In this document: piece after piece, positions 1 through 64,000 of the stretch | How positions within the stretch are numbered: position 1 is the stretch's first letter | Layout: each line of letters starts with the position of its first letter | NCBI GenBank assembly: GCA_947306495.1 | Contig: CAMZGT010000001.1 | Span: 1 to 64,000, forward strand | Length of the DNA: 64,000 nt | Direction: 5' to 3' | Source of the DNA: an uncultured Acinetobacter sp. | Lineage (GTDB): Bacteria > Cyanobacteriota > Vampirovibrionia > Gastranaerophilales > Gastranaerophilaceae | Program-made: the position numbers and the translations under genes | The notes under the pieces: model-generated | What the model saw: only the letters and a program-made list of their open reading frames with translations | What the model was told of the DNA's origin: nothing | Database searches by the model: none

Positions 1-2
1 AT

Positions 3-98
3 AAGATTGATGAAAGACCTTTGTCAAAAATAGCCAGAGATTTTGTCAGAGAATTAGCAGATGATTCTATAAGATTTATTTCTGCTTTAGTAAAATAA
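3..98 (+). CDS. C-terminal fragment of an unidentified protein (truncated at window start)
   Basis: Open frame from base 3 reads KIDERPLSKIARDFVRELADDSIRFISALVK* and is followed by a strong hairpin. Confidence 0.5.
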   Translation, partial: KIDERPLSKIARDFVRELADDSIRFISALVK

Positions 99-103
99 TA
101 AAT

Positions 104-150
104 TAATACAAATGGCGCCGACACAAAATGTGTCGGCGCCATTTGTATTA
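104..150. terminator. Bidirectional intrinsic terminator between convergent genes
   Basis: Perfect 22-bp inverted repeat (taatacaaatggcgccgacaca / tgtgtcggcgccatttgtatta) with AAA loop, between a + CDS and recA on -. Confidence 0.85.
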
Positions 151-157
151 TTAAATT

Positions 158-1186
158 TTATGCATTTTCAGCAAGCTTTTCTCTTACCAGTTTTTCAACT
201 GTATCAAGAACTTCAGGATTAGCTGCTAAAAATTCTTTAGCTTTGTCTCTTCCTTGTCCTAATTTTTCATCGTTAAAACTGAACCAAGAACCTGCTTTTT
301 TAACTATATCTAAATCAACTGCAACATCAAGGATGTTACCGATTTTACATATGCCTTTGCCGAAAATAATATCAAATTCTGCTGTTCTGAAAGGAGGTGC
401 AACTTTATTTTTAAGCACCCTAACTCTAACGTGGTTACCGACATCTTCTCCATCGCCTTTAAGTCCTTCTACGCGTTTAATTTCCATACGGACAGAAGCG
501 TAGTACTTTAAAGCATTACCACCAGTTGTTGTTTCAGGATTTCCGTACATAACTCCAATTTTTTGTCTTAATTGGTTAATAAAAATCACTGTAGTATTCG
601 TTTTACCGATAATACCTGTCAATTTTCTCAAAGCTTTAGACATTAATCTTGCTTGCAAGCCCATTTGTTGGTCTTCCATTGAGCCTTCAATTTCGGCTTT
701 TGGAACAAGAGCTGCAACTGAGTCAACAACGATGATATCAACAGCTCCTGAACGTACAAGTTCTTCAGTAATATCCAATGCTTGTTCACCGGTATCAGGT
801 TGAGAAATCAGTAATTCATCTATATTTACACCGAGATTTCTGGCATATTCAGGATCGAGAGCGTGTTCTGCGTCAACAAAAGCTGCTATACCGCCTTTTT
901 TCTGACATTCAGCAACAATGTGCTGAGCGAGAGTTGTTTTGCCGGAAGATTCTGGACCGTAAACTTCTATAATACGTCCGCGAGGAATTCCTCCGACACC
1001 GAGCGCCACATCGAGAGCAAGTGCTCCAGTAGGGATAGTTTCAACGCTAACCGCAGGCTTGTCGCCAAGCTTCATTATGGCACCTTTCCCAAAGTCTTTT
1101 TCTATTTTATCTATAGCAAGTTTTAAAGCTTTAGCTCTTTCGTCTGTTGGTTTTTCTATCGTTGCCGTTGTATCTTCTTTTGCCAT
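158..1186 (-). CDS. recA: Recombinase RecA
   Basis: [12 protein letters not shown] Walker A and highly conserved RecA sequence throughout. Confidence 0.98.
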
Positions 1187-1205
1187 TAGCTATTCCTTCC
1201 TCAAT

Positions 1206-1709
1206 TTATAATAGTATTTCTTCTTCTTCTTTTTTAATGTAGAAACCTGCCATAAGAGGCTTAAAGCTATTTAGGATATTTTTAAGCTTAAAGTTTTCTT
1301 TGTTAAGTTCATTAACTTTATTTTTAAGATTTTCGTTTTCAGTTTTGCATCTGACAAGTTCTAAAACAACATCGTCCATGCCTTCAAGTTTTTCATCAAT
1401 AAGCTTTGTCATTGATTCAGTAATGTTGTTTTCCATCTTATTCAATGTATCTAAAAGTCCGTTCACTACGGCTTGTGAATTTGGCTTGTTCATAACGGGT
1501 AATGTCATTCTCTTTTCCTTTACTTCATTAGCTATTGTAGACTTTGCATTTTTTAGTTTTCTGACTTCATCGACAGAAAAATAGATTTGACCGCTGCGAT
1601 CTTTTTTGGGGGTAACAGAGGTCTTTCTGCAAAGATCAACTATTTCCTTGTTATCTATATTTAAAAGCTTTCTTACATCTTGCGGCAGAAGAACTTTAGT
1701 ATTATTCAT
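1206..1709 (-). CDS. MerR-like HTH plus coiled-coil protein upstream of recA
   Basis: Start at MNNTKVLL, preceded by aagggga RBS; N-terminal MerR-like HTH (LLPQDVRKLLNIDNKEIVDLCRK...), C-terminal heptad-rich region; 19 bp from recA, same strand. Confidence 0.65.
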   Translation of the reverse strand: MNNTKVLLPQDVRKLLNIDNKEIVDLCRKTSVTPKKDRSGQIYFSVDEVRKLKNAKSTIANEVKEKRMTLPVMNKPNSQAVVNGLLDTLNKMENNITESMTKLIDEKLEGMDDVVLELVRCKTENENLKNKVNELNKENFKLKNILNSFKPLMAGFYIKKEEEEILL

Positions 1710-2079
1710 GTTAAAAATCCCCTTCTTGTTTTTGATTGTAGAACAAATGCCCACATCTCCCTACAGAATATTCTATTAAATAAAACACAGAATTTCCACT
1801 AATTGTAACGAATGTTTAAGGATTTGGTAAAATTAATCTTTAAAAAACCTTTCACTGTTTTCTTTGCCCAAAACTCTTATTTTTAAATTCTTTATTAGTT
1901 CGTCATATTCTTCAACAGGTAAATCCTAAAACCAAAATTTAGAAATATGTATTATTCATATTTTAGACGTTAATTGTCATTGTTTATATAAATTTAGTTA
2001 CAAATTTTAATATATAAGGCAATTTTTATTATTTAGATATTTTATGTTAGTGTATATTATTAATGAATGTGTGTAGTAG

Positions 2080-2232
2080 ATGAACATATTACCTATCAAT
2101 AACAAAATAACATATTTAAGTGTTCCTAAAAAAGTACATAAGATTAATCAATCAGACAATATATATGGCAATGATTATATAAACTTATGTTATGCAAATC
2201 CAATAGCAAACATCTCTTTCCGCAAAAGGTAA
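2080..2232 (+). CDS. Short ORF (50 aa) ending in NISFRKR; small peptide or remnant of a larger gene
   Basis: MNILPINNKITYLSVPKKVHKINQSDNIYGNDYINLCYANPIANISFRKR*; resembles N-termini of other hypothetical proteins in the window. Confidence 0.35.
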   Translation: MNILPINNKITYLSVPKKVHKINQSDNIYGNDYINLCYANPIANISFRKR

Positions 2233-2364
2233 AAGACTCGGTTCTTTTCTCCGGTCCTGCCAGCCTATCGTCGAATTATTTGATATCTGTGGTATATTTG
2301 GCTGCCACTCGAGTTTCATTGCCAATCCTTTTCTTTTCTAAAACTTACTTCATGTTTGTCGACA

Positions 2365-2397
2365 TTTTCAGAAAAAACTTTAATATTTTTCTGAAAA
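2365..2397. repeat. 12-bp perfect inverted repeat (hairpin) upstream of glnA
   Basis: ttttcagaaaaa / tttttctgaaaa with 9-nt loop. Confidence 0.6.
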
Positions 2398-2520
2398 CTG
2401 TTACAAAATTTAATAATAAAATAACAAAAAACTATTCATTGTTTACATTTTAACTATTGACCCGAAGGGTAGGTATAATATAAAATGAAAAACATAAAAG
2501 ATAAGAATGGAGGAAGTTTT

Positions 2521-3885
2521 ATGGATTTTAAACACCACCCTGCAGGGGGACACCAATACACCGATGACGATATCAAGAAATTGATAGAAGAACATGACGT
2601 ACAATTTATTAAATTACAGTTCGTTGATATTAATGGTCAGGTTAAAAACCTTGCAATTCCATCCGGACACATCGACAGAGTTCTAAACAATGATATTATG
2701 CTTGATGGGTCCTCTATAAAAGGTTTTAGGAATATTGAAACTTCCGATATGTTCTTTGTTCCGGATAAAAATACGTTTCAAATTCTACCTTGGCAAGAAC
2801 GAGAAAGTGGAAACTCAGCAAGACTTATCTGCGATATCTATAACGCTGACGGAACTCCTTTTGAAGGATGCCCGCGCTGCAATCTAAAAAGATTGATGCA
2901 AGAAGCTCATAAGCTTGGTTTTTCAATGAATATAGGTCCGGAAGCAGAATTCTTCCTTTTTGAAAAAGATGATGACGGACATATCACAACAAGAACCCAT
3001 GACAGAGCAGGTTATTATGACATGGGTCCTGATGACTTGGGAGAATCAGTGAGAGCTGATATTGTAAGCACTCTTCAAGATATGGGATTTGATATTGAAG
3101 CCTCTCACCATGAAGTAGCAGACGGCCAACACGAAATCGATTTCAAATATTCTGACGTTTTAACAGCGGCAGATAATATTGCAACCTTCAGAATTGCAGT
3201 AAAAGCCGTAGCTGCAGAATACGGATTACACGCTACGTTTATGCCAAAACCAGTATACGGTATCAACGGTTCCGGAATGCATTGCAACTTATCTTTATCT
3301 GACACAAAAGGAAAGAATGCTTTCTATGACCCTAAAGCAGAATACCAACTATCCGATACAGCAAAATATGCAATTGGCGGAATTTTAAAACACATAAAAA
3401 GCATTACGGCTATTCTTAACCCTACAGTAAACAGTTACAAACGTTTGGTTCCAGGGTATGAAGCTCCCGTATATATGGCTTGGTCACTTGCAAACAGAAG
3501 TGCTTTATTGAGAGTTCCTGCAAAAAGAGGGGTTTCTACACGTGTCGAACTTCGTTCTCCTGATCCAAGCTGCAACCCGTATCTGGCTTTCGCAACAATT
3601 CTTGCAGCTTGTCTTGATGGCGTGAGAAACAAAATTGAACCTCCAAAACCTGTTGATGCTAATATTTATAAACTTTCAGAAAAAGATAGAAAGAAATTAA
3701 AAATAGAATCGCTGCCCGGAAGTTTGAAAGAAGCTCTCGGCTACTTGGAAAAATCTTTGATTGCAAAAACTGCACTCGGTTCTCATATCTTAGATGAATT
3801 TATTACAGCAAAAGATATTGAATGGGATAATTTCAGAACTTACGTTTCTCAGTGGGAAATAGATAAGTACTTGGCAAGATATTAG
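2521..3885 (+). CDS. glnA: Glutamine synthetase (type I)
   Basis: GS motifs (DGSSIKGF, GPEAEFFLF, NRSALLRVP, ELRSPDPSCNPYLAF); GGAGG RBS before ATG 2521. Confidence 0.97.
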   Translation: MDFKHHPAGGHQYTDDDIKKLIEEHDVQFIKLQFVDINGQVKNLAIPSGHIDRVLNNDIMLDGSSIKGFRNIETSDMFFVPDKNTFQILPWQERESGNSARLICDIYNADGTPFEGCPRCNLKRLMQEAHKLGFSMNIGPEAEFFLFEKDDDGHITTRTHDRAGYYDMGPDDLGESVRADIVSTLQDMGFDIEASHHEVADGQHEIDFKYSDVLTAADNIATFRIAVKAVAAEYGLHATFMPKPVYGINGSGMHCNLSLSDTKGKNAFYDPKAEYQLSDTAKYAIGGILKHIKSITAILNPTVNSYKRLVPGYEAPVYMAWSLANRSALLRVPAKRGVSTRVELRSPDPSCNPYLAFATILAACLDGVRNKIEPPKPVDANIYKLSEKDRKKLKIESLPGSLKEALGYLEKSLIAKTALGSHILDEFITAKDIEWDNFRTYVSQWEIDKYLARY

Positions 3886-3890
3886 TTTCT

Positions 3891-3927
3891 AAAAAAGACG
3901 CGGCGGAAAATCCGCCGCGTCTTTTTT
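3891..3927. terminator. Bidirectional intrinsic terminator (glnA / AsmA-like gene)
   Basis: 17-bp inverted repeat aaaaaagacgcggcgga-aaa-tccgccgcgtctttttt. Confidence 0.92.
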
Positions 3928-6900
3928 ATTCTGCTGTTGAAGTCGTTTGTTCAGTACTTGTTTGTACAGAATTTTTTGACGAAGCCTGTGATGCTGCTTC
4001 ATTCTGTCCAGGTAATATTTCCTTTGCAGATTCTGCTTGAGAAGATTGTTTTGCTTGCTGTTTTACACTTTTCCATAAATTTTTAATTTCTTCAGCACTG
4101 TTTTTAAATTGTTCAGTAGTATCCTTTATCTGCTGTTTTTGTGTGTTAATACTATCTGTAACAGAGTTAACAGTTGACTTGATATCTTGATTAACAGAAG
4201 TCTTTATAGTTTTTATTGCATCTTTTGTGCTCATGCCGTCAACTTCGCTCATATCGGGATTAGAAAGCCACTTAAAAATTTTAACTGAGCTTTTGCTTTC
4301 GATTCCGCCGTTAAAATTAACCTTAAAATCTTTATAATTTGTGCTTCCGTTGGTCAGAGCAGGAATTGCTGCAATATTTTCTCCCCGTGGGTCTGTAGTA
4401 AACACTTTTACTATTTTTGCAACTGAAGAACCCAAAATTTTATCCGCTGACAGCTGCCCTAAAATACCGAGTTTTGCAACCATCGGAGCGTCCAATCTGC
4501 CAAGAATAACAACATTTGCAGAAGAATTAATAAGGTTGAATTTTCCGGTTACATAATAACAGAGGCTTTTTCCGGCACTTTTAATATTTTTTAAATTTGC
4601 CCAACCATCAGAAAATGTCATAGAGCTACTCAGCGTATCAAACTGTGCCGTTGTAGCCAAGCCTGTCGCATTTGTTATTGATGCGACCGTATTTTTGAGC
4701 AAAGTATTTGTCAAAATATTATTAGCACTTAAGAGTCCCTCAAGTCTTCCAATTGATCCGAATGCACCATTTTTGATATCAAAATTCAAATCACCTTTCA
4801 TTGATTTAATCATGTCATTATAATCCAGTACCGTAAGAGTTAACTTAGTATTAAAATTAAGCGTTCCTGTTAATGCATTTTTTATACCTGCTGCGCCCTC
4901 AATAGCTTTTTCTGCATTTAAACCTTCTCCTTTAAAATCAATTTTTGTTTTTGCATTTGCTAAGTTATAAATAATATTACCGTTAATCTTACCGCCAAAT
5001 GCCGTACCTTGAAGATTTTTAAGATAGAAGTCATTTCCTTTAAGCTCAATATCAGAAACACAGTTTTGTGCTTTTATCCCACCTGAGATAAATTCTTGAA
5101 CCGTAGCAGAACCGTGCAAAATTGTTCCTTGCAGCTTGATATCCATGTTGTTCATGGTAACAGGTATTTCCGGAATATTAATTTTCGGGACAGACACAAT
5201 CCCGCTGACGATAGGATTTACCATACTTCCCGTTATATTCAATTTACCTTTAAATAGCATTTTTGATTTGTCAAATAAAGGTATAATAATCTCAGACATT
5301 TCAGTTGTTGTATATGTCAAATTAAGAGATTGCTTTAATACATCAACGTTTCCCGATAAAGCAGACTTAATATCACCGGTTGAAATAAAATTCAAACCTA
5401 TTTTTTCGGTAAGATAATTTGTAATTTTTCCGGAAACATTTGTCTTAATTTTTTCTATTGTTACCGGCGTTGGTGAAAATTCAATCTCTTGCTCTTTTAT
5501 ATTAGCTAAAATCTTTGGTGCAGATACTTTTGCCGCCGGATTTATAAGTAGTACATTTGTACTTATTGCATTTCCGCTGAATGTTTTTCCGTCAGATACA
5601 ATATTTGCCTTTGTTTGTGGTGCTTTCAATCTTATATCTGATGGCAAATTTTTAATATCAGCATTTTGAATATCAATTTTTACTATCGGATTAATTTTTT
5701 CAAGTTTGCCTTTTATAATAACGTCCATAGATATATCACCACTATAGACCGGATTTTCTTTAAGCAAGCTCGCTTGACCGCATGCTATAAGAAGTCCTTT
5801 TAAACTAAGTTTATTTGCTGTAAGATGCAAATCGCTCACAGCATCCTGGTTTATTGTTCCAAATAATTTTAAAGGCTGTCCCAAAATAGAAAAACTTACA
5901 TTTTTAACATTAATATTATTGTCATTCAAACTAATATCAGCATTGATGTTATCTACGCCAATATTATAAACTCCATAAAACAACTTCGCAAAAGGGATTT
6001 TGAGATATCCGCTTGATTTGACTGTTTTTGTGTCAGATTTTATATCAAAGTCTGCACTTAATTTGCCATTAGCACTTAACGTTTTTAAATCATTAATATT
6101 AAATATTTCAGCTACCTTTTTGGTTATATTCAGTACATTTGAAATTTCTAAATCTGATTTAAAATTTAAATCCAAATACGGTTGTTTACCTGTAGCTACC
6201 TTTCCGCTTAACTTTGAAACTTCATTTTTAGCAGTATAAATATTAGCCGCCAAATCAATTGTTTTACCCTTAAATTTCAACTCTGCATTACTTTTGGGCA
6301 AATCAATCAGCGAAACATTCTTAATATTTATTATCCCCTCAATATTCTCAGGAGATGTTTTTAAATCAATATCAGTATCTGCAAAAAATTTATAATTGTA
6401 TAATCCTTTTAAAATTTCTATGATATTTATATCAACATTTATACCATCTTTTTTATCCTCATTTTGCGGATTAAATACAAGTTCATTTAAATCAACATCC
6501 GGCATTATTTTATTGAACAGCTTAACATTATACTTAAATTGTTCTTTGTCCTTCAAAGTCAAAGAACCGCACCCTTTAACTTTAATACTTTTATTCAAAA
6601 TAAAATCTGAAATATCGGTTTTATTTCCTTTCAAAACGTACTTATCTGCTCCGTCAATTACAGATAATTTGTAGCTACCTATATGAATATCGGGAAGATG
6701 GTTAGAAAGTTTCAAACCCAATGGCAAATAAGAAGGTGTTCCGGCTTCTTCTTTGCTTTCTGTTTGCGGCGGGAAATATTTTTCAATATACAAACTTCCG
6801 TCTTTATTAAATTGAAGCGTAATATCTGCATTATCCAAACTTACTGCATCAATGCGAATATTTTTGGTAAGTATCGGAATTAAAGACATTTTAATCTGAA

Positions 6901-7174
6901 AGTTATCTGCAATAATAACAGGCTCTTTTTGAGGGGTATACAACTCAAAATTTTTAACTTTTATTCCTGCAGTTAATTTTGGAGTTGTTACAATTTTTAA
7001 TTCCTCTATGCCTGCACTTAATCCTGTAGCTTTGTTGATTTCACCTACGATTTGAGGAGTATATTTATATATAAAAAAGTTTAAAATAAAAGGAAGTAAC
7101 AAAAATAATATAAAAATACTCAAAAGAATTTCTCCTGAAATTATACCGACTCGACCTAGTGTTTTTATATTCAT
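3926..7174 (-). CDS. AsmA/TamB-like large envelope protein
   Basis: 1082 aa, N-terminal TM helix, repetitive beta-rich body and AsmA-like C-terminal region (LTGTLNFNTKLTLTVLDYNDMIKSMKGDLNFDIKNGAFG); GGAGG RBS. Confidence 0.75.
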   Translation of the reverse strand: MNIKTLGRVGIISGEILLSIFILFLLLPFILNFFIYKYTPQIVGEINKATGLSAGIEELKIVTTPKLTAGIKVKNFELYTPQKEPVIIADNFQIKMSLIPILTKNIRIDAVSLDNADITLQFNKDGSLYIEKYFPPQTESKEEAGTPSYLPLGLKLSNHLPDIHIGSYKLSVIDGADKYVLKGNKTDISDFILNKSIKVKGCGSLTLKDKEQFKYNVKLFNKIMPDVDLNELVFNPQNEDKKDGINVDINIIEILKGLYNYKFFADTDIDLKTSPENIEGIINIKNVSLIDLPKSNAELKFKGKTIDLAANIYTAKNEVSKLSGKVATGKQPYLDLNFKSDLEISNVLNITKKVAEIFNINDLKTLSANGKLSADFDIKSDTKTVKSSGYLKIPFAKLFYGVYNIGVDNINADISLNDNNINVKNVSFSILGQPLKLFGTINQDAVSDLHLTANKLSLKGLLIACGQASLLKENPVYSGDISMDVIIKGKLEKINPIVKIDIQNADIKNLPSDIRLKAPQTKANIVSDGKTFSGNAISTNVLLINPAAKVSAPKILANIKEQEIEFSPTPVTIEKIKTNVSGKITNYLTEKIGLNFISTGDIKSALSGNVDVLKQSLNLTYTTTEMSEIIIPLFDKSKMLFKGKLNITGSMVNPIVSGIVSVPKINIPEIPVTMNNMDIKLQGTILHGSATVQEFISGGIKAQNCVSDIELKGNDFYLKNLQGTAFGGKINGNIIYNLANAKTKIDFKGEGLNAEKAIEGAAGIKNALTGTLNFNTKLTLTVLDYNDMIKSMKGDLNFDIKNGAFGSIGRLEGLLSANNILTNTLLKNTVASITNATGLATTAQFDTLSSSMTFSDGWANLKNIKSAGKSLCYYVTGKFNLINSSANVVILGRLDAPMVAKLGILGQLSADKILGSSVAKIVKVFTTDPRGENIAAIPALTNGSTNYKDFKVNFNGGIESKSSVKIFKWLSNPDMSEVDGMSTKDAIKTIKTSVNQDIKSTVNSVTDSINTQKQQIKDTTEQFKNSAEEIKNLWKSVKQQAKQSSQAESAKEILPGQNEAASQASSKNSVQTSTEQTTSTAE

Positions 7175-7204
7175 GACGGACCTCCTGATTAAATCACTTT
7201 ATTT

Positions 7205-8092
7205 TTAGTATTCTATATTAGTTATATTATAATTTTCATCCCAAGTGATTTCTCCGATTGGGTGTAAATTGTGATAATTATACGTATTTTGTATAAATCT
7301 CGGGTTAAACATATTTTTATTTCCCAGAATTTTTATTATTTCAGGAAGCAGCATAGTACTTCCTGCAATAGTGCCGTCAGCAGATTTTGCACTTTTACCG
7401 TCATAATATATTTTAGAATCCGCAAACGTTGTTTCCTCTATATTGCTATACGTTATTGGCAATGCGTCACTTATTAGTATAACTTTATCTTCAGGTTTGG
7501 ATTTGAACAGCAGCTTTAACGCATCGTCACTTACATGGATACCGTCAGCTATAACTTCCGTATAAATATCATCATTTATTAATGCGCTCAATGCAGTTGA
7601 TATTCCTCGATGAGTAACTCCTGACATAGCATTATACATATGTGTCACTGCATCAACCTTGCCAAAACCTGTACAATGTCCGGCTTGAACCTTTATTTCA
7701 TTCTTTTTTAAATATTCAATTAAACCTTCATCCAATTCCGGTGCCAAAGTAACAATTTTTATAAAATCGTCTTCAAGTTTTTTATAATTTTCTACCGTTA
7801 GTGGCAAAAAGTGTTCAGAATTGTGTATTCCCTTCTTCGTTGGGTTTATAAAAATTCCCTCCAGATGAATCCCTAAAATCTCGGGACATGATTTTGATGC
7901 TTCCTTTATCACCGCAATTTGACGTTTAATATTTTCAACGGAATCGGTAACAAGAGTCGGAAAAAATCCGCCAATCCCGGTGGATTTAAGTTTTTTAGCG
8001 AGGTCAATAATCTCATTCACCTCCGCTCTGTTAAAATCAACACCGTAGGCACCATGGAAATGCTGTTCAATTATTAAAGGAGTTTTCATCAT
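7205..8092 (-). CDS. N-acetylglucosamine-6-phosphate deacetylase-like amidohydrolase (short form)
   Basis: HFHGAYGVDF, GIHLEGIFINPTKKGIH, AGHCTG, THMYNAMSGVTHR, IADGIHV, LISDA motifs of NagA; lacks the usual N-terminal extension. Confidence 0.82.
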   Translation of the reverse strand: MMKTPLIIEQHFHGAYGVDFNRAEVNEIIDLAKKLKSTGIGGFFPTLVTDSVENIKRQIAVIKEASKSCPEILGIHLEGIFINPTKKGIHNSEHFLPLTVENYKKLEDDFIKIVTLAPELDEGLIEYLKKNEIKVQAGHCTGFGKVDAVTHMYNAMSGVTHRGISTALSALINDDIYTEVIADGIHVSDDALKLLFKSKPEDKVILISDALPITYSNIEETTFADSKIYYDGKSAKSADGTIAGSTMLLPEIIKILGNKNMFNPRFIQNTYNYHNLHPIGEITWDENYNITNIEY

Positions 8093-9552
8093 TCGCCTAC
8101 AAATATTTCTTTTACTTTTTCTCTGTCATCAAAATGAATCGTTTCATTCGCTAATATCTGATAATCCTCATGCCCTTTTCCTGCAACAATTACAACATCA
8201 TTAGCATTCGCTATTTTATACGCTTCTTTTATTGCAAGTTCTCTGTCCGGCTCAACAACTACATTGCTTACGCTTTTAAACCCTGCTAAAATATCTGTAA
8301 TTATCTGCTGAGGATTTTCCGAACGCGGGTTATCACTTGTCACAATTACTTTATCTGCTAAATTTTCTGCAATAGCTCCCATTTTCGGTCGTTTTGTAGC
8401 ATCTCTGTCCCCGCCGCAACCAAAAACGCATAAGAGATTTGCTCCGTTTGGTGTAATCTCTCTGGCTGCTTTCAAAACATTTTCAAGTCCATCCGGAGTG
8501 TGCGCATAGTCAACAATAACAGTCGGTTTATTTACAACGACTTCAAACCTGCCTGCTACACCTTGAATTTCTTCCAGTGTATATATCGTTTTCTGAATAT
8601 CAAGATCGAGAGCAACAGCAGTAGTTAAAGCCGCTAAAACATTATATACAGAAAACATACCGTTCATTTTTAAGTTTATAGGATATTTTTCTCCCTTTAT
8701 ATCACATATAAATGATGCTCCACTGTTGCTGAAAGATATTTTCTCAGCTCTGACATCAGCCGGCATATTAATACCATATGTATACAAATTAACTGTAGGT
8801 GATACCGATTCCATAAATCCGGTTGCATATTCATCATCAGCATTAATAATCGCATAATCTCCGGCAACTAAATCTTCGAAAAGTTTTGCCTTTGCCTTGA
8901 AGTAATTATTCATTGTTATATGAAAATCTAAATGGTCTTGCGTTAAATTTGTCAAAACTGCAACATTAAAATCACAATAATCAACTCTGTGCTGAGCAAG
9001 CGCATGTGAACTGACTTCCATAACAACATTTTCAATGTTCTTATCGTTTATTTCATGAAACAGTTTTTGAAGCTCAGGAGCTTGCGGAGTTGTATGTTTA
9101 GCATCATGGTAACTGTCTTCTGAAAAAAACTTATGCCCTAAAGTTCCTATTAAAGCACATTTTTCATTATTTGCTTCATATATTTTTTGAATAAGATGTG
9201 TCACGGTTGTTTTTCCGTTTGTTCCTGTAACACCAATAAGGTTTAGTTTACGAGACGGTGAACCATAAAAAAGATCAGAAACTTGAGCAATAATTTTGCT
9301 TGTATCTGATACAACAATTTGAGGTACATCAAGGTTTAACCTTCTCTCTACTATGCACAAACATGCTCCGTTTAAAACGGCTTCTTCCGCATATTCATGC
9401 CCGTCTACATGTTCTCCTGTTAAACATATAAACAAATCGTCTTGCTCTGTTTTTTTCGAATTATACGAAATCCCTAATATTTCATCGGAGAATCCGTCTA
9501 TATTTACTAATTCTTCATAATTAATGTTGTCAATAAGCGTTCTTAGTTTCAT
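8089..9552 (-). CDS. murE: UDP-N-acetylmuramoyl-L-alanyl-D-glutamate--2,6-diaminopimelate ligase
   Basis: Mur ligase motifs GVTGTNGKTTVTHLI, VMEVSSHAL, DYAHTPDGLENVL, DNPRSENP (meso-DAP specificity motif). Confidence 0.95.
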   Translation of the reverse strand: MKLRTLIDNINYEELVNIDGFSDEILGISYNSKKTEQDDLFICLTGEHVDGHEYAEEAVLNGACLCIVERRLNLDVPQIVVSDTSKIIAQVSDLFYGSPSRKLNLIGVTGTNGKTTVTHLIQKIYEANNEKCALIGTLGHKFFSEDSYHDAKHTTPQAPELQKLFHEINDKNIENVVMEVSSHALAQHRVDYCDFNVAVLTNLTQDHLDFHITMNNYFKAKAKLFEDLVAGDYAIINADDEYATGFMESVSPTVNLYTYGINMPADVRAEKISFSNSGASFICDIKGEKYPINLKMNGMFSVYNVLAALTTAVALDLDIQKTIYTLEEIQGVAGRFEVVVNKPTVIVDYAHTPDGLENVLKAAREITPNGANLLCVFGCGGDRDATKRPKMGAIAENLADKVIVTSDNPRSENPQQIITDILAGFKSVSNVVVEPDRELAIKEAYKIANANDVVIVAGKGHEDYQILANETIHFDDREKVKEIFVGE

Positions 9553-9564
9553 TATAACCTCTCA

Positions 9565-11316
9565 TTATATTTTAAAATGCTCCCCTTTATCAGGCTGTAA
9601 ATTTAATATTCTTGCAATCTGAGTTGAAATTTCTTTAAAAATAGGCGCAGCTACTGTGTTACCCCAAATTTCCCCACCTTGTGCGGAGTCAACTATTACA
9701 TAAATTAAAACCTGTGGATTAGTTGAAGGCATATAGCCTACTATTGACGTGTACAATTTGTTAGTATAACCGACTCCATTTTCTTTTGGCTTAATCGAAG
9801 TTCCGGTTTTTGCTGCTATATTGTAACTTGGATTTTTAATCGGCGATTTTCCTCTGTTTATACTCTCAGTCAACAATTCTGTAACTACTCTTGCATGTTC
9901 CGGTGTCATGACTTGAACTCTTTTTACTTTTATTTCTTCTTCCTCAGGAGAATATTTAATTACATGCGGAGTAACTCTGACACCGTCATTAGCCAATGCC
10001 GATACCGCAGATACCATTTGAATTGCAGTGACAGAAGAACCATAACCATATCCCATTGAAGCATGATCTGACGTATCCCATCTGTTTGGATTTTTAAGCA
10101 AACCTACTGATTCTCCGGGTAAGTCAATACCGGTTTTTTCACCAAAACCGAATTTCTTCAACATACTATGATATTCATGCTTTCCCATCATTTGTGCAAC
10201 AACAACAGAAGCTACATTGCTTGAATGTTCAAAAAGATACACTAAATCTATCATTCCTGGGTTAGGATGTCTGCCATAATCATAGTTTTTGATAGTCCAC
10301 CAACCTATTTTAATTTTCCCAGTATCGTTAATCCTTGAATATTTATTAATTTTCCCTAATTCAATTGCTGATGCAACAGTGATTGTCTTAAAAGTGGAAC
10401 CGGGAGGAAATACATCGGTTAGTGTCCAATTCTTTATCTGATAACTTGTGGCATTCTTAAAATTATTCGGATCAAAGTATGGATATACAGCATAAGCAAG
10501 AATTTCTCCGTTTCTTGGGTTCATAACAATAACAGCGCCTCTTTGAGCATGGAACTTCTGAATAGACTTCATTAACTCTTTTTCACAAACGTGCTGAACA
10601 GCAGCATCAATTGTCAATGTAACATCCTTGCCTTTAACAGGTTTGGTAGCAGCAACAGGATCTGTCGTAATATTATATATTACCTTTCCCTTAGGAGTCA
10701 TTTCGAACGAAGATGATTTTGTAACACTTTCCAATTTGTCTCCTGCCGTTAACTCTACACCGGAAGCTACATCAGCATCAAAATTATAATATCCCAAAAC
10801 ATGAGCAGCCAAAGTCCCCTGAGGATATGTCCTTATACTCTTTTTATCCATAGGTATTTCACGCAAATTTAATTTTGCGATTTCATTTCTTGTTCTTCTG
10901 TCAACATTCTTTTTTAAAGAAATTAATGCAACATTTTGGCGCAATTTTTCTGTTAAGTCATATTGCGATATTTTAAGAATCGGAGCAAGTAATTTAGCTA
11001 ATTCTTCCGGAGTGTGTACAAAATCTGCTTTTCTTGCAAAAATATCATAATAAACCGTATCCGTAGCTAACTTTATTCCGTTTCTGTCAAAAATATCTCC
11101 TCGCATTACAAAAGAGGAAGCCCTCCTTTGATTTTTAGCTTTAACTCTAAAATGTCTTACATCCAGCACCTGTACACAAAATAAATAAAATATAAACAGC
11201 AGTAATGCCACAAAAAAACCTGCCTGAAACCACATAAGCCTATCAGAAAACATTTTGTTTTTATTTATCTTTTTATCATTTTTCCCCATATAAACATCAT
11301 ACCATAATACTTTCAA
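9565..11316 (-). CDS. Penicillin-binding protein / peptidoglycan transpeptidase (FtsI/PBP2-type)
   Basis: N-terminal TM, PBP dimerisation domain, PPGSTFKT, SSN, AAKTGTS motifs; next to murE. Confidence 0.92.
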   Translation of the reverse strand: MKVLWYDVYMGKNDKKINKNKMFSDRLMWFQAGFFVALLLFIFYLFCVQVLDVRHFRVKAKNQRRASSFVMRGDIFDRNGIKLATDTVYYDIFARKADFVHTPEELAKLLAPILKISQYDLTEKLRQNVALISLKKNVDRRTRNEIAKLNLREIPMDKKSIRTYPQGTLAAHVLGYYNFDADVASGVELTAGDKLESVTKSSSFEMTPKGKVIYNITTDPVAATKPVKGKDVTLTIDAAVQHVCEKELMKSIQKFHAQRGAVIVMNPRNGEILAYAVYPYFDPNNFKNATSYQIKNWTLTDVFPPGSTFKTITVASAIELGKINKYSRINDTGKIKIGWWTIKNYDYGRHPNPGMIDLVYLFEHSSNVASVVVAQMMGKHEYHSMLKKFGFGEKTGIDLPGESVGLLKNPNRWDTSDHASMGYGYGSSVTAIQMVSAVSALANDGVRVTPHVIKYSPEEEEIKVKRVQVMTPEHARVVTELLTESINRGKSPIKNPSYNIAAKTGTSIKPKENGVGYTNKLYTSIVGYMPSTNPQVLIYVIVDSAQGGEIWGNTVAAPIFKEISTQIARILNLQPDKGEHFKI

Positions 11317-11471
11317 AAGATTAAAATGTTAAGAAACAACAAAGTCTAATACAAATTTAAAAGTATTGCCGAACATCATTTGAAATATCTGTATAGCAAT
11401 TTTTCTTCATTTACAAAAGCTTGTGTTGCTTTATGGTAACTAATTTAGGCATGCCGTTTTGATTTAGTGTA

Positions 11472-11524
11472 AAAAATACACCGAATGGCTAATAACCAAC
11501 TTGGTTATTTTTAAGTGTATTTTT
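11472..11524. repeat. Nested inverted repeats in intergenic region (terminator-like or structured RNA)
   Basis: Outer aaaaatacac/gtgtattttt enclosing inner aataaccaa/ttggttatt. Confidence 0.5.
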
Positions 11525-11686
11525 AACATTTTATCCCAAAACCCTTTATTTTCGCTGTGTTTACATTTGTTTACAATTTTATTTTTACCCTCTTGACTTT
11601 TTTTTTGATATGTATCATAATAATTTTGTTAGATGAAGTGTTAAAAAAACACTTAATCAAAAAGAAACAATTCACGGAGGTGAAAA

Positions 11687-11953
11687 ATGCAAGTAAATAA
11701 AATTTCTAATATAACTTTCAAAGAAAATGTTTTATCACAAGAGATGGACTCACAAGGTGCAATTTTGATGTTAAGAGATGCCAATGCTTCTGTTAAATTT
11801 CGCCAAAATCAAGAAATTGCTCAAAACGCAGATACTATGAGTTCAACTCCGCTAAAAGCTCTTGGATATAAATTATACAGAACATTTAGCATGATTAAGG
11901 GTGATGAACCTATTAAAACAGAAGAAAACAAGCGTTTAAATACCTTAGCTTAA
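11687..11953 (+). CDS. Hypothetical protein with N-terminal NITFKE motif
   Basis: 88 aa ORF with cggaggtg RBS. Confidence 0.7.
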   Translation: MQVNKISNITFKENVLSQEMDSQGAILMLRDANASVKFRQNQEIAQNADTMSSTPLKALGYKLYRTFSMIKGDEPIKTEENKRLNTLA

Positions 11954-12040
11954 ATATAAAATCTATAATATAATACACACACATAATTTAGCGATAGTTT
12001 TTATAAATTATCGCTTTTGCTTTTTGTACAAATATCGTTA

Positions 12041-12679
12041 TTATCTTTTATAATAAACCTTATTTGAGCAGTCTGTCGTATTTACTGTTTCTATTTTTTT
12101 GTCTAATTCTACATTTGATTGTATATTAGCTGCTGATTTAAAATATTTTTGCGCTTGTTGTGTATCACCGAATTTTTGGTAAATATCACCCAGTTTATAT
12201 AGTGTTTCATAGTGTTTAATGTAACCGTTATTGTATGCTTTTGTATACATTTTAAGAGCCTTTTTAAACATTGCCCTTTTGTAGTAGAATTCACCAAAAT
12301 AAAAATACGGTTCTGGACGAGATTCATCAATGCTTAATGCCCGATAATAGTTTCCTTTTGCGTATCTGTCTTTACCTATCAAATCATAAAGCGTTCCCAA
12401 TCTGATTGCATAGAATATATTGTCCGGAGATTTATTGCACAAAATCGAATATAAATTGAGAGCATAAGTAATATTTTCATCAAGATTTCCTGACTTATTT
12501 TTCATTGCCAAATCATAATATAAGTTTGCTTTTGTATCTGTTTCTTCTAAATTAATTTGGGAATAATCAACAGGAATAGTGTACTCTAATGTTCCATGAA
12601 GTGTCGCAAAAGAAGATACTACTGTAAAACACAATATATTTATTGTTAAAAATATTCTAATCAGTTGGCGCATATACAT
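12041..12679 (-). CDS. Tetratricopeptide-repeat protein with N-terminal signal/TM segment
   Basis: TPR-like repeats (AKGNYYRALSIDESRPEPYFYFGEFYYKRAMFKKALKMYTKAYNNG..YKLGDIYQKFGDTQQAQKYFKSA). Confidence 0.75.
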   Translation of the reverse strand: MYMRQLIRIFLTINILCFTVVSSFATLHGTLEYTIPVDYSQINLEETDTKANLYYDLAMKNKSGNLDENITYALNLYSILCNKSPDNIFYAIRLGTLYDLIGKDRYAKGNYYRALSIDESRPEPYFYFGEFYYKRAMFKKALKMYTKAYNNGYIKHYETLYKLGDIYQKFGDTQQAQKYFKSAANIQSNVELDKKIETVNTTDCSNKVYYKR

Positions 12680-12747
12680 ACAAATCTTAATATTACATAA
12701 TATAATATTATATCAGGAAATTTTCTAGTACAATATAATTAGAGGAT

Positions 12748-13110
12748 TTGTTGGCAGTGAAAGAATTAGTTTGTTTATGTATATTTGTTATTTTATCATT
12801 GGTTTTTGGTGTAGCCATGCTTATTTTAGGGTTCATGTGTCAGTATAAAAAAGATACTGCCATAAAAGCTTCAACATATGAATGTGGTGTAAAACCTTTT
12901 TCTGACGCCAAGATTCGATTTGATATAAAATATTTTAACTATGCAATTATGTTTCTCGTTTTTGACATAGAAACAATTTTCCTATACCCTTTTGCAGTTT
13001 TTGTAAACGCTTTGGGCTTATTTGCAATAATTGAAGCGTTTATTTTTATATCAATTCTTCTGTTTGGTCTGATTTTTGCAATTAAAAGAAATTTTTTGAG
13101 GTGGGTATAA
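12748..13110 (+). CDS. nuoA: NADH-quinone oxidoreductase subunit A
   Basis: [38 protein letters not shown] start after agagga RBS. Confidence 0.95.
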
Positions 13111-13640
13111 TGGGGATTATAGTTACTTCTGTCGATTACATACTTAATAACGCCAGAGCAAATTCTTTATGGCCCCTTACCTTTGCGACTTCTTGCTGCG
13201 GAATTGAAATGATGCATACAGTTGCTTCAGATAATGATATCGCACGTTTTGGGTCTGAAGTTTTTAGAGGTTCTCCGAGACAAGCAGATTTATTAATTTG
13301 TGCAGGAACTATTACACACAAAATGGCACCGGTTCTTTTAAGACTGTATGAGCAAATGGCAGAACCTAAGTATGTTATCGCAATGGGTGCTTGTACATGC
13401 GGAGGAGGAATGTTTCAGGAAACATCTTATTCCGTCGTGAAAGGAATAGACAAAATTATTCCTGTAGACATTTACTTACCTATGTGTCCGCCAAAACCTG
13501 AAGCGCTTTTAGATGCAATAAAAAAATTACAAAATAGAGTCAAAAAAGAATCTATTCTTACCAGAAAAGAATTTATGGATTCTCATAATTCTTTTTTGCA
13601 TGAAACATGTGGTATACTAACAGAAATAAATGGAGGATAA
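13110..13640 (+). CDS. nuoB: NADH-quinone oxidoreductase subunit B
   Basis: [67 protein letters not shown] overlaps nuoA stop. Confidence 0.97.
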
Positions 13641-13644
13641 AACT

Positions 13645-14079
13645 ATGAACATAGCTGATTTAAAACATATTTTTGGCGATTGCGAATTAGTTGGTGACAA
13701 AATAGTTATAAAAAATGATTTACACACTACTTTAAAATTCGTATCACAAAATTATGGTTATGATATGTTAAAAGATATCCTCGCTGTTGACAAGAACGAC
13801 AAGGGAATTGAGCTTACATATCATTTATACTCTTCTCAGGATGAAGAAGATATGTTAATTTCCATAATTGTCAAAGATGAAGCGGAAAGTGTAATAGATA
13901 TATACAAATCTGCCATTGCAGATGAAAATGAAATTTTTGATTTATTCGGAATAAAATTTATCGGCAATGAAAATTTAAAACGTTTATATCTGCCGGAAAG
14001 CTGGGAAGGTCACCCATTAAAGAAAGATTACATCCAGAATGACACGAGGTTAGCTTGGAATGACAATAACGAAGCTTAA
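13645..14079 (+). CDS. nuoC: NADH-quinone oxidoreductase subunit C
   Basis: ENEIFDLFGIKFIGNENLKRLYLPESWEGHPLKKDY; start after GGAGG. Confidence 0.93.
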   Translation: MNIADLKHIFGDCELVGDKIVIKNDLHTTLKFVSQNYGYDMLKDILAVDKNDKGIELTYHLYSSQDEEDMLISIIVKDEAESVIDIYKSAIADENEIFDLFGIKFIGNENLKRLYLPESWEGHPLKKDYIQNDTRLAWNDNNEA

Positions 14080-15151
14080 ATTAAATTTAGGTCCGCAGCA
14101 TCCGTCAACACATGGTGTACTCAGACTTTTACTGGAACTTGAAGGAGAGAAAATACTCTCTTGCGAGCCTGACGTAGGGTACCTTCACAGAGGAATGGAA
14201 AAAATGGCTGAAAGGATGTCTTATATTCAGCAATTACCAATTGTTGACAGAATAGATTATCTTGCCGGTTTTTTCTACTCAGAGTTATATTGCAGAACAA
14301 TAGAAAAAGCGTTGAATATAACTCTTCCTGACAGAGTAAAATTTATAAGAGTTCTATTGTTAGAGTTAAACAGAATATCCTCTCATTTATTATGGCTTGG
14401 TGCTTTTTTAATGGATTTAGGTGCAACCTCTCCATTCTTCTACGCTTTCAGAGAAAGAGAAATGATTCTTAAATATTTTGAAAAACTCACAGGCCAAAGA
14501 ATGATGTATAATTATTTCATTTTTGGCGGAGTCAGAAAAGATATTGTTTTTTTGGAAGATGTCGAAGAAATCTTAAAAATACTTTCAGAAAAAATAAATG
14601 AGTATGAACGGCTTATAACAGAAAATCCTATTTTTATCAAAAGAACTAAAGAAAAAGGTATATTGAAACAAGATATTGCGCTAAACTATGCAATAACAGG
14701 TGTAAATTTGCGTTCATCAGGAATAAATTATGATATAAGAATGAATGATGAATTATACTCACATTTTTCAGTTCATCCTGTTTTAATGGGTGATGGAGAT
14801 TCATGGAGCAGATATAAAGCAAGAATTTTGGAAATAAAAGAGAGTATTTCACTTGTAAGAGAAGCCATCGACTACATAAATAAAGCAGAAAAATTCGAAA
14901 AATCCGAAATAAATCCTTTAAACTTAAAGTTGCCGGAGGGTGAATTTTATAGCGAGATAGAAGCTCCCAGAGGCTTGTCTTCATGCTATATATATTCAAC
15001 GGGCGATGACAGACCATATAGGTTGAAGTGGAGAACAGGATCATATTATTCCGTAAATCTTCTCAGAGAACTTTTAAAGGGAAGTTACTTGAATGATGCA
15101 ATTGCTATAGCCGGTTCCTTGGACATTATTTTGCCGGAGGTAGACAAATAA
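14060..15151 (+). CDS. nuoD: NADH-quinone oxidoreductase subunit D
   Basis: LNLGPQHPSTHGVLRLLLELEGE, PDVGYLHRGMEK. Confidence 0.97.
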   Translation: MTITKLKLNLGPQHPSTHGVLRLLLELEGEKILSCEPDVGYLHRGMEKMAERMSYIQQLPIVDRIDYLAGFFYSELYCRTIEKALNITLPDRVKFIRVLLLELNRISSHLLWLGAFLMDLGATSPFFYAFREREMILKYFEKLTGQRMMYNYFIFGGVRKDIVFLEDVEEILKILSEKINEYERLITENPIFIKRTKEKGILKQDIALNYAITGVNLRSSGINYDIRMNDELYSHFSVHPVLMGDGDSWSRYKARILEIKESISLVREAIDYINKAEKFEKSEINPLNLKLPEGEFYSEIEAPRGLSSCYIYSTGDDRPYRLKWRTGSYYSVNLLRELLKGSYLNDAIAIAGSLDIILPEVDK

Positions 15152-16248
15152 TGAATTATTTGTATTTTCTCTACATTGAATTTTTAGCTAAACATAATAT
15201 TCCTAAATTATTTGGAGATATTACTTTTTACATTATTCCGTTTTGTATAATTGTGATTGCACTTTTAATTGTAGTTCTTATTCTGGTACTTGCAGAAAGA
15301 AAACTTTTAGGATTTTTTACACAGAGAAAAGGACCAAACAGAGTCGGATATTGGGGTCTGCTCCAAACATTAGCGGATGCTTTTAAACTTCTTTGCAAAG
15401 AAAATATAACTCCTGAAAAATCAGATAGATTTTTATTTAACTTAGCTCCTATTCTTGTTTTTGTACCGCCTATTACTGCACTGGGTCTAATTCCTTACAG
15501 CGCAGAATTTACATTTGTAAATACCTCTACTAATGTAATTTTATACCTGATTCTTGCGGCATTTCCTGTTTTGTGCATTTTTCTCGGAGGATGGGCAAGC
15601 AATAATAAATATTCATTGGTAGGTGCTGTAAGAAGTGTTGCACAGGTTTTAAGTTATGAATTGCCAATAACGTTCGTAATACTCTCAATTGTAGTACTTG
15701 CTTCTTCTATGAACCTTACCGGAATCACGCTTGCACAATATTCAAGAAGCGGCTTTACGGGATGGTTTGGATTTCCTTGCCTATTAGGACTTATTATTAT
15801 GTTTATAAGTATTCTGGCAGAACTAAACAGATGCCCGTTTGATTTGCCGGAAGCAGAAAGCGAACTTATTTGCGGTTATAACACGGAGTATTCCGGAATG
15901 AGATTTGCTTTATTTTATTTAAGTGAATATTCTATGCTTTTTGCAAATTCCTTATTATTAGCAATACTATTTTTTGGCGGATATTTATCTCCTTTTGGTG
16001 CATATTTAAGTCACATAATATTTAGAGATACTTCTTTAGCCTCTATTGCGGTATATTTTGAACAAGCTTTTTGGTTATTTTTTAAAGCAGGTTTGATAAT
16101 TTTCGTTATGATATGGATTAGAGCAACATTCCCTCGCTTAGCCTCCTTTGATTTGCTCAAATTTTCTTGGAAAATACTATTGCCTATATCTATTTTAAAC
16201 CTTTTTCTTATGGTGATATACAAATATATTACAGGAGGTGTCATATGA
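15151..16248 (+). CDS. nuoH: NADH-quinone oxidoreductase subunit H
   Basis: AERKLLGFFTQRKGPNRVGYWGLLQTLADAFKLLCKE, AELNRCPFDLPEAESELICGYNTEYSGM. Confidence 0.97.
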   Translation: MNYLYFLYIEFLAKHNIPKLFGDITFYIIPFCIIVIALLIVVLILVLAERKLLGFFTQRKGPNRVGYWGLLQTLADAFKLLCKENITPEKSDRFLFNLAPILVFVPPITALGLIPYSAEFTFVNTSTNVILYLILAAFPVLCIFLGGWASNNKYSLVGAVRSVAQVLSYELPITFVILSIVVLASSMNLTGITLAQYSRSGFTGWFGFPCLLGLIIMFISILAELNRCPFDLPEAESELICGYNTEYSGMRFALFYLSEYSMLFANSLLLAILFFGGYLSPFGAYLSHIIFRDTSLASIAVYFEQAFWLFFKAGLIIFVMIWIRATFPRLASFDLLKFSWKILLPISILNLFLMVIYKYITGGVI

Positions 16249-16625
16249 AACCTCTAAAAGGAATCTTTATTTTGCTTGACGGAATGTGGGTAGTATTCAA
16301 GCACTTGTTCAGACGTCCGGTAACGCTTGAGTATCCTGAAAAAAAACGGGAACCTAACGAAAGTTTTCGAGGTAAGCCAGTGGTTAAAGGATGTATCGGA
16401 TGCGGCATTTGCAAAAGTGTTTGCCCTTCAAATGCAATTAGTTTTTCTAAAGATGAAAACGAAGCAGTAACATCATACTGCTTTGATTTAAAAAAATGTA
16501 TTTTTTGCGGAAACTGTATGTATTATTGTCCTTATGGTGCAATAAAAATGACAAAAAGTTACGAACTTGCCTCAGAGAATAAGTCCGACTTACAATTAAA
16601 TTACAAAGGTGGAGCTGATGATTAA
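16245..16625 (+). CDS. nuoI: NADH-quinone oxidoreductase subunit I (2x4Fe-4S ferredoxin)
   Basis: CIGCGICKSVCP and CIFCGNCMYYCP; start after ggaggtgtcat. Confidence 0.93.
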   Translation: MKPLKGIFILLDGMWVVFKHLFRRPVTLEYPEKKREPNESFRGKPVVKGCIGCGICKSVCPSNAISFSKDENEAVTSYCFDLKKCIFCGNCMYYCPYGAIKMTKSYELASENKSDLQLNYKGGADD

Positions 16626-17130
16626 TAATCCTGTATTTTTTTATATTACAACTTTGCTAATCATTGTTTTTTGCTCAATTTCTCTTTTTGCAAAAAACCT
16701 TATGTATTCATTATTATCTGCGGTTATCGTGTTTTTTGCCGGTGCAATTATTTTTTATATACTTGGCTCGGAGTATAATGCAATTATACAAGCAGCTATA
16801 TACGGCTTGGCAGTACCTATTATCATAGGTATTTCTATAATGTTTACAAGTAATTCAAAAGAAACTTCAAAAATATCCGCGAGATCGTTTATTTTGTTAA
16901 CGGTTTCAGGAATTTTTATTCTGGCATTTACTTACCTAGTTATGATTTCACTGGTTATGCTTCCTGATACTTTTAATATAGCAGAAATCAGACAGGTTAA
17001 CGTTTTTGAAGTTATGTCCGCATTTGCTAAGGGGATATTTATAAACTATGTATGGGCATTTGAACTTGTTTCAATATTATTAACAATTATTGTTGCAGGG
17101 TTTACATTATTTAAAAAAAGAGGGGCCTGA
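16618..17130 (+). CDS. nuoJ: NADH-quinone oxidoreductase subunit J
   Basis: Membrane protein with NuoJ-like composition between nuoI and nuoK. Confidence 0.9.
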   Translation: MINNPVFFYITTLLIIVFCSISLFAKNLMYSLLSAVIVFFAGAIIFYILGSEYNAIIQAAIYGLAVPIIIGISIMFTSNSKETSKISARSFILLTVSGIFILAFTYLVMISLVMLPDTFNIAEIRQVNVFEVMSAFAKGIFINYVWAFELVSILLTIIVAGFTLFKKRGA

Positions 17131-17132
17131 AT

Positions 17133-17438
17133 ATGGAAATTACGATGTATCATTATTTATTTTTAGGACTCATATTATTCATTACCGGAGTTATAGGTTC
17201 AATAATGGTAAAAAATGTTATAAAAGTTTTAATTTCAATAGAATTTATGTTAATGGGTATAAATATTAATTTTATTACTTTTGCAACATTTTGCGATAAT
17301 ATAAAATTTGACGGTTACATAATTTCATTGTTTTATACCGGGATAGGTGCCGTAGAGCTCGCTGTGGCCATGTATTTGTTCTATTTAATGTTCCAGAAAA
17401 GAGAAAGCGATAACATTGAAAAATACAGCGAATTATAA
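17133..17438 (+). CDS. nuoK: NADH-quinone oxidoreductase subunit K
   Basis: VLISIEFMLMGININFITF, GAVELAVAMYLFYLMFQKR. Confidence 0.93.
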   Translation: MEITMYHYLFLGLILFITGVIGSIMVKNVIKVLISIEFMLMGININFITFATFCDNIKFDGYIISLFYTGIGAVELAVAMYLFYLMFQKRESDNIEKYSEL

Positions 17439-17461
17439 ATCTTACTAAAGAAGGGAAAAAA

Positions 17462-19288
17462 GTGTCAAACTTAATTTTAGATAATATTTCATTAATTCTT
17501 CTACTGCCGCTTTGGGTTTTTATTATTATAATGAGCGGAAGATTTTTGGGTATAAGCGTTAACAATAAAATTATTGTAATACTAACTTTATTTTCGTCTT
17601 TTCTTGGAACCCTGATTTGCAGCATTGGTCTGAGATGTTTAAATGATTCGGTAGAATGGACTTTACCTTTTATAAAGATTAATGATTTTTCAATATTGTT
17701 TGGAATACACATAGATAAAATTTCTTTAATTATAGCCTTAATACTATTTTTGGTAAGCTTTCTTGTGCAACTGTATTCTGTTTCTTATATGAAAGAAGAG
17801 CCCAAAAAATACAGATTTTTTGCATTGCTGAATTTATTTAATTTTGCAATGGCTTTTCTATTGTTTAGTCCGAATTTGTTTCAATTGTACGTTTTTTGGG
17901 AGTTGGTTAGCGTAATTTCATATTTATTGGTTGGGTTTGAGTATAATAACTGTTTGAAAACTCTCTCAGCACGAAAGATGTTTATTATGAACAGAATTGG
18001 AGATACCGCTTTACTGGCAGGGGTTTTATTATCTTCACATATATTATACTCTTTTGTTCCGGAAAGAAATTTAACAACGCTACCTCTTCAAAGAATTGGT
18101 GAAATAGGACAGACTCTTTCCGCTTATTCAACAGAAACTGTTTTTGGAGTAATAATGCTGTGTTTTATAGTATCAGCAATTATTAAATCCGCTCAATTTC
18201 CGTTTCACACTTGGTTACAAGATGCTATGGAAGCAAAAATTCCTGTAAGTGCACTTTTGCATTCCGCGACAATGGTCATATCAGGAGTTTACTTGATAAT
18301 ACGATTAATGCCGCTGCTTAATAATGTCTTTTTGGCTATTATATCTATTATTGGATTCTCGACAGCATTGTTGTGTTCAATTTTTGCTCTTTTGGAAACA
18401 CATCCCAAAAAGACTCTTGCATATTCGACATCAGCTAATATCGGTTTAATGTTTGCTATTATTGGAACATCTAATATCATGCCGGCTTTGATATTTTTAG
18501 CAGCGCATGCTTTTACAAAATCTATGCTGTTTATGGTAATACCGGATAAAAACAAAAATCTGTCACACGCAAATCTAATTCTTATGATTATAGGAGCATT
18601 AAGCCTTGCCGGTATCTTGTTATCAGGATTTTGTGCCAAGGAAATTTTATTTGGTATATTCTCAAATAACTGTATATTCCAAAGTTTATTGATAGTCATA
18701 TCATTTATAGGCGCTTTTTATATTATAAAATTTGTTCTTTTAATATATAAAAATTCGCATCTGACAAAGGAAACAGATTTTATCAAAACTATTTCAATTT
18801 TTGGGCTTTTAACTTTAAATATTTTTCTATACACAATTTTAAATAAAAATCATTTTGAAATTAATTTGCTTTTGGTAATGGCAATACTTGGCAGTTTTAC
18901 AGCTTATGTACTTTACAAATTAAATATTCTACATAAAATAAATTCCGAAAGAAAATATTTGGAATTAATATACGGAAAATTTGTTCCTGATATTTATTCA
19001 TACATATCAGAATGTGCTGCATATCTAGATAAAAATCTCATTTATGTGTACACGTTTTTGACCAAAATTATTAAGTTTGGCGTAAATATTTTGGGTTGGT
19101 TAGAAAACAATATAATGCTAAAATCTGTGGAAAAAACTGCTGAAATCTCAAAAACATTATCAAAACAGTATATGATCTTGCAAACAGGAAATATACAAAC
19201 CTACAACGCATATGCATTTGTCTTTGTTACAATTATAATAACATTAATAATTCTGGGATATATGATAATTATCGGCCAGATTAGTTAA
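17462..19288 (+). CDS. nuoL: NADH-quinone oxidoreductase subunit L
   Basis: FWELVSVISYLLVGFEY, FPFHTWLQDAMEAKIPVSALLHSATMV. Confidence 0.95.
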   Translation: MSNLILDNISLILLLPLWVFIIIMSGRFLGISVNNKIIVILTLFSSFLGTLICSIGLRCLNDSVEWTLPFIKINDFSILFGIHIDKISLIIALILFLVSFLVQLYSVSYMKEEPKKYRFFALLNLFNFAMAFLLFSPNLFQLYVFWELVSVISYLLVGFEYNNCLKTLSARKMFIMNRIGDTALLAGVLLSSHILYSFVPERNLTTLPLQRIGEIGQTLSAYSTETVFGVIMLCFIVSAIIKSAQFPFHTWLQDAMEAKIPVSALLHSATMVISGVYLIIRLMPLLNNVFLAIISIIGFSTALLCSIFALLETHPKKTLAYSTSANIGLMFAIIGTSNIMPALIFLAAHAFTKSMLFMVIPDKNKNLSHANLILMIIGALSLAGILLSGFCAKEILFGIFSNNCIFQSLLIVISFIGAFYIIKFVLLIYKNSHLTKETDFIKTISIFGLLTLNIFLYTILNKNHFEINLLLVMAILGSFTAYVLYKLNILHKINSERKYLELIYGKFVPDIYSYISECAAYLDKNLIYVYTFLTKIIKFGVNILGWLENNIMLKSVEKTAEISKTLSKQYMILQTGNIQTYNAYAFVFVTIIITLIILGYMIIIGQIS

Positions 19289-19297
19289 AGGAGAAGT

Positions 19298-20797
19298 ATG
19301 GATATAATTTTGTCAGTTCCGTTTTTAATATTTATACCTTTGGTTGTATCTATGATTTTGATATCACCAATATTTTCTTCAAATGAAATTGTCATAAGGC
19401 GGTTTACAAAAAGCTTTTGTGTATTTCATTTCTTATATTCAATATTAATGTTAGCCTTTTTCAAAACACAAACACCTTACATCAGCGAAATACATTTCTT
19501 TGGAATGGATTGGGTGCAATCACTAGGAATTAAATTTGCATTTAAAATAGATTCCGTTTCAATGATATTATGCACACTAACATCATTTGTATTTATGCTT
19601 GCGGCAATTACAAGCAAATTTAATATAAGAAAAAATCACAAATTCTATTATTCAATGCTTTTACTCTTAATGTCAGCAATATTGGGAATTTTTACCTCTT
19701 CAGACATGTTTCTGTTTTTCTTGTTCTGGGAGTTAGAAATGATTCCCGCATATTTCTTAATAGGAGGGAAATATACAACCCTAATCTCGCCTGAGCAAGA
19801 AGATGAAGCTAAAAAATCTGCAATTAAATTTATTCTGTTTACGTTTTTAGGAAGCATGTTTATGCTTCTCGGAATATTGCTTCTATATTATTACAACTAT
19901 ACAGCTAACGGAATTTTATCTGCAAGTTTTGATAATGTCACAAGTTCCGGCATTCCTCATATAATACAGTTTATAGTTACCATCTGTCTTTTAATAGGCT
20001 TTGGCGTAAAACTTCCGATAGTACCTCTGCATACTTGGCTGCCTGATGCCCACACCAACGCTGTTACTCCTGTCAGCATGATTCTTGCCGGAATTTTGTT
20101 AAAGACAGGAGGTTACGGGATTTATCGCTTTAATTACCAAATACTGCCGGAAGCATTTCATAATATAGCTCCAGTTTTAGCTATATTTGCTCTTATTAAC
20201 ATTATATACATAGCGTTTGTAACATATGCGCAAACAGATATAAAAAGAATAATAGCCTATTCCAGCATATCAAACATGGGGTTTGTTCTTTTGGGTTTAT
20301 GCGCTTTAAATACAATAGGGAAAGCTGCTTCAGTATTTCATATGGTATCTCATGGTTTAGTTACTTGCGGATTATTCATGATTGCAGGGATTATTTATTT
20401 AAGGTTCAAAGATAGAAACATTAACACCTTATCTGGCGTAGCCAAAGCAATGCCAAGATTATATGGTTTTGCAGTAGTTATTGTTATGGCTTCTATTGGT
20501 GTTCCTTTATTTGCTCCGTTCATAAGTGAAATTTTAACGGTGATAGCAGCAATCAATTCTTCTTTTGCTGTTATATTAAAATATATTGCGGTCGCCTCTT
20601 TACCTGTTTTGGTATTGAGCTCATGTTATATGTTAAAGTTCTTACACAAAGGATTTTTGGGAGAACTAAAGGAGGAATATGAAAAGATTAATGACATTTC
20701 AGTTCATGAATTTATTGTGCTGGGAGCCGTATTATCAGGTTTAATTATTTTCGGACTGTTTCCGAATTCGTTGTTGGAATTACTTATCGGGGGCTAA
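19298..20797 (+). CDS. nuoM: NADH-quinone oxidoreductase subunit M
   Basis: FFLFWELEMIPAYFLIG, GVKLPIVPLHTWLPDAHTNAVTPVSMILAGILLKTGGYG. Confidence 0.96.
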   Translation: MDIILSVPFLIFIPLVVSMILISPIFSSNEIVIRRFTKSFCVFHFLYSILMLAFFKTQTPYISEIHFFGMDWVQSLGIKFAFKIDSVSMILCTLTSFVFMLAAITSKFNIRKNHKFYYSMLLLLMSAILGIFTSSDMFLFFLFWELEMIPAYFLIGGKYTTLISPEQEDEAKKSAIKFILFTFLGSMFMLLGILLLYYYNYTANGILSASFDNVTSSGIPHIIQFIVTICLLIGFGVKLPIVPLHTWLPDAHTNAVTPVSMILAGILLKTGGYGIYRFNYQILPEAFHNIAPVLAIFALINIIYIAFVTYAQTDIKRIIAYSSISNMGFVLLGLCALNTIGKAASVFHMVSHGLVTCGLFMIAGIIYLRFKDRNINTLSGVAKAMPRLYGFAVVIVMASIGVPLFAPFISEILTVIAAINSSFAVILKYIAVASLPVLVLSSCYMLKFLHKGFLGELKEEYEKINDISVHEFIVLGAVLSGLIIFGLFPNSLLELLIGG

Positions 20798-22231
20798 ATG
20801 TTAAACGATATTTTTAATGTATTATTACCGCAAACAGTTCTTGGGATATTTATAATCATTTTGCTGATGTGTTCAATAATATTTTCTCCAAGAGCATATA
20901 AATACGCCAGATTTATATCGATTTTAGGGATTTCTGCTTCTATAACAGCATTGTCAACTGTACAAACAGAACCGCAGTATTACACACTAAACAGAGCTTT
21001 TATGTCAGACAGCTACACACTACTTTTTGATTTTATCATCTTGTCGTGCGGGTTTTTAATTGCAATTATAAGCAAAAACCTTTGCCGTTCGATAAAAAAA
21101 AATGCTTTTACGTACCAAGCCATCCTGCTTTCTGCAATATTTGGAGCAATTAATATTGTCAGCGCAAATGATTTTATAACCCTTTTTGTTTCTATTGAAA
21201 TAATGAGTTTTGCTACCTACTTTCTTATTGCAGCAGCTAAGGGTTATCACTCTAAAGAAGCCAGTTTTAAATATCTTATTACATCAGCAATATCAAGCGG
21301 TTTCTTCCTTTTTGGGGTTTCTTATTTATACGGCATAACAGGTTTTCTTAACTTTTCTGACATATACGAAATGACAGCAGGAAATGATGTTCCTTTAATG
21401 TATTCTATATCAGCTATAATGATCGTTTTAGGCCTGATTTCTAAATTAGCTGTTTTCCCTTTTGCAAATTGGATTTTGGATGTTTATAAAGGATGTGAAA
21501 CTTCCGTATTAGCATTTTTGTCAACAATACCTAAATTGGCAATTTTTGGGATTGTTTGCAGACTTATTGTGTTTCCTTTAAGTTCAAGCTTTGAGTTAAC
21601 CTTTGCCCTAGCAATATTAAGCTTGGTTACTGCATTGTGGGCAAACACATATGCAATAAGAGAAAACAATGTTAAGGTCATTTTGGCTTGTTCAGCATCT
21701 GCAAATGCGTCATATGCTTTACTTGCGGCAAGTTTAGTATCTGTATATAATCTTTCAACCGTAATTTTTTATCTTATATGCTATGTTTTTATGAACATAG
21801 GTGCGTTTACCTTCCTCAACATGTATGGTGATAAAAATTCTATGAATATAGAAGCTTTTCAAGGTATATTCCACAAAAATCACGGACTTGTTGGTGCTTA
21901 CACGGTTTGTATTTTAGCACTGGCCGGAATTCCGGTCACATCAGGTTTTATTGCAAAAATATATTTATTCACAGCTATTGCAAGCTCAGGATTAATTTTT
22001 ACACCATTCTTATTGATTCTGTTAATTCTTACTGTAGTAGCACTATATTATTATTTAAAAATTCTGTTACCAATGTTTGATGAATATGATAAAAATACTG
22101 ATGTTATATCTTTAGTCCCAAATTTTTCTCAAAAATTCGTATTGGTTACATCTGTTTTTGTAATTATGATTATCGGAATTTTTCCGGAAAAATTGATAGA
22201 ACTCTGCAGATTTATTGCATACAATATTTAG
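20798..22231 (+). CDS. nuoN: NADH-quinone oxidoreductase subunit N
   Basis: Proton-pumping membrane subunit family; last gene of nuo operon. Confidence 0.93.
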   Translation: MLNDIFNVLLPQTVLGIFIIILLMCSIIFSPRAYKYARFISILGISASITALSTVQTEPQYYTLNRAFMSDSYTLLFDFIILSCGFLIAIISKNLCRSIKKNAFTYQAILLSAIFGAINIVSANDFITLFVSIEIMSFATYFLIAAAKGYHSKEASFKYLITSAISSGFFLFGVSYLYGITGFLNFSDIYEMTAGNDVPLMYSISAIMIVLGLISKLAVFPFANWILDVYKGCETSVLAFLSTIPKLAIFGIVCRLIVFPLSSSFELTFALAILSLVTALWANTYAIRENNVKVILACSASANASYALLAASLVSVYNLSTVIFYLICYVFMNIGAFTFLNMYGDKNSMNIEAFQGIFHKNHGLVGAYTVCILALAGIPVTSGFIAKIYLFTAIASSGLIFTPFLLILLILTVVALYYYLKILLPMFDEYDKNTDVISLVPNFSQKFVLVTSVFVIMIIGIFPEKLIELCRFIAYNI

Positions 22232-22232
22232 A

Positions 22233-23045
22233 TTATAAACTTAGATAATATTCCCGCATTAATTTGGTATCTTCTTCGATATTAGGACTTTCGCAAACAA
22301 TAGCACCTTTTATGCCAAAATTTTTGAATGCTTTAAGCAAATCTTTATAATTCATATCCGATTCTTCCAAATTTAAGTGTTTTTTTTCACCTTTTGCGCC
22401 ATATTCAATCCCTGCAATGTGTGCGTGAAAGTTATCCAAAGCGACTTGTCCGAGTTCATTTCCGATTTTATCAAAAATAGCCGCAAATTCGTCATACGTA
22501 TTTGAAATTCCGTTGTATCGGGCGTGCAAGTGAGAGAAATCTACACATGGAAGAACTGTTTCGTATTCTTTGGAAAGTCGTATAATCTCTTCCAAATCAC
22601 CCCATTGAGTAGCCTTGCCTGTTGTTTCAGGTCTTATCCAAATCTTATTATTCACATTAGAAAGTTCCTTAGTAATAATATTGATTCCTTCCGAAATTTT
22701 TTTGTATACTAATTCAGAATCCATTCCGAGATAAAACCCTGCATGGAATGTTATGCTAAAACCGCCTAATTCGTTTGTTGTTTGGGCTGTTTCAATAATT
22801 CTTTGAATACTGGCCTCAACTTTATCTTCTTCTCTTGAATTCAAGTTAACGTAAAAAGGTGCATGCGCAGTGATAACTTTATTCGAAGAACTGACTGCAA
22901 CACGGCTTTTGTCGCTGATTCTTACACCGCGAACAAATTCAAGCTCCATTCCGTCCAATCCCATATTATTTAATACTTGAAAACCGTCATCATATCCCTT
23001 TGCCCGTAAAGGAACTCCTGCCGTTAAAAAGTTTAGTTTGTCCAT
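22233..23045 (-). CDS. AP endonuclease family 2 / sugar-phosphate isomerase-like TIM barrel (Nfo-like)
   Basis: GLDGMELEFVRG, ITAHAPFYVNLNSRE, ITFHAGFYLG, PCVDFSHLHARYNG. Confidence 0.75.
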   Translation of the reverse strand: MDKLNFLTAGVPLRAKGYDDGFQVLNNMGLDGMELEFVRGVRISDKSRVAVSSSNKVITAHAPFYVNLNSREEDKVEASIQRIIETAQTTNELGGFSITFHAGFYLGMDSELVYKKISEGINIITKELSNVNNKIWIRPETTGKATQWGDLEEIIRLSKEYETVLPCVDFSHLHARYNGISNTYDEFAAIFDKIGNELGQVALDNFHAHIAGIEYGAKGEKKHLNLEESDMNYKDLLKAFKNFGIKGAIVCESPNIEEDTKLMREYYLSL

Positions 23046-23088
23046 AAATTAGTTATTCTCCCTTAATAAAATAATTTTATCATATATA

Positions 23089-23110
23089 CACTAAAATATG
23101 TATTTTAGTG
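23089..23110. repeat. 22-bp palindrome in divergent intergenic region
   Basis: cactaaaata-tg-tattttagtg. Confidence 0.6.
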
Positions 23111-23212
23111 CATTAGTTTGGTTTGTAACAAAATGTTAACCAAATGGCAATTTTTCTGTAAAAAAAGTTTTTATCTATATATAGGGAAAACAGAAAATTA
23201 GGAACACTTAAA

Positions 23213-23455
23213 ATGGCAGTCGGAGCAAGAGATTACATTGACAAGTTGCTTGTCAAAAAATATGCAGACGAAAAAGTCGACAACCATGATGCAATGACAT
23301 CAATGGTTGACCCGAATAAAATGTTGGATGCTATGAATGACGTTGCAGCTATTCAGCGAAACATGTTTATGTTGTCACAAAAACTGTGTTCAACATGCTA
23401 TGCAATCAATGCAAAAGCAGCACGTTACCAGAAAAAAGAATTTGTTGAACAATAG
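23213..23455 (+). CDS. Hypothetical protein (80 aa)
   Basis: MAVGARDYIDKLLVKKYADEKVDNHDAMTSMVDPNKMLDAMNDVAAIQRNMFMLSQKLC...; complete ORF, weak RBS. Confidence 0.65.
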   Translation: MAVGARDYIDKLLVKKYADEKVDNHDAMTSMVDPNKMLDAMNDVAAIQRNMFMLSQKLCSTCYAINAKAARYQKKEFVEQ

Positions 23456-23457
23456 TA

Positions 23458-24537
23458 TTATTTGAAAGAATCGACAACAACTTTTTGAAGGCCTCGCGGG
23501 TGGTCAACGTTGCGATGTAACTTTAACGCAATTTCTAAAGCGAGTTGCTGGCATATAAGAACATTTGCAAACATTTGCTGAATTTCATTTTCACATTCAA
23601 CAGTAATATGGTAATTTGGTTTTATTTCTTCGGAAGATTTTCCTATTATCACAAGGTTTGGTCTGTAATCATTCATAATTTTGCTGATATTTTGAACAGA
23701 GCGTTCTGAAATTTCACTCACCGCAATGTATATTAAAGTAGACTTATTGTTAAGTATAGCGACATGCCCATGCATAAATTCGCCTAAAATAGCAGCACTT
23801 ATATTTTTGTAAGAAGTTTCTTTGGTTTTTAAAGCAGCTTCTTTTGCCAGCGAATATGATATTCCGTCTGCAGCAATAATTATGTTTTTTTCTTTTGCAA
23901 GTTTTCTTGCTAATTTTGTTATTTCAGCTCTTTTTGCCAAGGCTTTTTCTATTATTATTGGAAGATGAATTAAAGATTCTTTGTAGTTTTTTGTAGATTC
24001 TACTCCATGAACATTCTCCACCAATTTTAAAGAAATTAATATTAAACATAGCATTTGAGATGTAAACGATTTTGTCGCAGCGATTCCGTTTTCTTTTCCT
24101 GCAAAACATGCTACTTTATAATCACAGAGCTGCCATATTGTTGATTGTTCATTATTAGTTATACACAATGTTTCAAGATTTGAATTTTGTTTTACTTTTT
24201 CAACACATTTAATTGTATCACTCGTTTCACCTGACTGCGTTATGAAAATATATAGAGTATTTTCATCCTTTGGAATAACACTCTTCAACAAAAATTCGCT
24301 TGAATATATTGCTCGAGATTCTATCCCTGAAAATTTTTCAAGCAAGTCTACTGCAAAACGTGCACAATGATACGAAGACCCGCTTGCAACAAGAATGATT
24401 TTTCTGACATTTTGCGGCAAGTTTATCTTTATTTCACCTGTTTTAGGATTAATATATTTCATCAATATGTAAGGAACAATTTTCTTCTGCTCAATAATCT
24501 CTTGTTCCATATTTGTCTTATCTTTCTTGAAAAACAT
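23458..24537 (-). CDS. Stand-alone SIS-domain protein related to the GlmS isomerase half
   Basis: LVASGSSYHCARFAVDLLEKF, FITQSGETSDTI, ATKSFTSQM, GEFMHGHVAIL, DHPRGLQKVVVDS; no glutaminase domain. Confidence 0.88.
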   Translation of the reverse strand: MFFKKDKTNMEQEIIEQKKIVPYILMKYINPKTGEIKINLPQNVRKIILVASGSSYHCARFAVDLLEKFSGIESRAIYSSEFLLKSVIPKDENTLYIFITQSGETSDTIKCVEKVKQNSNLETLCITNNEQSTIWQLCDYKVACFAGKENGIAATKSFTSQMLCLILISLKLVENVHGVESTKNYKESLIHLPIIIEKALAKRAEITKLARKLAKEKNIIIAADGISYSLAKEAALKTKETSYKNISAAILGEFMHGHVAILNNKSTLIYIAVSEISERSVQNISKIMNDYRPNLVIIGKSSEEIKPNYHITVECENEIQQMFANVLICQQLALEIALKLHRNVDHPRGLQKVVVDSFK

Positions 24538-24547
24538 ACCAAATTAC

Positions 24548-25195
24548 CTATTGATATATAACCTTAAGATTATTTTCATAAATTGAACCGCAGCAAGTCA
24601 TACCGTTGTCAGTTACACCGTCTTTATCACACTTCCCATTCCATTCGCCACTTACTCCATTTGGTTCCAGATGACCATCATTATAAAGATTATATATAAA
24701 TACATCTTTGCCTAATGCATTAGGAGCTGATATTCCGTTAATATCATAATAAACTGTACCAATATTTTGGAGATGGACAGGGGTTGAAAGGTTTTCTGTT
24801 CCTTCATCAAAAGAAATAAACGCCCATCCTCCGTCATTTGTGTAGAAGGATGAACCGCCTTTATTAAAATCATTTTTTGAACCATCATAATTTGTTAAAG
24901 AACGGGATGATACATCAGTTCTTGGAGTTATTCTCATGAAATTTGAAAGCTGCTTTATATATGCTTTTTCTTTTTCAGCATTGTTTTGACCTTCTATTGG
25001 TTTAACTCTTGACGCACCTGTATCAAGAAGCATTTTTTCATTTGCTACTTCAAAAGAAGATGAAAATTTTGCAAGTTTTGGCCCAACTTGTGCAGAACCT
25101 GAATTTTGCACCAAAGACGGCGCTGTTAAAGCTGCCACTACACCTATAATTCCCAGTGTTATAAGAATTTCCGCCAAAGTAAACCCGTGTTTCAT
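24548..25195 (-). CDS. Type IV pilin/pseudopilin-like protein
   Basis: MKHGFTLAEILITLGIIGVVAALTAP prepilin signal (G|FTLAE). Confidence 0.88.
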   Translation of the reverse strand: MKHGFTLAEILITLGIIGVVAALTAPSLVQNSGSAQVGPKLAKFSSSFEVANEKMLLDTGASRVKPIEGQNNAEKEKAYIKQLSNFMRITPRTDVSSRSLTNYDGSKNDFNKGGSSFYTNDGGWAFISFDEGTENLSTPVHLQNIGTVYYDINGISAPNALGKDVFIYNLYNDGHLEPNGVSGEWNGKCDKDGVTDNGMTCCGSIYENNLKVIYQ

Positions 25196-25244
25196 ATAAA
25201 CTCTCCTTTTATTCAAATGCTTATATATATAATAACATATTAGC

Positions 25245-25883
25245 CTATGGAATGGAAGCCGTGAAACAAACTATCTCTTTTATTCCGGCTTGTTTTAATG
25301 TTTTTATTATTTCTTCCATTGTTGTCCCTGTTGTACATATATCATCTATAACCAATACGGGCATAAATAAATCTTTTTCTTTTTTGACAGAAAATGCATT
25401 TTCCAGATTTTTCAATCGCTGCTGTCGGTTTAACTTGTACTGAGGTTTTGTATCTTTTATTCTTTTTAACAGGTCATAATTAGGCTGGAATCCTGATAAT
25501 TTACAAAACTCTTCGGCAACAAGTTCCATATGATTATATTTACGTTTTTTCAACCTATTTTTGTGCTGCGGAACCGGTATAACCTGAAATGAAGTATGTG
25601 TACCAATTTGAATAAAATACTCATGCATAAACTTTGCCAGATAATAAGCTAATTCTTTTTGCTTATGATATTTAAGACCACGTATAAGTTTTTGCAACGT
25701 TTTTTCATACACTGCACAAGCATAAACATTCACACCGTCAATTATACGATTTACATGTACTTCATTATAAGACAATTTTGCAAAACAATCAGGACACATT
25801 TTTACAGAATACTTTGACTTCCCGCAAAAATAGCATTTCTTTTTATAAACTAAATCCAGTAACAAATTCCAAATTTTCTTCAT
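25245..25883 (-). CDS. comF: ComF family phosphoribosyltransferase-like protein
   Basis: CYFCGK..CPDCF zinc-finger motif, KLIRGLKYHKQKELA, VLVIDDICTTGTTMEE PRPP-binding motif. Confidence 0.9.
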   Translation of the reverse strand: MKKIWNLLLDLVYKKKCYFCGKSKYSVKMCPDCFAKLSYNEVHVNRIIDGVNVYACAVYEKTLQKLIRGLKYHKQKELAYYLAKFMHEYFIQIGTHTSFQVIPVPQHKNRLKKRKYNHMELVAEEFCKLSGFQPNYDLLKRIKDTKPQYKLNRQQRLKNLENAFSVKKEKDLFMPVLVIDDICTTGTTMEEIIKTLKQAGIKEIVCFTASIP

Positions 25884-25907
25884 TTGTTAAAATTATACCC
25901 CAAAATT

Positions 25908-25933
25908 AAAAGCCCCAAAATATTGGGGCTTAA
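25908..25933. terminator. Intrinsic terminator-like hairpin
   Basis: aagccccaa-aata-ttggggctt. Confidence 0.7.
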
Positions 25934-25957
25934 GAATTGAGAAAACAGTATTATTAT

Positions 25958-27199
25958 TTAGCAGAATGTTAAACCATTTGGTATTAATGTTTTATCAACA
26001 TAAACTTGCTTAATCAATTTTTCGATTTTCTCTTTATTACGGTTTATTTCTGCATCTGCTATTATAGAACCGTCTTTATAGTATCTGTCGCCGATTTTCA
26101 CACCAACAACTTTACCTTTGTCAAAGTAGAAAGTATTGTGACCGATTTTTGTATCAAATTCACAAGGAGTCAACCCTTCAGGCAATTTACCTCTTCTTAT
26201 ACTTTTTGCAGTATATTTTTCCTCCGTACCTGCATTATTTTTAAAATAAGCTTGAACTTCGTCTGAATTTTCGTCAAAGCGTTTAAGAGTTGTTAATTCA
26301 GTAATATTCTTTTCGCCGGCTTGTCCGGTTTTGTTCAAAGTATTTCTTGATACTGATATAATATCATCACCTATAGCATTTGAATATTCAATATTTCTTA
26401 GTCCTTTAAATGCACTATAATTACCTTTAACAACACCTGACTGAATTTTGCCGACCCTTTCAGTAATCTCTGCAAGAACAGCAGTTTTATCTGAATCTTT
26501 TTCCCAAATTTCTCTTAACGCTTTACCTGCGCCATCAAAAATTTCAAAATTGCCATCTTTAATTTTTACTGTATAACCAACATTTCCGAGCAAATAATCA
26601 AATTCTGCTTCAGTTATTTTTGATAACTCTGAATTAAAATTGGTTTTACCAAAACCAAGATTTATGCCGTTTTTCCTTGCATAATTTTCAATATTTTTAG
26701 TTATTGTTTCTGTTTTATTCGGAATAGTATAAATATTTTTTCCGTTGACTCTTCTTGCAACAATAGTGGTAGAAGCCGGTTTATTTCCTTTTAAGGTTTT
26801 AGTTGAACTACCTTTGATACCGTTCCAAATATTTTTCAATCCTTCAATAAAGTTTCCTTTGCCTTTACCTTTAGTATAAATATATCCGCCAATTGTTGCC
26901 GCTAAAAGCGCACCACCTACAATTAAATTTCCGGCTGATATACCATTGCTTTCTTCTGCTGTTCCATTATTCAATGCATAAAGAGCAGGAATTGTTTCAG
27001 CTTGCTGAATGCCTTCTGTTGTTGCTGCTTGCTGAGAATTTGCTGCTGCTTGAGAATACTGCATTGCTTGCAATTGTGCTTCCTGTTCAGCTTGAGCACC
27101 TCTAAAATTAGGATTGTAGCTTTGCAATGCTGCAAGAAAATACGGATCATTAATATAATTACCAAACCCGTTTATTCCGTTAACAGAATAACTATTCAT
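25958..27199 (-). CDS. Hypothetical protein, single TM segment, N-terminal NPNFRGAQ motif
   Basis: 413 aa; Q-rich N-terminus, TM AGNLIVGGALLAATIGGYIY. Confidence 0.7.
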   Translation of the reverse strand: MNSYSVNGINGFGNYINDPYFLAALQSYNPNFRGAQAEQEAQLQAMQYSQAAANSQQAATTEGIQQAETIPALYALNNGTAEESNGISAGNLIVGGALLAATIGGYIYTKGKGKGNFIEGLKNIWNGIKGSSTKTLKGNKPASTTIVARRVNGKNIYTIPNKTETITKNIENYARKNGINLGFGKTNFNSELSKITEAEFDYLLGNVGYTVKIKDGNFEIFDGAGKALREIWEKDSDKTAVLAEITERVGKIQSGVVKGNYSAFKGLRNIEYSNAIGDDIISVSRNTLNKTGQAGEKNITELTTLKRFDENSDEVQAYFKNNAGTEEKYTAKSIRRGKLPEGLTPCEFDTKIGHNTFYFDKGKVVGVKIGDRYYKDGSIIADAEINRNKEKIEKLIKQVYVDKTLIPNGLTFC

Positions 27200-27390
27200 A
27201 GTGTAACCTGCCTTTCAATTACCTTATTAAATTAACTAACCCTTAAATACATGAAGTATTTTTGTTTCTCAAAATTGCCTTTTTTGAATGCGCCATGTTA
27301 CAAAACTTTACATTATGATTTTAAATAGCAATTTTTGTCAGAGAATATACTTTATATTCATGTAGCAGGTTATATTTTTGTAGGTGGATA

Positions 27391-28752
27391 ATGACTTATA
27401 TTAACAATACAAATAATTATAATATGCGTTTTGCAGCACAAAATTCGCTTGCGAAAGACAGTACTGCATTTATTACCAAACCAATTGATCAAGTAGAAAA
27501 TTTGGTAACAAAAACGGTTGACACGTTTGTTCCGGAATCAAAAGATGAAGAAACTAAAAAATCTCATAAAACTGCTATAAGGGTAGGTAGTACAGTATTA
27601 GTTTTAAGCGCTTTTGTCGCTCTGTTCAACCCTAAATTCTCTTCTGCCATGATGAAAAGGTTAAAAGAAACTTCCACAAAAGCGGGAGATAACGCAAAAT
27701 TAGATAAATCGCTTAAAGGTAAATTAAATAAATTAAAACAAAAAGGTACCGAATACATAAATAACGTTATACAAATAATGAATAACGCAAACTCAGCAAA
27801 AGATACCGGCTTCAAATATTTATGCGATAAATTTAGCTTTTTGAAAAAACCGCATCAGGCAATTACAAAAGGTTTTGATAAAATAAGCAAGCGTACTGTT
27901 TTCAGCAAATACTCAAACGCTGAATCAAAAATGAATGAATTGGAAAATTTAATAAATTTGCACAGAGATAAATTAAGTTCGGAAGAAATCCGACTTTTAG
28001 ACAGAAAATTAGAAGAAATCCGAAATTTAAGAATGTACTTTGGCTCGGAAGAAGTCGGAAAACGCTTGGCAAACCAAGAAAATCTGATGACAAATTTAGA
28101 AAAAGATGTTATCAGCAAAATAAAATCTTACACAAAAGGCTTTGATTTTAGAGAAGGAAAAGGTGCTGCCAATAAACTGGAACACGCTAAAGGCAGTTTT
28201 ACTTTTTGGGCAGAAGAAGCTTTAATGTCAAGCAGGAATGCTTTAGAAGCAGAAGGGAAAACCGCAACAGCTAAGCTCATTGGAGACGGGAAAACAGCTA
28301 AAGGTGCTTATAATGAACTTTTTGATATTATCGCACCGCACCTTAAAGAAGAAGAAAAATCTGTTTTAGAAAAACAAATTTTAAAAACAGGGAAAAAACT
28401 CAGAGGTGCAAATAATAGTGAATGCGTGGAATATTTTGATAAGAAACGAGATTTAGTTTTGGGAAGTGCACCGACTGACGTTGTATCCGCACTATTCTTC
28501 CTTGGTGCAGGAGGAGTTGCTGTCGGAACAGCTCATTCAAAAGAAGATAGAATATCCCGAACTATTACCGGAGTATTTCCTGTTGTAGCAGGTCTCGGTG
28601 TCAGCACTGCACTCACGGCAATGCTATTCTCAGGCGGAAAAGGTATGGCAATAGGTAGTGCTGCAAGTACTCTGTTGAGTTTAATTGGCAGTACTGTAAA
28701 CAGATTTATATTTCCCAAAAACAAAGAGGAGGGATTAAATAGTGCTGCTTAA
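27391..28752 (+). CDS. Hypothetical membrane protein with N-terminal YNMRFAAQ motif
   Basis: 453 aa; TM AIRVGSTVLVLSAFVALFN, two C-terminal hydrophobic segments, charged coiled middle. Confidence 0.7.
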   Translation: MTYINNTNNYNMRFAAQNSLAKDSTAFITKPIDQVENLVTKTVDTFVPESKDEETKKSHKTAIRVGSTVLVLSAFVALFNPKFSSAMMKRLKETSTKAGDNAKLDKSLKGKLNKLKQKGTEYINNVIQIMNNANSAKDTGFKYLCDKFSFLKKPHQAITKGFDKISKRTVFSKYSNAESKMNELENLINLHRDKLSSEEIRLLDRKLEEIRNLRMYFGSEEVGKRLANQENLMTNLEKDVISKIKSYTKGFDFREGKGAANKLEHAKGSFTFWAEEALMSSRNALEAEGKTATAKLIGDGKTAKGAYNELFDIIAPHLKEEEKSVLEKQILKTGKKLRGANNSECVEYFDKKRDLVLGSAPTDVVSALFFLGAGGVAVGTAHSKEDRISRTITGVFPVVAGLGVSTALTAMLFSGGKGMAIGSAASTLLSLIGSTVNRFIFPKNKEEGLNSAA

Positions 28753-29264
28753 CTCAATTGTTCAACAATTTTTAACACAGATTTTCGCAATGCTTCATAA
28801 TCCTTGTTATTGTCGATTATATAATCCCAGTCTTGAATATTATCCAGATCAACTTCAGTGACATCATCTTCTCCGATTAATTTACCGCCCCTAAGCTCTC
28901 TGTTTTCTCTGGATGTTTCAACTCTTATGGAAATCGCCCCTGCTGATTTGAATATTTCGTATTCATGTTTGATGCGAACATCCGTTACAACAATGCTACC
29001 TTCTTGAGAAACTATTTTATCTAACCAATAATCAGGACTTTGCTCTCTTCCCCAATTTCCTAAATCTATTAATCCTTGCCTGTATTTTGGTTTGTTTGCT
29101 TCTATTTCTTCATAACTTACATTATTCCGTTTTCCGTATTCTATTTTTATGATATCACCCATCGCACACCGCCTGTATTCAGGCATTGCTTCCATAAGAA
29201 TCTTTGCGGCAGTATCCTTTCCTGAATATTGTTTTCCCGAAAAAATTATTATATTATCAGCCAT
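28749..29264 (-). CDS. P-loop nucleoside/deoxynucleoside monophosphate kinase-like protein
   Basis: [22 protein letters not shown] Walker A; start MADNIII after ggaggaaaata RBS. Confidence 0.7.
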
Positions 29265-29481
29265 TATTTTCCTCCGGCAATGGATCATAGCCGCCTTCAT
29301 TTAGCGGATGACATCTGCAAATCCTTTTAATACCTAGCCAACAGCCTTTAATTACTCCATATTTTATAATTGCTTCTTTTGTATATTCTGAACAAGTAGG
29401 ATAAAATCTGCACCTTGCAGGTGTTAGTTTTGATATTTTTTGATAGCAATTTATTAAAAAAATTAAACCCTTTTTTAGCAT
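29257..29481 (-). CDS. yidD: Membrane protein insertion efficiency factor YidD
   Basis: [46 protein letters not shown]. Confidence 0.95.
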
Positions 29482-29537
29482 AACAGTCTAATTTTAACAT
29501 TATTTGTAACGAATTGTAAATATTTTTTTAAAAACTC

Positions 29538-29564
29538 TAAAGTTTTGGAAAAAAGTGCCGATAA
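29538..29564 (+). promoter_or_regulatory. Sigma28 (FliA)-type promoter
   Basis: TAAAGTTT-N11-GCCGATAA, exact match to the textbook consensus, 28 bp before ATG 29593. Confidence 0.8.
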
Positions 29565-29592
29565 CATTAATACAGGAAATAGGGATCAAGAA

Positions 29593-30006
29593 ATGGCTCA
29601 ATCGTTCAATTTAAACACATTTTTACAAGAATATCAAACTTATACAAGTAAGTCATATACTGCTGCCGAAAACGGCAAAGAAGCAATGGAACAAAGAGAA
29701 ATTGCTAAAGCCGAAGAAGCAGTTAAATCGAGTGGTTTTCTGACTTTAACATTATCCGAAAAACTTGCCGAACTGGGTGTAGGAGAAAGAGTACTACAGC
29801 AATTTGCAGATACTGCAATGGATTTGCTTAAAGATGCCATTAATCCTCTTACCGATTATCTAAATAAATATGAAAACGTTTTTGATGAACAAATGTATAA
29901 TACAGAAATACAAAGCTTTGCGAAACAGATGTTCTTTTCCCGTCAAGCTCTTAGCCAAGAAGCAGCAGAGAATACTACCGGTCAAAACTTTGTAATGGAA
30001 ATGTAA
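29593..30006 (+). CDS. Uncharacterised 137-aa helical protein under a sigma28-type promoter
   Basis: MAQSFNLNTFLQEYQTYTSKSYTAAENG...; ATG 29593 lies downstream of the promoter, unlike the track start 29545. Confidence 0.75.
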   Translation: MAQSFNLNTFLQEYQTYTSKSYTAAENGKEAMEQREIAKAEEAVKSSGFLTLTLSEKLAELGVGERVLQQFADTAMDLLKDAINPLTDYLNKYENVFDEQMYNTEIQSFAKQMFFSRQALSQEAAENTTGQNFVMEM

Positions 30007-30036
30007 ATTCTCTTTTTTCTCCTTTTTTATATTAAA

Positions 30037-30067
30037 AAGAATCCTGCTCATAAAGAGCAGGATTCTT
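30037..30067. terminator. Bidirectional intrinsic terminator (convergent with rplT)
   Basis: aagaatcctgctc-ataaa-gagcaggattctt. Confidence 0.88.
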
Positions 30068-30085
30068 AGTTTTTGACCTATAAAA

Positions 30086-30436
30086 TTATAAAGCCGCTTT
30101 AGCTGCTTCAACAACAAGAGCAAAAGCTTCTTTATCGTTTACAGCAAGGTCTGCAAGCATTTTTCTGTTTACAAGAATGTTAGCTTTTTTGCAAGCATTA
30201 ACAAATCTTGAGTAGCTCATTCCTTGTTCTCTAACTGCTGCATTGATTCTAACAATCCATAAACGACGCATATTGCGTTTTGTAGCACGTCTGTCTCTGT
30301 AAGCATATTTAAGTGCTTTCATTACAGCAATGTTAGCAACTTTAAATATTCTGCTTCTTGCGCCCTTAAAGCCTTTTGCGAGCTTTAATATTTTTTTGTG
30401 TCTGTTACGACATACATTTCCACGTCTAATTCTCAT
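30086..30436 (-). CDS. rplT: 50S ribosomal protein L20
   Basis: [34 protein letters not shown]...[22 protein letters not shown]. Confidence 0.98.
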
Positions 30437-30448
30437 CTTTCAACACTC

Positions 30449-30658
30449 CTATCTTGCATATTTTTTGTAAGGTAACTCTTTAGAAACCAGCTTTTCATGA
30501 GTTTCAGAGATAACTACATCGCTGAAAATCTTACGTTTTCTGGATTCTGACTTGTGTTGAAGAAGGTGACCGATACCTGCATGTCTTCTTGTAATTTTGC
30601 CCGTTCCGGTAACTTTGTATCTTTTAGCTGCCGCACGGTGTGTTTTTAGTTTTGGCAT
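30449..30658 (-). CDS. rpmI: 50S ribosomal protein L35
   Basis: MPKLKTHRAAAKRYKVTGTGKITRRHAGIGHLLQHKS; start after aggagg. Confidence 0.97.
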   Translation of the reverse strand: MPKLKTHRAAAKRYKVTGTGKITRRHAGIGHLLQHKSESRKRKIFSDVVISETHEKLVSKELPYKKYAR

Positions 30659-30820
30659 TTTGTCCTCCTGGGGCGGGTTAAATATTTTAGCTAAAAGCAA
30701 CTGCTTTTATTTATTTACACCTCTTTTTTGCCCTTTTATTTACTACTACTCCGAGCAAGGCATACCACAGCCCTATACTTCGGCATGGTTAAGTGTATGA
30801 CGAACAAGGATATATGTCAA
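30659..30820 (-). promoter_or_regulatory. Promoter and structured 5' leader of rpmI-rplT
   Basis: On -: TTGACA (30820-30815), 17-bp spacer, TACACT (30797-30792), then a leader with CAUGCC/GGUAUG stem. Confidence 0.55.
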
Positions 30821-30939
30821 CAACTATTTTAATTACAGCCTGTTTTTTAATACAATTGTAAAATTTTGTAAACTTGCATATGAAACAAGACAATTATTTT
30901 TTTTTAACAAACTTTTTATACATGAGGATAATTATTTTC

Positions 30940-31710
30940 ATGACAGATATAAAACATTCATTTCAAACAGGTTTTTTGCACGGACTTAATTCGTTCTTTG
31001 GTCCGCCTTTGCCGTGTTTTAACGCCTTTGGATGCTGCAGCATGAATCCGTTTTTTCATCCACCTGCTGCATTTACTCCGCCACCAATATTTACCCCGCT
31101 TACTATATTTACTCCCCAGGCATTTACATTTGGAGGGTTTAATCCTTTTGGATGTTTTACAAGACAGAATTTTTCATTTATGTCTCCCTTTTTAAATTTT
31201 AATAATTTTGACACATCAAATTTTAGTACAAATAATTCCGGATTTAGTCATAGCCGCAGCATCGGTGATTCATTTACCAAAACCACGAAACCATCGATTA
31301 TAATGAACTCTGATAACATTGATTTGAGTGAATATGGGTATGATGCCGAGAAAGGTGAACGACTGGCAACATATATGAACAACAATATTGCAGGCAAATG
31401 GATAAATCAATGTGCGAAATACGTAAAAAACGGAATACAGGCTTGCGGATTAGGACAATACAAAAATGGTGATGCACATGATTGCATTAAGATTTTAAGC
31501 CGAAATAATAATTTTAAACAAATAGACGCTTCCGATATCGATGTAAAAAAACTTCCTGCCGGTTGCATTCTTGTATATGGAAAAGGAGTAGCCGGTTACA
31601 GCCAAAAATACGGCCATGTAGAAGTAACTCTCGGAAACGGTACTGCCGCAAGCGATAATATCACGCAAAATCCAAAGAATAACCCGACAGCAATATTTAT
31701 TCCTGTCTGA
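30940..31710 (+). CDS. CHAP/NlpC-like cysteine peptidase candidate with Pro/Phe-rich N-terminus
   Basis: NQCAKYVKNGIQACGL ... KLPAGCILVYGKG ... YGHVEVTLGNGTAASD (Cys and His motifs); N-terminus TPPPIFTPLTIFTPQAFTFGGFNPFG. Confidence 0.6.
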   Translation: MTDIKHSFQTGFLHGLNSFFGPPLPCFNAFGCCSMNPFFHPPAAFTPPPIFTPLTIFTPQAFTFGGFNPFGCFTRQNFSFMSPFLNFNNFDTSNFSTNNSGFSHSRSIGDSFTKTTKPSIIMNSDNIDLSEYGYDAEKGERLATYMNNNIAGKWINQCAKYVKNGIQACGLGQYKNGDAHDCIKILSRNNNFKQIDASDIDVKKLPAGCILVYGKGVAGYSQKYGHVEVTLGNGTAASDNITQNPKNNPTAIFIPV

Positions 31711-32374
31711 GAATAGACTCAGCCAGTTTAAAATCTATAGAGGAATCTATATCAATTGAGTGACTTTGTTCCATTATATAAACATAGCTTTTATCGCCAT
31801 AAAGATTAATATTGTCAAGCATTTTCGCTTTAATAATGTATATTGCACCATTAACAGCATATGTCACAGGGAGTTCTTGCCTGGGTTTTCTGTAATTTTC
31901 GTCTATAAAGTTCTTTGCACTTAAAGTATTGTCTATAGTATTACACCAAAAACCAGAATGAGATGTTTCACAAACAGAAAAAAGCGTGTCGGCATTTTTA
32001 TTTTCAAACAGAATCATTGCATTTTTAATATCTTCTGACGTTCTCAGAGGTGAAGTTGGCTGTAATAAAGTTATTGTATCATAACTTGTATTTAATTTTA
32101 GAATCACCTCTTTTACTACATCCCAAGAACTTGATTTATCTAAAGAATTTTCACTACTTCTTAAGAACGGCACTTCTGCTCCGAATTGTTCAGCAATCTC
32201 TGCATACTTTAGGTTATCTGTAGAAACAATTATCGAATCAAAAAGATTACTCTCTTTAGCAGCTTCAATAGTATAAGCCATGAGAGGTTTCCCGCAAAGC
32301 AATTTTACATTTTTATCAACTAAACCTTTTGAACCTGAACGTGCAGGTATGATTGCGATTTTTTTATTTTGCAT
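31697..32374 (-). CDS. neuA: CMP-nonulosonate cytidylyltransferase (NeuA family), copy 1
   Basis: IAIIPARSGSKGLVDKNVKLLCGKPLMAYTIEAA, VSTDNLKYAEIAEQFGAEVPFLR, LLQPTSPLR. Confidence 0.93.
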   Translation of the reverse strand: MQNKKIAIIPARSGSKGLVDKNVKLLCGKPLMAYTIEAAKESNLFDSIIVSTDNLKYAEIAEQFGAEVPFLRSSENSLDKSSSWDVVKEVILKLNTSYDTITLLQPTSPLRTSEDIKNAMILFENKNADTLFSVCETSHSGFWCNTIDNTLSAKNFIDENYRKPRQELPVTYAVNGAIYIIKAKMLDNINLYGDKSYVYIMEQSHSIDIDSSIDFKLAESILRQE

Positions 32375-33233
32375 TTTTAATAAGCTTCTTTAGTTTATTT
32401 TGGTATTGTTCAAAGATTTTACATTCTAACAAAGTACTTTCAGTTACAGAATGAGCTATTTTGTATTTATTGGAATTAATTCTCATATTAAGTTTTTCTT
32501 CAATTTCTTTACAATATTTTGAGTACAAAACACCTTTTTCGAAATACAAATATTGTTTATTTAAAATAAAATTAAATACTATATATTGCTTGGAATCAAT
32601 TAAAATACGTTCAGTGTTTTTTATACTACCATATTCTTTTATGCATTCTTCCACATTAGCAAATTCATTTTCTTCAACATATCCCGTAAGCTCTGTACGA
32701 ATTTTACTAATTGCATCATAATAAATTTTCTCCAAGAATTTTAAATTCTTAGATGAAATTCCTTTCGATAACCAATAATTGTACCCTTCAATACCGCCAT
32801 AACATATTTCCTTATCTGCTTCACAATGCACATATGTATTAGTTGCACTTTCACACAAACATGCTAGTCTGTGAGTGCCCTGCATTATCATTAGTGGCTT
32901 TTTTGAAAATAGAAATCCCAGGCTGTTCAAATCATAAAAACCATTTTTATCCATACTTTTTATTAAATTTTCAAACAAAAAATGAAACTTTTTTGTTACG
33001 TCTAAAGAATATTTGTATCCATGTACACATTCACTTAAATACATGTCCCAATAAAACGGTTTTCCATTTCTGTAATTTTGAATATCGGCTATTCTGGAAG
33101 CAATAATATACTGAGTACCTGTCACTTTGCCATCTACCGGCGTTAACAAATCCCCTAAATGAATAATTTTTTGGTGGTAAATCCCAAAATTCATTTTCTT
33201 CAACATATTAATTAAAGTTTTTCCTATTTTCAT
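32364..33233 (-). CDS. Hypothetical protein with ParB-like GTHRLA motif
   Basis: 289 aa, MIMQGTHRLACLCES; in glycan island. Confidence 0.55.
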   Translation of the reverse strand: MKIGKTLINMLKKMNFGIYHQKIIHLGDLLTPVDGKVTGTQYIIASRIADIQNYRNGKPFYWDMYLSECVHGYKYSLDVTKKFHFLFENLIKSMDKNGFYDLNSLGFLFSKKPLMIMQGTHRLACLCESATNTYVHCEADKEICYGGIEGYNYWLSKGISSKNLKFLEKIYYDAISKIRTELTGYVEENEFANVEECIKEYGSIKNTERILIDSKQYIVFNFILNKQYLYFEKGVLYSKYCKEIEEKLNMRINSNKYKIAHSVTESTLLECKIFEQYQNKLKKLIKNAK

Positions 33234-33346
33234 AGGTATTATTATACCTATGTTAATTAGTTGTGTCAATGCGCGCGTTTAAAAATAGCCACATGCTCAA
33301 TTTACATAATTTTTTAATAAATCTATTATTGGATATGGAGGGAAGA

Positions 33347-33709
33347 ATGCTTATAGAAAAGGATAAACCTTTTTACAATGTCAATCAGGTTGCAGAATTG
33401 CTTGGAATATCTGCAGATAGATTAAGAACCTACGATGAAGAGGGATTGGTATTCCCGCATAGACAACCTCCAAGTAACAAAAGGTTGTACTCTGAACTTG
33501 ATATTGAATGGCTAAAAATTTGTCGTTTTTTTATTAAAACAAAAAAAATGAACATGTATTCAATAAATCTTTTATTTAAATTTATCAGATTAATAAAAAA
33601 ACACAATATAAATACTTTCGACGTATTTAATAAAGATGAACAAATCATTATTGCAGCAATGATAAATAACCCTAATTTCGATAAGGTTATTGACAGTGCA
33701 AGGACATAA
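33347..33709 (+). CDS. MerR-family transcriptional regulator
   Basis: FYNVNQVAELLGISADRLRTYDEEGLVFPHRQPPSNKRLYSELDIEWL; GGAGGGAAG RBS. Confidence 0.85.
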   Translation: MLIEKDKPFYNVNQVAELLGISADRLRTYDEEGLVFPHRQPPSNKRLYSELDIEWLKICRFFIKTKKMNMYSINLLFKFIRLIKKHNINTFDVFNKDEQIIIAAMINNPNFDKVIDSART

Positions 33710-33719
33710 GGAGAAAACA

Positions 33720-34430
33720 ATGCTAAAAGGTAAAGTTATAATAGTTTTTGGCGGCTGCGGATTAATCGGCAGAGAAATTGTTAAGGATGTCCAAAAAAAT
33801 GGCGCAATCGTAATTAATGCAGACATTAATTCCGAAACTTATAAACTTGATATAACCAATAATGATGAAATCAAAAATTTGTTTAAAAAAGTATATGAAA
33901 AATATGGCAGAATAGATGGTGTTGTCAATTCTGCTTATCCGAGAACAAAAGATTGGGGCAATAAACTGGAAGATATTGTTTTTGAGTCTTGGCAAAAAAA
34001 TGTTGATATGCAATTGAATCCTATTATCACAATCACCCAAGAGGGATTAAAATACATGAAATCAGGTTCATCTTTTGTTAATTTTGGTTCTATTTACGGA
34101 GTTTGTGCAAACGACTTTACAATATACGAAGGAACGGGCGGAACATCTCCTGCGGCATATCCTGCAATAAAAGCAGGCATTATACAATTTACAAAATACC
34201 TTGCATCGTATGTCGGACATAAGGGAATCAGAGCAAATTGCGTATCACCGGGTGGTGTTTTCGATAACCAAAATCCAATTTTTGTGGAAAATTATTCTAA
34301 ACGCTCACCAATGAAACGTATGGCAAAACCTGAAGAAATGGCTCCTGCGGTTAGCTTTTTGTTATCTGACGGAGCAAGTTATATAACAGGAATAAATTTA
34401 ATGGTAGACGGCGGTTGGAGTGCAATATAG
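33720..34430 (+). CDS. Short-chain dehydrogenase/reductase (PtmA-like context)
   Basis: VIIVFGGCGLIGREIVKDV, NFGSIYG, YPAIKAGIIQFTKYLASY, SPGG; next to a CMP-sugar synthetase. Confidence 0.88.
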   Translation: MLKGKVIIVFGGCGLIGREIVKDVQKNGAIVINADINSETYKLDITNNDEIKNLFKKVYEKYGRIDGVVNSAYPRTKDWGNKLEDIVFESWQKNVDMQLNPIITITQEGLKYMKSGSSFVNFGSIYGVCANDFTIYEGTGGTSPAAYPAIKAGIIQFTKYLASYVGHKGIRANCVSPGGVFDNQNPIFVENYSKRSPMKRMAKPEEMAPAVSFLLSDGASYITGINLMVDGGWSAI

Positions 34431-34435
34431 AAATC

Positions 34436-35275
34436 ATGATGAAGGTTTTATTTGTCGGCTTAGGTTCAATTGGACAAAAACATTTAAACAATCTTCGCTC
34501 TTTAGGCAATTTTGAAATTGATGCATTAAGAACAAAGAATGTAAACGATTTGGATTTAAATCGCATTTATACATCTTATGATGAAATCCCGTGCGGATAT
34601 GATATTATTTTTATAACTAACCCGACAAACCTGCACTTTGAAGCAATTTCAAAACTTGCTGACAAAACAGAAAATATGTTTATTGAAAAACCTATTTTTG
34701 ATAAACCTAAAGAATGTAATTTTTCAAAGGGTATAAATTATGTTGCTTGTCCGCTTAGATTCAGCAAAGCGGTTCAAGAATTAAAAAAATATGTAGAAAA
34801 GAATAAGGTTTACTCTTTTAGAGCAATCTGTTCTTCCTATTTGCCAAATTGGCGTAAATCCGGAGATTACAGAAATTGCTACAGCGCCAAATCCGATATG
34901 GGCGGGGGAGTTGAACTTGATCTAATCCACGAAATTGATTATTTGAAATGGGTTTTTGGTGATTTTGAAAAAATAAATTGTGTATCAGGCAAAAAATCAG
35001 ATCTTGAAATTACATCAAATGATATTGCAGTATACTCATTTGAAAACAAAAATATAATAGGTTCTCTTCATTTAGACTACTTTGGCAGAGAAACAAAAAG
35101 AGAAATTGAAGTTTTTGCAGAAAATGAAACAGTAAAATTTGATATAACAAAAAATTGTCAAAACATATATACTGATGAAATGAAATATTTTCTTTCTTTA
35201 ATAAAAAATCATTCAAAAACTCACTATAATATGCCACGAGAAGCAATAAGAAGTTTAGAGGTAGCACTGTCATGA
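34436..35275 (+). CDS. Gfo/Idh/MocA-family oxidoreductase
   Basis: MKVLFVGLGSIGQKHLNNL, FIEKPIF, GGGVELDLIHEIDYLKW. Confidence 0.88.
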   Translation: MMKVLFVGLGSIGQKHLNNLRSLGNFEIDALRTKNVNDLDLNRIYTSYDEIPCGYDIIFITNPTNLHFEAISKLADKTENMFIEKPIFDKPKECNFSKGINYVACPLRFSKAVQELKKYVEKNKVYSFRAICSSYLPNWRKSGDYRNCYSAKSDMGGGVELDLIHEIDYLKWVFGDFEKINCVSGKKSDLEITSNDIAVYSFENKNIIGSLHLDYFGRETKREIEVFAENETVKFDITKNCQNIYTDEMKYFLSLIKNHSKTHYNMPREAIRSLEVALS

Positions 35276-36018
35276 AAATTTTATTCACAATATGCGGAAG
35301 AAAAGGCTCCAAGGGATTAAAAAACAAAAACATTTCAAAATTTTTGGAATATCCTATTTCGTATTACACACTGTCAGCTTATCAATTGTTTAAAAACAAA
35401 CATCCGGAACACAATTGTTATATTGCGCTTAACACTGACAGCACTGAACTTGTTGAACAGGTAGCAAATTTTGGAGAAAAATTCACTCACATAGAAAGAA
35501 CCGAAGAACTTGCAGGAGATAAAGCAGGGAAGGTGGATGTTATTCGTGATACATACGAAAAAATGAACATACCTTTTGATGTTATAATCGACTTGGACAT
35601 AACTTCTCCATTAAGAGCTGTTTCAGATATTGAAGGAGTGTTAAATTGCCTTCTTGCAGAACCCAAAGCAGATTTAGCTTTCTCAATAACTACATCAAGG
35701 CGTTCTCCGTATTTCAACCAAGTAAAAAAATATGAAGACGGTTTTTTTAAACCTGTCAAATATATGGGAGCTACAACCAGACAAGAAGTTCCATCCGTAT
35801 TTGATATGAATGCTTCAATATATGCATATAAACCTGATTTTTTACTTAAACATTGCAAACTTTTCGACGGAAGGACTGTCGCATATGAAATGAAGGATAC
35901 CGCTGTTTTGGATATTGATAATCCGGAAGATAAAGAACTTATGGAAGTTTTAGCAAGATATTTCTATAATCACTATCCGGAACTAAATGAAATCTATAAA
36001 AATATAAGTAATAGTTAA
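35272..36018 (+). CDS. CMP-nonulosonate cytidylyltransferase (PtmB/LegF-like), copy 2
   Basis: [55 protein letters not shown]. Confidence 0.88.
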
Positions 36019-36704
36019 CCTTTTCTAAGATTAACATTAGCTTTAAGAATTTCTATACATTTTTCAATATTGTCAAATGGCATATTATTGACCAAGAAAT
36101 CTTCCGGGAAATCCCACCATCTTAAAGTTAACAGCTCTTTGATAATATCCTCGGGAAATCTGTACTTAACTACTCTTGCAGGGGAACCGACAGCTATTGC
36201 ATATGGAGGAATATCTCTGGAAACTATTGCTCCCGCACCTATAATAGCACCATCACCAATTGTTACTCCGTCAAGTATTATTGCCCTTTGTCCAATCCAA
36301 ACATCATTGCCTATTTTGATTTTTTTATAAATTTCTATAGGAATTATTTTATCTTCAGGGGTTTGAATATCAACATAAAAGGGTACGAATTTATCTGAAC
36401 AATATGCAAAAGGATGTGTTGTTAACATATTTGAGGGATGGTTACCCAGTCCGAGTTTTACTTCTCTGGCGATAGAACAATATTTACCTATCTCCACGTA
36501 TTGAGGATCAGGTTTTGTCCTTGTTCCGATGTACGTATGCTCACCGACATTACAATCTCTGAGAATTTCTTTATATTCCCAAATTCTTTTATTCTGCCAT
36601 ACTATATCTTTTAATTTATGCCTTAAACTCTTTATCGGAAGAATCTTTGATAAAAGTTTAATAATTTTTGTCTTTTTTTTCAATAATTTGATATCATTTG
36701 ACAT
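36015..36704 (-). CDS. CatB-related/left-handed beta-helix O-acetyltransferase
   Basis: [54 protein letters not shown]. Confidence 0.9.
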
Positions 36705-36734
36705 GATTTTTGCCTTTCGAAGTTTAAATTTTTA

Positions 36735-37064
36735 TCATTTTACATTTTTTAAATTGGTAACTGATTTGTGAATAAATCGAACCTTTTCTATATCAAAAGC
36801 CTTTAATATATAAATTATTTCTTCAATAAGCTCCTGCCTTTTTTTTAAATGTCCGAAGTTGAATAAATTATCAACCTGTGTATTTAAAACGGACGCAAAT
36901 TTTTCAATATTTTCTGCTGACGGAAATTGTTTACCTGCTTCAATTCTTGTCAAATTTGTTCGTTCCATTCCGATTAATTCTGCAAGTTGTTCCTGAGTTA
37001 ACTTATTTGATACCCTCAATTCTTTGATCCGTAAACCAAATTTTGTTTTTAATTTTTGATTCAT
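36735..37064 (-). CDS. XRE-family HTH regulator
   Basis: FGLRIKELRVSNKLTQEQLAELIGMERTNLTRIEAGKQFPSAENIEKFASVL. Confidence 0.9.
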   Translation of the reverse strand: MNQKLKTKFGLRIKELRVSNKLTQEQLAELIGMERTNLTRIEAGKQFPSAENIEKFASVLNTQVDNLFNFGHLKKRQELIEEIIYILKAFDIEKVRFIHKSVTNLKNVK

Positions 37065-37111
37065 AAATACGCCCCATTTTAAAGATTAACGTTTATTTAT
37101 AAAATTTACAC

Positions 37112-37156
37112 GCGCTAATAGCAACACAAATTTTTATCATTTGTGTTGCTATGCGC
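37112..37156. terminator. Inverted repeat, terminator-like
   Basis: tagcaacacaaat-ttttatc-atttgtgttgcta (13 bp), flanked by gcgc on each side. Confidence 0.55.
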
Positions 37157-37343
37157 CACCATCTAATCTAAACTCTCTTTTATACAACTGACAATATAAA
37201 CTTTGAGTTAATCTTTCTAAGTTATCAAAGGTATAATGCTGCTAACTTATTTGCTAAAATTAACGACATGATAAAATTAAAAATTTAGCATAAAATTGTA
37301 ACAAAAAGAAAATTAGAAGAACTCTGTTTCTTAATATAAATTT

Positions 37344-38387
37344 TTAAAACTTAATAAACCTTATGTCATCCTGTGCTTTAGCATAATTTTGTGCATTGCC
37401 GATATCAAGCCAATAGCCTCTTATAGGAAAATGACTGACTTTTTTATTCTCTTCTATAAGTTTTTCCATTAGTTCTGTGGAATCAAATTTTCTATTTTTA
37501 GGAATGAATTTCAGCACATCTTTATTTAATAAATAAATTCCCGCATTTGAATAATATGTAAAAGAAGGCTTTTCAATAAGAGAATTGATTTTCTTATCAG
37601 TAGTATCCAAAATTCCATATGGTATATTTATTCTTATATTAAAAGTCGCTATTGACATACTATCTTTGTAGTTTTTGTAATTAACAAAAAAGTCATAGAA
37701 ATCAATATTTGTAAGGACATCCGCATTCATAACCAAAATATCATTATTTTGCCAATCATTAACCAAAGTTAATGAACCTATTGTTCCTAAAGGGGATGTT
37801 TCTTCAATAAATTTTATATTAACATTCTTGTAGTTTTCGCTAAAATAATTTATTATCTGATCTTTCATATGATTAACAGAAATATAAATATTTTTAATTC
37901 CGAAAGAAAGCAGCCTGTCAACATTATGAGCAATTATTGGCTTACCTGCAAGTTCAAGCATAGGTTTTGGGGTATCATTTGTATATGGTTTTAATCTTAC
38001 ACCCTTACCTCCTGCCATGATAACTGCATCTACAGGTATAACAGCCTTTAATTTCGTCAAATCAATGAATTCTATTAATCTGAAATCATCATCAACTTGC
38101 GGAACTATTTTCAGGTTAGCATTTTTATATTCATTTATTTTTTGATAATCTTCAAAGTTTTTTATGTACTTAAAGTCTTTTTTCATGACTTCTGTAACCG
38201 AACTGTCCAAAGTTGCCCCTTTTAATAAACCACGCCTTATATCACCATCCGTAATTGAACCGACTATTTTTGCATTTGTGTCAACAACAAATAGAATCAA
38301 AACCTCTCTTGAACTCATATTGACCATTTTTTCAAGAGCGTATCGAATAGTCTTATTATATAAAATTGTGTTTTTACTTTTTGTCAT
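37344..38387 (-). CDS. CBS-domain + NTP-transferase fusion (PtmE-like sugar-1-P nucleotidyltransferase)
   Basis: CBS region SITDGDIRRGLLKG then VIMAGGKGVRLKPYTNDTPKPMLELAGKPIIAHNVDRL. Confidence 0.88.
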   Translation of the reverse strand: MTKSKNTILYNKTIRYALEKMVNMSSREVLILFVVDTNAKIVGSITDGDIRRGLLKGATLDSSVTEVMKKDFKYIKNFEDYQKINEYKNANLKIVPQVDDDFRLIEFIDLTKLKAVIPVDAVIMAGGKGVRLKPYTNDTPKPMLELAGKPIIAHNVDRLLSFGIKNIYISVNHMKDQIINYFSENYKNVNIKFIEETSPLGTIGSLTLVNDWQNNDILVMNADVLTNIDFYDFFVNYKNYKDSMSIATFNIRINIPYGILDTTDKKINSLIEKPSFTYYSNAGIYLLNKDVLKFIPKNRKFDSTELMEKLIEENKKVSHFPIRGYWLDIGNAQNYAKAQDDIRFIKF

Positions 38388-38436
38388 TATTACCTGCCTT
38401 ATGCCGCTTTTTCTATATGGACGAAACTCAATAATA

Positions 38437-39213
38437 TCAAGCTTCTATCCCCGCATTTCTTGACGGAATTCTTATGGCGTTAGCATTTATTATATGGTCA
38501 TAAACTATTTCTGCAATATATTTGTTTCCCAATTCCGTAAAATGATGACCGTCGCCAATAAAAATTTCTTCATCAGTATTTTTATTTTCTTCTATTTTGT
38601 CAGCCAATAACCTTGTTAAATCAATAAAATGACAATTTTCAAATTGCTCTGACAAAGATTTCATAAAATCATCATAAATATCCGCTTCTTTTTTAAATCC
38701 GTAAGCTCGAGCTAAAAAAGATTCTCCGACGGGACCGATTCCTATACAGAATACTTCATTATTCTGACATGCCTGCGTTACCATTTTTGTATAATATTTT
38801 TTATAAGTCTTTAGAGATGTTTCATTATAGTATTTAATCTTAAGGATTTCTGTACGATGATTGTGCAAAAAGTTAACAATCGGCATACGAAGTCTTTTAT
38901 TCAACTTAGACAGTAAAAACCTTGCCCATGTCGGCAAAGGCCGCGGAGCACAATCAACTATACCTAAAAATATTAAAACAATACCATTTGAATCTGCCCA
39001 ATATGAAGAATCATTATCGTACAATTTTTTAATTTGCTTTATTGTATATCCGCCAAATGATTTATCACAAAGATAGATTTTTTTGTTTAACCTTTCTTCT
39101 AAAAGAGTTTTCAGTTGTTCGTACCATACTCCGGATATTTGCAAATTATCCCCGTATCTGGATTTGCTTCTTGAATCCCCGTAAACTCTGATTATCAAAC
39201 TATTTTCACTCAT
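38437..39213 (-). CDS. SGNH/GDSL hydrolase-like protein
   Basis: VYGDSRSKSR (GDS block), GIVDCAP, IGDGHHFTELGNKYIAE (DxxH block). Confidence 0.75.
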   Translation of the reverse strand: MSENSLIIRVYGDSRSKSRYGDNLQISGVWYEQLKTLLEERLNKKIYLCDKSFGGYTIKQIKKLYDNDSSYWADSNGIVLIFLGIVDCAPRPLPTWARFLLSKLNKRLRMPIVNFLHNHRTEILKIKYYNETSLKTYKKYYTKMVTQACQNNEVFCIGIGPVGESFLARAYGFKKEADIYDDFMKSLSEQFENCHFIDLTRLLADKIEENKNTDEEIFIGDGHHFTELGNKYIAEIVYDHIINANAIRIPSRNAGIEA

Positions 39214-39220
39214 ATAATGC

Positions 39221-40252
39221 CTATATTCTAACCTTCAAATTCTCATTTTCGTATTGTTTTAACCTTTGTATATTTGGCTGGTATTCTTCTATTTGTTCAG
39301 TAGGTTTTTCCCACTCGATTACGCATCTGTCACAATAATTAGGTTCATTAAAAATCATCCCTTTTGCTATTTGCTTAGATATTTTATTATTGAATGCTTT
39401 TTTTAAATTTCTATAATCACCCAGCTCCATTTTTTGGTCAAAATCATCACAACAAAGAGTTACTTTGCCCGCTGCATTAAGAGTTAAGCCTTTCATTATG
39501 TAAGAACATCTTTCCCTGACATCTTTAAGCTTTTTATATTCAAATGAAGAATCTATAATTTCTTGATTTGCAAATTTCATATCTGGTGATGGAACATATC
39601 CCAAATGAGTAAATCTAATTACATCTACGTATGGTGACCAACATTTGACAAAAGCATCTAAATCAGTTTTTTTAGTATATAAACAATGTATTTGTCTTGA
39701 CGGAGTAGGAAGACCTTGTGCACGTCTTTCTTTTACTACGGCATCAAAATTTTTAAGTTTTTCTATAGTTTCTTCAAATTTTAGATTTACGCGAGTATTT
39801 TCATATGATTCTTTATCCCAACCATCAATAGAAAATTGAATAGTATCTAACAACATTAAATCATCGGTAAATTTGTCCATATTTGTAGTGTTTGTGGACA
39901 AGATAAGCGTTCTACCTTTTAGTGTTCTTAATTTTTGAATAAACTTTCCTGCATTTTTATTCAAAAGCGGTTCTCCGTAGGCATATAGCGATAATGTACG
40001 TACTTTCGGAAGTTTTTTTAGTTGTTTAAATATTGTTTCAAAAACTTCTTCTGACATAATATCATTATTATGGAATGGATGACCTTGATATTGTCTTGGA
40101 CAAAACGGACATTTTGCATTACATGCTGAAGCAAAATCCATTGTAATTTGTCTAAAGTGACGTTCTACAAGTATTTTTGTATACAATGATTTAAGTCCCA
40201 AAATGTTATGTTTTATTAAGTTTTTTAAGAAATCTTCTTTATATTTTTTCAT
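39221..40252 (-). CDS. Radical SAM/SPASM-domain protein in glycan island
   Basis: ASACNAKCPFCPRQ (CxxxCxxC), YGEPLLNK, C-terminal Cys cluster CCDDFDQK...CDRCVIEW. Confidence 0.88.
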   Translation of the reverse strand: MKKYKEDFLKNLIKHNILGLKSLYTKILVERHFRQITMDFASACNAKCPFCPRQYQGHPFHNNDIMSEEVFETIFKQLKKLPKVRTLSLYAYGEPLLNKNAGKFIQKLRTLKGRTLILSTNTTNMDKFTDDLMLLDTIQFSIDGWDKESYENTRVNLKFEETIEKLKNFDAVVKERRAQGLPTPSRQIHCLYTKKTDLDAFVKCWSPYVDVIRFTHLGYVPSPDMKFANQEIIDSSFEYKKLKDVRERCSYIMKGLTLNAAGKVTLCCDDFDQKMELGDYRNLKKAFNNKISKQIAKGMIFNEPNYCDRCVIEWEKPTEQIEEYQPNIQRLKQYENENLKVRI

Positions 40253-41376
40253 AATTTTACTCCTAAATCATTAAATTTTTTATTAATAATACCATTTAAC
40301 TTAAAAGTTTTTATTATTTCAAGTATATTTTGAGCAGTATCATTTTTTTCATAAGGATTAACAACATCTGAAAAATCTTTTTGATAACATTCAGCAATTG
40401 CTCTTAAAATGTCATCCTTTTGAGGTGAGCAGTTTATAATTGATTTAGCCTGAATCCTTCCGAATTGGCGATTGCCAATATTAATTGTCGGTTTTTTGAA
40501 AGAAGGAACCTCTATAATACCGCTTGATGAATTCCCGACAACTGCATCTGCGTAGTGTATTGCTGAAAGATACCTTTTCATCCCCAAAGATTTAATATAT
40601 TTTGCATTCTGGTGGGTTTTAACAAAGTTTTCAATAAGTACAAATAATTCTTCATTACCCTTATCGGAGTTTGGAGCAGTTATAATTATACCCGTATCAG
40701 ATAATTCATTAAGAGCTGACAAAAGTTCTTTAAACTGTTCGGCAGAATTTCCTTCCAAAGTAACAGGATGAAACGTAACTAAAAGATTTTTGTCTTTAAG
40801 CTTGAAATTTATTGATTCTTCAAGTTCACCTTTTGACATAAGCGGGACTTTTTTAATATTTTCCACACCTAAAGACCCAACGTTGAAAACTCTTTCCGAC
40901 TGTTCTCCAAGCTGAATAACACGCTTTTTATATTCTTCACAACTTGTAAAATGCAAATGACTCATTTTTGTGATTGAGTGACGAATTGCATCATCAATAG
41001 CACCCTGTGTAATTTCCCCCCCATGAATATGCGCAATAGGAATATTATTAAGCATACCAGCTTGAGCCACGCCAAAAATTTCGTATCTGTCACCTAAAAC
41101 CATTAGTAAGTCAGGTTTTAATTCTTCAAAAACATTACTAAATTTTTCTATTGCTAAAGCAAGTGAAACACAAGGTTCTTTTTCTATTTGTATATCTACT
41201 TTCTTTTCAATCGGAGCGTTTATTTCTTCATACGTTGAACCAAACTTTTCAGATAAATGCATACCTGTAACAACTAACTGTAATTCTACATCTTTATCTT
41301 GTTCCATCATGTCAATTAACCTTGACATAATCCCATAATCTGCTCGCGTCGACGTTACTACACAAATTTTTCTCAT
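40249..41376 (-). CDS. neuC: UDP-N-acetylglucosamine 2-epimerase, hydrolysing (NeuC/LegG-like)
   Basis: VTSTRADYGIMSRLI, VLGDRYEIFGVAQAGMLNNIPIAHIHGGEITQGAIDDAIRHSITKMSHLHF. Confidence 0.95.
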   Translation of the reverse strand: MRKICVVTSTRADYGIMSRLIDMMEQDKDVELQLVVTGMHLSEKFGSTYEEINAPIEKKVDIQIEKEPCVSLALAIEKFSNVFEELKPDLLMVLGDRYEIFGVAQAGMLNNIPIAHIHGGEITQGAIDDAIRHSITKMSHLHFTSCEEYKKRVIQLGEQSERVFNVGSLGVENIKKVPLMSKGELEESINFKLKDKNLLVTFHPVTLEGNSAEQFKELLSALNELSDTGIIITAPNSDKGNEELFVLIENFVKTHQNAKYIKSLGMKRYLSAIHYADAVVGNSSSGIIEVPSFKKPTINIGNRQFGRIQAKSIINCSPQKDDILRAIAECYQKDFSDVVNPYEKNDTAQNILEIIKTFKLNGIINKKFNDLGVKL

Positions 41377-42852
41377 TTATACCTCAGTTTTATTGATATT
41401 TAATGAAAATAACCAATCCAAACTACCAACCTTGTCCTTAACCTTTTTATGATAATCCAGTCTATCATTTATAAAATCCTTTAGACTTTGTGCAACACTG
41501 CCAAAATTTGGATTTATTTCTTTTATATAATATTCTGTCGTTGTTGTTTGCGCTTCGCCGGTTATAAATTTATCCAACATTTCTTCCGAATTTACAACTT
41601 CTAAATATTCAGAATAAGCTTTTTGACCTTCACGAATCCCGAGAATATCCATTTCCGGCGCATCATAAATATCTAAAGCAAAGCAATTTTGATTAATTAA
41701 CTTTGCTTGATACAAAAGTGATGAAAAAATTGAAAACACAAAATCTGACTCATATATGAGTTTAAACATTTCCCTGTCTGCAAGTTTAGAGATTTTAACC
41801 CCATCCGGAAGCCAATCTTGAGGATTGCGTTTATCATTTGGATGTAATTTAACAGTCAGCTCCATATTGTATTTATTCGCAAATTCTTTTAATTTTTCAA
41901 TATATAATTTATCTAATGGAGCAAAAAGACCATGACTTGAAATATATAAGATTTGCTTAGGATTATTTATCGGCTTGGTTTTATATTTGTATTCATACAA
42001 AAAATCACTGCTTAATCTTCCGCCAACTCCTATGTATTGAACATCTTTATTGTAGAAAAATTGTTTATAAAATTCTTTATGTACACTATCTAAAGGATAG
42101 TCATATTTTGCATTAATTCTTGTAGTATCAACAGTACTTGCGTTTGTTATAAAATATTCCACTTTTATTGTATCTACACCGCATGTTTCCGCTTTTGCAA
42201 CTATAGCCGGATACTCATAATAAGCAGTACATTCGGATAATATAACTTTTATATTTTTTAAATCGAGCGAAAAATAATAGGTATAGAATTTTAACAAATG
42301 CTGACAGATATTGTATCTAAATTCTTTAAAATAAATAAGTTTTCTCATCAAAAAAATAGATTTATAAGTATAAAATAATACTTTCAGTCCATTAATAATA
42401 TTAGAATGATTACTGCTTTTCACTATTGGTTTAGTAATTTTGTAACCAAGGGATTTTATAATCTCTCTTTGATCTAATCTGTCATCTATACCAAAAAAAA
42501 CGACATCTGAATAATCTGTTAATTCCAATTGTGTTTCGGATGCGTATTCAAACATCTCTTTGAAACGGATTTTACCTCCGCTCTTTTTTTTAAAATATAG
42601 ACTTATCACTATAACTTCTCGTACAGCTAAAAGAGCACTTTTTTCAAAACTTTTTAGTTTATATTTGTTTATAATTTGCTTATAATAAGAATCTACTTCA
42701 TTATATATTTTTCCGTAATCGTTTGTTTCAAGTAATTTCGTTAATAAACTATCCTGCGGTTCTTCTGGAAAATATTTTTCTCTTAATTTTTTACGATAAC
42801 TTTTAATTGGTATCAAATTTATAAAAAATTTTAGTGCTTTATTGTTAGTCAA
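41377..42852 (-). CDS. Candidate glycosyltransferase (sialyl-/polysialyltransferase- or CDP-glycerol transferase-like)
   Basis: C-terminal LTVKLHPNDKRNPQDWL ... DREMFKLIYESDFVFSIFSSLLYQAKLINQNCFAL; beside nonulosonate genes. Confidence 0.55.
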   Translation of the reverse strand: MTNNKALKFFINLIPIKSYRKKLREKYFPEEPQDSLLTKLLETNDYGKIYNEVDSYYKQIINKYKLKSFEKSALLAVREVIVISLYFKKKSGGKIRFKEMFEYASETQLELTDYSDVVFFGIDDRLDQREIIKSLGYKITKPIVKSSNHSNIINGLKVLFYTYKSIFLMRKLIYFKEFRYNICQHLLKFYTYYFSLDLKNIKVILSECTAYYEYPAIVAKAETCGVDTIKVEYFITNASTVDTTRINAKYDYPLDSVHKEFYKQFFYNKDVQYIGVGGRLSSDFLYEYKYKTKPINNPKQILYISSHGLFAPLDKLYIEKLKEFANKYNMELTVKLHPNDKRNPQDWLPDGVKISKLADREMFKLIYESDFVFSIFSSLLYQAKLINQNCFALDIYDAPEMDILGIREGQKAYSEYLEVVNSEEMLDKFITGEAQTTTTEYYIKEINPNFGSVAQSLKDFINDRLDYHKKVKDKVGSLDWLFSLNINKTEV

Positions 42853-43829
42853 ATCAAATCATCCTCTTTATAATCTCTATGCGCAGCAGTACCTACAATA
42901 GAGTCCCATTTCATTGGCGAAATTCCTGTTGCAGGACGCTTACAAGTCAAATTATTTTCTGTAAGCAATTCTCCTTTTTTTATATCACATTTTGCAACAA
43001 TTGACTTTCGAGCTATTGAAATATTCTTTTTTTCACTTTCTTGCGGTTCTTTAATTCCGGTTCCGAAAGCTTTTTCTACATTTCTTATTGATAGAACCAT
43101 CTCTTTTAGTTCATTCGGTTCTAAACTTGCTTTATGGTCAGGGCCTTCCATATTTTTATCAATAGTAAAGTGTTTTTCAATAATTTTCGCACCCATAGCA
43201 ACTGCCATTACAGGAATTTCTATACCTTTTGTATGATCAGAATACCCAAAAGGCAAATTGAATTTATCTCTCATTGTTATCATTGCATTCATGTTAACCC
43301 CATCGTAGGGACAAGGATACTCTGTCGTACAATGTAAAAGCGAAACCTTACAATCTTTTAATATGTTTAGTGCATCTTGAATTTCGTCTAATGTTGCCAT
43401 GCCGGTTGATAAAATAACTTCTTTTTTATAAGAATTTATTTTTCTTAAGTAAGGTAAATTGGTTATTTCTCCGCTTGGGACTTTAAAAATCGTCATTAGG
43501 GGTGCCAAAAATTCAATACTTTCAAAATCAAACGGAGTAGACAGAAACATTATACCTTTTTTGTCACAGTAATTTTTTAATTCAACAAAATCATTAAAAC
43601 TGAGTTCAAGTTTTTTCAACATATTTAATTGACTATCACTATTACCTGTATTGTCAACTTGATAGTCAGCTTTTTTAGCATCTTTATTTACCAGATTTTC
43701 AGCCTTAAATGTTTGAAATTTAACGCAATCAACACCTGCTTCACAGGCTTTATCTACGAGTTTTTTTGCTAACTCTAAAGAACCGTTATGATTTACTCCT
43801 GCTTCTGCTATGATAAAAACTTCACCCAT
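42849..43829 (-). CDS. neuB: N-acetylneuraminate/legionaminate synthase (NeuB/LegI) with SAF domain
   Basis: FIIAEAGVNHNGSLELAKKLVDKACEAGVDCVKFQTFKAENLV, LSTPFDFESIEFL, ILSTGMATLDEI, YSDHTKGIE. Confidence 0.96.
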   Translation of the reverse strand: MGEVFIIAEAGVNHNGSLELAKKLVDKACEAGVDCVKFQTFKAENLVNKDAKKADYQVDNTGNSDSQLNMLKKLELSFNDFVELKNYCDKKGIMFLSTPFDFESIEFLAPLMTIFKVPSGEITNLPYLRKINSYKKEVILSTGMATLDEIQDALNILKDCKVSLLHCTTEYPCPYDGVNMNAMITMRDKFNLPFGYSDHTKGIEIPVMAVAMGAKIIEKHFTIDKNMEGPDHKASLEPNELKEMVLSIRNVEKAFGTGIKEPQESEKKNISIARKSIVAKCDIKKGELLTENNLTCKRPATGISPMKWDSIVGTAAHRDYKEDDLI

Positions 43830-43868
43830 ACGCTTATTTTACCATAAAATTTATGATATAATTCGAAT

Positions 43869-44447
43869 ATGAAAAATTTAATTCTTATTGGCGGCGGCGG
43901 ACACTGCAAAAGCTGCATAGACGTCGTAGAACAAACTAATGAATATAACATTGTCGGTATTCTTGACTCTCCTGATAAAGTCGGGCAAAAAGTTCTTAAT
44001 TATGAAATAATCGGGACAGATGAAGATATAGCAAAATATGCTGCTAAAGGGTATGAGCTTTTAATAACCATAGGACAATTGCAATCAGCTGATTTAAGAA
44101 AAAATATTTATAAAAAAGTAAAAAACTCAGGCGGTAAATTTGCAACAATAATTTCACCACTTGCATATGTTTCTAAACATTCAAGAATCGGTGAAGGAAC
44201 AATTGTTATGCATGGAGCTATAATAAACGCAGAAGTAGAGATAGGTTCTAATTGTATTATTAACACAAAAGCATTAATAGAGCATGACTGCCGAATTGAA
44301 AACAACTGCCATATAGCTGTAGGTGCAGTTCTTGCCGGCGGAGTTACCATAGAAAAGGACAGTTTTATAGGGGCAAACGCAACAATAGTTCAATATTTGC
44401 ATTTACCCCCTAAAACTTTTGTTAAAGCATCTAGTCTTGTAAAGTAA
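43869..44447 (+). CDS. neuD: NeuD/PglD-like sugar O/N-acetyltransferase
   Basis: NLILIGGGGHCKSCIDVVEQ; hexapeptide repeats GEGTIVMHGAIINAEVEIGSNCIINTKALIEHDC. Confidence 0.93.
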   Translation: MKNLILIGGGGHCKSCIDVVEQTNEYNIVGILDSPDKVGQKVLNYEIIGTDEDIAKYAAKGYELLITIGQLQSADLRKNIYKKVKNSGGKFATIISPLAYVSKHSRIGEGTIVMHGAIINAEVEIGSNCIINTKALIEHDCRIENNCHIAVGAVLAGGVTIEKDSFIGANATIVQYLHLPPKTFVKASSLVK

Positions 44448-44448
44448 C

Positions 44449-45597
44449 CTATTTGCTTAAAACGAGCTCTTTAGAGTTTGATGTTATCGGGTTTTTGTGT
44501 ACCCATTTACCATGTTCGTTTTTCTTGAAGTAGTCAGGATTATAGAATTTATCGACAACAGCCCAAAATTCTTCTTTTGTGTATCCGCAGAATTCACAAA
44601 AATCACGAACGCATAACGGGTCTAAAAATGCATCATGGCGATTTACAAGTTCTATTGCTTCATCCCTTGAAATCATTCCGTAACGTACCATTCTTGCTGC
44701 ATAGTCCGTAGCAAATTGATGACCGAATTTCGGATATTTCATCCAAGAGTGAACAAGGTATGCTCTGGAATCTATTTGGTCGAAATCTTCAACGTGATGA
44801 GCTCTCCTCCATTCATCAGATATATCTTTAAATCCGTTTTCTTTTGCTATTTTGAGATTTTCGAAACTATTCCAAGGTATATAATAAGATAAATATATCG
44901 GATTGATTTTATCCAAATCATTATCACTCAATGCATTTGTTAAGTACAAGTCTTGTGCGCTTACCCCTGCATTGTCAATAAGCTCATTCATATTCATATC
45001 GCATGCAACACCGTTTTTTAGAATGCCTCTTGCTGAATAAGTATCATAAGCATCAGAACCTCCGTATTCATAGCTTACGTTTTCACCGTATACCAACAAC
45101 GATGTGTTAAATTTTAGAGCCATCATAAGCGGATAAGTATATATAAGCCTATCAATATACCAAGTCGGTTTTCCGTATTTTTCAAAACAATACCTCATGA
45201 GTTTTTTCTGAGCTTTTATATTTGGTTTTAAGCTTATAAGTTCACAGCCGAAAGCTTCCGAGATATTTTTAATATTATGCAGACCTGCATTTGTCATCGG
45301 GAAATTATCTTCTACAGTAAATAAAATAGGATTCATGCCAAGCTTATTCTTCATTAAATCAACTTGATAATGCGAATCTTTGCCGCCTGATACCGCAATT
45401 GCGCAATCCCAAGTATTCTTGCCGTTCATGCCTCTGTATTTATCGCAAATTGCCTCTAATTCTTTATAACGTTTTTTCCAATCAATATTTTTTCTGTTTT
45501 CATAACTACGACAAGCAGAACAAATTCCTTCTTCATCAAAACTTATACCTGGTCGTGTACTAGGCATAACACATTTTTTACAATATTTAATTTCCAT
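44449..45597 (-). CDS. N-acetyl sugar amidotransferase (PseA/WbpG/PtmG-like)
   Basis: MEIKYCKKCVMPSTRPGISFDEEGICSACRSYE, CAIAVSGGKDSHYQ; start after ttggag. Confidence 0.92.
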   Translation of the reverse strand: MEIKYCKKCVMPSTRPGISFDEEGICSACRSYENRKNIDWKKRYKELEAICDKYRGMNGKNTWDCAIAVSGGKDSHYQVDLMKNKLGMNPILFTVEDNFPMTNAGLHNIKNISEAFGCELISLKPNIKAQKKLMRYCFEKYGKPTWYIDRLIYTYPLMMALKFNTSLLVYGENVSYEYGGSDAYDTYSARGILKNGVACDMNMNELIDNAGVSAQDLYLTNALSDNDLDKINPIYLSYYIPWNSFENLKIAKENGFKDISDEWRRAHHVEDFDQIDSRAYLVHSWMKYPKFGHQFATDYAARMVRYGMISRDEAIELVNRHDAFLDPLCVRDFCEFCGYTKEEFWAVVDKFYNPDYFKKNEHGKWVHKNPITSNSKELVLSK

Positions 45598-45707
45598 TTT
45601 TGACTCCAACTTTTCATAAATATTATACATAAAACAAGAACGATAATTCAAGTTTTATGAAGTATTGTGCGTAACATTTTATACAAAGTCTTGATACAAT
45701 AAGCTAC

Positions 45708-45935
45708 ATGGACAAGTTTCAAATAATAAAGGAATTTGCATCAAATATTCGTGCAGAGAGAGCCAGAAAGAGGTTTTCTCAAGAATATTTGGCCGAGAAA
45801 GCCGAAATTTCTACTGAATACTTAAACAAAATTGAGCGTGAAAAATATAACCCTTCGATAACTGTCGCCGTTAATCTTGCTATTGCTCTAGGTATAGATT
45901 TGGAAACGCTGATTCCATTAAATAAACTTAAATAA
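45708..45935 (+). CDS. XRE-family HTH regulator
   Basis: IRAERARKRFSQEYLAEKAEISTEYLNKIEREKYNPSITVAVNLAIALGI. Confidence 0.9.
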   Translation: MDKFQIIKEFASNIRAERARKRFSQEYLAEKAEISTEYLNKIEREKYNPSITVAVNLAIALGIDLETLIPLNKLK

Positions 45936-47043
45936 CTCTTACACCGCTAGGTATATTAACCAAACGTTCTTCAATCCATTTTGCATTTGATAAATCTCCA
46001 TGCTCACAATTTTTGAACATCTCTAATTCATTCATCAAACACCAAGCAGGACGGGTCATAACACCGTTATCATTGGTATATGTTAAAAATTCGTCACGCT
46101 GTGCTCTGTTGTCTAACAAAATAGCTTGAAGCCAAAAATTAGACTTAGCGAATTCAGGTTCATCCACAAACCTTTCCCCGAAGAACTCTCTGTAAATAGC
46201 GGCAAGTTCCCTTTTATTAGCCAAAAACCGCTCTAACTTTGAGAATTGTGCCAAGCCGAGAGAAGCGTTGAGATTAGGCATTCTGTAATTATATCCGCTT
46301 TCCGAATGTCTAAATTCCCATCTGTGTGGAATTTTAGCCTGAGTTGTAAGATGTTTTGCATAATCCGCAAGTTTTTCATCATTAAATAAAAGCATACCGC
46401 CGCCACCGGTTGTAATAATTTTATTTCCGTTAAAACTTATCGCAGAGCCCTCTGCCCAATTGCCGGTATGCTTACCTTTATAAAAACTGCCTAAACTTTC
46501 TGCACAGTCTTCAACAAGAGCAACACCGTATTTATCACAAACGGTTTTTATTTCGTCAATTCTGCACGGATGGCCGAATGTATGCATAGGAACAACTGCC
46601 TTAATATCCTGATGTTCTTTTAAATAATCATTAAGCTTTTTAGGACTAAGTCCCATTGTATCTTTGTCTACATCAACAAACACCGGTTCAGCGTTACAGT
46701 ATTTTATTGCATTAGCGGTTGCAATAAACGTCAAAGGCTGCGTAATAACTTTATCGCCTTCTTTTACACCATTTAATTTAAGAGCTAAATGCAGAGCATT
46801 CGTACCGTTAACACAAGCCACAGCTCTTTTTACTCCGCAAAATTTTGCTATGCTTTCTTCGAAAGCCGTGACATTCTTGCCTACGCTTGATACAAAAGTA
46901 GAATCAATGCATTCACAAACCATTTCTTTTTCTTTTTCATCAAAACAAGGCGGATGAAGCGGCACGTATTCATCCGTATTAAATACTCCTTTTATAAAGT
47001 TTACGGTTTCTTTAAAATCAATATCTGTCTTTGTTTTAAACAT
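45928..47043 (-). CDS. legC: LegC-like sugar aminotransferase (DegT/DnrJ/EryC1/StrS)
   Basis: VPLHPPCFDEKEKEMVCECIDSTFVSSVGKNVTAFEES, CVNGTNALHLALKLNGV, AISFNGNKIITTGGGGML. Confidence 0.93.
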   Translation of the reverse strand: MFKTKTDIDFKETVNFIKGVFNTDEYVPLHPPCFDEKEKEMVCECIDSTFVSSVGKNVTAFEESIAKFCGVKRAVACVNGTNALHLALKLNGVKEGDKVITQPLTFIATANAIKYCNAEPVFVDVDKDTMGLSPKKLNDYLKEHQDIKAVVPMHTFGHPCRIDEIKTVCDKYGVALVEDCAESLGSFYKGKHTGNWAEGSAISFNGNKIITTGGGGMLLFNDEKLADYAKHLTTQAKIPHRWEFRHSESGYNYRMPNLNASLGLAQFSKLERFLANKRELAAIYREFFGERFVDEPEFAKSNFWLQAILLDNRAQRDEFLTYTNDNGVMTRPAWCLMNELEMFKNCEHGDLSNAKWIEERLVNIPSGVRVI

Positions 47044-48025
47044 TATATATATCTGCCTTATATTTCTTCAAATTTTCCGGATTAGAGAACCAACTTACGG
47101 TTTCTTCCAAGCCTTTTCTGATGTCATATTGCGGTTTGAATCCTGTTAACTCTTTAATCTTTGAGTTATCACACCACAGACGGTTTACTTCGGAATTCTT
47201 TGGTCGAATTCTTTGCTCATCTGTTACAAACTCTACATCGCTGTTCATAATATCTTTAATCAGATTTAAAGTATCTTTCATAGATATTTCGTAATTGGAA
47301 CCAATATTTATTTCTTGACCGTCTGTGTTGGCACAATTTGAAATCGCCACAAAACCCGAACAAGTATCTTTTACATAATTAAAATCTCTTGTAGGAGTTA
47401 AATCTCCCAATTTAATTTCCTTTTTGCCTGATGCGATTTGAGTAATAATAGTCGGGATAATTGCTCTTGCGGATTGTCTTGGACCGTATGTATTAAACGG
47501 TCTTGCTATGGTTACAGGCAGTTCAAATGCATTATAAAAGCTTTTTGCAATAGCGTCCGCACCTATTTTTGTTGCAGAATAAGGTGATTGTGGCTGCTTA
47601 GGGTGATTTTCATCTATCGGAACATATTTTGCTGTGCCATACACTTCTGACGTCGAGGTAACGATTACTTTTGAAACATCATTATCTATTGCTGCCTGAC
47701 ATATGTTAAGCGTTCCTTTAATGTTTGTGTCAATGTAACTTTCAGGTGCTATATATGAATAAGGTATAGCAATAAGTGCCGCAAGGTGGAAAATAGTATC
47801 CACACCCTTTGTAATATGGCGCATATAAGCACTGTCCCTTACATCTCCACATAGGATTTCTATTTCGTTTTTACAATCAACATCTTCCAACCAACCCCAG
47901 TTGTTAAAAGAGTTGTACTGCGAAAGAGCTTTTACCTTAGCTCCTTCTTTTACTAATCTTTCCGTTAAATGCGAGCCAATAAATCCGTCAGCACCCGTTA
48001 CTAAAACTGTTTTATTTTTTAACAT
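47036..48025 (-). CDS. legB: LegB-like NAD-dependent sugar-nucleotide 4,6-dehydratase
   Basis: VLVTGADGFIGSHLTERLV, STSEVYGTAKYVPIDE, YSATKIGADA, RPFNTYGPRQSARAIIPT. Confidence 0.94.
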   Translation of the reverse strand: MLKNKTVLVTGADGFIGSHLTERLVKEGAKVKALSQYNSFNNWGWLEDVDCKNEIEILCGDVRDSAYMRHITKGVDTIFHLAALIAIPYSYIAPESYIDTNIKGTLNICQAAIDNDVSKVIVTSTSEVYGTAKYVPIDENHPKQPQSPYSATKIGADAIAKSFYNAFELPVTIARPFNTYGPRQSARAIIPTIITQIASGKKEIKLGDLTPTRDFNYVKDTCSGFVAISNCANTDGQEINIGSNYEISMKDTLNLIKDIMNSDVEFVTDEQRIRPKNSEVNRLWCDNSKIKELTGFKPQYDIRKGLEETVSWFSNPENLKKYKADIYNV

Positions 48026-48154
48026 TTAATACTCCCTTAAGCACAAATACGCTTTTATAACATTATATATTGGAAAAATGATAATGTAAATTAATGTAGT
48101 TTATTGAAACAAATTTGTTTGTATTGTATAACAGAGAGAAAGGAGGCTGAATTT

Positions 48155-48664
48155 ATGATAGATAAGAAGTTAGAAGAAGCGTTTAACGACCAAATCAACA
48201 AGGAATTATATTCTGAGTACTTATATTTGGCTATGAAAGTAAAATTTATGGAATGGAATTTGCAAGGTTTTGTAAATTGGTTTGATGTTCAGGTTCAAGA
48301 AGAACACGCTCATGGTATGGGCATGTTTAACTACTTGGATGAAAGAGGCGGAAATATTGACTTAAGAGCAATCGAAAGACCTGAAGTCAAAGGTAATACA
48401 CCTCTTGAAATCTTTGAACACGTTCTTGAACATGAGCAATATGTAACTTCAAGAATTAATCACCTTGCGGATGTTGCGGAAGAAGTAAAAGACAGAGCTG
48501 CATTACATCTACTCGATTGGTATATTAAAGAACAAGTTGAAGAAGAAGCAAATGTCGGAGGTCTTTTGGCAACTTTAAGACTAATTGGCGATGACAAAAA
48601 AGCTTTGTTAATTCTTGATAAAGACTTGGCTGCAAGAACTTTTGTTCAACCTGTTATCGGTTAA
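48155..48664 (+). CDS. ftnA: Ferritin (FtnA-like)
   Basis: LEEAFNDQINKELYSEYLYLAMKVKFMEWNLQGFVNWFDVQVQEEHAHGMGMFNYLDERGG; aggaggctg RBS. Confidence 0.94.
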   Translation: MIDKKLEEAFNDQINKELYSEYLYLAMKVKFMEWNLQGFVNWFDVQVQEEHAHGMGMFNYLDERGGNIDLRAIERPEVKGNTPLEIFEHVLEHEQYVTSRINHLADVAEEVKDRAALHLLDWYIKEQVEEEANVGGLLATLRLIGDDKKALLILDKDLAARTFVQPVIG

Positions 48665-48755
48665 TTTATTATTAGCAGCGCAGGTATAAAAAATTAAACC
48701 ATCCGGTAATGATTTTTGTATAGAAACTTTTACAATACAGTAAAAGGAGGTACAT

Positions 48756-49097
48756 ATGAATTTACTTATCAGATGGTTTTTATTTGCGTTGGTAATAATG
48801 CTTATCGGATGGATTCTTCCGGGGATATCGGTTTCAGGTATAGTTAGTGCTCTTATAGTAACAGTTGTAATAGCTCTTATTAATATCTTTATCCGTCCGC
48901 TTGTTGAGTTTATTGCTCTTCCGATAAACTTTTTAACATTGGGATTATTCGGCTTGGTGATAAACGCTTTGTTGTTTATGCTTGCAGGATTTTTCGTTCC
49001 GGGGATAGAGATAGCTAATTTTTGGTGGGCGCTCTTGGGCTCGCTGATTTTATCACTATTCACAGGCGGAATCGATTCAATCACAGATACGAAATAA
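48756..49097 (+). CDS. Phage holin family / YvlD-like small membrane protein
   Basis: Four hydrophobic segments, VVIALINIFIRPLVEFIALPINFLTLGLFGLVINALLF; aaaggagg RBS. Confidence 0.85.
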   Translation: MNLLIRWFLFALVIMLIGWILPGISVSGIVSALIVTVVIALINIFIRPLVEFIALPINFLTLGLFGLVINALLFMLAGFFVPGIEIANFWWALLGSLILSLFTGGIDSITDTK

Positions 49098-49120
49098 AGG
49101 AATATGGGTAAATATAAAAG

Positions 49121-50593
49121 CTATTTTTCAAGTTTTTCGAGGCGTTTTGTCAACTCTTTGATTGTTTTTTGTTGAACATCAATGGCTTTTTGCTGTGCCT
49201 CAATTGCTTTTTGTTGCGCTTTTATAGTTTCTTGTTGTGAATTTACGGTTTGTTCAAGTTGTTGAGTCTTGTCAAAATATGATTTTACTTGGTTGGCAAG
49301 CTCAGCAACCTTTGTATCAAGTTCTTTTACTGCATTTATTACAGCGTAAAACATTTCATCCCAACGAATTCTTAAATACCCGTCTTCACCTGCCCAAACG
49401 GAATCAGGAAAAACTTTTTGCAAATCTTGCGCTATAACACCGACTTGAGGTTTCTTTGCTTCGTCTTTTTTGAATGTGTAATGGAAGAAATCAAGCTTCT
49501 TGAGCTGCTCTAACCCTGCTGTGTACTTCTCCCCGACGTTTTTCAAACGTCGGTCGGAAGAGCCAAATGTTCTTCCCTGTGTCCCTTGATCGAATGTACG
49601 TCCACCTCCGGGAGAACTGCTACCTGAATTTTCACTGTTAGTGACATTACTCTCTGTGTATTTGTCACCTAGACCATGTTCGGAGTGATTATCATATTTT
49701 AATCCGTGATCAGAAGTATCATGTATATCTCCATAACCATTTATACATCGCAACCATAAAGAGTTTTGTCCGCTATTATTAATCCCCAAATATGTTTTTT
49801 TCCCTACAACTAAATTCCCTGGAATAAATACTGTACTATCATTACCACCTATTACAATTTGATTGTCAGCAGAAGCTTTTACTCGTGAACCGATTGCGAC
49901 AGAGTTTTCACCTTCTGCCTCTGCACCTGAACCGATTGCTATAGCATATTTTGATAGTGCCCTTGCTCCATTTGTTTGTGTATCCGGGGAACCAATAGCT
50001 ATCGCTTTAATTCCTGTTGCCTCTGCACATGAACCGATTGCTATTGAACCATCTTTAGGATCTCCTGTACCAACAGCTACTGCACTGTCTCCTATAATTA
50101 CATTAGCATGTCCTGTATTCTGAGCATTATTACCTATAACAACAGAATTATGAGATGTATCACGTAATATTTGATCTAATCCGATTGCCAAAATTCCAGC
50201 GTCAATTGAACCGTTGGCGGATCCGATTTGAATAGTATTATCATCATCCCCAATTGCAAACCTGGCTTTATATTGACCACCATTAGAAAACACTATTGCC
50301 GGAATATCAAAGTTTTGCATAGGAGTATCTATTATTAACCTCGGGTGTTGTGTACCTAAACCGCTTATTTCAGTACTTCCAATTATAGCACTGGAATTAT
50401 TACTACCAACCAGATTATACGCTATGCTGTTGCCTGCTAATCCTGTGAAAACCCACGGACTGTCATTAGTACCCGAATTTCGCATCATTTTTTTGGTTAT
50501 CATCGGTGCGCTTGCTGCAGCTATAATTGCCACTATCAACAGCACTATCATCAATTCCATCAATGAAAATGCACTCTTAAATTCGGGTTTCAT
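49121..50593 (-). CDS. Pilin-anchored adhesin-like protein with YadA-type head repeats and Peptidase_S74 chaperone
   Basis: N-terminal KSAFSLMELMIVLLIVAIIAAASAP; SIAIGSCAEATGIKAIAIG-type repeats; SDRRLKN...VGVIAQDLQKVFPD S74 motif; C-terminal coiled coil. Confidence 0.85.
   Translation of the reverse strand: MKPEFKSAFSLMELMIVLLIVAIIAAASAPMITKKMMRNSGTNDSPWVFTGLAGNSIAYNLVGSNNSSAIIGSTEISGLGTQHPRLIIDTPMQNFDIPAIVFSNGGQYKARFAIGDDDNTIQIGSANGSIDAGILAIGLDQILRDTSHNSVVIGNNAQNTGHANVIIGDSAVAVGTGDPKDGSIAIGSCAEATGIKAIAIGSPDTQTNGARALSKYAIAIGSGAEAEGENSVAIGSRVKASADNQIVIGGNDSTVFIPGNLVVGKKTYLGINNSGQNSLWLRCINGYGDIHDTSDHGLKYDNHSEHGLGDKYTESNVTNSENSGSSSPGGGRTFDQGTQGRTFGSSDRRLKNVGEKYTAGLEQLKKLDFFHYTFKKDEAKKPQVGVIAQDLQKVFPDSVWAGEDGYLRIRWDEMFYAVINAVKELDTKVAELANQVKSYFDKTQQLEQTVNSQQETIKAQQKAIEAQQKAIDVQQKTIKELTKRLEKLEK
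49159..49240 (-). repeat. 21-bp (heptad) tandem repeat in the coiled coil
   Basis: SQQETIK-AQQKAIE-AQQKAID-VQQKTIK. Confidence 0.75.
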
Positions 50594-50758
50594 ATGTATT
50601 CCTCGCTATTATTTTATTCAACTCAGGATAAATGCAAAAACATGCTCTCACCCAATTATTACATTTAGCCTCATCTACCATGATAGCATATGTAAGAAGG
50701 TTTGTGAAGTGTTAAAGAAATTTTAAATATCCGCCCTAAGTGGTGAATATGACTAAAA

Positions 50759-50790
50759 ACGAGGCAAACACAAGATTGTGTTTGCCTCGT
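50759..50790 (-). terminator. Intrinsic terminator of PFOR gene
   Basis: acgaggcaaacacaa-ga-ttgtgtttgcctcgt. Confidence 0.88.
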
Positions 50791-50810
50791 CATTTATACC
50801 TTTCTTCTTA

Positions 50811-53800
50811 CTATTTAAGAAGAGCACCAACTGCTTTATATACTTCCATTCTCTGTGCAGCGTCTTTTTCTGCTTGAGAATAAAGCTCTTCTGCAGCATC
50901 CGGATTAGTCTTAAGAAGTGATTTGTATCTTCCTTCACTTCTAATGAAGTCTTGGTATGCGCTTTTTGGCTCTTTAGCATCCCAGCTGAACGGTACTTCT
51001 GCAGCAGGATTGTATCTATAAAGCGGGAAGTATCCTGCTTCAACTGCACGTTTTTGCTCTGTTTGAGTCTTAGACATGTCAATACCGTGTGCAATACATG
51101 GAGCATAAGCAAATATGATAGAAGGTCCGTCATAAGCTTCAGCTTCTTGGAATGCTTTAAGTGTTTGATTTCTGTCAGCACCCAATGCAACAGATGCAAC
51201 ATAAACATAACCATAAGACATAGACATCAAGCCCATATTCTTCTTATAAGTCGGTTTACCGCCTGTAGCAAACTTCGCAACAGCACCTGTAGGTGTTGAT
51301 TTAGAAGCTTGACCGCCTGTATTTGAGTAAACTTCTGTATCAAGAACTAAGATATTAACATTCTTGTTTTGAGCAAGAACGTGGTCAATACCGCCGTATC
51401 CGATATCATTTGCCCAGCCGTCACCACCTATAATCCAGATTGATTTATCTGTGAAGTAGTCCTCAAGTTCTTTGATTTTCTTGATTGTATCGCATCCGCA
51501 TTCTTTTGCGTATTTATCAATTACAATCTTAGCAGCTTCTTGAGCTTTAACTGCTTCATCTGTTTTTGAATTATCCCAATGAGCCATTGCATTTGTCAAA
51601 GCTTCTTTTAAATCAGCCGGAGCATCTTCTTTATTCAAAACTTCTTCAACTTTTTGTTTCAGTAAGTCTCTGTTTGAATCTACAGCTAATCTCATACCGA
51701 AACCAAATTCAGCGTTGTCTTCGAACAATGAGTTAGCCCATGCCGGTCCTCTTCCTTCCTTAGTAGTTGTATAAGGAATTGTCGGGAAAGTACCTGAGTA
51801 GATTGAAGAACAACCTGTTGCGTTAGCTACAATTGCGTTTTCACCGAACAATTGAGAAACTAATTTAACATAAGGTGTTTCACCGCAGCCTGCACAAGCA
51901 CCTGAGAACTCGAATAACGGTTTTCTAAGCATTGCGCCCTTAAGTGTCTTAGTTGTGTTTTTACCCATTACATTATCAGGAAGTGCATCAAAGAATTTTT
52001 CATTTTCTCTTTCACCTTTTTCTGCTTCTGCTTCAATTGTAGACCAAGTAAGAACTTCTTTGCCTGCGACTTTTGTCATAGGACATTGGTCAATACAAAC
52101 ACCGCAACCTGTACAATCATCACAGTAAACTTGAACTTTGAATTTTTCACCGTGATCATTTGGCTTAGCATCAACTGTTGTGAATGATGCAGGAGCATTC
52201 TTCAAATCATCAGCTTCAATCAATTTTGTTCTGATTGCTGCGTGAGGACAAGCAGAAGCACAAATTCCGCACTGGATACAAGTTTCGCTGTTCCAGTTTG
52301 GAACTCTTGGTGCTATACCGCGTTTTTCCAAGCAAGCTGTACCTGTCGGGATTACACCGTCAACAGACATAGCTGAAACAGGGATATCGTCACCTTTTTG
52401 TCTCATTGAAGGTTCAATAATCTTCTTCGCAAAATCAGATGCATCATCAGAAATAAGTTTAACTTCTTCTGCGTGAGCAACACCGTCAAGAGATGACGGA
52501 ACAACAACTTCTTCTGTTGCGTTAACTGCTGCATCAATCAATGCTAAGTTCATATTAACAACATCGTCACCTTTTTTCTTGAATGTCTTAGTTGTCATTG
52601 CTCTCATACCCTCAAGAGCTTGTTCAAACGGAATAATACCGCTAACCTTGAAGTATGCTACCATCATAACAGTGTTAGCACCTTTACCTCTTAATCCAGG
52701 TTGTTCCTTGATTAATTTTTCAGCATCAACATTGTAGAATTTAACCTTCTTGTTGATAATTGTTTCTTGCATATCTCTTGTTAAATGAGAGAACGCTTCT
52801 TCTTTAGACCAAGGTGAATTTAGAAGGAATGTTCCGCCTTCTTTAATACCTTTAAGAATATCATATCTGCCAATATAAGCATGAGCAGAGCAAGAAACAA
52901 AATCAGGTGCAGTAATTAAGTATGTTGACTTAATCGGTTTATCACCAAATCTAAGGTGAGAAACAGTTACACCAAATGATTTCTTAGAGTCATAAGCAAA
53001 GTATGCTTGAGCATCTTTGTTTGTATATTGACCGATAATTTTAATTGAGTTTTTGTTAGCACCAACAGTACCGTCTGAGCCCAAGCCCCAGAACATACAG
53101 TTTGTAGTACCTTCCGGTTCTGTAACGATGTGTTCCTCAATCGGTAAAGATTTGTGAGTAACGTCATCTTCAATACCAACGGTAAATCCGTGGAAACCGT
53201 TCTTTTCAGAATGTTTGTAGATTGCATAAACCATTGATGGAGTAAATTCTTTTGAAGACAAGCCATAACGTCCGCCAATAACTCTTATGTCTTTACCTGC
53301 TACCGCAGCTACAACATCCATATAAAGAGGTTCGCCGATTGAACCTGGTTCTTTAGTTCTGTCAAGAACAGCAATTCTCTTAACTGATGAAGGAAGAGCT
53401 TCATTGAATCTCTTAACGTCGAACGGTCTGTATAATCTAACTTTTACTAAACCATACTTAGTACCACGTTTAGCATTCAAGTATTCGATTGTTTCTTCAA
53501 TAGTTTCACAGCCTGAACCTATAGCTACGATTACATCTGTTGCATCAGGAGCACCAACATAATCAAACGGATGATATTGACGTCCTGTTACTTTAGCAAC
53601 CTTATCCATATATTCTTGAACAATATCAGGTACTGCTTCATAGTATTTGTTAACGGTTTCACGACCTTGGAAGTAAACGTCTGTATTTTGAGCACCGACC
53701 TTGCAAACAGGAGCTTCAGGTCTTAAAGCTCTGTTTTTGAATTCTTCGATATATTGAGGTTCAACTAATGAAGCAATTTCTTCATAAGAAATTTCTTCGA

Positions 53801-54347
53801 TTTTATGAATTTCGTGAGAAGTTCTGAATCCGTCAAAGAATTGTAAGAACGGAACTTTAGCCTTGTAAGTTGACAAATGAGCAACTAAAGCCATATCCAT
53901 TTCTTCTTGAACGCTGTTAGCTGCTAACATTGCGTAACCTGTGTTACGGCATCCCATAACGTCTGTATGGTCACCAAATATTGCTAATGATTGTGCTGCA
54001 AGTGCACGAGCAGAAACGTGAATTACGTGAGGAAGCATTTCCCCTGCTGCTTTGTGCATTACAGGAATCATTAATAATAAACCTTGTGAAGCAGTATATG
54101 TAGAAGTTAAAGCACCTGCTGCAAGAGAACCGTGAACAGCACCTGCTGCACCGGCTTCAGATTGCATTTCAGCAACTTTTACTTCTTTGCCCCAAATGTT
54201 TTTCTTGTGTTGAGAAGCCCATTCATCAACCCATTCTCCCATTGTAGAAGATGGTGTGATAGGGTAGATTGCGGAAACTTCGCTCAATGCATACGCAACG
54301 TGCGCTGCAGCGTAGTTACCGTCAACTGTAATTGTGTTTTTTGACAT
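50811..54347 (-). CDS. nifJ: Pyruvate:ferredoxin (flavodoxin) oxidoreductase
   Basis: YPITPSSTMGEWVDEW; two 4Fe-4S motifs CIQCGICASACP and CTGCGVCIDQCP; GDGWANDIGYGGIDHVL TPP motif. Confidence 0.98.
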   Translation of the reverse strand: MSKNTITVDGNYAAAHVAYALSEVSAIYPITPSSTMGEWVDEWASQHKKNIWGKEVKVAEMQSEAGAAGAVHGSLAAGALTSTYTASQGLLLMIPVMHKAAGEMLPHVIHVSARALAAQSLAIFGDHTDVMGCRNTGYAMLAANSVQEEMDMALVAHLSTYKAKVPFLQFFDGFRTSHEIHKIEEISYEEIASLVEPQYIEEFKNRALRPEAPVCKVGAQNTDVYFQGRETVNKYYEAVPDIVQEYMDKVAKVTGRQYHPFDYVGAPDATDVIVAIGSGCETIEETIEYLNAKRGTKYGLVKVRLYRPFDVKRFNEALPSSVKRIAVLDRTKEPGSIGEPLYMDVVAAVAGKDIRVIGGRYGLSSKEFTPSMVYAIYKHSEKNGFHGFTVGIEDDVTHKSLPIEEHIVTEPEGTTNCMFWGLGSDGTVGANKNSIKIIGQYTNKDAQAYFAYDSKKSFGVTVSHLRFGDKPIKSTYLITAPDFVSCSAHAYIGRYDILKGIKEGGTFLLNSPWSKEEAFSHLTRDMQETIINKKVKFYNVDAEKLIKEQPGLRGKGANTVMMVAYFKVSGIIPFEQALEGMRAMTTKTFKKKGDDVVNMNLALIDAAVNATEEVVVPSSLDGVAHAEEVKLISDDASDFAKKIIEPSMRQKGDDIPVSAMSVDGVIPTGTACLEKRGIAPRVPNWNSETCIQCGICASACPHAAIRTKLIEADDLKNAPASFTTVDAKPNDHGEKFKVQVYCDDCTGCGVCIDQCPMTKVAGKEVLTWSTIEAEAEKGERENEKFFDALPDNVMGKNTTKTLKGAMLRKPLFEFSGACAGCGETPYVKLVSQLFGENAIVANATGCSSIYSGTFPTIPYTTTKEGRGPAWANSLFEDNAEFGFGMRLAVDSNRDLLKQKVEEVLNKEDAPADLKEALTNAMAHWDNSKTDEAVKAQEAAKIVIDKYAKECGCDTIKKIKELEDYFTDKSIWIIGGDGWANDIGYGGIDHVLAQNKNVNILVLDTEVYSNTGGQASKSTPTGAVAKFATGGKPTYKKNMGLMSMSYGYVYVASVALGADRNQTLKAFQEAEAYDGPSIIFAYAPCIAHGIDMSKTQTEQKRAVEAGYFPLYRYNPAAEVPFSWDAKEPKSAYQDFIRSEGRYKSLLKTNPDAAEELYSQAEKDAAQRMEVYKAVGALLK

Positions 54348-54569
54348 ATTTATATCTCCCTTTCTTTACTCTTCCGAGCTTGTAGATATTGTATAACAAA
54401 CAAAGAAATTTTTCTTGTTTTTAGGAAAATGTATAATACAGAATTCAAAAAAAAATGTACGACTCTGCATTAACATGTTACAAATTGTAAAAATTTTTAA
54501 ATAGCTAAGCAATTTTGGGCCTTGATGGTTTTTATAAATTCGTAATTATTAATTTTGAAAGGTTTATGT

Positions 54570-56159
54570 ATGAATCTATCCCCAATAAATTTATGTCAAA
54601 ATCCTTTGACAATGAGCCGAAAAGTAATTAATAACAAACCAACCTATTTCCTCGCTTCAAATGATTCTTTTGAAAAACAAGCTCCGACTTTTAAAGGAAA
54701 TTTGCAGACAGCAAAAAATCAAATACTAAATAATCCTGATTTGCTTAAGAAATGTGCTGAATTTTTAGTTGCAGGCTTTGCTTCCTTAGCAGGGCTCAAA
54801 ATTGTTTCTGATAATATGGGTTTAACAAAAGAAGATGAACAAGAAACTCAACGTTTAGTCGATGAATTTACTGAGCTTGTGGGAGGCGAGATTCAACCTC
54901 AAGAAACCACCGACAAGCTTAATACCGAAAACGCTGCCTTGAAACAAAGAATTCAAGAACTGGAAAAAGAGTTAGATGAAAAAGGGAAAGAACTTTCTGA
55001 CAAAAATTACCAGATTGCACTAATGACAAGCCAACAACAAAACATCAATACAGAAGATTTCGGTATCACCAGAGTTGAATTTCCAAAAAAAAGAGGACGC
55101 TTAACAGCAGAACAAAATGAACTAAAACAAACGGTTTTACTCATGCCGCCAATCTCCAAAGATAACGCTATGGATTTATCTGATATAATATATTTTCTAA
55201 TAAATTCAACACCTGATGAAAAAGAAGCAAAAAAACAACAGATTATTGAGCTGAATAACTCTCTTAAAGAGGCAGCCACAAACCAAAAAACCATAAATGA
55301 TGTAATTAAACACTTTAAAGATATTTACAATCAAGAAACCGCTGAGTCTAATTCTTTAGAGGATAATGCAGAAAATGAAGAAACAGACAAAACCATATAT
55401 CGTACAGAGGTTCCTACGTTGGCGGGTCCAAAAATCCTTGGAACAATAGATTTATCCAGAACTCAAAATCTCAAACCACAGACAGAACTTGATGATTCAA
55501 CAAAAATTCACAAGCTTACAATACCCGGTACCATTAGAAGTTTAGATCAATGTATACGAGTACTCCTTAAAAAAACCATAGATACTGTTAGAAATGAAGA
55601 GGACGTTAAATTCGTCAGTCTGTACCGAAAAACTCCTGTTTACAGTCCGGTAAAAGAGGATGCAGTAATTAATGAAATAGAAAAACAAGAACGAAAAGGA
55701 AGTCCATATAAGCATCTCTCTATGGAAAATGTTGATAAAATTACAGAACTACTTTCAACAGGAAAATTCTCAAAATTATTTTGCATACACTCTGCTATGA
55801 GGCTAATAGACAGATATGTCGACTTTAACAGCGACATTCCGGTTGAGAATCAGTGTGATATAATTATATCAAAGTTGGAAAAAGCAATTAAAGAATCCTG
55901 CAAAAAAGGCTTAGCGTTTAAGCCTTATAGCGGACCTTTCAAGGAATACATCAAAGATGAAAACGGAAATACAGTTGATATTAAAGAAAAAACTTTTTAT
56001 TCTACAAAAATATTCATCGATACAAGCGAACTTAGCGAAGACATACAGGATGTTTTAGGTACGCTAAGAATAGATTTAACAATAGCTGAACCAAATTCTT
56101 ATTTTAGAGAATTAACTAATAAAGGAATAATCGTTACCTTATTTTCACAAGGAGCATAA
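54570..56159 (+). CDS. Hypothetical coiled-coil protein with N-terminal APTFKGN motif
   Basis: MNLSPINLCQNP...APTFKGNLQTAKNQ; hydrophobic segment FLVAGFASLAGLKIV then coiled coil. Confidence 0.7.
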   Translation: MNLSPINLCQNPLTMSRKVINNKPTYFLASNDSFEKQAPTFKGNLQTAKNQILNNPDLLKKCAEFLVAGFASLAGLKIVSDNMGLTKEDEQETQRLVDEFTELVGGEIQPQETTDKLNTENAALKQRIQELEKELDEKGKELSDKNYQIALMTSQQQNINTEDFGITRVEFPKKRGRLTAEQNELKQTVLLMPPISKDNAMDLSDIIYFLINSTPDEKEAKKQQIIELNNSLKEAATNQKTINDVIKHFKDIYNQETAESNSLEDNAENEETDKTIYRTEVPTLAGPKILGTIDLSRTQNLKPQTELDDSTKIHKLTIPGTIRSLDQCIRVLLKKTIDTVRNEEDVKFVSLYRKTPVYSPVKEDAVINEIEKQERKGSPYKHLSMENVDKITELLSTGKFSKLFCIHSAMRLIDRYVDFNSDIPVENQCDIIISKLEKAIKESCKKGLAFKPYSGPFKEYIKDENGNTVDIKEKTFYSTKIFIDTSELSEDIQDVLGTLRIDLTIAEPNSYFRELTNKGIIVTLFSQGA

Positions 56160-56160
56160 A

Positions 56161-56484
56161 ATGATAATAAATCGCATAGAAAACAATTCATTAAATTTTA
56201 AATTAAAAAAAATCCAAAATAAAAACGGCAGTATTCGAATTACACCAAAAACAAAATTTTACAAAGATATTGATAAATACCTTAGCGACAAAATATCAAA
56301 AGAAGAATATCTAAAAACTTTCAACAAATATGCTGACAAGCTTGCATTTAACAAAAAACTAAATTTTGATGAGAAAATGTACATAAGTGATCTTAAAACA
56401 ACTATCGACATGGCTGATAGCTTACAATCAGTATCCGAAAAAGACCTTATGGCTAAAATCAAAGAACTGCTGGAACAAAGATAA
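56161..56484 (+). CDS. Hypothetical protein (107 aa), probably coupled to the upstream gene
   Basis: ATG 1 bp after upstream stop. Confidence 0.65.
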   Translation: MIINRIENNSLNFKLKKIQNKNGSIRITPKTKFYKDIDKYLSDKISKEEYLKTFNKYADKLAFNKKLNFDEKMYISDLKTTIDMADSLQSVSEKDLMAKIKELLEQR

Positions 56485-56500
56485 CTTAATCTCTTGCGGG

Positions 56501-56642
56501 TTGACAATAATCAACCTTTTATTCCATAATATACATGTGCCTGACCGCATAGTTAAACTTAGCGGAAAGTCGACGTTATTTATAAAAATGTCGTGTCTTT
56601 AATGTGGCACGACATTTTTTATACAGTAGGAAAGGAAATAAA
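56501..56642 (+). promoter_or_regulatory. Promoter plus structured leader with terminator-like hairpin before the hydrogenase maturation genes
   Basis: TTGACA (56501)-18-CATAAT (56525), CCGC/GCGG hairpin 56553-56575, terminator-like aaaaatgtcgtg/cacgacattttt (56584-56619), then RBS and ATG 56643. Confidence 0.6.
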
Positions 56643-56888
56643 ATGGAAACTCGTGTAGCAATTGTAAGTATTATTGTTGAAAACGACGCTGTAATTTGCG
56701 ATATTCAAAATCTTTTAACAGAATATTCTCAATATATAATCGGCAGATTCGGAATTCCATATAGACAAAGAAATATTCGAATAATAAGTGTTGTCCTTGA
56801 TGCTCCTGTTGATACAATAAATGCTCTTACCGGTAAAATCGGCAGAATAGAACACGTTAATGCAAAAACAGTTTATTCAAACATATAG
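56643..56888 (+). CDS. TM1266-family iron-only hydrogenase system regulator
   Basis: METRVAIVSIIVENDAVICDIQNLLTEYSQYIIGRFGIPYRQRNIRIISVVLDAPVDTINALTGKIGRI. Confidence 0.9.
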   Translation: METRVAIVSIIVENDAVICDIQNLLTEYSQYIIGRFGIPYRQRNIRIISVVLDAPVDTINALTGKIGRIEHVNAKTVYSNI

Positions 56889-56937
56889 AGAATAGCAATA
56901 AGACATTAAGGCAATGAGGACATTAAGAGGTATTTAA

Positions 56938-58377
56938 ATGTACAACAAAAAATCATTAAAAGCGGAAGAATTTATAAGCCATGAAGAAGTTTTAAGAACT
57001 TTGGCATATGCTGAAAAAAATAAAAACAACATAGAATTGATTGAGAAAATTCTAAAAAAAGCCAGTCCTACACGTAACGGTAAACAAGTACACTGCGAAG
57101 GCCTGACACATGAAGAAGCAAGTATATTGCTTGCATGTGATGATAAAACTGTATTGGATAAAATTTATAAACTTGCCGAAGAAATCAAAGAAGCTTTTTA
57201 TGGTGACAGAATCGTGATTTTTGCTCCTCTGTATCTTTCTAATTATTGCGTTAACGGGTGCATTTATTGCCCTTACCATAACCAAAACAAACATATACTA
57301 AGAAAAAAACTCACTCAAGAAGAAGTGAAAGCAGAAGTTATTGCACTTCAAGATATGGGGCATAAACGACTTGCTATCGAATCCGGAGAAGATCCTATCA
57401 ACAATCCAATTGAATACATATTGGAATGCATAAAAACAATTTATTCTATAAAACATAAGAATGGTGCAATAAGAAGAGTTAACGTAAATATAGCAGCAAC
57501 AACCGTTGAAAATTATAGATTACTAAAAGAGGCAGGAATAGGAACTTATATCCTTTTCCAAGAAACTTATCATAAAGAAAGCTATGAAAAACTTCATCCG
57601 ACAGGACCAAAACATAATTACGCTTACCATACAGAAGCTATGGACAGAGCTATGGAAGCCGGAATTGATGATGTAGGATTAGGTGTTTTATTCGGTCTTG
57701 AAAGATATAAATATGAATTCGCAGCATTATTAATGCACGCTGAACACTTGGAAGCTGTTCATGGAGTGGGTCCTCACACTATTTCCGTTCCAAGAATCAA
57801 AAAAGCGGACGATATTGACCCTAATGTTTTTGATAACGGGATTGATGACGAAACTTTTGCAAAAATTGTCGCGCTTACTCGTATTGCAGTTCCTTATACC
57901 GGTATAATCATTTCTACCAGAGAATCTCAATCGGTTAGAGAAAAATTACTTAAACTTGGAGTCTCTCAAGTTTCAGGTGCTTCAAGAACTTCTGTCGGCG
58001 GCTATACCGAAGAAGAACGCCCAACTGAAACCGAACAATTTGACGTTTCCGACCAAAGAACCTTAGATGAAGTCGTCAGATGGCTTATTGAACAGGGACA
58101 CATTCCTTCTTTCTGCACAGCTTGCTATAGAGAAGGTCGCACAGGCGACAGATTCATGTCACTGTGCAAAACCGGTCAAATTCAAAACTGCTGTCATCCA
58201 AATGCACTTATAACACTAAAAGAATTTTTGGAAGACTACGCAACCGACGAAACAAAAAAAATCGGTGAAAAATTAATTGAAAAAGAAATAAATAATGTTC
58301 CGAACGAAAACGTGCGGGAAATATTAAGAAATAATCTTAAACAAATCGAAAAAGGAAATAGAGATTTTAGATTTTAA
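56938..58377 (+). CDS. hydG: [FeFe] hydrogenase maturation radical SAM protein HydG
   Basis: LYLSNYCVNGCIYCPYHNQN, ESGEDP, C-terminal CTACYREGRTGDRFMSLCKTGQIQNCCHPNAL. Confidence 0.97.
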   Translation: MYNKKSLKAEEFISHEEVLRTLAYAEKNKNNIELIEKILKKASPTRNGKQVHCEGLTHEEASILLACDDKTVLDKIYKLAEEIKEAFYGDRIVIFAPLYLSNYCVNGCIYCPYHNQNKHILRKKLTQEEVKAEVIALQDMGHKRLAIESGEDPINNPIEYILECIKTIYSIKHKNGAIRRVNVNIAATTVENYRLLKEAGIGTYILFQETYHKESYEKLHPTGPKHNYAYHTEAMDRAMEAGIDDVGLGVLFGLERYKYEFAALLMHAEHLEAVHGVGPHTISVPRIKKADDIDPNVFDNGIDDETFAKIVALTRIAVPYTGIIISTRESQSVREKLLKLGVSQVSGASRTSVGGYTEEERPTETEQFDVSDQRTLDEVVRWLIEQGHIPSFCTACYREGRTGDRFMSLCKTGQIQNCCHPNALITLKEFLEDYATDETKKIGEKLIEKEINNVPNENVREILRNNLKQIEKGNRDFRF

Positions 58378-58404
58378 TTTTAATAAAGATTAAAGGAGTT
58401 TTGC

Positions 58405-59601
58405 GTGAATTTGACAAAATCCGAACGACCACATATAGCATTTTTTGGACGTACAAACAGCGGTAAATCGTCTTTAGTTAATGCCGTTACCAATCAGAAT
58501 TTGTCCGTTGTATCGGATATTAAGGGTACAACAACAGATCCTGTAGAAAAATCAATGGAAATTTTACCCCTTGGTCCCGTTGTAATAATTGATACTGCGG
58601 GGGTAAATGATGGGGTAAATGATGCAGAAAATAAATTAGGTCAATTAAGAGTCAAAAAAACAATGCAAGTTTTAGGTAAAACCGATATTGCCGTACTTGT
58701 AGTTGATTCAACTATTGGATTACAAAAAGAAGATGAAGAATTAATCAAGGTTTTTGAAGAAAGAAAAATACCTTATTTGATTGGATTTAATAAAAGTGAC
58801 TTATTTCCCCACACCTCTAACTCCACCCTTAATGAAGCGGGAGAAAAGTTATACCTTTCTGCAAAAACAGGTGAAGGGATATACGAGTTAAAAGAAAAAC
58901 TCGGACATATTTTTAATGAAAACAAGAAAGAAAAATATATAATTAAAGACAAATTAAAACAGGGGGATATAGTTATTCTGGTAATACCGATTGACGAATC
59001 TGCACCAAAAGGCAGAATTATATTGCCTCAACAAAATGTATTGAGAGAGTGTCTTGACGCTCACACAAATGTAATTTGTACTCAGCCTGAAAATTTGAAA
59101 GAAATTTTAAATAAAATTACACCAAACCTTGTTATTACTGATTCACAGGCGTTTAATAAGGTAAAAGAAATCGTACCTGAAAACATTATTTTGACCTCTT
59201 TTTCAATACTTATGGCAAAATATAAAGGCAAATTGGAAGAACTTGTAATCGGTGCGGAAACAATATCGAAACTAAATGACGGAGATAAAGTTTTGATTTC
59301 CGAAGCCTGCACTCACCACAGACAATGTAACGACATAGGAACTGTGAAATTTCCGAAATGGATAAAAGATTTTTCGGGTAAAAATATAGAATTCGAATTT
59401 ACACAAGGCGGAGAGTTCCCTCAGGATTTGAGCAATTATAAACTCATAGTACATTGCGGGGGTTGTATGATTAATGAAGCCGAAATGCAATCTCGTATAA
59501 AAAAAGCAAAAGAACAAAATATTCCAATCGTAAACTACGGAATGGCAATTGCATATATGAACGGGATTTTAGACAGAGCGTTGGAGATTTTTGATAAATA
59601 A
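58405..59601 (+). CDS. hydF: [FeFe] hydrogenase maturation GTPase HydF
   Basis: IAFFGRTNSGKSSLVNAVTNQ, DTAGVND; C-terminal CTHHRQCNDIGTVKFPKW ... HCGGCMIN cluster ligands. Confidence 0.97.
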   Translation: MNLTKSERPHIAFFGRTNSGKSSLVNAVTNQNLSVVSDIKGTTTDPVEKSMEILPLGPVVIIDTAGVNDGVNDAENKLGQLRVKKTMQVLGKTDIAVLVVDSTIGLQKEDEELIKVFEERKIPYLIGFNKSDLFPHTSNSTLNEAGEKLYLSAKTGEGIYELKEKLGHIFNENKKEKYIIKDKLKQGDIVILVIPIDESAPKGRIILPQQNVLRECLDAHTNVICTQPENLKEILNKITPNLVITDSQAFNKVKEIVPENIILTSFSILMAKYKGKLEELVIGAETISKLNDGDKVLISEACTHHRQCNDIGTVKFPKWIKDFSGKNIEFEFTQGGEFPQDLSNYKLIVHCGGCMINEAEMQSRIKKAKEQNIPIVNYGMAIAYMNGILDRALEIFDK

Positions 59602-59605
59602 AATA

Positions 59606-59815
59606 TTATTCTGTTCCCAAAAGTTTATCGACTATTTTTTGCATTTTATCTAAATCTTTCAGCAATTTCTTTTTACATCTTTCGGTTTTGCGCACCGCTT
59701 TGAATATAACAAAATTTTCATCTAAACAATATTCATCCAGATTATTTGCAATTGAGTATAATCTGTCCAGAGGCTTAAACGTTTTTGCTAACAATTTTGC
59801 TTCTTTTTCGTTCAT
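59606..59815 (-). CDS. Hypothetical small charged helical protein
   Basis: MNEKEAKLLAKTFKPLDRLYSIANNLDEYCLDENFVIFKAVRKTERCKKKLLKDLDKMQKIVDKLLGTE; ggaggtg RBS. Confidence 0.65.
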   Translation of the reverse strand: MNEKEAKLLAKTFKPLDRLYSIANNLDEYCLDENFVIFKAVRKTERCKKKLLKDLDKMQKIVDKLLGTE

Positions 59816-59931
59816 ACACACCTCCAATTTAACACCTTTTAATCATATTATATACTAAAGGTATTATATTGGCAACTTAATAAGTTGTTTAAGGGGTTAT
59901 ATCACTTTATTCAATTTTTTATAATTCAATT

Positions 59932-60162
59932 ATGAATGACACAGAGTTAAAATTAAGAAAAGTTTTAGCATTAAATATACGCGTTGCACGGACAAGAAAA
60001 CAAATTACGCAAGAAACTCTTGCTGAATTATCCGACATATCAGTTAAGCATGTAACTAAAATTGAGAATGCACAAGTAACAACCAGTATATATTTTATTT
60101 ACAGAATTGCACAAGCGTTAAATGTAACTATTGATGAACTTGTTACGGAATACAAAAAATAA
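59932..60162 (+). CDS. XRE-family HTH regulator
   Basis: NIRVARTRKQITQETLAELSDISVKHVTKIENAQVTTSIYFIYRIAQALNV. Confidence 0.88.
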   Translation: MNDTELKLRKVLALNIRVARTRKQITQETLAELSDISVKHVTKIENAQVTTSIYFIYRIAQALNVTIDELVTEYKK

Positions 60163-60200
60163 AAGTCAATTTATGATAGAATAAATTTGGCGATTTTATT

Positions 60201-61184
60201 ATGAACAAACAAGAAATTATTGATATTCTATCCGATAATACAAATAACGATTGGCTTTTTTCGGAAGCCGATAAAATTCGCCATGAAAATGTCGGCGATG
60301 AAGTTCATCTGCGTGGTTTGATTGAATTTTCTAATATTTGCAAACGCCAATGTAAATATTGCGGACTGCGTTCAGCCAACAAACAAGTACAAAGATACAG
60401 AATTTTTAAAGATGAAATTATTAACAGCGTACAAAAGGCCGTAAAACTTGGCTATAAAACTATTGTTCTACAATCAGGTGAAGATGATTTCTACGATACA
60501 GATAAAATAGTTGAAATAATAAGAGAAATCAAATTTTTCGATGTAGCACTAACTCTTAGTATTGGTGAAAAAACTTATGATGAGTATAAAGCTTTTAAAG
60601 ATGCAGGAGCAGACAGATACCTTTTAAGAATTGAAACAACCGATAAAAATTTATACAAAAACTTGCATCCGGGGGTAAATATAGAAAATAGGTTTAGATG
60701 TCTTTATGACCTAAAATCACTAGGATACGAAACCGGAACGGGGTGTCTCGTGGGACTGCCGAATCAAACAATAGAATCACTGGCAGACGACATTTTATTT
60801 TTTAAAGAACTTGATGCTGACATGGTTGGAATAGGACCATTTATTGCGCACAGTCAAACTCCGCTCAAAGATGCTAAAAACGGTGATTTTTGGCTTGCAC
60901 TGAAAGTTATGGCATTAACCAGAATTAATATTCCAAACATAAATATACCTGCAACAACAGCAATGGAAACGTTGAACCCGAACGGAAGAATTATTGCACT
61001 TAAAAGCGGTGCAAACGTAGTTATGCCAAACGTTACATCTATAGAATATCGTGCAAAATACGAAATCTATCCAAATAAAATTTGTCTGAACGAGCAGCCC
61101 GAACAATGTAGAAATTGCATTGAAGCTAAAATTAAATCTATCGGCAGAACCATTTCAAATAAAAAAGGGGTTCGAGAGAAATAA
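60201..61184 (+). CDS. hydE: [FeFe] hydrogenase maturation radical SAM protein HydE
   Basis: LIEFSNICKRQCKYCGLR, VLQSGED, GCLVGLPNQT, GIGPFIAHSQTPL. Confidence 0.95.
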   Translation: MNKQEIIDILSDNTNNDWLFSEADKIRHENVGDEVHLRGLIEFSNICKRQCKYCGLRSANKQVQRYRIFKDEIINSVQKAVKLGYKTIVLQSGEDDFYDTDKIVEIIREIKFFDVALTLSIGEKTYDEYKAFKDAGADRYLLRIETTDKNLYKNLHPGVNIENRFRCLYDLKSLGYETGTGCLVGLPNQTIESLADDILFFKELDADMVGIGPFIAHSQTPLKDAKNGDFWLALKVMALTRINIPNINIPATTAMETLNPNGRIIALKSGANVVMPNVTSIEYRAKYEIYPNKICLNEQPEQCRNCIEAKIKSIGRTISNKKGVREK

Positions 61185-61217
61185 AAAAGTGGCGGCTCCG
61201 TTGGAGCCGCCACTTTT
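61185..61217. terminator. Bidirectional intrinsic terminator (hydE / ferredoxin)
   Basis: aaaagtggcggctcc-gtt-ggagccgccactttt. Confidence 0.92.
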
Positions 61218-61242
61218 ACAACTTTTACTTTAAGTTTATTTC

Positions 61243-61419
61243 CTATTCGACTACAATAGCTGAAACAGGGCAAGCGCCTGCAGCTTCTCTGACTGCATCT
61301 TCGTTTGCAGCAACATTAGCAGCATTTACAACAGCTTTATCCTCAATAGAAAATACTGCGTCGCAAATTGATTCACAAGCGCCGCATGCAATGCATGAAT
61401 CTTCAACAGTTACGTTCAT
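61243..61419 (-). CDS. 4Fe-4S ferredoxin (58 aa; below ORF-track cutoff)
   Basis: MNVTVEDSCIACGACESICDAVFSIEDKAVVNAANVAANEDAVREAAGACPVSAIVVE*; aaaggagaaaa RBS. Confidence 0.92.
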   Translation of the reverse strand: MNVTVEDSCIACGACESICDAVFSIEDKAVVNAANVAANEDAVREAAGACPVSAIVVE

Positions 61420-61572
61420 TTTTTCTCCTTTTGCCTATTCAGGCTTCTTAATTTATCTCCCATCTTGCACACAAACAAGACTATAAATATTATACATGTT
61501 AATCAGACAATTACAACTAAATTTTATTATTATGTTATTATAACTACATGGTGTATTTTTACGGAGTTTATT

Positions 61573-62172
61573 ATGGATACGAACACATTATCTAAAATCG
61601 GTTACGGACTTTATGTTTTAACAGCAAATGACGGAGAAAAAGACAACGGATGCATAATCAACACTGTTATGCAAGTAACATCTTCACCATGCCAGATTGA
61701 AGCGGTTGTAAACAAGAACAACTATACAACAGGAATGATACAGAAGACAAGAAAATTCAACGTTTCTGTTTTATCTGAAAATGCAAAATTTGAAATATTT
61801 AAACACTTCGGATTTCAGTCAGGCAGCAACATCGACAAATTTGCAAATTTTTATGATACAAAACGCAGTCCTAACGGTCTTTTATACATAACAAAAGAAA
61901 CAAATGCATACATGTCGGCCTACGTTAAACAAGAAATAGACTTAGATTCTCACATCTTATTTATCGGTCAACTGGTTGCGGCAGAAATTTTAAGTAATGT
62001 TCCTACTGCAACATATGAGTATTATCATAATTATATAAAACCTAAAAAACAGGAAGAAAAACACGGATGGAGATGTAAAATATGCGGCTATATCTATGAA
62101 GGAGAAGAGCTGCCCGCAGACTATATCTGTCCGCTCTGCAAACACGGAGCTGCTGATTTTGAAAAAATCTAG
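61573..62172 (+). CDS. Flavin reductase-rubredoxin fusion (high-molecular-weight rubredoxin type)
   Basis: FMN-binding flavin reductase domain plus C-terminal WRCKICGYIYEGEELPADYICPLCKHGAADF. Confidence 0.93.
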   Translation: MDTNTLSKIGYGLYVLTANDGEKDNGCIINTVMQVTSSPCQIEAVVNKNNYTTGMIQKTRKFNVSVLSENAKFEIFKHFGFQSGSNIDKFANFYDTKRSPNGLLYITKETNAYMSAYVKQEIDLDSHILFIGQLVAAEILSNVPTATYEYYHNYIKPKKQEEKHGWRCKICGYIYEGEELPADYICPLCKHGAADFEKI

Positions 62173-63173
62173 CCAATTTTAATATATGCTTTAAAAATTT
62201 TATTGTTTACAGTATCTTCGAACGCTTGTTGAATTTTTTCAAGCGGGTAAGTTGTTGTGAGGTTTTTTACATTAACTTTTCCTGAGACCAAAAGATTAAA
62301 AGAGTCATTTAAATCTTGCGGAGAAGGAGAATAGCTCCCCAGTATTGTTAACTCATTATAATATATTTCATTATTCGGATACCCGTTATTATTCGGAGTG
62401 CTTGAAAATACAAGAATTTTTCCGCCTTTTCTTATTACTTTGAGTGCAACATCAATAGCTTTATCTGCGCCAGAAGTCATAAATACAGCATCAATACCGC
62501 AGCTTTTTTTCTGTATTTTAGTATTGAATTCTTCAAGGTTTTTAGAATTATATGACTCTATTCCCATAGAATTTGCAAGCTCTATCCTGTCTTCTATAAG
62601 GTCACATCCGTATACTTTATAGCCGCTGGCTTTTATACCCTCGCTCATAAGTAACCCTATGGAACCCAACCCGACAACAAGAACTTTATCACCTTCAATC
62701 AGATTACATCTTTTAATAGCGCGTATGCAGCATCCAAGCGGTTCATAAAATGATATCTCTTCATCTGAAATTCTATCCGGGACTTTGTATGCAACATTTT
62801 TCAAGTGTTCTTCCGAAAGATACACAAACTCGCTAAACCCTCCGGGAAAAATATTTGTTTTCTTAAAATGAGCACACATAGAAACATTACCATGTCTGCA
62901 ATAAACACATTCTCCGCACGGAATATGATGTGAAGAAACAATTTTATCACCGGCAGAAAATTTTGTATCAGAGTTTATTTCAACAACTTCAGCAACAATT
63001 TCATGGCCTAATACAGTACCGTCTTTTGAAATTTTTTCGCGGAATTTAACTATATCAGAACCGCAAAGTCCGCAACCGAGAACTTTAACAATGGCTCCTT
63101 TTCTATTATCCAGAGTTACTTTTTCTATATCATTAATAACAATTTTGTTTTGTTGAATTTGCGCTGCTTTCAC
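62169..63173 (-). CDS. Zinc-dependent alcohol/polyol dehydrogenase (MDR family)
   Basis: GCGLCGSDIVKF, GHEIVAEVVEI, CGECVYCRHGNVSMC, VLVVGLGSIGLL. Confidence 0.93.
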   Translation of the reverse strand: MKAAQIQQNKIVINDIEKVTLDNRKGAIVKVLGCGLCGSDIVKFREKISKDGTVLGHEIVAEVVEINSDTKFSAGDKIVSSHHIPCGECVYCRHGNVSMCAHFKKTNIFPGGFSEFVYLSEEHLKNVAYKVPDRISDEEISFYEPLGCCIRAIKRCNLIEGDKVLVVGLGSIGLLMSEGIKASGYKVYGCDLIEDRIELANSMGIESYNSKNLEEFNTKIQKKSCGIDAVFMTSGADKAIDVALKVIRKGGKILVFSSTPNNNGYPNNEIYYNELTILGSYSPSPQDLNDSFNLLVSGKVNVKNLTTTYPLEKIQQAFEDTVNNKIFKAYIKIG

Positions 63174-63188
63174 TTATTAATCCTCATA

Positions 63189-63998
63189 TTATTTTAATCT
63201 TGCAAATTTTGTATTAGCGTAAAAATATTTCAAAATTTGATATCCGTTGTAACCTCTTTTTGCGAGATTATTCGCCCCATATTGACTCATTCCGACTCCG
63301 TGACCATTCTTTTTTACTCCGTCATCATACGACGGAACTGATTTTAAAAACGGCAAATCTGTTGACCAAACTTGGCTTCCTGTATTTGTTTTACCTCCTG
63401 CAGAAGCTGAATAGTAGGCAGGGACTATTTTCCCCTGACAAACAAGCACAATTCCTTCAGTCTCAGATACCGCATCGTTAGTTTGCGAAGTTTCAGCACT
63501 TGCACCGCCATATGCCTGATCCTCAGGAGTATCTTTCAGATCATATCCGTATTTAGCACGTTTCCCCATATTTGCAACCGCATAACTTCTTGCGGCTATA
63601 GCTTGTGCCTTGTGTGCTTCATGTTCCCAGCCAGGAGGCATTTCAGAAGGAACGACTCCTCGAAGATACAGTTCAAGTTGAATATCGTTCATAACTGTGA
63701 GACCGGAACCATCATTGATAATTTTAAAATTCCCCCTGTACCATTTTCTTTTAACGCTGACAAAACCGTTTTCTTCAGGTTTGATTATTATTTTATCAGT
63801 TTTTATTTTTTTAAACTCGCCATCAACTTTTATTGCAATTAATCCTCTGTATGGTTTTAATTCATACCCTTTCATTTTTTCCATAACAAAGATTAATTTA
63901 TTGGTATTACAATCAATTATTTCGGCTTTGGTTGAAGCCCCTATAAAAGTTCTGTTTACATGTGTTTGCAACCCTATTTTTATTGCATGAACCGGCAT
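63189..63998 (-). CDS. SpoIID/LytB domain protein (possibly truncated at window edge)
   Basis: YLRGVVPSEMPPGWEHEAHKAQAIAARSYAVANMGKRAKYGYDLKDTPEDQAYGG, GHGVGMSQYGANNLAKRG. Confidence 0.92.
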   Translation of the reverse strand: MPVHAIKIGLQTHVNRTFIGASTKAEIIDCNTNKLIFVMEKMKGYELKPYRGLIAIKVDGEFKKIKTDKIIIKPEENGFVSVKRKWYRGNFKIINDGSGLTVMNDIQLELYLRGVVPSEMPPGWEHEAHKAQAIAARSYAVANMGKRAKYGYDLKDTPEDQAYGGASAETSQTNDAVSETEGIVLVCQGKIVPAYYSASAGGKTNTGSQVWSTDLPFLKSVPSYDDGVKKNGHGVGMSQYGANNLAKRGYNGYQILKYFYANTKFARLK

Positions 63999-64000
63999 AA

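Follow-up and report, generated by a model that had tools for sequence, protein, structure and literature searches.

A conserved sigma28-type promoter before a 137-aa helical protein gene suggests a FliA regulon retained without the flagellum

A sigma28-type promoter and its transcription unit

The window, a stretch of 64,000 nucleotides from an uncultured member of the Gastranaerophilales (contig CAMZGT010000001.1), carries an exact sigma28 promoter, TAAAGTTT-N11-GCCGATAA, at 29538-29564 of the forward strand. The −35 element TAAAGTTT (29538-29545, +) and the −10 element GCCGATAA (29557-29564, +) both match the consensus at every position and are separated by an 11-bp spacer. The start codon of a 137-aa helical protein gene (29593-30006, +), sigma28-dependent by its promoter sequence, follows after 28 bp, and the pattern expected of a sigma28 promoter, TAAA(GTTT)-N11-GCCGATAA close to a start codon, is thereby present. 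A longer open reading frame beginning at TTG 29545 is not the gene, since this codon falls within the promoter. All orthologs from the genus begin at an aligned M-(A/S/T) position, which agrees with the choice of ATG 29593 over 29545 in the initial annotation.

Downstream of the gene, a 13-bp stem with a 5-base loop and T-rich tails on both strands (30037-30067, +) has the features of a bidirectional intrinsic terminator shared with the convergent rplT gene (30086-30436, −). Because this terminator closes the unit, the 137-aa gene looks monocistronic. The rplT gene, with rpmI next to it, serves as a synteny anchor that adjoins the gene in most loci of the genus and in four genomes of the genus g36, and the rplT-adjoining layout was also observed in G143 and at locus L166. 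The divergent neighbor yidD (29257-29481, −; Pfam YidD, 1.5e-28) lies outside the unit. Its adjacency is uninformative; in the flagellin-less genome G057, yidD (L163:14530-14775) lies directly 3' of a second flhA gene instead. Elsewhere in the window, a second sigma28-like site with two mismatches (2356-2382, −) is located between glnA-like and recA-like genes, with a 46-codon open reading frame downstream.

The exact promoter occurs once in the window, where 100 shuffles gave an expectation of 0. For the genome-wide scan, the final base was allowed to be A or T and the same pattern reversed was used as control. The 1.65-Mb genome contains 23 exact TAAAGTTT-N11-GCCGATAW sites with this spacing versus 0 for the reversed pattern. 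When up to three mismatches were accepted, 106 sites were found versus 71 in the control, indicating that three-mismatch sites are largely background and that only the near-exact ones are informative. Conservation in relatives was counted over genus loci with a readable upstream region (n = 30), and the promoter, −35 element included, is present in all 30 full-length orthologs, 53-61 bp upstream of the ATG and with 0-2 mismatches. Mean identity over these orthologs is 97% at the 16 core promoter positions, 85% in the spacer and ~70% in the flanks. A chance promoter-like sequence might be suspected in an AT-rich genome where sites with two or three mismatches are common by chance, but the expectation of 0 in the window, the 23 versus 0 genome-wide and above all the conservation in 30 orthologs, which we regard as having already refuted this explanation, leave it highly improbable. 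Judged by its sequence and conservation, 29538-29564 is a genuine sigma28/FliA-type promoter of the 137-aa gene, as the initial annotation had proposed.

A protein family with long and short forms

The 137-aa protein is encoded in 32 of the 34 genomes of the genus, the window's own included, and its orthologs in the 31 others share 32-70% identity. In most other genera, the long-form profile matches a short protein that aligns to residues ~61-126, the core common to the whole family. Comparison of the two forms by hhalign gave a probability of 98.7% and an E value of 1.6e-16 over residues 61-126. A profile built from the short form recovered family members, most often a single one per genome, from 125 of 147 genomes; these comprise 124 of the 125 sampled genomes of GTDB family f1 and G043, the latter being the only, and weak, detection among the order genomes sampled outside f1. 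The conserved core was found in all 91 flagellin-negative genomes sampled from f1, and the N-terminally extended 137-aa form is limited to the flagellated genus of the window. The description of the protein as lineage-specific therefore holds for the long form, not for the conserved half, which is present throughout the family.

The promoter accompanies the family as well. A sigma28-like element upstream of the homologs outscored shuffled sequences in 19 of 21 loci, in three of which the best-scoring site lay off the usual distance, and most of the further homolog loci inspected by eye also have such an element. An exact promoter precedes the short form in G143 and G157, and at a few homologs, such as those of G131, G120 and G160, the promoter is degenerate or unclear. 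On the basis of the homologous core, the position of the sigma28-like element and the convergent rplT-rpmI neighborhood, which outside the genus is found only in the four g36 genomes, the two forms are considered orthologous. By these features, the 137-aa protein represents a long version, specific to the genus, of a helical protein that measures 85-100 aa in its short form.

No significant Pfam or NCBIfam family was found for the 137-aa protein, flagellar, motor, chemotaxis and anti-sigma families included, in agreement with the initial annotation, and profile searches of the PDB with the long and short alignments identified no significant relative. A match to an LcrG-type chaperone of type III secretion reached only E values of 0.05-0.08 in 4 of 21 members and was rejected as insignificant, as was a weak match to DUF3856. 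An AlphaFold2 model from a three-sequence input consisted entirely of helices and, with a pLDDT of 45 and a pTM of 0.21, was too poor for a fold search. The sequence, judged by eye, has no evident signal peptide.

FliA, its targets and a second export system

The window's genome encodes a single clear FliA (contig C30; TIGR02479, 223 bits versus a cut-off of 189.6), so that the cognate sigma factor is present. Six Flagellin_N matches and a canonical FliF were also identified, bearing out the expectation of a flagellar regulon elsewhere in the genome, and a sigma28-like site (C37:3963) precedes the predicted start of the flagellin gene at C37:4057 by 43 bp. Flagellin and canonical FliF are present in all sampled members of the genus. 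In the window's genome, as in five flagellin-less genomes, fliA is isolated among unrelated genes and apart from flagellar ones, and its neighborhood in these six gives no clue to function.

Across the order, Flagellin_N is absent from 92 of 147 genomes. Canonical FliF exceeds its curated cut-off in 53 of the 147, all of them flagellin-positive, and in 0 of the 92 flagellin-negative ones, and these 92 genomes are therefore treated as lacking a flagellum by gene content. FliA was detected in all 147 sampled genomes, in 143 of them above the curated cut-off. The cut-off of the Pfam FlgM profile (PF04316) is passed by the control species E. coli and B. subtilis but by none of the order's genomes. 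Seven of the eight weak FlgM-profile matches inspected belong to one unrelated protein family and were discarded; only that in G037 looked FlgM-like by eye.

About 25-40 sites closely resembling the sigma28 consensus were found in the window's genome. The recognizable first genes behind them encode flagellin, a GAF-HD-GYP protein, a glucosaminidase, a calpain-like protease and several proteins of an MGxxxSQ family, and many others encode unknown proteins. The 92 flagellin-negative genomes contain 71 exact sigma28 sites versus 3 for the reversed control. First genes were examined at 20 of these sites, and exact promoters were found before orthologs of at least four further genes that have a sigma28 promoter in the window's genome. 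These shared targets include the GAF-HD-GYP protein (~51% identity), a 57-aa protein (39%), members of the MGxxxSQ family and an 89-aa protein recognized by eye. Such orthologous targets in flagellin-less genomes are the strongest reason to propose a flagellum-independent FliA regulon.

Several of the proteins encountered behind sigma28 promoters have features of their own. The MGxxxSQxR family (L093, L083, L087, L090, L163:1086-2060 and L177) has conserved N- and C-terminal ends around a variable middle, a layout like that of flagellin or other axial proteins; several members stand behind sigma28 promoters and, in G057, one is located close to the second flhA cluster. Two large proteins, both sigma28-driven by their promoters, share a common core by BLAST (L092:1142-3532 and L091:1589-3154), and the former contains a calpain-family protease domain (Pfam, 3.8e-8). 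A 54-57-aa protein ending in (I/L)PED(V/L) is kept with its sigma28 promoter in the window's genome (G000:C3:53869) and in flagellin-less relatives (L181, L183). In flagellin-less g36 genomes, 69-78-aa proteins matching no Pfam family follow exact sigma28 promoters (L173, L175).

A second, divergent set of flagellar-type export genes was also found. Some FliF match is present in 145 of 147 genomes, and a divergent FliF, typically scoring ~100-127 bits, occurs in almost every genome, in most flagellated ones in addition to the canonical FliF. Genes for homologs of FliE, FliH and FlhA are clustered with it both in the window's genome and in flagellin-less relatives (Pfam FliE, YscJ_FliF, FliH and FHIPEP). 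Among the genomes tested for FliP, 17 flagellin-less ones have one copy and three flagellated ones have two. The cluster of the window's genome spans G000:C5 17622-23678 (L161:10623-16679), with further examples at L162 and L163, and encodes a 330-344-aa protein of no assigned family between FliF and FliH; in G143, it borders on a transglycosylase gene and on rod genes resembling FlgB/FlgC/FlgG. Direct control of this cluster by sigma28 was considered and is not supported, as no sigma28 sites precede its genes in the loci scanned. The second FliF is also present outside f1, beyond the range of the 137-aa protein family except for the weak match in G043.

Interpretation and comparison with known systems

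With the promoter-gene pair, FliA and the second export machine all kept after loss of the flagellum, the 137-aa gene is, by gene content, not simply a flagellar part. We assign a probability of roughly 0.6 to the explanation that it belongs to the core of a FliA regulon persisting beyond loss of the flagellum, and that its product most likely acts as a late component or as a regulator of the second export apparatus. RNA polymerase bearing FliA would recognize TAAAGTTT-N11-GCCGATAA and start transcription ~7 bp past the −10 element, and the resulting short monocistronic mRNA would end at the hairpin at 30037-30067. The encoded protein would be soluble and all-helical, a lengthened version of a small protein that is near-universal in the family and usually single-copy. 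The core FliA regulon would operate with or without a flagellar filament, and the protein would most likely act late in, or regulate, the divergent apparatus of FliE, FliF, FliH, FlhA and FliP, for which the sigma28 checkpoint of flagellar assembly may have been retained once the filament was lost. What the sequences themselves show is the promoter with its conservation, the presence of FliA, and the homologous family with its retention in flagellin-less genomes. The tie of the protein to the second export system is probable from their shared retention, a correlation that is weak because both are near-universal.

A serious rival holds that the protein is an anti-sigma28 factor that functionally replaces FlgM, binding FliA and leaving through the second export gate so that sigma28 activity is coupled to assembly. 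The family is usually single-copy, 85-100 aa long in most genera and helical, co-occurs with FliA whether or not the genome encodes flagellin, and is itself encoded behind a sigma28 promoter, as is flgM in Salmonella. In addition, the FlgM cut-off that the control species pass is reached by no order genome. However, the FlgM profile matched neither the short form nor any of the 21 long members scanned, the conserved core has no obvious FlgM motif, and FlgM is short enough for the profile to miss a real one. The small sigma28-driven proteins of L173 and L175 could also be the anti-sigma28 factors instead. We consider this role possible but rather unlikely. Comparably tentative is the idea that the family is an export-coupled anti-sigma28 or checkpoint protein of the second, filament-less flagellar-type machine for secretion, the checkpoint having been rewired in flagellum-less gut relatives to a new surface structure or secretome. 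The MGxxxSQ proteins with their conserved ends, the calpain-like protease and the glucosaminidase would belong to that structure or secretome, an assignment we hold just as doubtful.

The initial annotation had instead favored a late-flagellar or motility-coupled protein, which would be made together with flagellin under sigma28 and would serve the filament, stator or chemotaxis. Flagellin and canonical FliF throughout the sampled genus, and the confinement of the extended 137-aa form to this flagellated genus, are consistent with such a role. A protein serving motility only should, however, disappear with the flagellum, whereas the core persists in all 91 flagellin-negative genomes of the family, with sigma28-like promoters and FliA, and it matches no flagellar family. 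We therefore regard a motility role as improbable.

Returning to a FliA regulon that outlives the flagellum, what keeps FliA in bacteria that lack flagella has yet to be explained for Chlamydia and Legionella. Here, a single family with closely related flagellated and flagellin-less genomes and recognizable promoters makes the flagellum-independent core of the regulon readable by comparison and testable. The results also suggest that an order of gut and rumen bacteria shares a second flagellar-type export system, and they provide candidates for its substrates and regulators.

Class 3 flagellar genes of E. coli and Salmonella include fliC, flgM and yhjH. The consensus is the same here, and flagellin and an HD-GYP protein, with predicted c-di-GMP turnover, likewise lie behind sigma28-like sites; unlike in those species, most targets are unknown proteins and the regulon persists past loss of the flagellum. 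The non-flagellated Legionella oakridgensis keeps FliA and FlgM without a flagellar regulon (PMC5655016). As in that species, FliA outlasts the flagellum and so must control non-flagellar genes, but here no FlgM passes the Pfam threshold, a second set of flagellar-type export genes is retained, and promoters and targets are conserved family-wide. In Chlamydia trachomatis, sigma28 also occurs without a flagellum, alongside type III secretion genes of flagellar descent, and its regulon consists of hctB and tsp, for which the authors speculate on export-coupled sigma28 control (PMC10597470). Unlike this two-gene regulon, that of the window's genome would draw on its 25-40 or so sites, and the targets are unrelated. 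For the Gastranaerophilales, most genomes are described as holding a subset of flagella genes and being unable to make a flagellum, and the available portion of that account mentions neither FliA nor a sigma28 regulon, nor a second divergent apparatus (Soo et al. 2014, PMC4040986). A search without most subscription journals found no papers that treat sigma28 or type III secretion in these bacteria. FliA without flagella is thus already known from Legionella and Chlamydia; the new elements here are the protein family and a conserved regulon that is independent of the flagellum and has been retained together with a second flagellar-type export system.

Follow-up and report, generated by a model that had tools for sequence, protein, structure and literature searches.

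A gene that begins like a type IV prepilin and continues with parts of trimeric adhesins and phage tail fibres raises the question of how its product is folded and by which machine it might reach the cell surface. The gene lies in a window of 64,000 nucleotides (the whole stretch of DNA that was analysed) from a gut relative of the cyanobacteria, and a preliminary description had attributed to its product a pilin-like N-terminus, YadA-like head repeats, a self-cleaving Peptidase_S74 chaperone and a C-terminal coiled coil, taken to suggest an unusual route by which a trimeric surface fibre is assembled through a pilus or type II-like machine.

Domain architecture of the fibre protein

The gene encodes, in this order, a prepilin leader, a hydrophobic helix, a YadA-like head, a variable tip, an S74 chaperone and a coiled coil (Table 1), and the joint presence of prepilin segment, head, S74 and coil in one protein is near certain. 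In the Pfam search of the 490-aa protein, Peptidase_S74 was matched at residues 346-399 (E=3.5e-13, 50.1 bits versus a cut-off of 22) and YadA_head (PF05658) in two stretches (E=1.2e-9, 38.7 bits versus a cut-off of 25). N_methyl (PF07963) at residues 7-28 fell slightly below its cut-off of 21.2 in hmmscan (E=2.9e-4, 20.7 bits) and exceeded it in a profile search of the whole genome (24.6 bits), while the prepilin-leader model TIGR02532 of NCBI scored 22.4 bits (cut-off 16.3). The pilin-like N-terminus, the head repeats and the S74 domain, the last with an intact Ser346/Lys351 dyad, are thus borne out. A scan for promoters and terminators of the gene gave nothing above chance level.

Table 1. 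Positions of the fibre gene, its parts and the tandem arrays of related genes. Coordinates without a prefix are those of the window; those with a prefix refer to the loci named.
Feature	Residues	Coordinates	Strand	Basis or remark
Whole fibre gene	1-490	49121..50593	(-)	ORF, ATG start, 490 aa
Class III prepilin leader (MKPEFKSA)	1-8	50570..50593	(-)	N_methyl, TIGR02532; similar leaders in relatives
Hydrophobic helix	9-38	50480..50569	(-)	Glu13 = mature Glu5; Pro30 = mature Pro22
Beta-rich linker or base after the helix	39-140	50174..50479	(-)	Alignment, structure model
YadA-like beta-roll head (probable fold), AIG repeats	141-262	49808..50173	(-)	PF05658, structure model, Foldseek
Hypervariable segment, right before the predicted cut	263-345	49559..49807	(-)	Alignment, paralogue comparison
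Peptidase_S74 / intramolecular chaperone domain	346-432	49298..49558	(-)	Pfam; profile matches to structures
Predicted nucleophile and cut site	Ser346	49556..49558	(-)	Invariant in alignment; equivalent to MyRF S587, endoNF S911
Predicted general base of the Ser-Lys dyad	Lys351	49541..49543	(-)	Invariant in alignment
C-terminal coiled coil of the chaperone, QQKAI heptads	433-490	49124..49297	(-)	Structure predictions
Prepilin-S74 tandem operons		L074:3235-6803, L131:1068-5027, L139:969-7629, L146:903-5377, L147:760-4934		Two or three genes

The head repeats are not an effect of composition, since the protein has nine AIG or [AV][IV]IG motifs, while 2000 shuffles of the same protein gave 0.5 on average and 4 at most. 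The head, the final stretch of which reads STVFIPGNLVV, reaches a pLDDT of ~92 at residues 190-250 in a full-length model with 61 overall. Its best Foldseek matches are the heads of the trimeric autotransporters BoaA, BpaC and YadA (2xqh, 3s6l, 7o23), with probabilities of 0.84-0.99 but E-values of 0.0065-0.08, and the modelled fold is probably a left-handed beta-roll. No YadA anchor family was matched at the C-terminus in profile searches; the protein ends in S74 and coil.

The best PHROGs matches are tail fibres, some of them spanning both the head and the S74 parts. All domains of the preliminary description hold, although the pairing of head repeats with S74 is already known from tail-fibre-like proteins, so that it is the prepilin N-terminus that stands out as unusual. 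The best matches of the S74 and head parts are to phage tail-fibre families, as would suit a prophage tail-fibre gene, or a chimera of pilin and tail-fibre genes produced by assembly or annotation, but such an origin is scarcely credible. Eighty full-length members with the same domain order rule out an assembly chimera, no phage genes lie nearby, and a prepilin start was found in 0 of 33 viral S74 loci, some of whose ORFs run past the fetched stretch. No close viral relative was confirmed with the full fibre protein, and the phage and plasmid matches listed align only with the S74 region, at ~41% identity or less.

The chaperone, its predicted cut and the variable tip

The S74 profile matches the solved structures of the MyRF ICA domain (7dc3), a tail fibre (8jov), 6f45 and 3gud, among which MyRF is the best. 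S587 and K592 of MyRF correspond to S911 and K916 of endoNF; both residues are required for the cut, S587A or K592A alone abolishing it, and trimerisation is its prerequisite (PMC8326128). The dyad of the fibre protein is likewise a Ser and a Lys at a spacing of five (S346/K351), and S346, D347, R349 and K351 of the S-D-x-R-x-K site are invariant among 67 aligned members, which makes trimer-dependent self-cleavage at Ser346 likely. A single-chain prediction of the S74 core was of low confidence and yielded no S74 fold and no useful fold match, an outcome to be expected should the fold require three chains.

S74 might only fold and trimerise the protein, cutting having been lost, and the mature fibre would then keep S74 and coil at its tip. 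Cleavage is not visible in a sequence, and Cys replaces Ser in two partial members, but the four site residues are invariant in the 67 full-length members, where an unused dyad would be expected to drift, and the substitutions in MyRF show that cutting depends on it; loss of cutting is accordingly improbable. The two partial ORFs (L062:286-759 and L067:5813-6265) read CDRRLK at the site and may represent a Cys nucleophile or a non-cutting form.

The C-terminus is predicted as one long helix (residues 411-489), in which the coil has a pLDDT of ~66-94 in the full-length model and mostly 91-98 in a second prediction. The coiled coil of the preliminary description is thus retained as a structure, although not as a part of the mature fibre: it lies past the cut site, so that it would serve assembly of the chaperone and then be discarded with it.

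On the other side of the predicted cut lies the most variable part of the protein. Among the 67 aligned members, mean identity to the consensus is 0.67 in S74, 0.60 in the hydrophobic helix, 0.42 in the head and 0.28 in the coil, while in the hypervariable segment identity (0.14) and occupancy (0.53) are the lowest of all segments. The paralogues within genome G340 show the same pattern in DNA, with 77-93% identity at the start of the genes, 83-94% in S74 and coil, and 58-76% (87% in one pair) in the final 180 bases ahead of the cut; this contrast between conserved ends and variable tip is weaker in the G020 paralogues. The most variable segment overall would be the free distal end exposed by the predicted cleavage, and its variability looks like the pattern that a receptor-binding tip would show.

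Distribution within the order and the pilus machinery of the host

The fetched loci contain 80 distinct full-length prepilin-S74 proteins from three families of Candidatus Gastranaerophilales, each of which has Glu5 and an S-D-x-x-[LM]-K site, and a genome has from one to ~12 such genes. When 67 members were scanned, S74 was matched in all, N_methyl in 61 and YadA_head in 27, and many of the others have related NxAIGxxA repeats by eye. The family search found matches to the fibre protein in 82 of 146 genomes. In the phylum, 107 of 386 genomes have S74 over the cut-off, the majority of them in the same family as the source; outside it, two further families of the order account for three, and 12 lie elsewhere in the phylum. 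Each genome examined from the two other families has three S74 genes in a row, with a prepilin segment wherever the start is readable. In other cyanobacterial families, by contrast, 0 of 12 S74 genes have a prepilin start, although some of these ORFs run past the fetched stretch. A broad public genome scan for close relatives returned loci titled Candidatus Gastranaerophilales, Melainabacteria, or gut or rumen bacteria. The distribution looks like that of an ancestral prepilin-S74 fusion retained in the order. Several genomes of the source's genus have no S74 protein, and the S74 fibre is therefore not essential for pili.

Prepilin-S74 genes are sometimes arranged in tandem (Table 1). Touching or nearly touching pairs occur in L074, L130, L131, L146 and L147, L139 has three genes in a row, and in L066 two more prepilin-like genes follow directly downstream in the same direction. 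In the tree, the first and the second genes of the pairs form separate clades (support 100/99 and 100/100), and such old, conserved tandems speak for a functional module that has been maintained. Their products could form mixed trimers or composite tips. Contigs break inside prepilin-S74 genes in L057, L062, L065, L070, L200, L201, L203 and L204; similar paralogues break assemblies, so draft genomes probably understate the number of copies.

The source genome (1.65 Mb in 60 contigs, 92% complete) has a single S74 gene. The prepilin peptidase (PilD) that the preliminary reading needs is encoded once, with both A24_N and A24 domains, and an operon encodes a secretin, PilB (MshEN and T2SSE) and PilC (T2SSF); there are also two PilT-like ATPases. 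The genome thus encodes a pilus machine that could process and export a prepilin. Fourteen proteins of the genome have prepilin leaders over the N_methyl cut-off. Among them is a second protein of the window (24548-25216), and several have the TLAEILITLGIIGVVAALTAPSLV helix in common, which marks a lineage-expanded pilin family.

No pilus operon surrounds the fibre gene in the source genome. The gene stands alone between those for pyruvate:ferredoxin oxidoreductase and a small membrane protein, and its neighbours, which also include ferritin, are housekeeping genes. Some other gene groups of the window were named by eye. A cluster resembling sialic or legionaminic acid synthesis (31697-48025), in which the ORF translations include NeuA-, NeuB- and NeuC-like proteins, a sugar dehydratase, an aminotransferase and an N-acetyl sugar amidotransferase, ends ~1.1 kb from the fibre gene and could serve surface or pilin glycosylation. 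A run of respiratory complex I genes, seemingly without the NADH-input subunits, occupies 13101-22231, and HydG-, HydF- and HydE-like hydrogenase maturation genes occupy 56938-61184.

At the N-terminus of the fibre protein, PilD is predicted to cut between Ala8 and Phe9, and the relatives have short basic leaders of the same kind ahead of F/Y/V. Glu13 and Pro30 (mature Glu5 and Pro22) are invariant among the 67 aligned members, and Trp47 and Gly72 in the following linker or base are almost so. In the full-length model, the helix is predicted at residues 11-39 and gives way to beta strands. A pilin globular domain is not apparent beyond the end of the helix at about residue 39, where pLDDT is ~50. 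Such a short helix (~29 residues) without a pilin globular domain, encoded away from the pilus operon, might be a membrane anchor only, which would leave the fibre on the inner membrane or partway into the periplasm and never in a pilus. This is rather unlikely, because a plain anchor needs neither Glu5 nor Pro22, the basic leader is retained, the hypervariable tip suggests exposure to changing targets, and a short fibre held at the inner membrane could scarcely reach through the outer one. Alternatively, the protein might be a secretion substrate resembling a pseudopilin, which after PilD processing is pushed out or released via the secretin in the form of a free trimeric fibre. The host does encode a secretin, an ATPase and a platform protein of T2SS/T4P type, but the retention of the hydrophobic helix and its Glu5 speaks for incorporation into a filament, and we regard release of a free fibre as very improbable.

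We therefore favour, as the probable nature of the protein, a self-trimming trimeric adhesive fibre with a prepilin anchor that the type IV pilus machine of the cell displays, most probably as a minor subunit at the tip. The trimeric surface fibre of the preliminary description is supported as the best interpretation, and the order-wide conservation of the complete architecture strengthens it; trimerisation, self-cleavage and display are the steps that we infer, display from the conservation of Glu5, the pilus machine and the precedents of CofB/TcpB and of grafted pilins. The lack of a visible pilin head and of operon linkage in the source genome speak against display on a pilus. As judged from leader and helix, the prepilin N-terminus would insert the protein into the inner membrane so that its C-terminus lies in the periplasm. 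By analogy with known S74 proteins, three S74 and coiled-coil domains would then meet and nucleate a trimer, which would zip up the YadA-like head and the variable tip. The Ser346/Lys351 dyad would cut at Ser346, upon which the 145-residue chaperone would leave and the hypervariable segment would become a free end. The single prepilin peptidase would cut at its site between Ala8 and Phe9, and the helices bearing Glu5 would enter a pilus via PilB, PilC and the secretin that the genome encodes, carrying the fibre out of the cell. The function might be binding of diverse gut targets; where a genome has several paralogues, their repertoire differs in the tip. More tentatively, and with somewhat less than even confidence, the whole order of gut bacteria might build pilus-borne tail fibres, with a self-cutting phage-type chaperone, repertoires of tips and perhaps composite tips encoded by operons.

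Precedents and relation to known systems

If the proposal is true, it joins two machines hitherto regarded as separate, phage-type trimeric receptor-binding fibres with their disposable folding helper and bacterial type IV pili, and it provides a periplasmic folding route for long trimeric fibres without an outer-membrane barrel. The prepilin-S74 fibre is also a testable hypothesis for the attachment of the largely uncultured Gastranaerophilales to gut partners or surfaces. Each part is known singly; together they would make a modular pilin-anchored fibre, probably located at the tip, with a phage-type self-releasing chaperone. A literature search, mostly outside subscription papers, found no work that joins the S74/endosialidase chaperone with pilins in a relevant way.

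Trimeric S74 fibres and tailspikes of phages (endoNF, T5-like L-shaped fibres) are, like the proposed fibre, folded by a C-terminal S74 domain and cut by a Ser-Lys dyad, but their N-terminus binds the virion, whereas the fibre protein has a pilus-type membrane helix instead. Trimeric autotransporters (YadA, BoaA, EibD) share the YadA-head repeats and the probable left-handed beta-roll; they differ from the fibre protein in the anchor barrel, which is not matched in the latter, and in the export route. We know of no obligate trimers or intramolecular chaperone among the modules of Streptococcus sanguinis PilB and PilC. These two pilins are similar to the fibre in that the signal and helix of a type IV pilin carry a grafted adhesive module (PMC8179133, PMC10191384), and pilins carrying grafted adhesive domains are described as common (PMC10191384). 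MyRF, a membrane transcription factor of animals, likewise has S74/ICA with a self-cutting dyad on a membrane protein (PMC8326128); its cut frees the transcription factor, whereas in the fibre protein the chaperone would be set free and the fibre would stay on its anchor. The PilV tip adhesins of IncI plasmids with shufflons also combine a constant prepilin N-terminus with a distal adhesive end that varies (PMC9045228). In PilV, however, a site-specific recombinase swaps the 3' ends, while the variable tips of the fibre proteins are flanked by conserved sequence on both sides and belong to separate paralogous genes, and no shufflase was recognised by eye beside the prepilin-S74 arrays with listed ORFs.

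The type IVb minor pilins CofB and TcpB are homotrimers at the pilus tip, where the trimer starts pilus assembly, and like the fibre protein they have beta-rich domains after a prepilin N-terminus (PMC9565799, PMC10191384). No such chain was found among the PDB matches up to E=1. Unlike the fibre protein, CofB and TcpB have a pilin-like domain 1 and an H-type lectin-like domain 3, and the accounts consulted describe neither an S74 chaperone nor a self-cut in them. By analogy, the fibre protein may work like the tip trimer of CofB/TcpB, or like a modular pilin equipped with parts of a tail fibre.
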